Assembly (NCBI GenBank): GCA_009937605.1
Contig: JAACFG010000013.1
Span: 1 to 34,708, forward strand
Length of the DNA: 34,708 nt
DNA from: Gammaproteobacteria bacterium
GTDB lineage: Bacteria > Pseudomonadota > Gammaproteobacteria > Steroidobacterales > Woeseiaceae
Direction of reading: 5' to 3'
The notes beneath the pieces were generated by a model. That model was not told the origin of the DNA and did no database searches. It saw only the letters and a program-made list of their open reading frames with translations. The position numbers were made by a program, and so were the translations under genes. Positions 1-34,708 of the stretch are shown in pieces (positions within the stretch are counted from its first letter, which is position 1; the number at the start of each line of letters is the position of its first letter).

Positions 1-1
1 T

Positions 2-922
2 ATCGAGAGCCTCGCGGCGGTCTTCCTGCGCAACTTCCACCAGGCCTATGTCGCGGCCAAGGCGCAAGGCCTGCCGGAGGGCTACTACTACCCGTTGGTG
101 CATTGCGGCACGTCGTTCGGAAACTACAAGGAAGTCCGCGGCTACCTGATCCATTCGGCCAAGCTGCGCGACCGCGTCAGGACGATCCTGGGCAAGCTCG
201 GCCGCCTCGTTGATGGCAAGTTGCTGATCCCGGAAGAGGTCGTGCACTACTCCGAGTGGGTACACGTGATGCGTGATCGCATCAAGGAACATCAGGTCAT
301 CGACTGCAGCAATATCCGTGCGACCGTGCACCCGGCCTGTCACGTCTACAAGATGGTTCCTGAAGATGCCATCTACGACGACGACATTCTCGAGGGCAAC
401 CGCGTTGCGGTAACGACCGGCATCCTGGAGACGCTGGGCACACAGGTCATCGACTACTCGACCTGGTACGACTGCTGCGGCTTCGGTTTCCGTCACATTA
501 TTTCCGAGCGCGAGTTCACGCGTTCATTTGCCATCGATCGAAAATTGCGAGTGGCCCAGGAAGAGGCGCGCGCCGACATGATGGTCGGCCATGATACGGG
601 CTGCATAACGACGCTCGACAAGAACCAGTGGATTGGCGCGGCTGCGGGCAAGCCTGTTGAATTGCCGGTGTTAGCAGACATCCAGTTTGCGGCCCTGGTT
701 TGCGGCGCACACCCGTACAAAATCGTCCAGTCGCACTGGCACGCATCGCCGACTGAGAAGTTGATGGACAAGCTCGGCATTGACTGGCAGGCGAAAAAAG
801 CAGAGTTCGAGTCCTACCTCAAGGACGTGGAAGCGGGCAAGGGCGAAACCCTTTATGACCCGCGTTTGATGATTACGTCGGGACCTGGTTACAAAGCCGT
901 CGAATCGAAACCCGGTGAATAA
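2..922 (+). CDS. shdrB1: sHdrB1, heterodisulfide-reductase-like subunit B (5' end outside window)
   Basis: The reading frame is open from base 2, so the start lies left of the window; about 306 residues are visible. It is an HdrB-type CCG-domain protein, which in the sHdr complex is expected to handle disulfide or persulfide chemistry in the cytoplasm. The C-terminal CCG domain shows a Cys at 338-340 (ACHVYKM), a Cys pair at 473-478 (YDCCGF) and a Cys at 602-604 (TGCITT). Aligned by eye with the second HdrB at 3644, both CxxC elements are incomplete: the first reads C-G-T-S (Cys at 104-106) and the last keeps only its second Cys. It is followed 27 nt later by hdrA. The order B1-A-H-C2-B2 matches the type I shdr clusters of sulfur oxidisers. 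Calling it B1 rests on position plus this degenerate motif. Confidence 0.88.
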   Translation: MESLAAVFLRNFHQAYVAAKAQGLPEGYYYPLVHCGTSFGNYKEVRGYLIHSAKLRDRVRTILGKLGRLVDGKLLIPEEVVHYSEWVHVMRDRIKEHQVIDCSNIRATVHPACHVYKMVPEDAIYDDDILEGNRVAVTTGILETLGTQVIDYSTWYDCCGFGFRHIISEREFTRSFAIDRKLRVAQEEARADMMVGHDTGCITTLDKNQWIGAAAGKPVELPVLADIQFAALVCGAHPYKIVQSHWHASPTEKLMDKLGIDWQAKKAEFESYLKDVEAGKGETLYDPRLMITSGPGYKAVESKPGE

Positions 923-949
923 GAGCCAAAAAAGATAGGCACGCAAACA

Positions 950-1993
950 ATGAGTAAACCAGTATTGATAGTTGGCGGCGGACCGGCAGGTCTGGCCGCA
1001 GCGCACAGTCTTGCCACCGTAGGCAAGGAATGTGTCCTCGTCGAGAAAGAAGACAGGCTTGGTGGCGCACCGATTCTTTCGGGCTACGCGAAGCTGGTCC
1101 CAACAGGTGAGTGGGCCAAGGATGCCATTGGCGGCATGGTCAAGCGTGTCGAAGACGAGGCCGCGGTGAAGATCGTAACGGGCGCCAAGGTGGACAGCTT
1201 CGATGGCACGCCGGGGAATTTCACCGCGAAATTATCAAACGGCGATTCCGTCGATGCTGAAGCGGTCATCATGTGCAGCGGCTTTACGCATTTCGATTCC
1301 GTGAATAAACCCGAGTGGGGATTCGGCACGTACGAAGACGTTGTTACGACGACGCAGGTCGAGCAGATGATCTCGTCGGGTAATGGTGTGCGTTGTCCGT
1401 CGGATGGTCGCAAACCGAATCGCGTCGCGATTCTGTTGTGCGTAGGTTCGCGTGATCGCCAGATAGGTCGTGAATGGTGCTCGAAGATCTGCTGCACGGT
1501 TTCCTCGAACATCGCCATGGAAATTCGCGAAGAATTGCCTGATTGCCATGTCTACATCTACTACATGGACATCCGGACGTTTGGCCTGTACGAGACGAAG
1601 TACTACTGGAAAAGCCAGGAAGAATTCAAGGTCAAGTACATCAAGGCACGTATTGCCGAAGTGACGTCCGATGGCGAGAAACTCATCGTCAAGGGCGAAG
1701 ACACGCTCGTCAAACGCCCGATCACGATTCCGTTCGACATGGTCGTCCACGCCGTTGGCATGGATCCGAATGTCGAAAACCCGGAAATCGCGGAGACGTT
1801 CGGTATTGATCTCGAAACACACGGTTATATCGATGTCGCGAATCGTTACGGTTCGATAGGAGCGACCTCGCGCCCCGGTGTGTACGTCGCCGGTTCCGCG
1901 ACCGGTCCTGAGACGATCGACGATTCGATCACGCAGGGACACGCTGCCGCAATGGCCGTGCTGTCCGGCACCAAAGAACTGAAGTCGGCGTAG
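950..1993 (+). CDS. shdrA: sHdrA, FAD and [4Fe-4S] subunit of the sulfur-oxidising Hdr-like complex
   Basis: The protein has 347 residues. It opens with a beta strand and a dinucleotide-binding GGGPAG at residues 9-14, the FAD-binding Rossmann fold of HdrA proteins. The iron-sulfur motif is C164, C177, C181 and C182 (CVGSRDR...WCSKICC), as in HdrA. A second nucleotide-fold strand (VVHAVGMDP) sits near 265-273 and a C-terminal FAD element (GVYVAGSATGPETI) near 310-323. It lacks the extra ferredoxin and MvhD-linked domains of methanogen HdrA and is about the size of sHdrA of sulfur oxidisers. In that system it is the proposed electron-handling core that oxidises LbpA-bound sulfur with electrons passing to a still uncertain acceptor. 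The gap to the next gene is 13 nt or less, so this is operonic. Function is inferred from family and context. Confidence 0.92.
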   Translation: MSKPVLIVGGGPAGLAAAHSLATVGKECVLVEKEDRLGGAPILSGYAKLVPTGEWAKDAIGGMVKRVEDEAAVKIVTGAKVDSFDGTPGNFTAKLSNGDSVDAEAVIMCSGFTHFDSVNKPEWGFGTYEDVVTTTQVEQMISSGNGVRCPSDGRKPNRVAILLCVGSRDRQIGREWCSKICCTVSSNIAMEIREELPDCHVYIYYMDIRTFGLYETKYYWKSQEEFKVKYIKARIAEVTSDGEKLIVKGEDTLVKRPITIPFDMVVHAVGMDPNVENPEIAETFGIDLETHGYIDVANRYGSIGATSRPGVYVAGSATGPETIDDSITQGHAAAMAVLSGTKELKSA

Positions 1994-2006
1994 TACCGGC
2001 GTGCTA

Positions 2007-2852
2007 ATGGCCCGCAAATCCGCACTCCAGCCCCATGAGTTCGAGCGACCCGTACTCGACCTGTCTGGTGAGATGTTGCGCGTGGCATTGCAGGTCATGA
2101 TTGCGGGCACTGAAGATCAGGGTGGCGTTGAGCGCTACATCGATGCGGTCAAATTGAAAAGTGCCATGTTCAGACAGGCGCTCGTCGAGAACGATATTGC
2201 TGAACTGGACCTGGAGACATTCAAAGGTCTGTGCACGTTCATGGCGACGGTTCGCCGCCGTGTCAGTGAGTGGCTTAATGAAGATGCATTTGCGGTGATG
2301 CACCCGCGCATCGTCGAGCTGTTTAGCGACGATGACCACATCGAGAACCGGATCGGACGCTTCTGCGACTATTTCCCGAACGACAAGAAGCATCGCTGGG
2401 TGAAAGACCTTGCGACCGAGTTGCTGCACAACGCCGATCCCGAACGGGTGCCGCTAATGAACCGCTGGGTCTGGGACGCCAAGGCGAATACCGGTGTTAT
2501 TCGCGAGATCTGGCATGCCGAAAATGTGGATCACATCAAAATCCCGGTCGGCGATGGCTTTGGCACCTACATCATGCTGCGCGAGGAGTTGAGCCAGTTC
2601 CTGAGCGACAACGGCTTCTTCCGCGACGTCCTATTCTACGTCGATGTGCTCTGCGCCCAGGTGTACGCACAGTATATTTGCGAGCAGGGTGGCAGCTACC
2701 TGCGCGCAGACTTCACGGCACCGGAAGACCCGATGCAACACACACGTCGCCTGCTTGGACTCGATGGAGTGCAACCGGGAGATGGCAGAACCCGCCTCAA
2801 GTCTATCGACGGTGAGGCATTCGTCCTCGAAGACAGCAAGACGCTGAACTAG
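2007..2852 (+). CDS. sHdr cluster conserved protein of unknown function (Hyp / sHdrH)
   Basis: This 281-residue protein lies between hdrA and hdrC2, exactly where type I shdr clusters carry a gene usually called hyp or sHdrH. I recognise no catalytic domain, signal peptide or membrane segment. It is rich in charged helices with scattered Cys (GLCTF, RFCDYF, VLCAQ, YICEQ) that do not form a metal motif. Aromatic-acidic patches such as RWVWDAK and EIWHAENVDHIK stand out. A GTG at 2001 is in frame, but ATG 2007 is preferred because translation there begins MARKSAL; neither has a strong ribosome-binding site, and coupling to the hdrA stop at 1993 is likely. A structural or assembly role in the sHdr complex is a guess from neighbourhood only. 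Confidence 0.8.
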   Translation: MARKSALQPHEFERPVLDLSGEMLRVALQVMIAGTEDQGGVERYIDAVKLKSAMFRQALVENDIAELDLETFKGLCTFMATVRRRVSEWLNEDAFAVMHPRIVELFSDDDHIENRIGRFCDYFPNDKKHRWVKDLATELLHNADPERVPLMNRWVWDAKANTGVIREIWHAENVDHIKIPVGDGFGTYIMLREELSQFLSDNGFFRDVLFYVDVLCAQVYAQYICEQGGSYLRADFTAPEDPMQHTRRLLGLDGVQPGDGRTRLKSIDGEAFVLEDSKTLN

Positions 2853-2864
2853 ACGGAATACCCT

Positions 2865-3632
2865 ATGCCCATTCATGAAAAATCGCTGATTCGCCCCGAA
2901 AATCTGCAAACGCACGATGAATTGATTCTCGACGGTGTGGATGTTTCTGGCCACTGGAGCACCTTCATCGAAACGCGGGTCGTGAAGGACTACAACGAGA
3001 GCCTGGAGGAGGAGATTGCGGCTCTGCCGGGAGGTGAACAGATTCATCGCTGCTGGCAGTGTGGGTCCTGTACCAACTCCTGCACCGTGAATGCTCTCAA
3101 CCCGGACTTCAATCCGCGCTACTGGATCTACCTGATCCGCATGGGCATGGAATCCGAGTTGCTGCGGGACAAGGACATCATATGGCAATGCGTCTCCTGC
3201 AATAAGTGCACCTACGCTTGTCCGCGTGACGTGTTCCCGGAAGGTGTCATGAAGGCGACGTCACACTGGCTTGAGTTGAAAGGTCACACACCGAAATCGC
3301 CGTCGATGCACTTTGACGAAGTCTTCACAGAGCAGATCGTCAAGACCGGCAAGATCGAGGAAAGCCGTACTATTCGGCGTTTCTTCGCACGTACGGGCCA
3401 GGGCCTGATGCAGCCGTGGATGATCGAGATGGTCAAGCGGATGCTCCGCGGCTTGCCCGTCGGTTTGCTGGCGCGCATGGGACTGGCGACATTCGTCGCA
3501 CCGAAGACCAACGACTGGTCGAAAGCCTCTGCAGCGATCCAGGAATACATAGACGAACAACACGAGAAACAGGCGCAGGCGTTGACCCTTGCTGAGCTGG
3601 TTGAAACGGCCAAGCAGGACGTGGCTGCCTGA
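2865..3632 (+). CDS. shdrC2: sHdrC2, two-[4Fe-4S] ferredoxin-like electron-transfer subunit
   Basis: The protein has 255 residues. Two classical cubane motifs are visible: C63-C66-C69-C73 (CWQCGSCTNSC) and C109-C112-C115-C119-Pro (CVSCNKCTYACP). These are the hallmark of HdrC, which passes electrons between HdrA and HdrB. A helical C-terminal part follows, with no transmembrane segment, so the protein is soluble and cytoplasmic. An N-terminal extension of about 60 residues precedes the clusters. It starts 12 nt after the sHdrH stop and is followed 11 nt later by hdrB2 behind a GAGGAA ribosome-binding site. Named C2 because it directly precedes the second HdrB; the matching C1 would be expected upstream of the window edge. 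Confidence 0.92.
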   Translation: MPIHEKSLIRPENLQTHDELILDGVDVSGHWSTFIETRVVKDYNESLEEEIAALPGGEQIHRCWQCGSCTNSCTVNALNPDFNPRYWIYLIRMGMESELLRDKDIIWQCVSCNKCTYACPRDVFPEGVMKATSHWLELKGHTPKSPSMHFDEVFTEQIVKTGKIEESRTIRRFFARTGQGLMQPWMIEMVKRMLRGLPVGLLARMGLATFVAPKTNDWSKASAAIQEYIDEQHEKQAQALTLAELVETAKQDVAA

Positions 3633-3643
3633 CGAGGAATCGG

Positions 3644-4576
3644 ATGACTACGAAAGATAAATACAAGAAGGTCGCTTATTACCCGGGCTGCGCGCTCGAG
3701 GGAACCGGTCATTCTTACAATCGTTCCACGAAGGCTGTGGGCAAGAAGCTGGGTCTTGACCTTGTTGAGGTCAAGAACTGGAATTGCTGCGGTGCGATGG
3801 AAGTCAAGAACATCGATCCGAAGATCCAGACTTACTTGTCGTCTCGTGTCATGTCGACCGCGGCAAACGAAATGGACATGGATGTTGTGATGGCGCCGTG
3901 CAACGGCTGCTACCACAACCTCAAGAAGGCCGAGTATGACCTAAAGAATGACGAGGAGTCCGCTGAGGTCGTGGATCGCCTGTCGAAGAAAGCCGGGCAC
4001 AAAACCTACGAAGCCGGCCAGGTCGAGACGATTCATGCGCTGGACTGGATCAAGGATTCGATCGGCGAGGAAGGTCTGGCGGCGCGCGTCAAGAATTCGC
4101 TGAGCGGTATCAAGGTTGCCAACTACTACGGCTGCATGTACACGCGTCCGCGACATATCTTTCCCGAGAAGGACCAGGGGCCGGGCAGCGAATCGACGTC
4201 CAAGCCGCATTTCATGGATGACCTGTTGGCAGCCGCAGGCGCCGAGAACGTCGATTTTCCATTGAAAACGGCTTGCTGTGGCGGTGCGCACACGCTCTCC
4301 GACAGCGACACGTCCACGAAGCTCGTTCTGAATATTCTCAAGGCTGCGAAACTCTCTGGCGCGGATGTAATCGCAACGGAGTGCCCAACATGCCATTCGG
4401 GCCTGGAGATGCATCAGATTCGCGCAGAGAAGACGCTCGGTGAAAAGGTCGATATCAAGATCCTGTATTTCACGCAGCTACTGGGTATGGCACTTGGCCT
4501 CAGCCCGCGAAAGGTCGGCGTACACGAGAACATCAACGATTCGATAGCGTTCCTCAAGGAAAAAGGCCTCGGATGA
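3644..4576 (+). CDS. shdrB2: sHdrB2, heterodisulfide-reductase-like subunit with two complete CCG domains
   Basis: The protein has 310 residues and two full cysteine-rich CCG domains. Domain 1 has C16, C48-C49 and C86/C89; domain 2 has C164, C211-C212 and C247/C250. In HdrB proteins these bind non-cubane [4Fe-4S] clusters that cleave or form disulfides, and the same chemistry is proposed for the sHdr complex acting on sulfur carried by LbpA. The intact motifs contrast with the degenerate ones in HdrB1 at the left edge, so catalysis may sit here. Its TGA overlaps the next ATG (ATGA at 4573-4576), indicating translational coupling to the unknown 147-aa gene. Confidence 0.93.
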   Translation: MTTKDKYKKVAYYPGCALEGTGHSYNRSTKAVGKKLGLDLVEVKNWNCCGAMEVKNIDPKIQTYLSSRVMSTAANEMDMDVVMAPCNGCYHNLKKAEYDLKNDEESAEVVDRLSKKAGHKTYEAGQVETIHALDWIKDSIGEEGLAARVKNSLSGIKVANYYGCMYTRPRHIFPEKDQGPGSESTSKPHFMDDLLAAAGAENVDFPLKTACCGGAHTLSDSDTSTKLVLNILKAAKLSGADVIATECPTCHSGLEMHQIRAEKTLGEKVDIKILYFTQLLGMALGLSPRKVGVHENINDSIAFLKEKGLG

Positions 4577-5016
4577 GGTCCCTCGCGGAACTCGAAGCCG
4601 TCTTCGACTCACCTCTGCCAACGCCGGATATACAGGCGGCAGCAGAAAACCTGCTGAAGGCCAGCGAGGAAGTACTCGAACACTGGGTCACTGCGCGCGG
4701 GGAAGTACCTACCACCGATACGCGTGAAGGTTTTCGCCTTCTGGCGTTACACAGGCAAGGCGCGAAGGGCGATCCAAGCTTCAATGCCTGCCGGGAAACG
4801 AGCCGCGAGATCGCGTATCACTTCAATCTTGTAACGCTGGAGCCCGAACATTCGGATATTACGGATCGCTTATATATGATGGCTTTGGTATCCAAGCACC
4901 TGTATTTATTTGTAAGCGGGAAACTGGAGGTCGCAGGACTCGGCGAGTTCTGCTGCGCCGCGAAGCCGATTCGCTCGGCAATGGACAACGACTCAACCAC
5001 ACGAGAGGAGGCATAG
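4573..5016 (+). CDS. Unidentified 147-aa protein coupled to hdrB2 and lbpA
   Basis: I do not recognise this protein. It is mainly helical, soluble, without signal peptide or membrane span. Possible ligand or redox residues are H60, C73, H83, H93, H109 and a vicinal C127-C128 pair near the C-terminus. Segments with the most conserved look are FNACRETSREI (about 70-80) and KLEVAGLGEFCC (about 117-128). Its start overlaps the hdrB2 stop by four bases and its stop is two bases before lbpA, so it is translated as part of the sHdr-LbpA unit. A role in sulfur transfer to LbpA, complex assembly or cofactor insertion is possible, but nothing in the sequence proves any of these. Confidence 0.85.
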   Translation: MRSLAELEAVFDSPLPTPDIQAAAENLLKASEEVLEHWVTARGEVPTTDTREGFRLLALHRQGAKGDPSFNACRETSREIAYHFNLVTLEPEHSDITDRLYMMALVSKHLYLFVSGKLEVAGLGEFCCAAKPIRSAMDNDSTTREEA

Positions 5017-5018
5017 GT

Positions 5019-5462
5019 ATGCCATCTGTAAGGGGATGTAACCTTCCTGACGATTTGCTGTATGACGTCGACAACCATATCTGGTTCACAGAGATGGGCG
5101 ACGGCACGGTCAAGATTGGTATGACAACTGTCGCGACTGCGATGGCCGGAAAACTCGTTGCCTACACTCCGAAGAAAGTGGGCCGTAGCGTTCGCGCCGG
5201 TAAGTCTTGCGGCACGCTGGAGTCTGGCAAATGGGTCGGGCCTGCCAAGTCGGCGGCTGGCGGCGAAGTGGTTGCCGTGAACGACGATCTCGTAGCCGAG
5301 CCGAGTATTGCCAACGACGACCCTTACGAAAAGGGCTGGCTCGCCATCCTGAAACCCGACGACTGGGATACGGTGAAAGGTGGCCTGGTTCCTGGCAGCG
5401 ATGTCACGGGGCCGTACGAGGCCAAGATGGACTCTGAAGGTTTCGGCGGTTGCGGCGAGTGA
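5019..5462 (+). CDS. lbpA: LbpA, lipoate-binding GcvH-like sulfur carrier
   Basis: The protein has 147 residues and a GcvH-like lipoyl domain. The lipoylated lysine is expected at K71 in the context LESGKWVGPAKS, where glycine-cleavage H proteins read ESVKA. The N-terminal HIWFTEMGDGTVKIGMT and the central EPSIANDDPYEKGWLAIL are also H-protein-like. LbpA proteins of sHdr clusters carry sulfur intermediates for the sHdr complex instead of serving glycine cleavage; no gcvP, gcvT or gcvA is nearby, which supports that reading. The ribosome-binding site AGAGGAGG (5004-5011) is strong, placing the start at ATG 5019. A Gly-rich tail ending GGCGE carries an extra cysteine. Dedicated lipoate assembly genes (sLpl, LipS1/S2) are not in the visible part. 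Confidence 0.92.
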   Translation: MPSVRGCNLPDDLLYDVDNHIWFTEMGDGTVKIGMTTVATAMAGKLVAYTPKKVGRSVRAGKSCGTLESGKWVGPAKSAAGGEVVAVNDDLVAEPSIANDDPYEKGWLAILKPDDWDTVKGGLVPGSDVTGPYEAKMDSEGFGGCGE

Positions 5463-5464
5463 CT

Positions 5465-5806
5465 ATGACGGTCGTCGATTCGGGGCAGGACATTGAGAAA
5501 CTCGGTGAGTTGCATGATATGGCATCGCACGCGGTCGAGTTGCTCAAAGCCATGGCTAACGAGTGGCGGCTGATGATCCTCTGTCAATTGGCAGAGGGCG
5601 AAAAGACGGTCAGTGAGCTACAGGAAATTCTCGGGCTGAGCCAGTCGGCGCTGTCTCAGCATCTTGCCGTTCTGCGGCGAGAAAAAATTGTTAAGTCCAG
5701 GAAGCAGGCGCAGTCGGTAACGTATTCGTTGGCCGGTGACGAAGCTCCCAAGGTAATGAACACATTACACGAAGTATTCTGCGAGACGCAGGGAGATAAA
5801 AAATGA
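5465..5806 (+). CDS. shdrR: ArsR-family repressor, SqrR/BigR/sHdrR-type sulfane-sulfur sensor
   Basis: The protein has 113 residues and a winged helix-turn-helix of the ArsR type (TVSELQEILGLSQSALSQHL at about 49-68, then the wing KSRKQAQSVTYSL). Two cysteines, C40 in alpha-2 (MILCQL) and C106 near the C-terminus (VFCET), are 66 residues apart. These positions and spacing match the redox pair that forms a persulfide or polysulfide bridge in SqrR, BigR and sHdrR. The arsenic-site CxC motif of ArsR itself is absent. By family it should repress until sulfane sulfur is present. TTG 5450 and GTG 5459 are in frame upstream; ATG 5465 gives the length of related repressors. It sits immediately after lbpA and overlaps the next gene by ATGA. 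Confidence 0.85.
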   Translation: MTVVDSGQDIEKLGELHDMASHAVELLKAMANEWRLMILCQLAEGEKTVSELQEILGLSQSALSQHLAVLRREKIVKSRKQAQSVTYSLAGDEAPKVMNTLHEVFCETQGDKK

Positions 5807-7263
5807 ATAGTAATACAAGAAAGGTCACAGCGGCGCTGCTGGCCACGGGCTTGTTCGCCTTCAGCAGTGCGGCTCTGGCGACCAACGGATATTTCACGCA
5901 CGGTGTGGGAACTGAGTCGAAGGCCATGGGCGGTTCCGGTGTTGGCTCCAGCCAAAATATGGGCGCGATTGGTGTGGCCACCAATCCGGCACTGGCCGTG
6001 TTCTCGGATGAGAAGTGGCAGGTCGGCTTGTCTATCTTCAGCCCGATGCGCTCCTACACAACTACGGGCGGTTTGGGCGGTCAGCAAGGCGCGTTTTCGC
6101 TTAGCAATGGCACCTACGATAGTGCGAACGAAGCGTTCCCGATCCCGTACGTCGGTAAGAACTGGAAATTTGATAATGGCGGTGCACTCTCGCTCGTCTT
6201 CTACGGCCGCGGTGGCATGAACACGGAGTGGGACAGCGGACAGTCGGCCTTCTTCGACCCATTCCCGGGTAATTCCCTAAGCCCGGGTACTATTGAGAGT
6301 CCCGGATTGTACGGCGGCGGCAAAGCCGGCGTCGACCTGATGCAGGCGTTCCTGAACGTCAACTATTCGGGCAAGATTGGTGACAGCTTCGCCTGGGGAC
6401 TCGGTCCGGTCGTGGCCGTGCAGATGTTCGAGGCAACCGGTCTGGCTAACTTCGCTGGCTTTACGGAGACATTCGCCAACGCATTCCCCGGCTACTTCGG
6501 CTCCTGCCTGCAGGCGGGTGCCACCCAGGACGAGTGCCAGATCGCGGCGACGGGCCAGGCGGCGAGTGAGGTGACGAGTCTGACAAACAATAGTAGCGAC
6601 ACGTCCGTTGGCTATGGCGTGTCGGCCGGTGTCTGGTTCGGCAACGACACCGTCAGCTTCGGCCTGGCGTACCAGTCAAAGATGGAAATGGAAGAGTTCG
6701 CGGATTATTCGGACCTGTTCGCCCAGGATGGCGGTTTCGACATTCCTTCGACGCTCAAGGCGGGACTATCGTTCAAGACCAGCGATTCCGTGACCCTGAA
6801 TTTTGACGTAGAGCAGATTGGTTACAGCGATGTCGACTCAGTTGCTAACCCAATCGCGAACCTGCTGACAGGTTGCTACACCGCGAATCCGGCAGTTTCG
6901 CCCGAGTCGAGCGGCTGCCTGGGCGGTGATAACGGTGCCGGCTTTGGCTGGGAAGATATGACCGTCTACAAAGTGGGCGTCGCGGTGCAGTCGAGCGATA
7001 CGAGTACCTGGCGTTTCGGTTACAGCTACGGTGAACAGCCGATCCCGAGCAGCGAAGTACTCTTCAATATCCTTGCGCCAGGTGTCATGGAACAACACAT
7101 CACGCTCGGTTGGACCGGTGTGCGCCCGAACGGCAACATTATGTCCTTCTCATTCATGTACGCGCCTGAGACCACAGTCACGGGGGCCAGCACGTTTGAT
7201 CCGTTCCAGACAATTGAGCTCAAGATGACCCAGCTCGATCTCGAGTTCGCGTATCGATTCTAG
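5803..7263 (+). CDS. FadL/OmpP1/TodX-family outer-membrane transport protein
   Basis: The protein has 486 residues. A cleavable signal peptide ends near ALA-T (about residue 27), followed by the FadL-type N-terminus with repeated small residues and NPA (ATNPALAVF). The body is beta-rich with alternating aromatics, and the last strand ends in FAYRF, an aromatic-terminated OMP insertion signal. Three internal loop cysteine pairs (SCLQAGATQDEC, GCYTAN and SSGCLGG) may form disulfides. Family members move hydrophobic substrates such as fatty acids or aromatics through a lateral opening. Its start overlaps the sHdrR-like repressor stop (ATGA), so it is coupled to the sulfur operon. Import of a hydrophobic sulfur compound or elemental sulfur is my inference; ordinary fatty-acid uptake remains possible. 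Confidence 0.88.
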   Translation: MNSNTRKVTAALLATGLFAFSSAALATNGYFTHGVGTESKAMGGSGVGSSQNMGAIGVATNPALAVFSDEKWQVGLSIFSPMRSYTTTGGLGGQQGAFSLSNGTYDSANEAFPIPYVGKNWKFDNGGALSLVFYGRGGMNTEWDSGQSAFFDPFPGNSLSPGTIESPGLYGGGKAGVDLMQAFLNVNYSGKIGDSFAWGLGPVVAVQMFEATGLANFAGFTETFANAFPGYFGSCLQAGATQDECQIAATGQAASEVTSLTNNSSDTSVGYGVSAGVWFGNDTVSFGLAYQSKMEMEEFADYSDLFAQDGGFDIPSTLKAGLSFKTSDSVTLNFDVEQIGYSDVDSVANPIANLLTGCYTANPAVSPESSGCLGGDNGAGFGWEDMTVYKVGVAVQSSDTSTWRFGYSYGEQPIPSSEVLFNILAPGVMEQHITLGWTGVRPNGNIMSFSFMYAPETTVTGASTFDPFQTIELKMTQLDLEFAYRF

Positions 7264-7275
7264 GAGCAGATGATC

Positions 7276-8301
7276 ATGGCCAGAATATGGATGGCCGTAA
7301 TCACGATTGCGGCGCTGTTATCAGCGCCGTCTTCGTTTGCGGCAGATGAGAAAATTGGTATCTTCGAAGTGATTCACGCGTCGTCGGTGTCGTTTGAGGA
7401 AACCACAGCGGCGGTAGATGCCGCCTTTGCATCGTCGGGACTCGTTCTGCACGCGGCACACGATGTCCGCGTGCCGGAGAACAAGCACCAGGCGAGGTTC
7501 TATGTGCTGACGTCGCCGGCGTACGCCGATGCGGCGAAAGACGAGTCACCCAGGACGATTTCGGCACAAATACTGCGCCTCGCAGTGTTCACGCACGGTG
7601 ACGAGCAAAAGACGTATATCAACATGGTGAACCCGGTGGCCTACGCCATGGTTTTCTATTCCCAATCGGATAATTACGATGCCATGGTGGCAGCGGCTGG
7701 AAACGCGGCGGACGAGATTAGAGCGCTCGTGGCTGCAGTTCCGGGTGAGGCAGAGTCGTTGCCGCAAAGCCCGATGCGTACGGAAAAACACTATCGCAAG
7801 TACAAGGGCGATGGACCGGCGAAGATGATGGCGAAGTGGCGCAACTACGAGAAAAGCCAGTTGCTGATCGAAGAGGATACAGCCGAGAATTTCGAGGCAG
7901 TGGTCGAGCGCGTGGCTACCGCGATTACGGACAGCGAGGTATCCGGACCTGACGCATCGACGGGTTGGGAACTGGTGGCCCAAATCCAGCTACGCGACGA
8001 TGCCGTATACCTTGGCATCACGAACCCGTTTATCGAAGATCGCATGGTGCGCATCAACTCACGGCATCGCAAAAGCGGTAAAAGCGATTTGTCGCCCTAT
8101 CCGGGCGTAGACCACGTTACGGCGCTGCCGACTGACGTTCTGATCCTGAAAGTCGACGACCAGACGTTGGTACTTCATTACGGTCAGATGTGGCGTATGC
8201 AATTGTTCTTCTGGGATTCCGGCTACAGGGCGTTTACGGCCAACATGGGCGTGCCCGGCGATATCGCGAAGTCGATTGAGCGGACAATCAAAGCCGAGTA
8301 G
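7276..8301 (+). CDS. Exported protein of unknown function, possibly DUF302-like
   Basis: The protein has about 341 residues, with a signal peptide ending near SSFA-ADEK, so it is periplasmic or exported. ATG 7276 lies nine bases after GGAG (7263-7266); ATG 7270 is in frame but closer. The N-terminal half (FEVIHASSVSFEETTAAVDAAF ... NPVAYAMVFY) has the alternating helix-strand pattern of DUF302-like domains, and a related pattern recurs towards the C-terminus (FEAVVERVATAI ... TNPFIEDRMV), suggesting two halves of the same fold. No cysteine is present, so direct thiol chemistry is unlikely. It begins six bases after the FadL-type channel and is the last gene before a hairpin, so it is probably the final member of the sulfur operon. 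The domain call is tentative. Confidence 0.8.
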   Translation: MARIWMAVITIAALLSAPSSFAADEKIGIFEVIHASSVSFEETTAAVDAAFASSGLVLHAAHDVRVPENKHQARFYVLTSPAYADAAKDESPRTISAQILRLAVFTHGDEQKTYINMVNPVAYAMVFYSQSDNYDAMVAAAGNAADEIRALVAAVPGEAESLPQSPMRTEKHYRKYKGDGPAKMMAKWRNYEKSQLLIEEDTAENFEAVVERVATAITDSEVSGPDASTGWELVAQIQLRDDAVYLGITNPFIEDRMVRINSRHRKSGKSDLSPYPGVDHVTALPTDVLILKVDDQTLVLHYGQMWRMQLFFWDSGYRAFTANMGVPGDIAKSIERTIKAE

Positions 8302-8321
8302 CGAAAAACAGGCATAATAAG

Positions 8322-8380
8322 CCGGGGTCGGTAAGCTTGCTGCAAGGTGGCGGGCTTACTCTCCCCGGTTTCGTTTATTT
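8322..8380 (+). terminator. Putative rho-independent terminator closing the sulfur operon
   Basis: CCGGGG (8322-8327) pairs with CCCCGG (8363-8368). The inner bases GTAAG and CTTAC also pair, leaving a small internal loop and a central TTGCTGCAA stem. The T-rich tract TTTCGTTTATTT follows at 8369-8380. It lies 20 nt after the exported protein and ends 20 nt before the PLP enzyme start. The same stretch may hold the promoter for the next gene; I see no convincing -35/-10 pair. Confidence 0.55.
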
Positions 8381-8400
8381 CAGGTATTCAGGTCACACGT

Positions 8401-10107
8401 ATGAGCAAAGCAAAACTCGATCCCGCCTACCTGCGGCAGCAAATCGTCGGTGTCGATTCCACCTTCGAAACTCCGTTTGGCGAGAGGTTGATGGTTTACT
8501 GCGATTACACAGCATCGGGACGTTGCCTGCGCTTCGTCGAAGCCTACCTGCAGAGTCTGCAACGTGTTTACGCGAATACGCACACCGAAGATGATATTAC
8601 GGGTCGCAGCATGAGCCAGTTGCTGCATGAGGCTGAGGAAGCGATCAAGGAGTCTGTTAACGCAGGACCACAGGGCAGGATTATCGCGTGTGGTACAGGC
8701 GCAACCGGCGCCATCGACAAATTGCAGCAGATTATTGGCGTGACGTTGCCACCGGCAACCCGCAGGAATCTGGGTGACATGCTTGACGATACGCGTCTGC
8801 GGGAAACTCAACCCGTCGTATTCATCGGCCCGTACGAACATCACTCGAACGAACTATCCTGGCGCCAGTCGCTGGTGACAACGGTACAGGTACGAATGGA
8901 TGCGACCGGTCACGTCGATCTCGCGCATCTTGAAGAGCTGCTGCAGGATTCCCGGTATCAGAACCGCAAGCTGATCGGCTCCTTTTCGGCGGCCTCGAAC
9001 GTCACGGGTATTCGGTCTGACGTTCGCAAGATCACGAACCTGCTGCACAAGTACGGCGCGATCGCCTGTTTTGACTATGCAGCATGCGCTCCGTACGTCG
9101 ATATCGACATGAACCCCGAGCCGGAGTTCGAGGGTGAGGATCCGAGTATCGACGCGATCTTTATTTCGCCGCACAAGTTCCTGGGCGGTCCCGGTTCCAG
9201 TGGTGTGCTGGTATTCAATGAGCGCATCTACGATCGTCAATTGCCGCCAAGCGTGAGTGCCGGTGGCACCGTCGATTACGTGGGAATGACCGACCAGGAC
9301 TTTATCGGCCGTATCGAAGAACGCGAAAAAGCGGGTACACCTGGCGTGCTGCAGACATTAAAGGCTGGCCTCGTTTTTCAGGTCAAGGACGCGGTTGGTG
9401 TTGAGCTGATTCACAAGCGCGAACTGGAGTTCACACGCCGCGCGCTAAGAAGCTGGGGTGAGAATGAGCGCATTGAAGTACTCGGCAACCCGGATCCGGG
9501 AAGCCGGGTGGGGATCATTTCTTTCAATATTCGAGATGTAAGCGGCAAGTACCTGCATCACAAGTTCCTGACCGTTTTGCTCAATGATCTGTTCGGCATC
9601 CAGTCGCGAGCCGGATGCTCCTGCGCGGGACCGTACGGGCATCGCCTGCTGGATATTGACGACGATACGTCTGAGAAGTATCGCTCGGCCGTACAGGAGG
9701 GGTATTGCGGTCTGAAGCCCGGCTGGTGCCGTGTCGGACTGCACTGGGTCATGGACGATGCAGAGGCAAACTACGTCATAGACGCGGTACATTTCCTGGC
9801 ACGCGCAGGTCATGTATTCCTGAATCTGTACGATTTCGACCTCGAAACCGGAACCTGGTCGCACAAGTACGCGTCTGGAGAGTTGCAGCGTTTTTCACTC
9901 GACGCCGCACTCTCGCTGACCGAGGGCGAACCGGCAACCCTGGGTTTGGCTCTGCGCGAACAGTTGTACCGCCATTACCTGGCGGAGGCGGAGAAACTCG
10001 CCGAACAATTGCGCAGTGAACCCGAAGTGAAGCTAGCGTCGCTGAGTGGCAAGCTCGCAGACCTGCAATTTTTCTCGATGCCGGACGACGAGCGTCAGCC
10101 TCACTAG
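8401..10107 (+). CDS. Class V aminotransferase-fold enzyme, cysteine desulfurase-like, with long C-terminal region
   Basis: From ATG 8401 the protein has 568 residues. Family features are GPYEHHSN (143-150), the PLP-ring aspartate D225 in FDYAACAPY, the Schiff-base lysine K259 in SPHKFLGG, and EKAGTPGVLQ (309-318). SRAGCSCAGPYG (402-413) places Cys406/Cys408 where SufS/CsdA carry the persulfide-forming cysteine. A C-terminal part of about 150 residues exceeds the roughly 400-residue desulfurases. An upstream in-frame GTG at 8347 would add 18 residues overlapping the hairpin and is unlikely. It could release sulfur from cysteine or act on another amino acid; the nearness of the sHdr operon makes a sulfur role attractive but unproven. 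Confidence 0.85.
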   Translation: MSKAKLDPAYLRQQIVGVDSTFETPFGERLMVYCDYTASGRCLRFVEAYLQSLQRVYANTHTEDDITGRSMSQLLHEAEEAIKESVNAGPQGRIIACGTGATGAIDKLQQIIGVTLPPATRRNLGDMLDDTRLRETQPVVFIGPYEHHSNELSWRQSLVTTVQVRMDATGHVDLAHLEELLQDSRYQNRKLIGSFSAASNVTGIRSDVRKITNLLHKYGAIACFDYAACAPYVDIDMNPEPEFEGEDPSIDAIFISPHKFLGGPGSSGVLVFNERIYDRQLPPSVSAGGTVDYVGMTDQDFIGRIEEREKAGTPGVLQTLKAGLVFQVKDAVGVELIHKRELEFTRRALRSWGENERIEVLGNPDPGSRVGIISFNIRDVSGKYLHHKFLTVLLNDLFGIQSRAGCSCAGPYGHRLLDIDDDTSEKYRSAVQEGYCGLKPGWCRVGLHWVMDDAEANYVIDAVHFLARAGHVFLNLYDFDLETGTWSHKYASGELQRFSLDAALSLTEGEPATLGLALREQLYRHYLAEAEKLAEQLRSEPEVKLASLSGKLADLQFFSMPDDERQPH

Positions 10108-10135
10108 GCCCGCGCAAATCTGCAACCAGCCAGGC

Positions 10136-10534
10136 TTAGTTGTTCTTCGCGCCCTGGTCGATCCACAGACCGATCGTTTCTATCTGGTTGGCCGACAGCA
10201 TGACACCGCGACCTTCGGCGAAGGACTCGTCGTTGTGTGGTGGCATCCGGATTTCCGGAGCGGTCTTGCCTGCGACGACCAGGTAGATAGAGCTGGACAT
10301 CCTGCTGCCCGGAACGACTACCGGCCCGAATGTCGTTCCCTTCATTACGCTGTCGTAGTCGGTCATTACATAGGCGCTGGATGTGGCGCCCTCGCCGGTA
10401 CCACTGTGGCAATTGATGCAGCTCTTGGCGAAGATTGGCTGGATATCGCCTTCGAAGCTGACCTGGCCCTGACCACACCCGGCGAGAATTAAGGCCGTTG
10501 TCATCAATATAAAGCCGCGGAGTATTCTGCTCAT
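10136..10534 (-). CDS. Small c-type cytochrome lipoprotein
   Basis: The protein has 132 residues, starting at the ATG at 10534 behind GAGGTGAG, a good ribosome-binding site; a longer in-frame start at 10612 would bury the signal sequence. The N-terminal hydrophobic stretch ends in the lipobox LAGC (17-20), so Cys20 is lipidated; Gly at +2 instead of Asp suggests sorting to the outer membrane. One haem site C39-I-N-C42-H43 is present, and M97 in RMPPH is the likely axial ligand. The layout GDIQPIFAKSCINCH resembles planctomycete-type (PSCyt1-like) single-haem domains. It converges on the PLP enzyme (28 nt between stops) and lies downstream of the peptidase gene on the same strand. Its redox partner is unknown. 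Confidence 0.87.
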   Translation of the reverse strand: MSRILRGFILMTTALILAGCGQGQVSFEGDIQPIFAKSCINCHSGTGEGATSSAYVMTDYDSVMKGTTFGPVVVPGSRMSSSIYLVVAGKTAPEIRMPPHNDESFAEGRGVMLSANQIETIGLWIDQGAKNN

Positions 10535-10608
10535 TACGCTCACCTCGTCGACGTCCTGGGGGGAGTAGTCACATGCCAGGAAACTATCCGCCCGGAGGGC
10601 AAGCTCGG

Positions 10609-11511
10609 TCAATGCGTGGATGTACGCACGGCAAAAATCTCGTCCCTGACAACGTCACTTCGCAGGGCATCTTCGAAATCCGGGAAACCGGCGGTATTCG
10701 CATACTGGCGATAGAGCGGCATAAATACGGGATCTTCGATGAGTGAGTCGAACTTGGTGAAAAGCTCCGTACCAGACCAACTCCGTCGGGACGGAAGGCA
10801 GCAGCGCTGGAAGCGATCCAGCACGGTATCCAGAGATTCGGTGCCGCTGCTTCGTTCGCGGAGCTCCACGTCGGCCAGCAATGCAATCGCGGCGCCGCTC
10901 CAGTAGATCTTGTAGCGCGCCCGGCGTACTCCTTCGCGCGCAGCATCGTTCAACGACAATTCGGGGCGCGATCCTCGGCCTCGGCCAAAGCCCTGCGTGA
11001 GTTTCTCGATGGCCTGGTTCGTCGTGTAATTGCCGGCACGAGCCATGAGAACGTTCTGGTAATAGCTGGCGAATCCTTCGGAGATCCATTTTTGTTGCCA
11101 GCTTATGCGCGGCAGCAGCAGATGACTGAATTCATGGGTTGCCGTCCAGTCGGCTGAGAGATCGGCAAGCGGACGCCCTACATCCACATACAACTCGACC
11201 GTTTCGCCACCACCGCGGGTGACACGACCGAATGGTACCGCTGAATCGCCGCCCCAACGACCACCTTCGCTCGGTACTACGACAACGCGCGGTTCCGGCA
11301 CCGGGAAACGTCCGTAGGCGAGCAAAACCTGTCCGGCACTTTCACTGACCCAGCGTTTCAGCTTGGCAGTATTCTCCTGATCGACCGATCCCCTGATCTC
11401 CAGGTCAATGCTCGCCCCGGGGATATTGATAACGGATGACGGAACAGTCGCGTCAGCTGACAGCGCAAGGAGGGCCGCAGCCGAGATCAGCAAGAGGGCA
11501 GGTGAGCGCAT
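10609..11511 (-). CDS. Secreted gluzincin-like (peptidase MA-type) protein
   Basis: The protein has 300 residues, with a signal peptide ending near residues 20-22. The zinc motif H126-E-F-S-H130 followed by E145 in WISEGFASYYQ is the HExxH...E arrangement of gluzincins, with the 'second' Glu in the usual SEGxAxY context. The rest of the protein is helical, as in M1-like or peptidase_MA families. It is predicted to act in the periplasm or outside the cell on peptides or proteins; the substrate is unknown. The cytochrome lipoprotein starts 74 nt downstream on the same strand, so the two may be co-transcribed. Confidence 0.82.
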   Translation of the reverse strand: MRSPALLLISAAALLALSADATVPSSVINIPGASIDLEIRGSVDQENTAKLKRWVSESAGQVLLAYGRFPVPEPRVVVVPSEGGRWGGDSAVPFGRVTRGGGETVELYVDVGRPLADLSADWTATHEFSHLLLPRISWQQKWISEGFASYYQNVLMARAGNYTTNQAIEKLTQGFGRGRGSRPELSLNDAAREGVRRARYKIYWSGAAIALLADVELRERSSGTESLDTVLDRFQRCCLPSRRSWSGTELFTKFDSLIEDPVFMPLYRQYANTAGFPDFEDALRSDVVRDEIFAVRTSTH

Positions 11512-11565
11512 TGCGTTGTAGACCTGTCATTGCAGGCCAAGTTCAAAACAGAACTTATCTGCGGG

Positions 11566-11595
11566 TTGAGTTGAGCCCCAGTGTTGCGCGATAGT
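11566..11595 (+). promoter_or_regulatory. Weak candidate promoter for dusA
   Basis: TTGAGT (11566-11571) and GATAGT (11590-11595) are 18 bases apart. Transcription would begin at about 11602, which is also the preferred ATG, implying a nearly leaderless message. The match to consensus is modest and the reading is tentative. Confidence 0.25.
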
Positions 11596-11601
11596 GTCGC
11601 C

Positions 11602-12558
11602 ATGTTTTCTGTTGCCCCCATGATGGACTGGACGGACACGCACTGTCGCTACTTCATGCGACAGCTGAGCCCGTCAGCGCTGCTGTATACCGAGATGGTA
11701 ACAGCGGCGGCGATCGTACATGGCGACGCCGATCGCTTCCTGCGTTTCAATGAAGAGGAACACCCGCTCGCGTTGCAACTGGGCGGTAGCGACCCGGATT
11801 GGATGGCCGAGGCTACAGCGAAGGCTGCCGGCTACAACTACGATGAGATCAATATTAATGTCGGCTGTCCAAGTGACCGTGTCCAGAGCGGTCAGTTTGG
11901 CGCGTGCCTGATGGCGAGTCCGGCACTGGTGGCCGAGTGCGTTGTCGCTATGCAAAAAGAAACCGATATTCCCATTACCGTCAAATCGCGCATCGGGATC
12001 GACGACAGTGATGACTACGCATTCCTCCAGGCGTTCATTGAGCCTGTGGCTGCGGCCGGGTGCCGGCGATTTGTTATCCACGCGCGCATCGCGATTCTCG
12101 AGGGACTGAGCCCGAAGGAGAACCGGACGGTGCCACCGCTGAATTACGAGCGTGTTTACCGGCTCAAACGCGACTACCCCGAATTGGAGATCGTAATCAA
12201 CGGTGGGCTGGCAAGTCCGCAGCAGGTGGACGCGGTCCTGGAGCACGTGGACGGGGCCATGATTGGACGACAGGCCTATCACCAGCCCTATCTTCTCGCC
12301 GAGCTTGAGCACCACTTCAACACCGCCTGGGAAATGCCGTCGAGGGAGGAGATTGTGGAAAGAATGCTGCCCTATATCGATCGCCAGGTCGCGGACGGCA
12401 CGTCGCTCAACCGTATCACGCGCCACATGCTGGGCCTGTTTGCCGGCCAACCCGGTGCACGGGCGTGGCGACGCTTCATCAGCGAACACGCGCATCGCGA
12501 GGGTGCTGGCCGCGAGGTGCTAATCAATGCACTAAACGCTATGCCTGCGGCCGCCTAG
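11602..12558 (+). CDS. dusA: tRNA-dihydrouridine(20/20a) synthase DusA
   Basis: From ATG 11602 the protein has 318 residues, beginning MFSVAPMMDWTDTHCRYF, the DusA signature; GTG 11581 is in frame. It reduces uridine 20/20a in the tRNA D-loop using FMN and NADPH. Visible motifs are NVGCPSDRVQSGQFGACLM with the catalytic cysteine, TVKSRIGID with the FMN-contacting lysine, HAR...GLSPKENR, and INGGL plus GAMIGRQAY for phosphate binding. The usual HARKAWL reads HARIAIL here, a change at a normally Lys/Asn-Ala-Trp position. It is divergent from the peptidase gene. The identification is firm. Confidence 0.96.
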   Translation: MFSVAPMMDWTDTHCRYFMRQLSPSALLYTEMVTAAAIVHGDADRFLRFNEEEHPLALQLGGSDPDWMAEATAKAAGYNYDEININVGCPSDRVQSGQFGACLMASPALVAECVVAMQKETDIPITVKSRIGIDDSDDYAFLQAFIEPVAAAGCRRFVIHARIAILEGLSPKENRTVPPLNYERVYRLKRDYPELEIVINGGLASPQQVDAVLEHVDGAMIGRQAYHQPYLLAELEHHFNTAWEMPSREEIVERMLPYIDRQVADGTSLNRITRHMLGLFAGQPGARAWRRFISEHAHREGAGREVLINALNAMPAAA

Positions 12559-12609
12559 ACAGATACAATGCTCGGCCCCTAAGAGAAGAACCTGGATCAG
12601 CATCTGATT

Positions 12610-13434
12610 ATGAGCGCCAAATCTGCAAGCAAGCACCCGACCATGGCCGAGCAAGCCGACATCCACGAGCTCTACGAGCTGTCGGTTCAGAATGTCGAAA
12701 ATGAAATCGAGTTTCTGCAGACCACGTTCAAGTCCCTGACGGGTCGAACAGCCTATCTTTTCAGGGAAGACTTCTGTGGCACCGCGAGCGCATCGTGCCA
12801 ATGGGTGCGCCAGGGCCCGGAATACCAGGCAATCGGCGTCGATATTAATCCCAATGTGCTCGAATGGGGACGCAAGAACCGCGTTGGCAAGCTGGATGCC
12901 GAAGATCGGGCCCGCGTCAGCCTGATCGAATCGGACGTCATGACCGTTGAGACGCCCAAGGTCGATCTTCTCGCCGCATTCAATTTTAGCTATTTCATCT
13001 TCGATACCCGAGATTCGCTACGCGCGTATTTCAAACGCGCCTACGACGCTATCAGAGACGACGGCGTCTTCTTCTGCGACATGTTTGGCGGGCCCGAGGC
13101 TCAGGAAGAGACACGCGAGAAAACAAAACACAAGAAGCACGGGTTTACCTATATCTGGCACCAGGCGAAATTCCACCCGGTGACGCATTTCATTCGCTGC
13201 CATATCCACTTCAAATTCAAGGATGGCTCGAAGATAAAAAAGGCCTTTACCTACGAATGGCGGCTGTGGACCGCACCTGAGATTCGTGAGTTGTTGCTCG
13301 AGGCAGGTTTCCGCAAGGCTACCGTGTACTGGGAAGGCGAGGACGAAGATGGCGATGGCAACGGCGAGTTTACGCCGGAAGAGAAAGGCGAGGCGGATCT
13401 CGCGTGGATCGCCTACATCATCGCAGAGAAATAA
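12610..13434 (+). CDS. Class I SAM-dependent methyltransferase
   Basis: The protein has 274 residues. A Rossmann-type methyltransferase is indicated by motif I (REDFCGTAS in place of GxGxG), the acidic end of strand 2 (GVDINPNVL), an acidic motif II region (VDLLAAFNFSYF) and a post-motif segment DDGVFFCDMFGG. The C-terminal half carries aromatic beta strands (FTYIWHQAKFHP, FTYEWRLWT) and an acidic stretch EGEDEDGDGNGEF near 250-260. The substrate cannot be read from the sequence. It starts 51 nt after dusA and may be co-transcribed with it, which would hint at RNA, but this is weak. Confidence 0.85.
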   Translation: MSAKSASKHPTMAEQADIHELYELSVQNVENEIEFLQTTFKSLTGRTAYLFREDFCGTASASCQWVRQGPEYQAIGVDINPNVLEWGRKNRVGKLDAEDRARVSLIESDVMTVETPKVDLLAAFNFSYFIFDTRDSLRAYFKRAYDAIRDDGVFFCDMFGGPEAQEETREKTKHKKHGFTYIWHQAKFHPVTHFIRCHIHFKFKDGSKIKKAFTYEWRLWTAPEIRELLLEAGFRKATVYWEGEDEDGDGNGEFTPEEKGEADLAWIAYIIAEK

Positions 13435-13477
13435 GACAAGAAATAGTAGTATTATTAACTGCTTGGGCTAGGAAGTT

Positions 13478-14389
13478 GTGAGCCGGGTTATGGCAAAAGA
13501 CCTTGAAGTCGCTATCGTGTTCGCCGACGTTGTCGGCAGCACGCAGCTATACGACAAGTTTGGCGATACCAAAGCCAGCGAGACCGTCGCCCTGTGCCTG
13601 GATGTTATGAAGGACGCTACGTACCAGTACAACGGTACGGTCATCAAAACGATTGGCGATGAGGTCATGTCGACGTTCAGCACTGTTGATGAAGCGATGG
13701 GCGCAGCGGTCATGATGCAGTCCCGCATCACGACGGAAACCAAGAAGAATGATGGCATTCCCGTATCGATACGCATTGGGTGTCACTTCGGTCCGGTTGT
13801 CCAGGAGCAAAACGATATTTTCGGTGCCGCCGTTCACACGGCGAATCGAATGACCTCCCAGGCGAAAGCGAAACAGATTGTGATCTCCGGCTTCACGGTC
13901 GAACAGATGAGCCCCGAGCTGCGCAAGCAGACTCGCCAGATCGACGTTGCCACGGTCCGCGGCCGTCTCGATGAAGTCGCACTCTATGAACTCGTCTGGC
14001 AGCCGGAAGAGGCGACCAGCATGCTCCCGACCATCGAGTGGGAGAACAAGGGTCGGCGTGCTTCAAAATTACTCCTGAATTTTCGTGACACGACAGTGGA
14101 AGTGTCGGACCAGCGCAAGTCCATCAACATGGGCCGCGCTGATGACAACGATGTCGTCATCAAGGGTAACCTGATCTCCCGAATACACGCCAAGATAGAA
14201 ATGCGCCGCGGCAAATTTATGATCGTCGATCAGAGTACGAACGGCACGTTCATCCAGGACGTGCAGGGCCGGGAGAACTTTGTGCGCAGGGATTCTGCCG
14301 AGTTGAACGGCGAGGGTACGATCGGGCTCGGCCGGGCTGAAGCGCCGGGCTCAAATCTCGCGATTTACTACAAGGCGATCATCGAGTAA
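13478..14389 (+). CDS. Class III adenylate/guanylate cyclase domain fused to a C-terminal FHA domain
   Basis: The protein has 303 residues. The cyclase domain (about 8-175) has the two metal aspartates D17 (FADVVGST) and D61 (TIGDEVM), and the adenine-specifying pair K57 and D113, suggesting ATP as substrate. At the transition-state pair the usual Asn is His120 while Arg124 is kept (VHTANRM against the usual VNxAARx). The FHA domain (about 195-290) shows MGR (218-220), S234-R-I-H237 and STNGTF (253-258), the phosphothreonine-binding residues. It is soluble, so a cytosolic cAMP source that may be controlled by Ser/Thr phosphorylation. GTG 13478 follows AGGAAG closely; ATG 13490 is the alternative. 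No kinase is visible in the window. Confidence 0.87.
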   Translation: MSRVMAKDLEVAIVFADVVGSTQLYDKFGDTKASETVALCLDVMKDATYQYNGTVIKTIGDEVMSTFSTVDEAMGAAVMMQSRITTETKKNDGIPVSIRIGCHFGPVVQEQNDIFGAAVHTANRMTSQAKAKQIVISGFTVEQMSPELRKQTRQIDVATVRGRLDEVALYELVWQPEEATSMLPTIEWENKGRRASKLLLNFRDTTVEVSDQRKSINMGRADDNDVVIKGNLISRIHAKIEMRRGKFMIVDQSTNGTFIQDVQGRENFVRRDSAELNGEGTIGLGRAEAPGSNLAIYYKAIIE

Positions 14390-14392
14390 TTG

Positions 14393-14407
14393 GGGGTCAC
14401 TGTCCCC
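14393..14407. terminator. Hairpin between the convergent cyclase-FHA and pckG genes
   Basis: GGGG and CCCC flank a seven-base loop and are followed by TTT on the + strand. It fills most of the 21-nt gap between two convergent stop codons, so it may end transcription from the left. Bases 14395-14407 are the exact reverse complement of bases 29757-29769 beyond pstB, which points to a repeated element. Confidence 0.5.
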
Positions 14408-14410
14408 TTT

Positions 14411-16174
14411 CTATGAGGCTTTGGCCATTTCCTCGTTGAGCGCGTCGGCAATCATCTTTTGCTGCCGCCTGAGTTCCTCGGGCAGGCGGTCGCCGTAGCC
14501 TTCCAGGTACTCAAGGACTGATGCCATCTCGGCGCGCCACTGCGCGGTGTCGATCGACGTTAACTCTTCCAGCGCATCGGCGCTGATGTCGAGGTTAGTG
14601 GTGTTCAGGTCCTCGGCGTGCGGCAGGAACCCGATAGGCGTTTCCTTCGCGCCCGCGCGGTGCTCGACGCGATCGATTATCCACTCCAGCACCCGAATGT
14701 TCTCGCCAAAGCCGGGCCATAGAAAGTTGCCATCGTCGTCCTGGCGGAACCAGTTGACGTGGAAGATCTTCGGAAGATGTTCCGAACGCTCGGGGAATGA
14801 CAGCCAGTGCGCCCAGTAGTCCGCGAAGTTGTAGCCGCAGAACGGCTTCATGGCCATCGGGTCGCGGCGTACCTTGCCAACTTCGCCAACCATGGCGGCC
14901 GTGGTTTCCGAGGCTGTGCCGGCCCCCACCAGGACTCCGTGCTCCCAGCTCTTGGTCTGATAAACGAGTGGCGCCACCTTCTTGCGGCGGCCGCCGAAGA
15001 CAATCGCCGAGATCGGTACGCCAGTTGGCGCATCCGCGAGGCTCGAGTAAGCAGGGTTATTGGTCGCGGGAACGGTGAATCTGGAGTTCGGGTGCGCGGC
15101 CTTGCCCGTCGACGGATCATAGTTACGGCCTTGCCAGTCTTTCGCCGGTGTGCCGTCCAACTTTCCTTCCCACCACGGTTGATTGTCTTCTGTCGTCGCG
15201 ACATTCGTGAAAATCGCGTCGTGCTTGATCATCTCGTAGGCGTTCTTGTTCGTTTTTTCATTGGTGCCTGGCACCACACCGAAATAGCCGGCCTCCGGAT
15301 TGATGGCGCGCAATTTGCCGTCCTCGTCCAGGTGCAGCCAGGCGATGTCGTCGCCGAGTGTCCAGGCCCGCCAGCCTTTCATGGACTCGGGTGGGATCAG
15401 CATGGCGAGGTTGGTTTTGCCGCAGGCCGAAGGGAACGCGCAGGCGATGTAATGCACGTCGCCATCCGGATTCTCGAGACCGACGATGAGCATGTGCTCG
15501 GCGAGCCAGCCTTCCTGGCGTCCCTGGTAGCTGGCAATTCGCAGTGCGTGGCACTTCTTGCCCAGCAGAGCATTACCACCGTAGCCGGAACCGTAGCTCT
15601 TGATCGAAAGCTCCTCGGGAAAATGCATGATAAAGCGACGCTCCGGGTCGAGCTCACCGGTGGAGTGCAGTCCGCGGACAAATTTCCCTTCTCTTTCGAT
15701 ACGTTCCAGTGCCTTGTTGCCCATCTTGGTCATCAACTTCATGTTGGCAACAACATAAGCACTATCTGTGATTTCGACGCCGCAACGGGAGTAGGGCGAG
15801 TCAATCGGGCCCATGCAGTAGGGAATCACGTACATGATGCGGCCGCGCATACAGCCTTCGAACAGCGCGTCCATTTTCTCGTGCGCCTCGGCCGGTTCCA
15901 TCCAGAGATTGTTCGGGCCGGCGTCGTCTTTCCCGGACGTGCAAATGAACGTCAGGTGCTCGACGCGCGCCACATCGTTCGGGCTCGACAGGTGCAGGTA
16001 ACAATTCGGATGCGTTTCCCGGTTGAGGGTCGTGAGCGTTCCATGGGCCAGCATCAGCTCGATCAGGTCCTGGTACTCCTCATCCGATCCTGTACACCAG
16101 TGAATAGCCTCGGGTTGAGTATGCGCAGCGACCTGGTCAACCCAGGATTGCAGCGACTCCAATTTGCTTGTCAT
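14411..16174 (-). CDS. pckG: Phosphoenolpyruvate carboxykinase (GTP)
   Basis: The protein has 587 residues from the ATG at 16174 (MTSKLESLQSW); an upstream in-frame start at 16234 overlaps the promoter region and is rejected. It converts oxaloacetate and GTP to phosphoenolpyruvate, GDP and CO2, the entry step of gluconeogenesis. Visible motifs are the kinase P-loop FPSACGKTNLAM, the metal-binding HLDEDGK region, the hyper-reactive-Cys-containing FPSACGKT segment, the guanine-site stretch PFCGYNFADYW and GAGTASETTAA. The length is typical of the GTP family, whereas ATP-type PckA is near 530 residues and has different motifs. It is divergent from the helicase gene and stands alone. Confidence 0.97.
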   Translation of the reverse strand: MTSKLESLQSWVDQVAAHTQPEAIHWCTGSDEEYQDLIELMLAHGTLTTLNRETHPNCYLHLSSPNDVARVEHLTFICTSGKDDAGPNNLWMEPAEAHEKMDALFEGCMRGRIMYVIPYCMGPIDSPYSRCGVEITDSAYVVANMKLMTKMGNKALERIEREGKFVRGLHSTGELDPERRFIMHFPEELSIKSYGSGYGGNALLGKKCHALRIASYQGRQEGWLAEHMLIVGLENPDGDVHYIACAFPSACGKTNLAMLIPPESMKGWRAWTLGDDIAWLHLDEDGKLRAINPEAGYFGVVPGTNEKTNKNAYEMIKHDAIFTNVATTEDNQPWWEGKLDGTPAKDWQGRNYDPSTGKAAHPNSRFTVPATNNPAYSSLADAPTGVPISAIVFGGRRKKVAPLVYQTKSWEHGVLVGAGTASETTAAMVGEVGKVRRDPMAMKPFCGYNFADYWAHWLSFPERSEHLPKIFHVNWFRQDDDGNFLWPGFGENIRVLEWIIDRVEHRAGAKETPIGFLPHAEDLNTTNLDISADALEELTSIDTAQWRAEMASVLEYLEGYGDRLPEELRRQQKMIADALNEEMAKAS

Positions 16175-16225
16175 TATTCTGATTCTCGGATTTCGTGGCC
16201 GATGCGTTCGGCCAGCACAAATGGG

Positions 16226-16240
16226 GAGGGCCATTATACT
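16226..16240 (-). promoter_or_regulatory. Candidate -10 element of the pckG promoter
   Basis: On the - strand a perfect TATAAT occupies 16238 to 16233, about 59 bases before the pckG ATG. No good -35 hexamer sits 16-18 bases upstream, so an activator may be needed. The 182-nt divergent spacer (16175-16356) also contains TTGACG at 16287-16292 facing the helicase, without a clear -10. Confidence 0.4.
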
Positions 16241-16356
16241 TGCAGATGCAACAAATGTAGTACCAGAAAGCCGGTAATTTAGGGATTTGACGATAAATTG
16301 AGCTTCCAGCCAGAAACCGGCGCGCGAGTTTCTCCTGAACCGTGTACCCTTGCGCC

Positions 16357-18276
16357 GTGACCGATTTGACCGAATTTTTTGGCGATAATAGCCCGCTCAA
16401 AGCGCACCTTCCCGGGTTCCAGCCACGCGCTGGGCAGGCCTGGATGGCCGAGGCCGTCGCCGAGGCAATAGCCGGTTCCGATCGCCTGGTCGTCGAGGCC
16501 GGTACGGGCACGGGCAAGACCTTCGCCTACCTTCTGCCCGCATTGCTAAGTGGTCGCAAGACCATCATCAGCACGGGAACAAAAGCGCTTCAGGATCAGC
16601 TGTTTCACCGCGATTTGCCGCTGCTGGGAAAAGCTATTGGCCGGCCCGTCACCGCCGCCCTGCTGAAGGGGCGTGCCAATTACCTGTGTGTGCACCGGCT
16701 GGATCTCGTGACCGAGCCGGCGGCCGCGCTCGCCGACGACCTGAACGAAGTAAGAGAATGGCGCTACCGCACGGTTAGTGGCGACAAGTCGGAGCTGATC
16801 GAGGTGCCCGAGGATTCCCCGGTCTGGCCGCTGGTTACCTCGACGGCAGATAATTGTCTCGGGCAGAAGTGCCCGGAATATTCGAAGTGCCACGTCGTTA
16901 AGGCGCGCAAAGCAGCCCAGGAGGCTGATCTTGTTGTCGTGAACCACCACCTCCTGCTTGCCGACCTTGCGATGAAGGAGGAAGGCTTTGTCGAATTCCT
17001 GCCGGGTGCAGAGGCTGTGATCATTGACGAGGCGCATCAGATACCGGATCTCGCGGTGCAGTTCTTCGGCGTTTCTCTGGGGACTCGTGAACTCGAACGC
17101 GTGCTCGATGATCTCAGGGCCGCAACCCTGCCTTTCTCCCAACCCGAGCTGAATCGCCGCGTCGACAAGCTGCAGACTGCGGTCCGAGCACTCCGGGCCG
17201 ACGCGCCCCGCAAGGAAGGGCGCCATGAGCTTGGCGAAGTCATGCGCGATATTCGTGAATCGCTCGACAATCTCGCGTATGCCCTTCACGACGCGCAGGC
17301 CGCTGTTGCCGACCTCGGTGATGCCTCCGTTGAGCTCGAGAAGCTGCACGAACAATTGCTCGGCATGAGCGAACGACTGGCGATTCTGGCTGCAGAAGAC
17401 AGCTGGGACGGTTTGCGCTGGCTGGAGATCAATCCAAGGAGTCTGCGCCTGCACCTGACGCCACTCGACGTATCATCAAAGCTCAATGGGCTCATCGATA
17501 ACGGCTTTCAGTCCTGGATATTCACGTCGGCGACGCTGGCCGTCGGCGAGGATTTTTCACATTTTGGTTCGCGCATGGGCCTGGCCGGCGTCTCGGGACT
17601 GACGTTTCCCAGTCCCTACCGGGTACAGGACAACGGGCTGATATTCCTGCCGCCCGGTTTGCCGCAACCATCCGACCCGTCGCACACCGACGCGATGCTT
17701 GGAAACGTTACACCACTACTCGACATGACGAGCGGCGGCATGTTCTGCCTGTTTACCAGCCATCGCGCGCTTAACAACGCAAAGAAGTGGTTCAAGACGA
17801 ACAAGTCCGTCCTGGGCAAGCGCAAGCTTCTTGCGCAGGGCGATGCACCCCGCGATGACCTGCTGCGGCGCTTTCGGGAGTATGGCGATGCTGTCCTCCT
17901 TGGGACGGGCAGTTTCTGGGAGGGAGTGGATGTTCGCGGCCCCGCACTCAGTGTTGTGGCTATCGACAAATTACCGTTCGCATCGCCGGCGGACCCGCTG
18001 ATGATGGCTCGTCTCGAGTTCATCCGCCGCGAGGGCGGAAACGGATTCATGGATCATCAGTTGCCACTGGCAGCCCTGTCATTGAAACAGGGCGCCGGAC
18101 GCCTGCTACGTGACGAGAATGATTACGGCGTTGTCGTACTCTGCGATCCGCGCATAACCGGCAAGCGCTACGGGAGCAAATTTCTTGAATGCCTTGCGCC
18201 GATGCCCACGACGTCGTCACTCAACGATGTAGCCAGCTTCCTTGCATCGAGTGAACGCAAAGGTGCGGTCGCGTGA
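16357..18276 (+). CDS. yoaA: YoaA/DinG-family iron-sulfur ATP-dependent DNA helicase
   Basis: The protein has about 639 residues. It is an XPD-like superfamily 2 helicase that unwinds DNA or R-loop structures in repair. Walker A is EAGTGTGKTFAY (about 47-58), the Q-motif-like FQPRAGQAWM precedes it, and the DEAH box is VIIDEAHQIP. Four cysteines of the iron-sulfur domain are visible (YLCVHR, DNCLGQKCPEYSKC). Helicase C-terminal motifs include LLGTGSFWEGVDV and LKQGAGRLLR. There is no ATG near the start: translation begins at GTG 16357 or the in-frame GTG 16342. The stop overlaps tsaB by GTGA. YoaA fits better than DinG by size and by its adjacency to tsaB, which is common in gammaproteobacteria. 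Confidence 0.92.
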   Translation: MTDLTEFFGDNSPLKAHLPGFQPRAGQAWMAEAVAEAIAGSDRLVVEAGTGTGKTFAYLLPALLSGRKTIISTGTKALQDQLFHRDLPLLGKAIGRPVTAALLKGRANYLCVHRLDLVTEPAAALADDLNEVREWRYRTVSGDKSELIEVPEDSPVWPLVTSTADNCLGQKCPEYSKCHVVKARKAAQEADLVVVNHHLLLADLAMKEEGFVEFLPGAEAVIIDEAHQIPDLAVQFFGVSLGTRELERVLDDLRAATLPFSQPELNRRVDKLQTAVRALRADAPRKEGRHELGEVMRDIRESLDNLAYALHDAQAAVADLGDASVELEKLHEQLLGMSERLAILAAEDSWDGLRWLEINPRSLRLHLTPLDVSSKLNGLIDNGFQSWIFTSATLAVGEDFSHFGSRMGLAGVSGLTFPSPYRVQDNGLIFLPPGLPQPSDPSHTDAMLGNVTPLLDMTSGGMFCLFTSHRALNNAKKWFKTNKSVLGKRKLLAQGDAPRDDLLRRFREYGDAVLLGTGSFWEGVDVRGPALSVVAIDKLPFASPADPLMMARLEFIRREGGNGFMDHQLPLAALSLKQGAGRLLRDENDYGVVVLCDPRITGKRYGSKFLECLAPMPTTSSLNDVASFLASSERKGAVA

Positions 18277-18962
18277 AACTGCTGGCAATTGACACGTCGT
18301 CGCTGGCCTGTTCGGTGGCCCTGGACCTGAACGGCGAGATCATCGAACGTCACGAGGAACAGGCTCGTGAGCACACCCGTTTGCTGATGCCCATGATTCA
18401 GGCGATCCTGGCGGACGGCGCGCTCAGGACGGAGGATCTGGATGCGGTCGTGCTGGGCAACGGCCCCGGCTCGTTTATCGGCATGCGAATTGCGGCATCG
18501 GTTGCCCAGGGAATCGCCCACGGTGCGGGACTGGATATCGTCCCGGTATCGTCATTGGCTGCGGTTGCGGCGCAGGTTTTCGAAGAAACTGATGCTGAGG
18601 AGGTTGTCGTCGCCCAGGATGCTCACATGAACGAGGTTTATCTCGGTGCGTACCGGCAGGAGTCGGCTAACGAACTCGCCGAGATCTTTCCCGAACGGCT
18701 GCAGACGCAGACCCGGATAGAGGAATTGTCGCCGGAGCAAGCGACCGGTTGCGTGGCAGCCGGCTTTGGCTGGGAGCGCTACCCGGACCTCGCCGCCGCG
18801 AATGCGGCTGTCATCGGGCAACTGTCCGGCGTGCAACACCCACATGCCCGCTACCTGCTGCCACTCGGTGCTGCCGCGCTGTCGAACGGCGTTGCCATAA
18901 GTCCCGCGGACCTCGTCCCCGCGTATCTGCGCAGCAAGGTGGCAGAAAAGCCTGCCGGATAA
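18273..18962 (+). CDS. tsaB: TsaB, tRNA threonylcarbamoyladenosine synthesis protein
   Basis: The protein has 229 residues. It is an ASKHA-fold protein that pairs with TsaD and TsaE to install t6A37 on tRNAs reading ANN codons. Motifs are the N-terminal LLAIDTSSLACSVAL, the REHTRLLMPMI helix, and GNGPGSFIGMRI at about 63-74, a strong TsaB signature; VVVAQDAHMNEVYLGAY follows. The start is GTG 18273 overlapping the helicase stop, so the two are translationally coupled. A Pho-box-like sequence begins four bases after its stop, marking the change to the phosphate regulon. Confidence 0.95.
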   Translation: MKLLAIDTSSLACSVALDLNGEIIERHEEQAREHTRLLMPMIQAILADGALRTEDLDAVVLGNGPGSFIGMRIAASVAQGIAHGAGLDIVPVSSLAAVAAQVFEETDAEEVVVAQDAHMNEVYLGAYRQESANELAEIFPERLQTQTRIEELSPEQATGCVAAGFGWERYPDLAAANAAVIGQLSGVQHPHARYLLPLGAAALSNGVAISPADLVPAYLRSKVAEKPAG

Positions 18963-18965
18963 GGC

Positions 18966-18983
18966 CGGTAACAGAACTGTAAT
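18966..18983 (+). promoter_or_regulatory. Candidate Pho box upstream of phoB
   Basis: Half-sites CGGTAAC (18966-18972) and CTGTAAT (18977-18983) are separated by AGAA, giving the 11-bp period of PhoB sites (consensus CTGTCAT-N4-CTGTCA). A TATACT lies at 18983-18988. It sits in the 58-nt gap before phoB, so PhoB probably regulates its own gene. Confidence 0.55.
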
Positions 18984-19020
18984 ATACTGCTGTTGAAATG
19001 CGAGGTTTGAATTTCGGCAC

Positions 19021-19719
19021 ATGAGTATGCCCGCAGAAAAAATCCTGATCATCGAAGACGAACAGGCCATTCGTGAGATGATCGCGTTCCACCTGTCTCG
19101 CGCAGGCTATGAGACGTTCGAGGCGGCGGACTGCCGCGAGGCGAGGCACTTGCTGACCGACAATCGGCCGGACCTGGCGCTCGTCGACTGGATGCTTCCC
19201 GATATCAGTGGTCTCGAACTCACTCGCCAGCTCAAGCGCGAAAAGGAGTACGAAGACCTTGCGATTATCATGTTGACCGCACGCGCCGAGGAACGGGACA
19301 AAGTGTCGGGTCTCGAGGGCGGTGCAGACGACTACATCACCAAGCCGTTCTCACCGCGTGAATTACTTGCGCGAATCCAGGCCGTCTTGCGCCGACTCAA
19401 CGTATCCGCAACCGAAGTTGTGAGTTCGGGCGTGCTCGAACTCGACATGACGGGCCATCGGGTCCTGGCTGGCGGGAATGAAATCAAGCTTGGTCCGACC
19501 GAGTATCGCCTTCTTCACTTCTTGATGACGCACTCCGAGCGTGTTTACAGCCGGGCACAACTGCTCGATCGTGTCTGGGGTGCCAACGTCTATGTAGAGG
19601 AGCGCACGGTCGACGTGCATGTGCGCAGATTGCGCAAGGCCCTGACCGACGCAAGCGCTGATCGTTATATCCAGACCGTCCGTGGGGCAGGCTACAGATT
19701 CTCGACCCGCGATGTCTGA
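19021..19719 (+). CDS. phoB: Phosphate regulon response regulator PhoB
   Basis: The protein has 232 residues. The receiver domain carries the acidic pocket E12/D13, phosphoacceptor D56 (LVDWMLPD), the Thr in IIMLTAR, and the lysine in YITKPFSP. A C-terminal OmpR-type winged helix follows (GPTEYRLLHFLMTHSERVYS ... RTVDVHVRRLRKAL ... VRGAGYRFS), matching PhoB closely in the recognition helix. ATG 19021 gives MSMPAEKIL; ATG 19027 is possible. It activates Pho regulon promoters under phosphate limitation. The stop lies eight bases inside phoR, and Pho pathway genes follow. Confidence 0.95.
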   Translation: MSMPAEKILIIEDEQAIREMIAFHLSRAGYETFEAADCREARHLLTDNRPDLALVDWMLPDISGLELTRQLKREKEYEDLAIIMLTARAEERDKVSGLEGGADDYITKPFSPRELLARIQAVLRRLNVSATEVVSSGVLELDMTGHRVLAGGNEIKLGPTEYRLLHFLMTHSERVYSRAQLLDRVWGANVYVEERTVDVHVRRLRKALTDASADRYIQTVRGAGYRFSTRDV

Positions 19720-21016
19720 CGCCGCCAGGAAATTTCTATTGGGAATCGTCCTGTTCCTCATTGCAGGGGCGCTGGTCGGAGGCATTTACGGTTATGCCGT
19801 AATCGGCCTGATGGTTGCCGCGCTTCTTGCGCTGGTGTGGCAGGTAAGGCAGCTGCTGAGTTTCGACCGCGCACTGCGCACCGGAAACTTCGATGACTTT
19901 CGTTATGGCGATGGAATCTGGGAGCAACTGTTCTCTCGCTTTCGCTACGAGAACGACAAGTCCCAGCGACGCAAACAGGAATACCGCCGGTTGCTCAAGG
20001 AAATTCGCAAATCGACCAACGCGATGCCGGATGGCGCCGTAATTCTGAACGCCGACAACGAGATAATCACCTGCAATCGCGCGGCCAAGGGGCTTGCGGG
20101 ACTCAAACGCAAGAAGGACCTCGGGCAAAGAGTCGACAATATTCTCCGAGATCCGGAACTCGTCGGCCTGCTGCACGCGAAAGATCAATCAGCCAGTATC
20201 GAGATCCCATCGCCCGTCGTCGATGGCAACTGGCTGAACTGCCGGGTGGTGCGGTACGGCGCCGACCAGAAACTCCTGCTGCTGCGCGATGTGACAGAGC
20301 GTATCCAGTTGAGCAAGATGCGCCGCGACTTCGTAGCTAATGCATCGCATGAACTGCGTTCACCATTGACAGTCATCAGCGGTTACCTCGACGCGCTATC
20401 CGACGACGACCAGATGCCATCGACATGGGCCAAGCCTGTGTCGCAGATGCGGGTCCAGGGGAAACGCATGCGCCATATTCTGGGAGAGTTGCTGGAGTTG
20501 TCGCGCCTTGAGAGTGCCGGGAAAGCGGAGTCCGACCAGACGGTCGATGTCGTCGATCTGCTGAATAAGGCGAAGCAGGCGTATGAAGGGCACGCACAGG
20601 TTGCGTCGATAGTGGTCCGCGAGGAGTCCAGCGCCGGGCTCAATAGCATTCCGGCGGAAATCGAGACGGTTATCGTGAACCTGCTTTCAAACGCGGTCCG
20701 ATTCACTCCGAACGACGGCGAAATTACGTTGGCCTGGCGCTCGGGTGCCGATGGCGCAGACCTCGTCGTCAGCGATACCGGAGAAGGCATCGATCCCGAG
20801 TTCATTCCCCGGCTCACGGAGCGCTTCTTTCGTATCGACAAAGGCCGCAGTCGCGAGGCCGGCGGGACCGGCCTGGGCCTTGCCATCGTAAAACACGTGC
20901 TGGCTCGCCATAACGCGGAGCTGCTGATTTCCAGCGAGCCGGGCGAGGGTAGCGAATTTCGGTGTCACTTCCCCGCGGAGCGTGTCGTCGTTTCGCCGCC
21001 TTCGCTTCTGTCATAA
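19712..21016 (+). CDS. phoR: Phosphate regulon sensor histidine kinase PhoR
   Basis: The protein has 434 residues from ATG 19712, overlapping phoB by eight bases. Two adjacent membrane helices (about 8-47) with almost no periplasmic loop are typical of PhoR. A PAS domain follows (about 100-195), then the dimerisation/phosphoacceptor helix with H213 in NASHELRSPLT, and the ATPase domain with the N box (VNLLSNAVRFTPND), DTGEGI and GGTGLGLAIVKH. It phosphorylates PhoB when the Pst transporter and PhoU report low phosphate. The stop TAA overlaps the first Pho half-site of the next promoter. Confidence 0.95.
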   Translation: MSDAARKFLLGIVLFLIAGALVGGIYGYAVIGLMVAALLALVWQVRQLLSFDRALRTGNFDDFRYGDGIWEQLFSRFRYENDKSQRRKQEYRRLLKEIRKSTNAMPDGAVILNADNEIITCNRAAKGLAGLKRKKDLGQRVDNILRDPELVGLLHAKDQSASIEIPSPVVDGNWLNCRVVRYGADQKLLLLRDVTERIQLSKMRRDFVANASHELRSPLTVISGYLDALSDDDQMPSTWAKPVSQMRVQGKRMRHILGELLELSRLESAGKAESDQTVDVVDLLNKAKQAYEGHAQVASIVVREESSAGLNSIPAEIETVIVNLLSNAVRFTPNDGEITLAWRSGADGADLVVSDTGEGIDPEFIPRLTERFFRIDKGRSREAGGTGLGLAIVKHVLARHNAELLISSEPGEGSEFRCHFPAERVVVSPPSLLS

Positions 21017-21047
21017 AACGGCAACATTCCTGTCATATCGTCGGCAC
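21008..21047 (+). promoter_or_regulatory. Strong multi-unit Pho box upstream of the porin-phoU unit
   Basis: Four 7-bp units lie in an exact 11-bp register: CTGTCAT (21008-21014), CGGCAAC (21019-21025), CTGTCAT (21030-21036) and TCGGCAC (21041-21047), with four-base spacers AAAA, ATTC and ATCG. Two are perfect PhoB half-sites. The first overlaps the end of phoR. A TATGAC (21072-21077) may serve as -10. This is the best regulatory site in the window. Confidence 0.75.
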
Positions 21048-21100
21048 CTGACGCGGCAGTCAGACCGCCAATATGACTCCCAACAAGGGGCGAGCAAACA

Positions 21101-22387
21101 ATGAAACGAATCCTGTCTACGATGGTGGCAACGTCCATCATCCTTACTCCCGCCGCATTTGCGGCCGTTAGTGACGAAGAATTCGCCCAGTTGCGTGAGC
21201 AACTGGCAGCGATTTCTGTACGCCTCGACGAGCTCGAGGCCGAGAACGCCGAGCTCAAGGCTGCGCAAAACCAGGTCGGTGCGGAGGTAAGCGAGGTCAA
21301 GACCCAGGTTGCGGACATTCCAGCCTCATCCTCGAGCTGGACGGACCGCGTGAGTCTCGCCGGTGATTTCCGCTATCGATATGAGCGCATCGACGAAGAA
21401 GGAGCCGACACGCGTCGTCGCAACAGAATTCGCGCACGCACCAATATCAAAGCCCAGCTTGACGACCGCACCGAGATCGGATTTGGCCTGGCAACGGGCG
21501 GCGATGATCCCGTGTCGACTAACCAGACGCTGGGTGCCGGTGGTTCGTCAAAGAACATCGCGCTGAACCTCGCCTACGTGGATTGGGAGGCCGTTGACGG
21601 CTTGCATCTGTTCGCGGGTAAATTCAAGAGTCCGTTGTTGCGCGTTGGCGGGCAGCAGCTCACCTGGGACAGCGACTGGACTCCCGAAGGTCTCGCGTTG
21701 AAGTACCAACGCGACTGGCTATTTACCAACTTGGTTGGCACCTTCCTCGAAGGTGACAGCAAACAGTCTGACAGCAACTTCAGCTGGGGCGGCCAGATTG
21801 GTGCCAGCGGTGTCGTGGGCGATATGCAGCTGACGGGTGGCATTGGTTACTACAACATTCCGGTAAAAGGCAAGACGACGACATTTGGCGATCCCAGCGA
21901 TCCTGATGACTTCTTCGGTAACACGGCAGTTCAGATTGATGGACAGGCCTGTGGCACCACCCCGGGCGAAGATTGTGTCTACCTCTACGACTACAACCTG
22001 GCCCAGGCTTTCGGCTTAGCGTCTTTCGATATCGGCCAAATGCCGGCCAACGTGTTCTTCGAGTACATCGTGAACAGCGAAGCGTCGAATAACGACACGG
22101 GCTGGGTACTGGGCGCTGGAATCGGCCAAGCCAAGAACCGCGGTGAAATGCAGTTCATTTATTACTATGCGGATAAAGGGGCAGACTCGATGCTGGGCCT
22201 GTTGACCGACTCCGATTTCGGCGGTGGCGGTTCTGACGCGAAAGGCCACCGGCTGCATTTCACCTATGGCATGAGCAAGACCTGGGCCATCGGCGCGCAG
22301 TATTTTATTAACGAAGTTGATGTCGCATCGGGTAGCAAGAGTGACTACGATCGTCTTATGATCGACATGCAATGGAAATGGAAGTAG
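21101..22387 (+). CDS. Putative phosphate-starvation-inducible outer-membrane porin
   Basis: The protein has 428 residues. The signal peptide ends near FAAVSDEEF. A coiled coil follows (about 25-75, LREQLAAISVRLDELEAENAELK), as in porins anchored or trimerised by an N-terminal helix. The rest is beta-barrel, with alternating patterns such as LAGDFRYRYERID and RNRIRARTNIKA and a final strand ending in MQWKWK. It resembles the 'putative porin' family related to OprO/OprP-type phosphate-selective porins, though I cannot see the phosphate-binding arginine ladder. The strong Pho box and placement between phoR and phoU support uptake of phosphate or polyphosphate. Confidence 0.82.
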   Translation: MKRILSTMVATSIILTPAAFAAVSDEEFAQLREQLAAISVRLDELEAENAELKAAQNQVGAEVSEVKTQVADIPASSSSWTDRVSLAGDFRYRYERIDEEGADTRRRNRIRARTNIKAQLDDRTEIGFGLATGGDDPVSTNQTLGAGGSSKNIALNLAYVDWEAVDGLHLFAGKFKSPLLRVGGQQLTWDSDWTPEGLALKYQRDWLFTNLVGTFLEGDSKQSDSNFSWGGQIGASGVVGDMQLTGGIGYYNIPVKGKTTTFGDPSDPDDFFGNTAVQIDGQACGTTPGEDCVYLYDYNLAQAFGLASFDIGQMPANVFFEYIVNSEASNNDTGWVLGAGIGQAKNRGEMQFIYYYADKGADSMLGLLTDSDFGGGGSDAKGHRLHFTYGMSKTWAIGAQYFINEVDVASGSKSDYDRLMIDMQWKWK

Positions 22388-22420
22388 CCTTCCGACCACA
22401 CATTTGAGCGAAGTATCATC

Positions 22421-23131
22421 ATGGAAGCATCCGGATTGACAGACCACATTTCACGTCGGTTTAACAAGGACATCGAGGACCTGCGTAACAATGTCCTGAC
22501 AATGGGTGGACTGGTCGAGTCGCAATTGTCTCTGGCCATCACCGCGATCGTCACTGGTGATAGTGCGCTCGGGCTCCAGGTTGCAGAGGACGACTACAAG
22601 GTCAATAACCTCGAGGTTAATATCGACGAAGAGTGTGGGCGCATCCTCGCGACGCGTGCGCCAGCGGCGGGCGACCTGAGACTGATCGTTGCGATTATCA
22701 AGACGATTACGGATCTCGAGCGGATTGGTGACGAAGCCGAGAAGATCGGCTTCCTCGCCTCGAAACTGGCGGCCATGGATCGGCCATCGGATTCCTATCG
22801 CGAGCTCAAGACGCTGGGCCAGCACGTCGCCCACATGGTGCGTGACGCGATGAATGCGTTCGCGCGTCTCGATGTCGAGGATGCCTGGGAAGTCGTCCGC
22901 GAAGACGAGCGCGTCGATGAGGAGTACGAGGCGATCCAGCGGCAGGGCATTACGCACATGATGGAGGATCCGAGGTCCATCAAGCGTGTCATGAACGTCA
23001 CCTGGTGCGCTCGGTCGCTGGAGCGAATTGGTGACCATGCCAAGAATATTTGCGAGTACGTGATCTATATGGTGCAGGGCAGGGATGTGCGTCATACTGC
23101 GATTCCTGATGCACCGGAAACCGACTCGTAA
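22421..23131 (+). CDS. phoU: Phosphate signalling protein PhoU
   Basis: The protein has 236 residues. It has two three-helix bundles with the duplicated acidic metal-binding motif: E/D-rich DLERIGDEAEKIGF (about 107-120) and its second copy SLERIGDHAKNICEYV (about 201-216). The N-terminal HISRRFNKDIEDLRNNVLTMGGLVE is typical. PhoU links the Pst transporter to PhoR and represses the Pho response when phosphate is ample. Here it is apart from pstSCAB, 33 nt after the porin and under the same likely Pho promoter. Confidence 0.96.
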   Translation: MEASGLTDHISRRFNKDIEDLRNNVLTMGGLVESQLSLAITAIVTGDSALGLQVAEDDYKVNNLEVNIDEECGRILATRAPAAGDLRLIVAIIKTITDLERIGDEAEKIGFLASKLAAMDRPSDSYRELKTLGQHVAHMVRDAMNAFARLDVEDAWEVVREDERVDEEYEAIQRQGITHMMEDPRSIKRVMNVTWCARSLERIGDHAKNICEYVIYMVQGRDVRHTAIPDAPETDS

Positions 23132-23134
23132 GCA

Positions 23135-23632
23135 ATGACATTACCAAATCGTCGCCTGCTTAACCTGGCAGGCTTTCTCGCTTGTGCGGGCATGATGGGA
23201 TTTGCCCTTTTTGCCCAGCACATTCTCCTTCTGGACCCTTGCCCGCTGTGCATATTGCAGCGCATCGCAACTATTTCGCTTGGCATCGTCTTCCTGATCG
23301 CCGCCCTGCATAACCCGGGCAATATCGGCGCCCGAGTCTACGGCGTGCTGGTCGGGCTGGTCGCGGCTTGCGGCGTTTCGATCGCGGCATGGCATGTCCG
23401 GCTACAGAATATGCCAGCGGACGAAGTTCCTTCTTGCGGTCCCGGCTATGACTACATCATGGAGAACTTCGCGTTTCTTGATGCCCTGGACCTGATTTTC
23501 GAGGGCTCGGGCGAGTGCGCCGAAGTTGTCTGGCGTTTGCTCGGCCTCTCGATGCCCACCTGGGTTGTGATCGGACTCGGCGGACTCGGTATCGCCGGAA
23601 TCTGGAATAACTTCCGCAAAAGCCCGATGTAG
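23135..23632 (+). CDS. dsbB: Disulfide bond formation protein DsbB
   Basis: The protein has 165 residues. It has four membrane helices (about 9-28, 42-60, 68-87, 140-160). The first periplasmic cysteine pair is C36-P-L-C39 and the second is C101 and C128, matching the E. coli positions C41/C44 and C104/C130 in order and spacing. It reoxidises DsbA and passes electrons to quinone in the inner membrane. It begins three bases after phoU with no clear ribosome-binding site, so it is probably translated by coupling and included in the Pho-controlled transcript. Its TAG stop lies within a REP-like repeat. Confidence 0.93.
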   Translation: MTLPNRRLLNLAGFLACAGMMGFALFAQHILLLDPCPLCILQRIATISLGIVFLIAALHNPGNIGARVYGVLVGLVAACGVSIAAWHVRLQNMPADEVPSCGPGYDYIMENFAFLDALDLIFEGSGECAEVVWRLLGLSMPTWVVIGLGGLGIAGIWNNFRKSPM

Positions 23633-23697
23633 GAGCGCGCTCCCCGTTCGGGGACAATGCTTGCGCGATACGATTCGCCCGCAAGGCAGACTCCTAC
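23629..23697. repeat. Inverted pair of REP-like elements between dsbB and dapE
   Basis: GTAGGAGCGCGC (23629-23640) faces its inverted counterpart CTCCTAC (23691-23697). Between them lie a perfect TCCCCG-TT-CGGGGA hairpin (23641-23654) and a stem of CTTGCG with CGCAAG. The unit fills the gap between two convergent genes, and its ends supply the TAG stops of both dsbB and dapE. A related GTAGGAGCGCGC arm occurs after pstB. It probably also ends transcription from both sides. Confidence 0.7.
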
Positions 23698-24836
23698 AAC
23701 AGCATCAACTCCATGATGCGTTTGTACATGCCGGTCAGGGTGACGACGTCTTCAACTCTCACGTGCTCGTCGATTTTGTGAATCGATGCGTTAACGGGTC
23801 CGAGTTCTACGACGTCGGTGCCGGCAGGTGAGATGAATCGCCCATCGGACGTGCCGCCGCCAGTTGAGAGCTCAGGTGCGATGCCTGTGAATTCCGTAAC
23901 TGCTTCGTGCACGGCGTTGATCAGCTTTCCCGGTTGCGTAAGGAATGGCTCACCGGACAGGTGCCACTTCAGTTCATACTCGATGTCGTGCGCATTGAAA
24001 ACGGATTGAACCTTTTCCTGCAAAGATTCGTGAGTCCATTCAGTCGAATAGCGAAAGTTGAATCGCGCCGTCAGTTCGCCGGGCGTCACATTTGGAGCCC
24101 CGATACCGGCACGCACATCGACGACCTGGAAGCTTGTTGGCGGAAAGAACTCATTGCCGTCGTCCCAGACGATGTCATGGAGTTCGGACAGGACAGGCGC
24201 AAAGCGGCGTATCGGGTTGTCGGCCAGCTGTGGATAGGCGACATGGCCCTGGATACCTTGCACGGTCAGCATGCCACTCAGTGAGCCTCGCCGGCCGATA
24301 CGAACGATGTCGCCAAGACTGTCCTGGCTTGACGGCTCACCCAGCACGCACCAGTCGATATGCTCGTCCCTTTCAGCGAGCGCTTGCACCACCTTGAGTG
24401 TCCCGTCGCGCGCGCGGCCTTCTTCGTCACTCGTAATCAAGAGGGCAATGCTGCCCGGATGATCGGGATGCTCGCCCAGAAACTCCTCGAGTGCGACGAT
24501 CATCGCCGCGAGGCCGCTTTTCATGTCGGCAGAACCACGGCCGTAGAGGTCGCCTTCTTTAAACGTCGGTTCGAACGGATCGGTATTCCATTCCTGTTCG
24601 TCACCCGGGGGTACGACATCGGTATGCCCGGCGAAACAGAATACGGGCGAGCCGCTGCCGCGCCGTGCCCAGAGGTTGGTTACGTCGTTGAACAACATCG
24701 TTTCGCAAGTGAATCCGAGTTGCTCGAGACGGTCGCTCATCAGGGACTGGCAGCCGGCGTCTTCCGGGGTAATCGAACGGCGTCGGATCAATTCGCAAAG
24801 CAGGTCGATTACAGGTTCGTCGAGGTCATGAGCCAT
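23694..24836 (-). CDS. dapE: Succinyl-diaminopimelate desuccinylase DapE
   Basis: The protein has 380 residues. It is an M20-family dinuclear zinc hydrolase that releases succinate from N-succinyl-LL-diaminopimelate in lysine and peptidoglycan synthesis. Metal and catalytic motifs are AGHTDVVPPGD with His and the following Asp, RGSADMKSGLAA, and TSDEEGRARDGT with the catalytic Glu pair; STGGGTSDGRFI near the C-terminus carries substrate contacts, and a final His (NASIHKIDE) binds zinc. The length matches E. coli DapE (375). It is divergent from pstS across 155 nt. dapD lies about 6 kb away on the same strand. Confidence 0.96.
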   Translation of the reverse strand: MAHDLDEPVIDLLCELIRRRSITPEDAGCQSLMSDRLEQLGFTCETMLFNDVTNLWARRGSGSPVFCFAGHTDVVPPGDEQEWNTDPFEPTFKEGDLYGRGSADMKSGLAAMIVALEEFLGEHPDHPGSIALLITSDEEGRARDGTLKVVQALAERDEHIDWCVLGEPSSQDSLGDIVRIGRRGSLSGMLTVQGIQGHVAYPQLADNPIRRFAPVLSELHDIVWDDGNEFFPPTSFQVVDVRAGIGAPNVTPGELTARFNFRYSTEWTHESLQEKVQSVFNAHDIEYELKWHLSGEPFLTQPGKLINAVHEAVTEFTGIAPELSTGGGTSDGRFISPAGTDVVELGPVNASIHKIDEHVRVEDVVTLTGMYKRIMELMLL

Positions 24837-24922
24837 TGCTTTAATGGAGTCCAGTAACTATATGAAAAATAAAGAAAAGCACGTTTTTCCCGAGGTGCAA
24901 TCAGACCACTTTAATTGGCCCA

Positions 24923-24951
24923 TTGCAACAAATCCGTAACATTTCGTCCTT
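24923..24951 (+). promoter_or_regulatory. Candidate Pho box upstream of pstS
   Basis: Units TTGCAAC (24923-24929), CCGTAAC (24934-24940) and CGTCCTT (24945-24951) sit at an 11-bp period with A/T-rich spacers AAAT and ATTT. They match PhoB half-sites imperfectly but resemble those before phoB and the porin. CATGAT at 24963-24968 may be the -10. Confidence 0.5.
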
Positions 24952-24991
24952 AAGCTTTGCGCATGATTTCCAACCCCCTGGAGAACTCACC

Positions 24992-26056
24992 GTGAGTATT
25001 CATCGTAGAACTCTCGCCATGGTCGCAACCGCATTGCTTGGCCTGGCGTTTTCGGTCAGCGCATTTGCGCAAGCCAGCCGAGACTATGTTTATGTCGTCG
25101 GTTCCTCGACAGTTTATCCGTTCGCAACCGTGGTTGCCGAGCGTTTCGGCCGTAGCAGCGAATTCAAGACGCCCAAGATCGAATCGACCGGTTCGGGCGG
25201 CGGTCTCAAGTTGTTCTGTGACGGCGTCGGGGTGGACTATCCCGACGTCGCGAACTCGTCGCGCGCTATCAAGTCCTCGGAAGTTGAAGCCTGCGCCGCG
25301 AACGGCGTGACCGCAATCATCGAGGTCAAGATCGGCTATGACGGCATCGTTTTCGCCAACGCAATTGGAGCGGACACGATGAGCGTGTCACGCGAAGACA
25401 TCTTCCTGGCGCTGGCCAAGGAAATCCCGGGCGACGCCGAAGGTGAACTCATCGAGAATCCCTACGAAACCTGGTCTGACGTCAACCCGGATCTGCCCGC
25501 CATAGAAATCGAAGTGCTGGGTCCTCCCCCGACCTCCGGTACGCGTGACGCGTTTGTTGAGCTGGCGATGGAGGGCGGCTGCAAGGCAACGCCATGGATC
25601 GCCGCGCTGAAGAAATCGGATAAGAACAGGTACAAGGCCATCTGCCATACGATTCGCGAAGATGGTGTGTTCGTTGAGGCAGGTGAAAACGACAACCTGA
25701 TCGTGCAGAAACTCCAGGCGAACCCGGATGCGTTTGGTATTTTCGGCTTCAGCTTCCTCGACCAGAATATGGAGAAGGTGAAGGGATCGCTGGTAGATGG
25801 TGTCGCGCCGACATTTGACGCAATCGCCGATGGCGATTACCCGGTGTCGCGGCCGCTGTTCTTCTACGCGAAGAAGGCCCACGTGGACGTGATTCCTGGT
25901 CTGAGAGGTTTCCTGCGTGAGTTCACGAGCGAGCGCGCGTGGGGCGAAGAGGGTTACCTGTCCGACCGTGGCCTGATCCCGATGCCCGACGAAGAGCGCG
26001 CGCAGGTCGCCGCTGCTGTCCGCGACCTGACGCCGCTGTCATTGGCGGCAGAATAA
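24992..26056 (+). CDS. pstS: Periplasmic phosphate-binding protein PstS
   Basis: From GTG 24992 (behind GGAG, 8-nt spacing) the protein has 354 residues with a signal peptide ending near SAFAQ-A. An in-frame ATG at 24923 lies inside the Pho box and is rejected. Phosphate-site motifs are VVGSSTVYPF at the N-terminus, STGSGGGLKLF with the TGSG loop, SSRAIKSSE, and GPPPTSGTRDAF. It delivers phosphate to the PstCAB transporter. It starts a unit with pstC (67 nt), pstA and pstB, and the Pho box upstream explains its regulation. It is a little longer than E. coli PstS, as is usual for the PstS clade in marine bacteria. Confidence 0.95.
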   Translation: MSIHRRTLAMVATALLGLAFSVSAFAQASRDYVYVVGSSTVYPFATVVAERFGRSSEFKTPKIESTGSGGGLKLFCDGVGVDYPDVANSSRAIKSSEVEACAANGVTAIIEVKIGYDGIVFANAIGADTMSVSREDIFLALAKEIPGDAEGELIENPYETWSDVNPDLPAIEIEVLGPPPTSGTRDAFVELAMEGGCKATPWIAALKKSDKNRYKAICHTIREDGVFVEAGENDNLIVQKLQANPDAFGIFGFSFLDQNMEKVKGSLVDGVAPTFDAIADGDYPVSRPLFFYAKKAHVDVIPGLRGFLREFTSERAWGEEGYLSDRGLIPMPDEERAQVAAAVRDLTPLSLAAE

Positions 26057-26076
26057 GGAGCTATAATATCGAGTCC

Positions 26077-26103
26077 GGCGGCGATCCAACGGGGGTCGCC
26101 GTC
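26077..26103 (+). promoter_or_regulatory. Intercistronic RNA hairpin between pstS and pstC
   Basis: GGCGGCGA (26077-26084) pairs with TCGCCGTC (26096-26103), with one G-U pair and an 11-base loop. No T run follows, so it looks like a stabilising or attenuating stem and not a full terminator. A TATAAT at 26062-26067 lies just before it but lacks a -35. Confidence 0.4.
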
Positions 26104-26123
26104 GTCCGTTATTACAACAACAA

Positions 26124-27512
26124 ATGCAAAGCGCGACGCTAATACTGCTGCTCGGATTCATGGCGACCGCCGCGTTCTTCATCGGACGGGGACGGTCGCT
26201 TGCTCTTGTGGGCGGTCCGGGCCACGGACTGGCCTTGCACTCGCTGCCGGGCTATTACGGCTACTACGTCGCCATCTGGGTCGTATTGCCGGCTTTGGCG
26301 TTGCTGTCGGCCTGGGTGCTCCTGGAGCCGAAGCTGATTGTTGCGCTCGTGGTCAATGGGCTGCCTGAGGCGTATAGAAACCTGCCGGCCGGCGAACTGA
26401 ACCTGCTCGTCAATAACATCCAGAACCTCGCAGCCGGTGACGTCATCAGTGTCGCGGCGGACGACATGCTACAGGATGCTGCCACGCTGTTTAACGCTTA
26501 CGCAGCCAAGAGCCGGCAGATTCTCGCGGTCCTGGCTCTCGGCGTTGCCGGTCTTGGCGGTGTTCATGCCTGGCGGCTGATAAATCCGGACCTGCGTGCC
26601 CGCAATCGTGTTGAGGGTGTGATCCGCTGGTTCCTGATTGCGGCCTCGAGTATCGCGATCTTCACAACCATCGGTATCGTGCTTTCGGTGCTGTTCGAGG
26701 CGATTCGCTTCTTCCAGAAAGTCCCCGTCACAGAATTCCTGTTCGGCCTTAACTGGAGCCCGCAGACGGCTATTCGTGCTGACCAGGTTGGTTCTTCGGG
26801 CAGCTTCGGCGCGGTTCCGTTGTTTACCGGCACAATGCTGATTACTGCGATCGCTATGGTCGTCGCCGTTCCTGTTGGTCTGATGACAGCGATCTATCTC
26901 GCCGAGTATTCGAGCGCGCGTGTTCGTGGAGTCGCCAAGCCGCTGCTAGAGATTCTGGCAGGCATCCCGACCGTCGTGTACGGCTTTTTTGCGGCGCTGA
27001 CCGTGGCACCCTGGGTAAGGCAGGCGGGTGAGTCAGCCGGGATTGACGTCGCATCGGAGAGTGCTCTCGCCGCGGGGCTGGTCATGGGTATCATGATCAT
27101 CCCACTGGTTTCCTCATTGTCTGATGATGCGATTAATGCGGTCCCAACCGCGATGCGCGATGGTGCGTTGGGCCTCGGTTCGACGCGTTCCGAGACGATG
27201 ACCAAGGTGATTCTGCCGGCTGCTTTGCCCGGAATTGTCGGTGGAATTCTGCTGGCTGTTTCACGTGCGATCGGCGAGACCATGATCGTCGTCATGGCCG
27301 CAGGCCTTGCGGCCAATCTCACGGCGAATCCGTTCGAAGCGGTGACCACAGTTACCGTGCAGATCGTCACCCTGCTGGTTGGCGACCAGGAATTCGATAG
27401 TGCAAAGACGTTGGCCGCTTTCGCGCTCGGACTGATGTTGTTCGTCGTGACGCTGTTCCTCAACGTCATTGGTCTCAGTGTCGTTCGCAAATACCGCGAA
27501 CAATACGATTAG
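26124..27512 (+). CDS. pstC: Phosphate ABC transporter permease PstC (extended form)
   Basis: The protein has 462 residues against about 319 in E. coli. An N-terminal extension of some 170 residues contains two or three membrane helices (about 3-22, 50-70, 135-155) with a periplasmic-looking segment holding NLPAGELNLLVNNIQNL. The canonical permease follows: VSVLFEAIRFF, NWSP, GSFGAVPLFTGTMLIT, and the ABC-coupling EAA-like loop DGALGLGSTRSETMTKVILPAALPGIVGG. ILAGIPTVVYGFFA is a PstC hallmark. It forms the phosphate channel with PstA. Extended PstC forms are known in marine proteobacteria, so this is probably a family variant and not a fusion artefact. Confidence 0.94.
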   Translation: MQSATLILLLGFMATAAFFIGRGRSLALVGGPGHGLALHSLPGYYGYYVAIWVVLPALALLSAWVLLEPKLIVALVVNGLPEAYRNLPAGELNLLVNNIQNLAAGDVISVAADDMLQDAATLFNAYAAKSRQILAVLALGVAGLGGVHAWRLINPDLRARNRVEGVIRWFLIAASSIAIFTTIGIVLSVLFEAIRFFQKVPVTEFLFGLNWSPQTAIRADQVGSSGSFGAVPLFTGTMLITAIAMVVAVPVGLMTAIYLAEYSSARVRGVAKPLLEILAGIPTVVYGFFAALTVAPWVRQAGESAGIDVASESALAAGLVMGIMIIPLVSSLSDDAINAVPTAMRDGALGLGSTRSETMTKVILPAALPGIVGGILLAVSRAIGETMIVVMAAGLAANLTANPFEAVTTVTVQIVTLLVGDQEFDSAKTLAAFALGLMLFVVTLFLNVIGLSVVRKYREQYD

Positions 27513-27521
27513 GTGGGGATA

Positions 27522-28799
27522 ATGAGCGCAGTCAAATCCACCAGAGAGAAGGTCGAAGCCGGTTTGCCCCGGCGTCGGCGTAAGGAGCGCACATTCAAGC
27601 TGGTCGGCCTGCTGGCAACGACTGTCGGCATTGTGTTCCTTGGCGTTTTCTTTTCGACGCTGATTGCTGAAGGATCGTCAGCGTTCAAGCAGACATTCCT
27701 GCAGCTCGATATCGAATTGTCGGAGGACGTCCTGGCGCCCGACGGTGAACTTGATCTTGCCTACGCAGATTTCGATGGTCTCGTACGGACGGCCCTGCGC
27801 GCGCAGTTGCCGGAAGTGTCGGGCCGCAGCGATCGACGCGCGTTGTACCGAATTGTGAGCGTGGGCGCTGCTTACCAGGTACGAGACCTGATAGCTGCGA
27901 ATCCGGAGCTTCTTGGGACTACCCAGTCGATGTGGGTACCCGCGGCATCGAACGTAGACATGCTCATCAAGGGCAATATCGACGCAAACCTCGATGAGAC
28001 GCTACGCCCTGTTTCCGACAAACAGATCGGGTGGGTAAGGGCACTGGAGGAAGCCGGACGCCTCGAAACGCGCTTCAACAAAGCGCTGTTTTCCAACGGT
28101 GACTCGCGAGAGCCGGAGTTGGCCGGAATTAAGGGCGCCGTTATGGGGTCCTTGTACATGTTACTCGTGACGCTTGTGCTGGCCTTTCCGATAGGCGTGG
28201 CCGCGGCCATTTATCTCGAGGAATTCGCACCGAAGAATCGTTGGTCGGATCTCATCGAAGTGAACATCAACAACCTGGCGGCTGTGCCGTCGATCGTGTT
28301 TGGCCTGTTGGGTCTCGCTGTGTTCATCAACTGGGCGTCGTTGCCGCGTTCGGCCCCGGTCGTGGGCGGCCTGGTTCTGACGCTACTGACGTTGCCTGTG
28401 ATCATTATCGCATCACGCGCCGCGATCAAGGCCGTGCCACCGTCGATCAGGGAAGCCGCGCTTGGACTCGGTGCATCGCAGACCCAGGTCGTTTTCCATC
28501 ACGTCCTGCCGCTCGCCATGCCAGGCATGCTGACGGGCGCAATCATCGGTATGAGTCGGGCGCTCGGTGAATCCGCACCGTTGTTAATGATCGGCATGGT
28601 GGCCTTCATTGTCGACGTTCCGGCGCGCCTGACCGACCCGGCTACGGCGTTGCCCGTACAAATCTATCTATGGGCGGACAGCCCGGAACGCGCATTTGCT
28701 GAACGCACATCCGCCGCGATCATCGTTCTCCTCGGGTTTCTGCTGGTTATGAACCTGACGGCGGTCATCCTGCGGAAACGTATGGAGCGTAAGTGGTGA
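27522..28799 (+). CDS. pstA: Phosphate ABC transporter permease PstA (extended form)
   Basis: From ATG 27522 the protein has 425 residues against 296 in E. coli; GTG 27513 directly after the pstC stop is the alternative. The first membrane helix (about 30-50) is followed by a periplasmic insertion of about 150 residues (from FLQLDIELSEDVLAPDG to RLETRFNKALF), of the type found in PstA proteins with a DUF3333-like region. The permease core has GVAAAIYLEEFAP, LAAVPSIVFGLLGLAVF and the coupling loop EAALGLGASQTQVVFHHVLPLAMPG. It pairs with PstC. The gap to pstB is 30 nt. Confidence 0.94.
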   Translation: MSAVKSTREKVEAGLPRRRRKERTFKLVGLLATTVGIVFLGVFFSTLIAEGSSAFKQTFLQLDIELSEDVLAPDGELDLAYADFDGLVRTALRAQLPEVSGRSDRRALYRIVSVGAAYQVRDLIAANPELLGTTQSMWVPAASNVDMLIKGNIDANLDETLRPVSDKQIGWVRALEEAGRLETRFNKALFSNGDSREPELAGIKGAVMGSLYMLLVTLVLAFPIGVAAAIYLEEFAPKNRWSDLIEVNINNLAAVPSIVFGLLGLAVFINWASLPRSAPVVGGLVLTLLTLPVIIIASRAAIKAVPPSIREAALGLGASQTQVVFHHVLPLAMPGMLTGAIIGMSRALGESAPLLMIGMVAFIVDVPARLTDPATALPVQIYLWADSPERAFAERTSAAIIVLLGFLLVMNLTAVILRKRMERKW

Positions 28800-28829
28800 A
28801 GGTAGCGATTGAGCTATTGGGGAACCTGT

Positions 28830-29753
28830 ATGAGAATGACGGCAATGACTAAAGCATCTACCGAAAATCCAACACCGCCGCCACCTGACGTGCAGGAGAG
28901 CGAAGCCGTGTCGACGAGAGGTGCCGCAGCGTTGGCGGAGATGCCCGAGCGCATATCCGAGCTCGGCCGCGAAACCGTCGGCAACATCCGCAGCGACAAT
29001 CCGTTTATGGTCGCGGAAGACGTCAATGTGTATTACGGGGATAACCATGCGATCCAGCACGTATCTCTGGAAATAGGCAAGAAAGAAGTCATCGCGCTAA
29101 TCGGCCCATCGGGCTGTGGCAAGTCGACATTTCTGCGTTGCCTGAATCGCATGAACGATACGATCGAAACGGCACGAGTCACCGGAAACATCACACTGGA
29201 TGGCAAGGATATTTACCGCAAGGAACAGGACCCGGTAGCACTGCGTGCACGTGTCGGCATGGTGTTCCAGAAGCCCAATCCGTTCCCCAAAAGCATTTAT
29301 GACAACGTCGCCTACGGTCCGCGTATTCACGGTCTGGCGGGAGACAGGGCGGAGCTCGATAACATCGTGCATACGAGTCTCGAGCGCGCTGGCTTGCTCA
29401 AGGAAGTGAAGGATCGCATGGACGAACCTGGCACGAGTCTGTCGGGCGGGCAACAGCAGCGACTGTGTATTGCGCGCACGATTGCCGTCGATCCAGAGGT
29501 CATTCTTATGGATGAGCCATGTTCCGCGCTCGATCCGATTGCGACAGCGCGCATTGAAGACCTCATGGATGAGTTGTGCGAAGACTACGCGATCGTCATC
29601 GTGACGCATTCAATGCAGCAGGCGGCCCGTGTTTCGAAGCGGGTTGCCTACTTCCACCTGGGACTGCTGGTCGAGGTCGATAAGACTGACACGATCTTCA
29701 CGAATCCGCAGCACAAACTGACCGAGGACTACATCACCGGCCGCATCGGATAA
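28830..29753 (+). CDS. pstB: Phosphate ABC transporter ATP-binding protein PstB
   Basis: From ATG 28830 (behind GGGGA) the protein has 307 residues, about 50 more than usual; the extra N-terminus is proline- and glutamate-rich ([13 protein letters not shown]). TTG 28809 is a less likely start. Walker A is GPSGCGKST (92-100), the Q-loop is [12 protein letters not shown], the signature [10 protein letters not shown], Walker [14 protein letters not shown] and the switch His VTHSMQQA. It powers phosphate import with PstCA. Its TAA stop is part of a hairpin. Confidence 0.96.
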
Positions 29754-29775
29754 TTAGGGGACAGTGACCTAATTA
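29751..29775 (+). terminator. Hairpin at the end of pstB
   Basis: TAATTAGG (29751-29758) pairs perfectly with CCTAATTA (29768-29775) around a nine-base loop. The pstB stop codon TAA forms its first bases. No T run follows. The core GGGGACAGTGACC (29757-29769) is the exact reverse complement of 14395-14407. It may end or protect the pst message. Confidence 0.5.
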
Positions 29776-29778
29776 CTG

Positions 29779-29802
29779 TCGCGCGCAAGGCGCGCTCCTA
29801 CA
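29779..29802 (-). repeat. Single REP-like element after the yffB-like gene
   Basis: Read on the - strand it gives GTAGGAGCGCGC followed by a GCGCG-loop-CGCGC hairpin. The first 12 bases equal those at 23629-23640. It lies between the convergent ends of pstB and the yffB-like gene and abuts the latter's TGA stop. Confidence 0.65.
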
Positions 29803-30159
29803 TCAGCTATTCGCTTTCGACCAGTACTCGCCAAACCGTTTTTCTGAAAACCCGACGGCCATGAACCGGTCGGACTCAAGTACCGGGCGTTTCATAAGCG
29901 TCGGCTGGTCGAGCATCAGGGCGAAGGCTTTTTCCTTGCTCATATCGCCACGATCGACTTCCGGGATCTTCCGCCAAGTCAGACTCTGACGGTTGAGCAG
30001 TTTCATCCACTCGATACGATCGCTCCAGCGTTCGAGCATCTGGATGTCCAGTCCATCGTCGCGCACATCGTGAAACCGAAACTCTATGTCATTTTCGGCA
30101 AGATACTTGCGAGCTTTTCTGCAGGTGTCGCAGCTTTTGATGCCATAAACAGTCAGCAT
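29803..30159 (-). CDS. YffB/ArsC/Spx-family thioredoxin-fold protein
   Basis: The protein has 118 residues, the same length as E. coli YffB. It has a thioredoxin-like fold with the N-terminal CDTC motif (residues 10-13, YGIKSCDTCRKARKYL), KRPVLES (about 90-96) and VGFSEKRF. The family includes arsenate reductases and Spx, but YffB-like members are not proven arsenate reductases; the key arginine set of ArsC is not evident, so a glutathione-dependent thiol reductase role is the more cautious reading. In many gammaproteobacteria this gene neighbours dapE or dapD; here it follows dapD by 11 nt and is probably in its operon. Confidence 0.88.
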   Translation of the reverse strand: MLTVYGIKSCDTCRKARKYLAENDIEFRFHDVRDDGLDIQMLERWSDRIEWMKLLNRQSLTWRKIPEVDRGDMSKEKAFALMLDQPTLMKRPVLESDRFMAVGFSEKRFGEYWSKANS

Positions 30160-30170
30160 GATAGGGACCC

Positions 30171-30989
30171 TTAGTCCAGGTTTCGTAACAGATCATTGAG
30201 GCCCGTTTTCGAACGGGTCCTGGCATCAACCTGCTTCACGATGACGGCGCAATACAATGAGTATTTTTCGTCAGCCGAGGGCAGGTTACCGGAGACGACG
30301 ACGGAGCCCGCAGGTATGCGCCCATAGGTAATTTCCTCTGTCTCCCGATTGTAAATGCGCGTGCTTTGTCCAAGATAGACGCCCATCGAGATGACAGAGC
30401 CTTTCTCGACGATCACACCTTCGACCACCTCCGATCTTGCGCCGATAAAACAGTCGTCCTCGATAATCGTCGGCCCGGCCTGGATGGGTTCGAGAACGCC
30501 GCCGATCCCGACGCCGCCTGAGAGGTGCACGTTCTTGCCGATCTGGGCGCAGCTGCCAACCGTCGCCCAGGTATCCACCATGGTACCGCTGTCTACGTAG
30601 GCGCCGATGTTCACATAGCTCGGCATGAGCACGACATCGGGCGCTACGTAGGCTCCCTGACGCACGATGGCGTCCGGCACGACGCGGACACCGTCGGCTC
30701 GGAACTGTTCTTCAGTGTAGTCGGCATACTTCATCGGCACCTTGTCGTAAAAGCGGCTATGGCCGCTTTCGATGACCTTGTTGTCCGCCAGTCCGAAACT
30801 GAGAAGCACCGCCTTCTTGAGCCACTGGTTGACTTGCCAGTCACCGTCTTTCTTCTCCGCGACACGTGCCTTGCCCGAGTCAAGGAGGCCGATAGCTTCC
30901 TGCACAGCTTTCGCCACTTGCGCGCGGTCGTCAAAGCCCTGTGCCCGGTTGTCGAAAGCCTGTTCGATTGTTTGTTCGAGTTCCTGCAT
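30171..30989 (-). CDS. dapD: Tetrahydrodipicolinate N-succinyltransferase DapD
   Basis: The protein has 272 residues (274 in E. coli). An N-terminal helical domain precedes a left-handed beta helix of hexapeptide repeats visible from about residue 105 ([55 protein letters not shown]). The motif [20 protein letters not shown] is diagnostic. It uses succinyl-CoA to acylate tetrahydrodipicolinate in the lysine/diaminopimelate pathway that DapE continues. It begins 16 nt after glnD, consistent with the common map-glnD-dapD order. Confidence 0.96.
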
Positions 30990-31005
30990 TTTAATTTGCT
31001 CTTAT

Positions 31006-33597
31006 TTACCTACGTGCGCTGCTTCCAAGGCGGTCCAGCAGTGCCTTGCCGAGTTCGTCCTGCTGAGATTCGTTCAATGCGCCGCCACCTGATTCGAGGC
31101 AGACATAGAATACGTCTTCCGCGCGCTCACCAATAGTCACTATTTTTGCCGCTTCAATATCGATGCCCTGTTCGATGAAAACCTGTCCGATGGTGCTTAG
31201 CAATCCGGGCCGGTCTGCCGCACGCAGTTCAAGTACCGTTTGGTCGTTGGCGGTGCTTCGACCGAAGTCGACGGTTGTCTTGGTCGTGAACATGCGTGCC
31301 TGGCGAGGCACCGTGCGCGTGACTGACAGAACTTTGTCGCTCGGCGCCGTCAGGATGCGCGTCAGTGACCTGCGCACTTTGTTGATTCGTGCCTCATCGC
31401 TTTCTACGCGGCTGTCCTGTTCCATGAACACCAACGTTACAATGCTGTGGTGCTTGTCGAGCGACACAATACGGGCGTCGATGATAGTCATTCCGAGCTC
31501 GTCGAGCACGGCTGTAGCGTGGGCGAAGGTGCGATCTTCCTTGGGCGTATACAGAACCGCTTCGATGCCGTCTCCCGTTTTGCGGCGCCGTACATCGACG
31601 AGACCGATTGCCGATTCCGTGTCGGAGTCGGCAAGCCACTCCGTGTGCCAGGTGATTTCCTTGACCCGATGCTTGATGAAATAGTTGTCGTTGAGCAGCG
31701 CCCAGACTTCATCAATGCGGCGATCCGCAATCCCGCGCTCAATGAGTATCGCGCGCGCTTTTTCCTGTTTCTCATTGAGCAGCAGTTCGCGGTCGATTGG
31801 GTTCTCGAGTCCGCGACGCAGGGCGCGCCGGGTCAGCAAATACAGATCGTTGAACAGCTGCGCTTTCCAGGAGTTCCACAACTTCGGGTCAGTACCGCGA
31901 ACGTCGGCCACGGTCAGCACGTAAAGGTAATCCAGGTGCAGCGGGTCCCCGACGAATGTCGCGAATTCGTTAATGACATCGGGATCGTGAATGTCTTTCT
32001 TCTGGGCCGTCATCGATAGCGCCAGGTGATGGCGGACCAGCCAGGCGACGATGCCTGCCTCATACTTGCTCAGTCCGTGCTCGAGGCAAAACGCTTCGGC
32101 ATCCACTGCCCCTAGCTCGGAATGATCGCCACCGCGTCCCTTTGCGATATCGTGAAATAGCCCGCCAAGGTAGGCAATCTCCGGTTGTTCAAGTCCCTGC
32201 ATGATTTCGCTGCATTGTGGAAACTCTTCATTGAACCGGGTCAGTGCGAAGCGTCGCAGGTTACTGACGACGAAAAGCGTGTGCTCATCCACTGTGTAGG
32301 CATGAAAAAGGTCGTATTGCATGCGACCGACGATTCGTCCGAACGCGGGAATGTAGAGTCCCAGGACCCCGTAGAGATTCATGCGGCGAAGCTGGTGAGT
32401 TACGCCCTCAGGGGCGCGAAGGATTTCCAGAAATAGGCGATGGTTGCGCGGATTTTGCCGGAACTCGTCGTCAATCAGGTGGAGGTTGCGCTTGATGAGT
32501 CCCACAGTGAGGGCGCTGACGCCGCGTATCTCCCGATTCCGTTGCAGAAGCAGGAACAATTCGAGCAGCGCCGAGGGATCGTCACGGAATACCTGGTCAC
32601 TGACGGTCTGCAGAAAGCCGTTCTTGACCTGGAAGCGATCATTCAGCATTTCGGCCGGGGCGTCGGGGTCCATGAGGATGGCTTCTTCAAACAGCTGCAG
32701 CAGCATTTCGTTCAGACGGCTGAGTTCCATCACCGTGCGGTAATAGCGCTGCATGAGTTGCTCGACGGCCAGCGTGTATGCCGCGTCCTCGTAACCGAGC
32801 ATCTCCGCCAGGTTCTTCTGGTGATCGAACAGCAAGCGGTCTTCGCGTCGGCCAGTCAGGATGTGCAGCGCGAATCGAATGCGCCACAGGAAGGTCTGGC
32901 CATCTTCCAGGCGCCGCAACTGGCCCGGCGTCAGGAAATTGTGATCGACCAGTTCGGCCAGCGTCGCCGCGCCGAAGTGCCGTTTCGCAACCCAGCCAAT
33001 CATCTGGATGTCGCGCAAACCTCCTGGGCTGCCTTTGACATTCGGCTCGAGGTTGTACGCCGTATCGTGATAGCGATGGTGGCGAACAATCTGTTCTTTC
33101 CGCTTTTCTTTGAAAAAGCGGTCGGATGGCCACATCCTCGCCGGGGAGATCGTCTCCTGCATCTCGCTGAACAGGGATTCAGGGCCGGCAAGCAGCCTCG
33201 CCTCCATGAGTGTGGTTGCGACGGTCAGGTCGGCTTCGGCTTCCTCGCGGCACTGGGCAATGGTGCGCACGCTGTGCCCGATTTCGAGGCCGATATCCCA
33301 AAGAGCCGCAACAAAGGCCGACAGCGAGTCCTCGCCACCGGCGGGAATCTCGTCCGGCAGCAGCAGCATCACGTCGACGTCAGAGGAGGGGTGAAGCTCT
33401 CCCCGCCCGTAGCCGCCCACAGCCACCAGCGCGGCACCAGTGTCCTCGACGTGATCGCGCCATAAGCCGATCAGCGCTTTGTCGATCAGTGTGGCGCGTG
33501 CGTGAACGAGATCGACAACGGATTCGCCTTGCTCAAATCGGGCGCGCAAATCCTCGCCTGCGGCGGCCAGGGAATCGCGAAGTTCACTGTAACTCAT
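31006..33597 (-). CDS. glnD: Bifunctional uridylyltransferase / uridylyl-removing enzyme GlnD
   Basis: The protein has 863 residues. It senses glutamine and modifies the PII proteins, setting nitrogen assimilation. The nucleotidyltransferase domain carries GGYGRGELHPSSDVD (about 61-75) with the catalytic Gly-Ser/Asp-x-Asp pattern. A helical linker follows, then the HD domain with LGGLFHDIAKGRGGDHSELGA (around 480-500), responsible for UMP removal. Two ACT domains end the protein (about 680-760 and 790-860, the last opening with VLELRAADRPGLLSTIGQVF), which bind glutamine. All parts expected of a full-length GlnD (about 890 in E. coli) are present. It starts 16 nt after the map stop. Confidence 0.96.
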   Translation of the reverse strand: MSYSELRDSLAAAGEDLRARFEQGESVVDLVHARATLIDKALIGLWRDHVEDTGAALVAVGGYGRGELHPSSDVDVMLLLPDEIPAGGEDSLSAFVAALWDIGLEIGHSVRTIAQCREEAEADLTVATTLMEARLLAGPESLFSEMQETISPARMWPSDRFFKEKRKEQIVRHHRYHDTAYNLEPNVKGSPGGLRDIQMIGWVAKRHFGAATLAELVDHNFLTPGQLRRLEDGQTFLWRIRFALHILTGRREDRLLFDHQKNLAEMLGYEDAAYTLAVEQLMQRYYRTVMELSRLNEMLLQLFEEAILMDPDAPAEMLNDRFQVKNGFLQTVSDQVFRDDPSALLELFLLLQRNREIRGVSALTVGLIKRNLHLIDDEFRQNPRNHRLFLEILRAPEGVTHQLRRMNLYGVLGLYIPAFGRIVGRMQYDLFHAYTVDEHTLFVVSNLRRFALTRFNEEFPQCSEIMQGLEQPEIAYLGGLFHDIAKGRGGDHSELGAVDAEAFCLEHGLSKYEAGIVAWLVRHHLALSMTAQKKDIHDPDVINEFATFVGDPLHLDYLYVLTVADVRGTDPKLWNSWKAQLFNDLYLLTRRALRRGLENPIDRELLLNEKQEKARAILIERGIADRRIDEVWALLNDNYFIKHRVKEITWHTEWLADSDTESAIGLVDVRRRKTGDGIEAVLYTPKEDRTFAHATAVLDELGMTIIDARIVSLDKHHSIVTLVFMEQDSRVESDEARINKVRRSLTRILTAPSDKVLSVTRTVPRQARMFTTKTTVDFGRSTANDQTVLELRAADRPGLLSTIGQVFIEQGIDIEAAKIVTIGERAEDVFYVCLESGGGALNESQQDELGKALLDRLGSSARR

Positions 33598-33613
33598 TGA
33601 AAATAATAGTGAG

Positions 33614-34381
33614 TTAAGGCCGGTCTGCCGCGCCGAGAGTCAATACTTCAAACCCGTCAGCCGTGACCAGGCAAGTGTGCTCCCATTGCGCAGACAGGCT
33701 GCGGTCCCTGGTCACGACGGTCCAGCCATCGGGCATCAGGCGGACAGCGGCCTTGCCGGCATTGACCATGGGTTCCACGGTCAGCGTCATGCCTTCCTTG
33801 AGTTCCATGCCGGTGCCCCGCTTGCCGTAGTGCAGAACCTGCGGATCCTCGTGAAAAACCTCGCCAATACCGTGACCGCAATATTCCCGGACTATCGAGT
33901 AGCGATGTCTCTCCACGTGCTTTTGCACCGCGGCGCCGATGTCGCCAAGACGTTTGCCAGGCCCCAGTTCCTGGATGCCCAGCCACATGGCTTCTTTGGC
34001 TACATTCGAGAGACGACTCGCGAGAATATTTTCCTTACCAACCATAAACATACGGCTCGTATCGCCATGGAATCCTTCCTTGATCACGGTGATGTCGATG
34101 TTCACGGCATCGCCCGACTTGAGCTTCTTGTCGCCCGGAATCCCGTGGCATACGACGTTATTGACCGACGTGCAAATCGACTTCGGGAAGCCCCGGTAGT
34201 TCAGCGGGGCAGGGATCGCTTCCTGCTCCTGCACAATGTAGTTATGGCAGATGCTGTCGAGTTCGTCCGTCGTGATCCCGGGCTTTACATAATCCCCAAT
34301 CATATCCAGGACGTCAGCCGCGAGTTTGCCGGCGACGCGCATTTTGTCCTGCTGTTTGGCAGTTTTGATCGTTACAGTCAT
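33614..34381 (-). CDS. map: Methionine aminopeptidase type I
   Basis: From the ATG at 34381 (MTVTIKTAKQQDK) the protein has 255 residues, close to E. coli Map (264). It removes N-terminal methionine from new proteins. The dimetal pitta-bread motifs are NNVVCHGIPGD with the catalytic His, VNIDITV with the first Asp, GFHGDTSRMF with the second Asp, REYCGHGIGEVFHEDP with the metal His, TVEPMVN and WEHTCLVT with the two Glu. An in-frame GTG at 34402 falls inside a perfect inverted repeat and is rejected. No ribosome-binding site is apparent in the 12 bases between the repeat and the ATG. rpsB is divergent, as usual. Confidence 0.95.
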   Translation of the reverse strand: MTVTIKTAKQQDKMRVAGKLAADVLDMIGDYVKPGITTDELDSICHNYIVQEQEAIPAPLNYRGFPKSICTSVNNVVCHGIPGDKKLKSGDAVNIDITVIKEGFHGDTSRMFMVGKENILASRLSNVAKEAMWLGIQELGPGKRLGDIGAAVQKHVERHRYSIVREYCGHGIGEVFHEDPQVLHYGKRGTGMELKEGMTLTVEPMVNAGKAAVRLMPDGWTVVTRDRSLSAQWEHTCLVTADGFEVLTLGAADRP

Positions 34382-34393
34382 ATAGAAGCAGGC

Positions 34394-34452
34394 GTCAGTC
34401 ACCTTATATCCAGTCTAAACGTCACATTTAGACTGGATATAAGGTGACTGAC
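34394..34452. repeat. Perfect 26-bp inverted repeat in the map-rpsB spacer
   Basis: The left arm is 34394-34419 and the right arm 34427-34452. They are exact reverse complements with a seven-base loop (CGTCACA). The arms begin and end with GTCAGTCACC and GGTGACTGAC. The element ends 12 bases before the map start codon on the - strand and about 30 bases before the rpsB promoter on the + strand. There is no T run in either direction beyond the stem. Confidence 0.85.
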
Positions 34453-34481
34453 ACCATAAATACCTAAATTGTGAATAGGGG

Positions 34482-34520
34482 TTACCGTCCCCGGCCGGCT
34501 ATGGTATAAAGCGCGCGCGC
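34482..34520 (+). promoter_or_regulatory. rpsB promoter with GC-rich discriminator
   Basis: TTACCG (34482-34487) and TATAAA (34505-34510) are 17 bases apart, and GCGCGCGCGC follows directly. A GC-rich discriminator is the mark of growth-rate and stringently controlled ribosomal promoters. Transcription should start near 34517. Confidence 0.7.
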
Positions 34521-34644
34521 CAGTATCAACAGCTTGATTCTGGTGACACTAAATCACACGCATATCGACACGTTCTGCTGGGTGCCCTGTCAAAAAGGGG
34601 GTTGTGGGATGGGATATGCGGAGGCCTAACCCGGAGATATTGAA
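34517..34644 (+). promoter_or_regulatory. rpsB 5' leader, likely S2 autoregulatory region
   Basis: The leader is about 128 nt and holds several G-rich/C-rich segments able to pair (GGGTGCCC, AAAAAGGGGG, GGCCTAACCCGG). The ribosome-binding site GGAG is at 34633-34636, eight bases before the ATG. In E. coli and other gammaproteobacteria the rpsB-tsf leader binds protein S2 to control translation. Length and position fit; the fold was not computed. Confidence 0.45.
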
Positions 34645-34708
34645 ATGGCAGACGTAACCATGCGCCAGATGCTAGAGGCTGGCGTGCACTTTGGTCATCA
34701 GACCCGTT
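34645..34708 (+). CDS. rpsB: 30S ribosomal protein S2 (5' end only)
   Basis: Only the first 21 codons are in the window: MADVTMRQMLEAGVHFGHQT then Arg, which is the conserved S2 N-terminus. The gene runs off the right edge, with tsf expected next. It is divergent from map in the order seen throughout gammaproteobacteria. Confidence 0.95.
   Translation, partial: MADVTMRQMLEAGVHFGHQTR

Follow-up and report, generated by a model that had tools for sequence, protein, structure and literature searches.

The route of extracellular sulfur across the outer membrane of sulfur-oxidising bacteria is an open question, and one source describes membrane proteins for S0 transport as unconfirmed in acidophilic or neutrophilic sulfur oxidisers (PMC10045233). 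This question is raised by a locus from a marine-sediment bacterium, where genes of the sHdr-LbpA sulfur-oxidation system are followed by those of an ArsR-family repressor, a FadL/TodX-type channel and an exported protein (EXP). FadL and its EXP-like partner are testable candidates for such passage, and no described FadL-sulfur system was found in the literature searched. The relatives of the locus are Woeseiaceae MAGs, and a study of marine sediment places Woeseiales among the orders with sHdr and Sox (PMC12345210). In the following, the window is the whole analysed stretch of 34,708 nucleotides.

Gene order and its continuation upstream

The row consists of ten co-directional open reading frames separated by -4 to 27 nt (Table 1), as the sequence-only reading of this DNA had described. 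The ATGA overlap between the ArsR and FadL genes is likewise present, and a second overlap joins the B2 gene to that of the 147 aa protein. Such close spacing suggests a single transcript across the row. Scans for promoters and terminators gave sites no commoner than in shuffled sequences (4 against a mean of 4.6; 9 against 8.3), and the hairpin beyond the row was not listed by the scan.

Table 1. Features of the row and of the DNA directly downstream, in window coordinates.
Feature	Coordinates	Strand	Basis
sHdrB1	2..922	+	CCG domain (Pfam); no start codon, 5′ end cut by contig edge
sHdrA, FAD oxidoreductase	950..1993	+	Pyr_redox_2 (Pfam); HdrA models below cut-off
sHdrH	2001..2852	+	Position between A and C2; recurrence in relatives
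sHdrC2, iron-sulfur protein	2865..3632	+	Fer4 domains (Pfam)
sHdrB2	3644..4576	+	CCG twice (Pfam)
147 aa protein, position of sHdrI	4573..5016	+	Place between B2 and LbpA
LbpA, lipoate-binding GcvH-like carrier	5019..5462	+	GCV_H (Pfam)
ArsR-family repressor, two-cysteine sulfane-sulfur sensor type	5465..5806	+	HTH_5 (Pfam); both Cys kept
FadL/TodX-type outer-membrane channel	5803..7263	+	Toluene_X above cut-off (Pfam)
EXP, exported protein, DUF302-like fold	7270..8301	+	Predicted structure
Long RNA hairpin, possible operon end or attenuator	~8319..8369 (approximate limits)	+	z -4.35 against shuffles
SufS-like class V aminotransferase	8401..10107 (ATG start)	+	Aminotran_5 (Pfam); SufS matches in PDB

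The sHdr set had been read as complete. A complete set inside the window is ruled out by the truncated B1, of which 306 of about 454 residues are present (454 aa in relative L041), and by the position of C1, which is absent from the window and lies together with the 5′ part of B1 on another contig of this genome, C174. The terminal 94 nt of this contig are identical to the start of the window, and the contig's genes, in the order lplA-GATase-dsrE-C1-B1(5′), run in the direction of the row. The type I sHdr system is defined by C1B1AHC2B2 in one syntenic cluster (PMC11582611), an arrangement obtained here only with C174 joined through the exact 94 nt overlap. Because C174 joins the window in this way and carries these genes, a type I sHdr-LbpA operon is present in the genome, and the window contains its 3′ part. 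The notion of a self-contained module also fails, since C1, DsrE, LplA and GATase are encoded upstream, beyond the window, and the row contains no gene for an inner-membrane sulfur importer, SQR or Sox protein.

Within the row, sHdrH has no match in Pfam or NCBIfam, and sHdrB2 is present in 38 of the 296 genomes of the order sample. LbpA can be assigned as a lipoate-binding protein from its GcvH-like domain with a predicted lipoyl lysine, next to hdr-like genes; this residue, K71, kept in 28 of 28 sequences, is presumed to be the lipoyl site by analogy with GcvH. The 147 aa protein has no family match in Pfam or NCBIfam and none in a sequence search of the PDB; its Cys 73, 127 and 128 are invariant in 21/21 sequences.

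From dsrE to lbpA, the gene order is the same as in the type I cluster of Hyphomicrobium denitrificans, reported as dsrE-C1-B1-A-hyp-C2-B2-hyp-lbpA (PMC6067878). Judged by place alone, the 147 aa gene occupies the position of the second hyp in this dsrEhdrC1B1AhyphdrC2B2hyplbpA cluster, and this second hyp is probably sHdrI. An ArsR regulator is also described as part of the H. denitrificans sHdr-LbpA system (PMC12423496), but in the present genome the ArsR gene comes after lbpA, with FadL and EXP next in the row. The system of H. denitrificans includes the importer SoxT1A (PMC11582611), whereas no SoxT-like gene was mapped beside the present operon.

Products of the extension and their recurrence

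The ArsR protein belongs to the ArsR family and carries, in 32/32 sequences, both cysteines of the SqrR/BigR sensors, as do the SoxR and sHdrR repressors; it is therefore a predicted two-cysteine sulfane-sulfur repressor. Its first in-frame start is a TTG at 5450, and an ATG stands at 5465. HlyU, BigR and YgaV are among the solved proteins closest to it in sequence, and the score with the NCBIfam BigR model NF040642 (85.1 bits) lies below the cut-off of 155, so that the protein is not filed as BigR. Unlike most two-cysteine regulators, it is encoded inside the shdr operon, a placement called rare in PMC12423496.

The channel scores 48.3 bits with the Pfam model Toluene_X (PF03349; cut-off 29.7), and a profile search with it recovers TodX, CymD and TbuX. 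Its structural model, of only fair quality (mean pLDDT 65.9), matches TodX with Z 33.8, and the modelled fold gives Z 30 to 34 with TodX, TbuX, CymD and FadL as a group, which points to membership in the FadL/TodX family with a predicted FadL-type barrel. Its closest relatives of solved structure form channels through which small hydrophobic molecules pass. The present family differs from these solved members in its low identity (14-20% in structural alignment), in two cysteines that are invariant in 36/36 family sequences and in its position beside sulfur-oxidation genes.

EXP has no match in Pfam, and a sequence search of the PDB gave one chance-like match (E 0.018). The structural model (mean pLDDT 81.5) suggests a DUF302-like fold, in which residues 29-158 match 1q9u (Z 12.3, 122 residues, 2.2 Å). 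The second half (196-343) shows by eye a similar order of elements, yet gave no DUF302 structural match; EXP thus seems to hold a second half similar to the first. Formal membership in DUF302 was rejected, because the Pfam model (PF03625) is not matched by the window's protein and by only one of 14 relatives (E 0.021). In fold and sulfur neighbourhood, EXP is similar to the DUF302 proteins of sox clusters in Thermithiobacillus and Sulfitobacter. For such a protein a role in polythionate oxidation is guessed (PMC5037610), and a DUF302 gene is placed between soxF and soxH (PMC11034169). The T. tepidarius protein has 191 aa, whereas EXP has 343 aa, includes the apparent second half and follows FadL. 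A role of EXP as a persulfide carrier is held unlikely, since neither the window's protein nor 24 of 25 relatives contain a cysteine, and the remaining one has a single Cys.

Among the family's sHdr loci, 25 are uncut by contig ends, the window included; all of these keep the order B2-147aa-LbpA-ArsR-FadL, and EXP follows FadL in 18 of them. These counts come from a tblastn recount, free of a fault of the gene maps, which dropped some ORFs overlapping longer ones; class, order and family are throughout the groupings of the genome collection used. Since the same order is found in 24 related loci, the row is more than chance, and the extension is not accidental. The predicted recurrence of lbpA, arsR, fadL and the exported protein was thus confirmed, and the absence of EXP from the other seven loci again contradicts a self-contained module. 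In the gene maps, with the fault just named, FadL is absent from nine sHdr loci belonging to family f10 of this order, which indicates that sHdr works without FadL.

The association of the extension with sulfur genes is not limited to sHdr. In the gene maps of the family, the ArsR-FadL pair lies beside sox in five genomes and beside ETHE1/SQR in one, while EXP is found beside YeeE, SoxH-like, ETHE1 and TauE genes in three loci (L134-L136). Unrelated neighbours in close relatives had been named as an observation against the module. For the most part such neighbours were not found: most FadL and EXP genes without sHdr in view adjoin other sulfur genes, although in 3 of the 43 FadL genomes of the family the part in view showed no sulfur marker. 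A separate observation concerns the EXP locus of Sulfuricaulis (L139), where reading of the translations gave sulfate adenylyltransferase-like and TauE-like genes 6-8 kb away and otherwise no recognised sulfur gene.

Of the 369 genomes in the class sample, 55 contain both a distant FadL gene and a distant EXP-like gene (odds ratio 14.8 once the own genus is left out, with Fisher p-values that ignore kinship), and in 32 the EXP-like gene stands directly after FadL. A kinship-corrected test of the pair was not significant (median p 0.69). The distant EXP-like proteins are linked to EXP by a single profile comparison (probability 84, E 7.4e-6); of 12 such proteins compared with Pfam, none is matched by DUF302. 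Of 60 distant FadL genes, 32 have sox, dsrE2, lbpA, lplA, YeeE or hdr genes nearby; this is the fairer count, made without the EXP-like queries from 12 of the same loci that the marker set used on the controls had included. The controls, 20 stretches picked by hand from the same set of genomes at round positions, contained no marker. In 9 of the 20 sHdr genomes from outside the order, a FadL gene follows shdrB2 on the same strand at a distance of no more than 12 kb (chance figure 1.6e-15, ignoring kinship); at a strict threshold, FadL and sHdr were not significantly associated across the class (5/20, p 0.52). Only 1 of 500 shuffles clusters the sulfur label on the FadL tree as strongly as observed, and at least 11 changes of the label are needed on starred branches.

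Possible roles of the extension

The link of the extension to sulfur is well supported, whereas its substrate, direction and function are put forward conditionally. The reading proposed here, with moderate confidence, is an envelope module, attached to the type I sHdr-LbpA operon and controlled by sulfane sulfur, through which hydrophobic sulfur species would cross the outer membrane. By analogy with SqrR, SoxR and sHdrR, cytoplasmic sulfane sulfur would link the two ArsR cysteines, which thereby predict the inducer; the repressor would then leave the DNA and the operon would be induced. The TodX-like FadL may pass small, poorly water-soluble sulfur, such as S8 or long polysulfanes, over the outer membrane, and EXP, presumably periplasmic, could bind these species or help to pass them on. 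An inner-membrane carrier encoded elsewhere would deliver the sulfur to DsrE. Finally, sHdr with LbpA would oxidise it to sulfite, a reaction established for H. denitrificans.

Other cargoes are conceivable. Import of volatile organosulfur compounds (dimethylsulfide, methanethiol), the sulfur of which then enters sHdr, is suggested by the small hydrophobic molecules carried by TodX-type channels and by H. denitrificans, where the hdr-lbpA proteins are made on dimethylsulfide and an lbpA mutant does not grow on it (PMC6067878). This explanation is considered unlikely, as the ArsR-FadL pair also serves sox and ETHE1/SQR clusters; the maps showed no recognisable organosulfur enzyme either, which counts weakly because none had been used as a query. 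Slightly less probable still is the uptake of fatty acids, octanoate or lipoate, e.g., for the loading of LbpA by the LplA-like ligase of the operon. It would agree with membership in the FadL family, with lplA in the same operon and with a search of this genome that gave no second Toluene_X gene, but the channel is also found with sox and ETHE1/SQR clusters where lbpA is not in view, and a regulator of the sulfur-sensor type precedes it.

The direction of transport could also be reversed, with a module that exports or detoxifies excess sulfur species and EXP as a scavenger that does not feed the pathway. Detoxification and efflux genes are also among the targets of two-cysteine ArsR proteins (PMC12423496). 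The TauE-type exporters and ETHE1 near EXP in L134-L136 fit such a role as well, while the placement inside an operon for energy-yielding oxidation argues against it. As far as is known, transport by the FadL-family channels studied to date is inward, which is counted against export, and the explanation is judged improbable. Chance inheritance, in which a general outer-membrane gene was carried along in one lineage, would be consistent with the relatedness of the family loci and with the kinship-corrected result. It is very improbable in view of the three kinds of sulfur neighbourhood within one family, the FadL/EXP-like adjacency in the class sample and the clustering and repeated changes of the sulfur label on the tree.

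A wider form of the envelope-module reading is offered tentatively, and is rather doubtful. In gammaproteobacterial sulfur oxidisers, the FadL/TodX channel and its EXP-like periplasmic partner may form the conduit, so far missing, by which zero-valent sulfur crosses the outer membrane; in Woeseiaceae this conduit would be controlled by a persulfide sensor encoded within the sHdr operon. If this is true, one FadL/EXP-like pair is common to the sHdr, Sox and persulfide-dioxygenase pathways.

The SufS-like gene downstream

The SufS-like gene downstream of the row had been omitted from the sequence-only reading. It was rejected as a fixed member of the unit, as it is found without sHdr in the stretches seen of seven genomes and is preceded by the hairpin in this window. 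The gene is next in 22 of 27 mapped sHdr loci, in one of these (L090) at a distance.

Gene order of the sHdr-LbpA operon

The window is the entire contig C133 of a host genome of 3.12 Mb (86.6% complete). The sequence-only reading took its first nine or ten genes for a real unit, and this stands, since their order recurs in relatives from the window's own family, f1. The same reading called the unit complete-looking and self-contained. Neither description survives, because the contig edge cuts B1, and C1, together with lplA, GATase and dsrE, lies on C174, another contig of the same genome. There, the 5′ part of B1 follows lplA-GATase-dsrE-C1. The two contigs are taken as neighbours because the end of C174 is identical to the 94 nt with which the window begins. 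The joined order is lplA-GATase-dsrE-C1-B1-A-H-C2-B2-147aa-lbpA-arsR-fadL-EXP, followed by a SufS-like gene. From dsrE to lbpA it is the order described for H. denitrificans in an excerpt of PMC6067878. According to passages of PMC11582611, syntenic C1B1AHC2B2 defines type I sHdr; the genome is of this type, provided that C133 and C174 adjoin, as their overlap says.

Features of the window, with the families matched in the Pfam scan
Feature	Position	Strand	Match or description
Ten-gene row, B1 to EXP	2-8301	+	gaps -4 to 27 nt
B1 and B2		+	CCG
A		+	Pyr_redox_2
H		+	no family matched
C2		+	Fer4 domains
147aa	4573-5016	+	no family matched
LbpA		+	GCV_H
ArsR		+	HTH_5
FadL (channel)	5803-7263	+	Toluene_X
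EXP (exported protein)	7270-8301	+	no family matched
Hairpin	8319-8369		long, very stable, z -4.35; between EXP and SufS-like gene
Gene pair	10136-11511	-	small cytochrome c-like (PSCyt1) and M61-peptidase-like exported protein; convergent to operon, retained in nearest relatives
Phosphate-regulon-like genes	19021-29753		translations read by eye: response regulator, sensor kinase, porin-like, PhoU-like, binding protein, two permeases, ATPase

The hairpin may end or attenuate the operon. In relatives, the gap between EXP and SufS measures -59 to 391 nt, as judged by the first in-frame starts.

Recurrence within the order

In the order sample, sHdrB2 is present in 38 of 296 genomes (28 in f1, nine in f10 and one in f15, the latter two being other families of the same order). 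Three of the f1 genomes (G208, G216, G278) were set aside, as their contigs stop before FadL could appear. All 25 remaining loci (24 by tblastn and the window) keep B2-147aa-LbpA-ArsR-FadL, and EXP directly follows FadL in 18 of them. The envelope part of the sequence-only reading was a good guess. EXP is absent from the other seven (G006, G163, G166, G169, G202, G210, G224). The spacing between FadL and EXP is 2 to 40 nt across the 26 loci having both, and ATGA occurs at the ArsR stop region in 10 of 30 loci examined. FadL was not mapped in the nine f10 sHdr loci, one of which (L104) lies on a contig that ends soon after B2; in the f10 loci, an ArsR gene is often found downstream of lbpA. The f15 contig stops at ArsR. 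Within this order, therefore, the regulator is more widespread, and the channel is a feature of f1. EXP itself is present in 26 of the 296 genomes, all in f1, and a GTDB contig scan matched it in 31 loci, 30 titled as Woeseiaceae, Chromatiales or Gammaproteobacteria MAGs and one as Sulfuricaulis.

FadL is also found beside other sulfur genes. The neighbours in f1 were named by BLAST to proteins named from their translations, some of them Pfam-scanned. At E <= 1e-5, FadL is matched in 43 of the 107 f1 genomes. In 26, FadL lies inside the sHdr operon (25 uncut loci and G305); in eight (G141, G172, G184, G262, G278, G308, G310, G311) it is on short contigs that carry segments of this row, e.g., FadL-EXP-SufS. 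In five (G117, G258, G276, G296, G302), FadL belongs to an MBL-ArsR-FadL row that diverges from sox genes, and in G212 ArsR-FadL adjoins ETHE1 and SQR-rhodanese; no sulfur marker was seen in the stretch around FadL in the other three (G228, G301, G307). In L134, L135 and L136, EXP adjoins YeeE, SoxH-like, ETHE1 and TauE genes without sHdr in view, with SQR-rhodanese in two of these loci and sox genes in two. At about 8.5-10.7 kb of L158 (genome G244), a gene resembling ArsR (72% to the copy in the window) lies directly 5′ of a SufS-like gene, sHdr not being in view.

Regulator, channel and exported protein

The solved sequences nearest to ArsR include HlyU, BigR and YgaV, and 32 of 32 sequences retain both of its cysteines, at the positions that mark sulfane-sulfur sensors in PMC12423496. 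From this kinship, ArsR would work as a sulfur-released repressor. The same paper describes two-cysteine regulators as rarely encoded near shdr genes, and names cytoplasmic-membrane transporters and RND pumps among their membrane-protein targets.

FadL is the sole Toluene_X match in this genome. Its profile matches TodX, CymD and TbuX among solved sequences, and its structure prediction, whose confidence is fair (mean pLDDT 65.9), fits TodX at Z 33.8 and, at Z 30.5, the FadL of E. coli (1t16). C358 and C372 are invariant in 36 of 36 family sequences. The first half of the EXP AF2 model (32 sequences, mean pLDDT 81.5) fits the solved DUF302 proteins 1q9u (Z 12.3), 7tj1 (Z 10.9) and 1j3m (Z 10.6), well above the next match (Z 7.6). 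The second half has a like order of elements by eye, and a DUF302 match to it is absent from the structure search. Because EXP is not assigned to DUF302 by Pfam, it is called DUF302-like by predicted fold only. A DUF302 gene is reported in sox clusters, with polythionate oxidation as a guessed role (excerpt of PMC5037610), and in Sulfitobacter between soxF and soxH (excerpt of PMC11034169).

The FadL-EXP module probably serves sulfur oxidation. The fuller mechanism, in which the two-cysteine ArsR would induce the operon, FadL and EXP would pass hydrophobic sulfur species inward, and sHdr-LbpA would oxidise them, is given an even chance, with both substrate and direction proposed. Passages of PMC12345210 report sHdr and Sox in Woeseiales. 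For Sulfurovum, OprD porins are proposed for S0 uptake, and the excerpted text states that no S0 channel is confirmed (PMC10045233). Among the open-licence papers listed and the passages covered, none was found to connect FadL-type channels with an sHdr or Sox locus; subscription work may be missed.

FadL and EXP-like genes across the class

The point of interest exceeds this operon: a TodX-like channel and an EXP-like partner keep company with sulfur-oxidation genes of several pathways. The FadL profile (A3) matches 88 of 369 class-sample genomes at E <= 1e-50, and directly 3′ of many distant FadL genes lies an exported protein of ~300-360 aa. A4, a profile of 12 such proteins, aligns with the EXP profile over 284 columns (probability 84, E 7.4e-6) and matches 85 of the 369 genomes at E <= 1e-10, a threshold at which the window's own EXP is too distant to be found. 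Both genes are present in 55 genomes (odds ratio 14.8, p 6e-22 with the own genus left out, ignoring kinship); in 32, FadL is followed by a co-directional EXP-like gene, the two matches being 71-580 nt apart.

Genes for sox, dsrE2, lbpA, lplA, YeeE or hdr surround 32 of 60 distant FadL genes. With EXP-like genes included as markers, the counts are 29 among the top 40 FadL loci and nine among the lower 20, vs 0 of 20 control stretches. In four loci (L202, L207, L210, L238), lbpA and lplA lie upstream of a FadL-EXP-like pair. A FadL tree of 75 rows requires the sulfur label to change at least 11 times on starred branches, and the label clusters more strongly on it than in all but 1 of 500 shuffles. 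Among seven independent pairs, EXP-like adjacency was not shown to go with other sulfur markers (median p 0.69).

B2 occurs in 22 of the 369 genomes, 20 of them outside the own genus. An EXP-like gene is present in 14 of these 20 (p 6e-6, ignoring kinship) and a FadL-EXP-like pair somewhere in the genome in 12. FadL at the strict threshold is found in only five, with no association (p 0.52); a FadL-family match at E <= 1e-5 is found in 19, in nine of them co-directional with B2 and 6-9 kb further downstream. That the TodX-like channel and its EXP-like partner form a general conduit for zero-valent sulfur is considered rather unlikely.

A DsrE2-type protein (the one scanned is DrsE_2 in Pfam) adjoins or is near distant FadL genes in L191, L193, L195-L197, L200, L201, L206, L207, L209-L212, L216-L219, L221 and L222, and may be a second usual partner of FadL.
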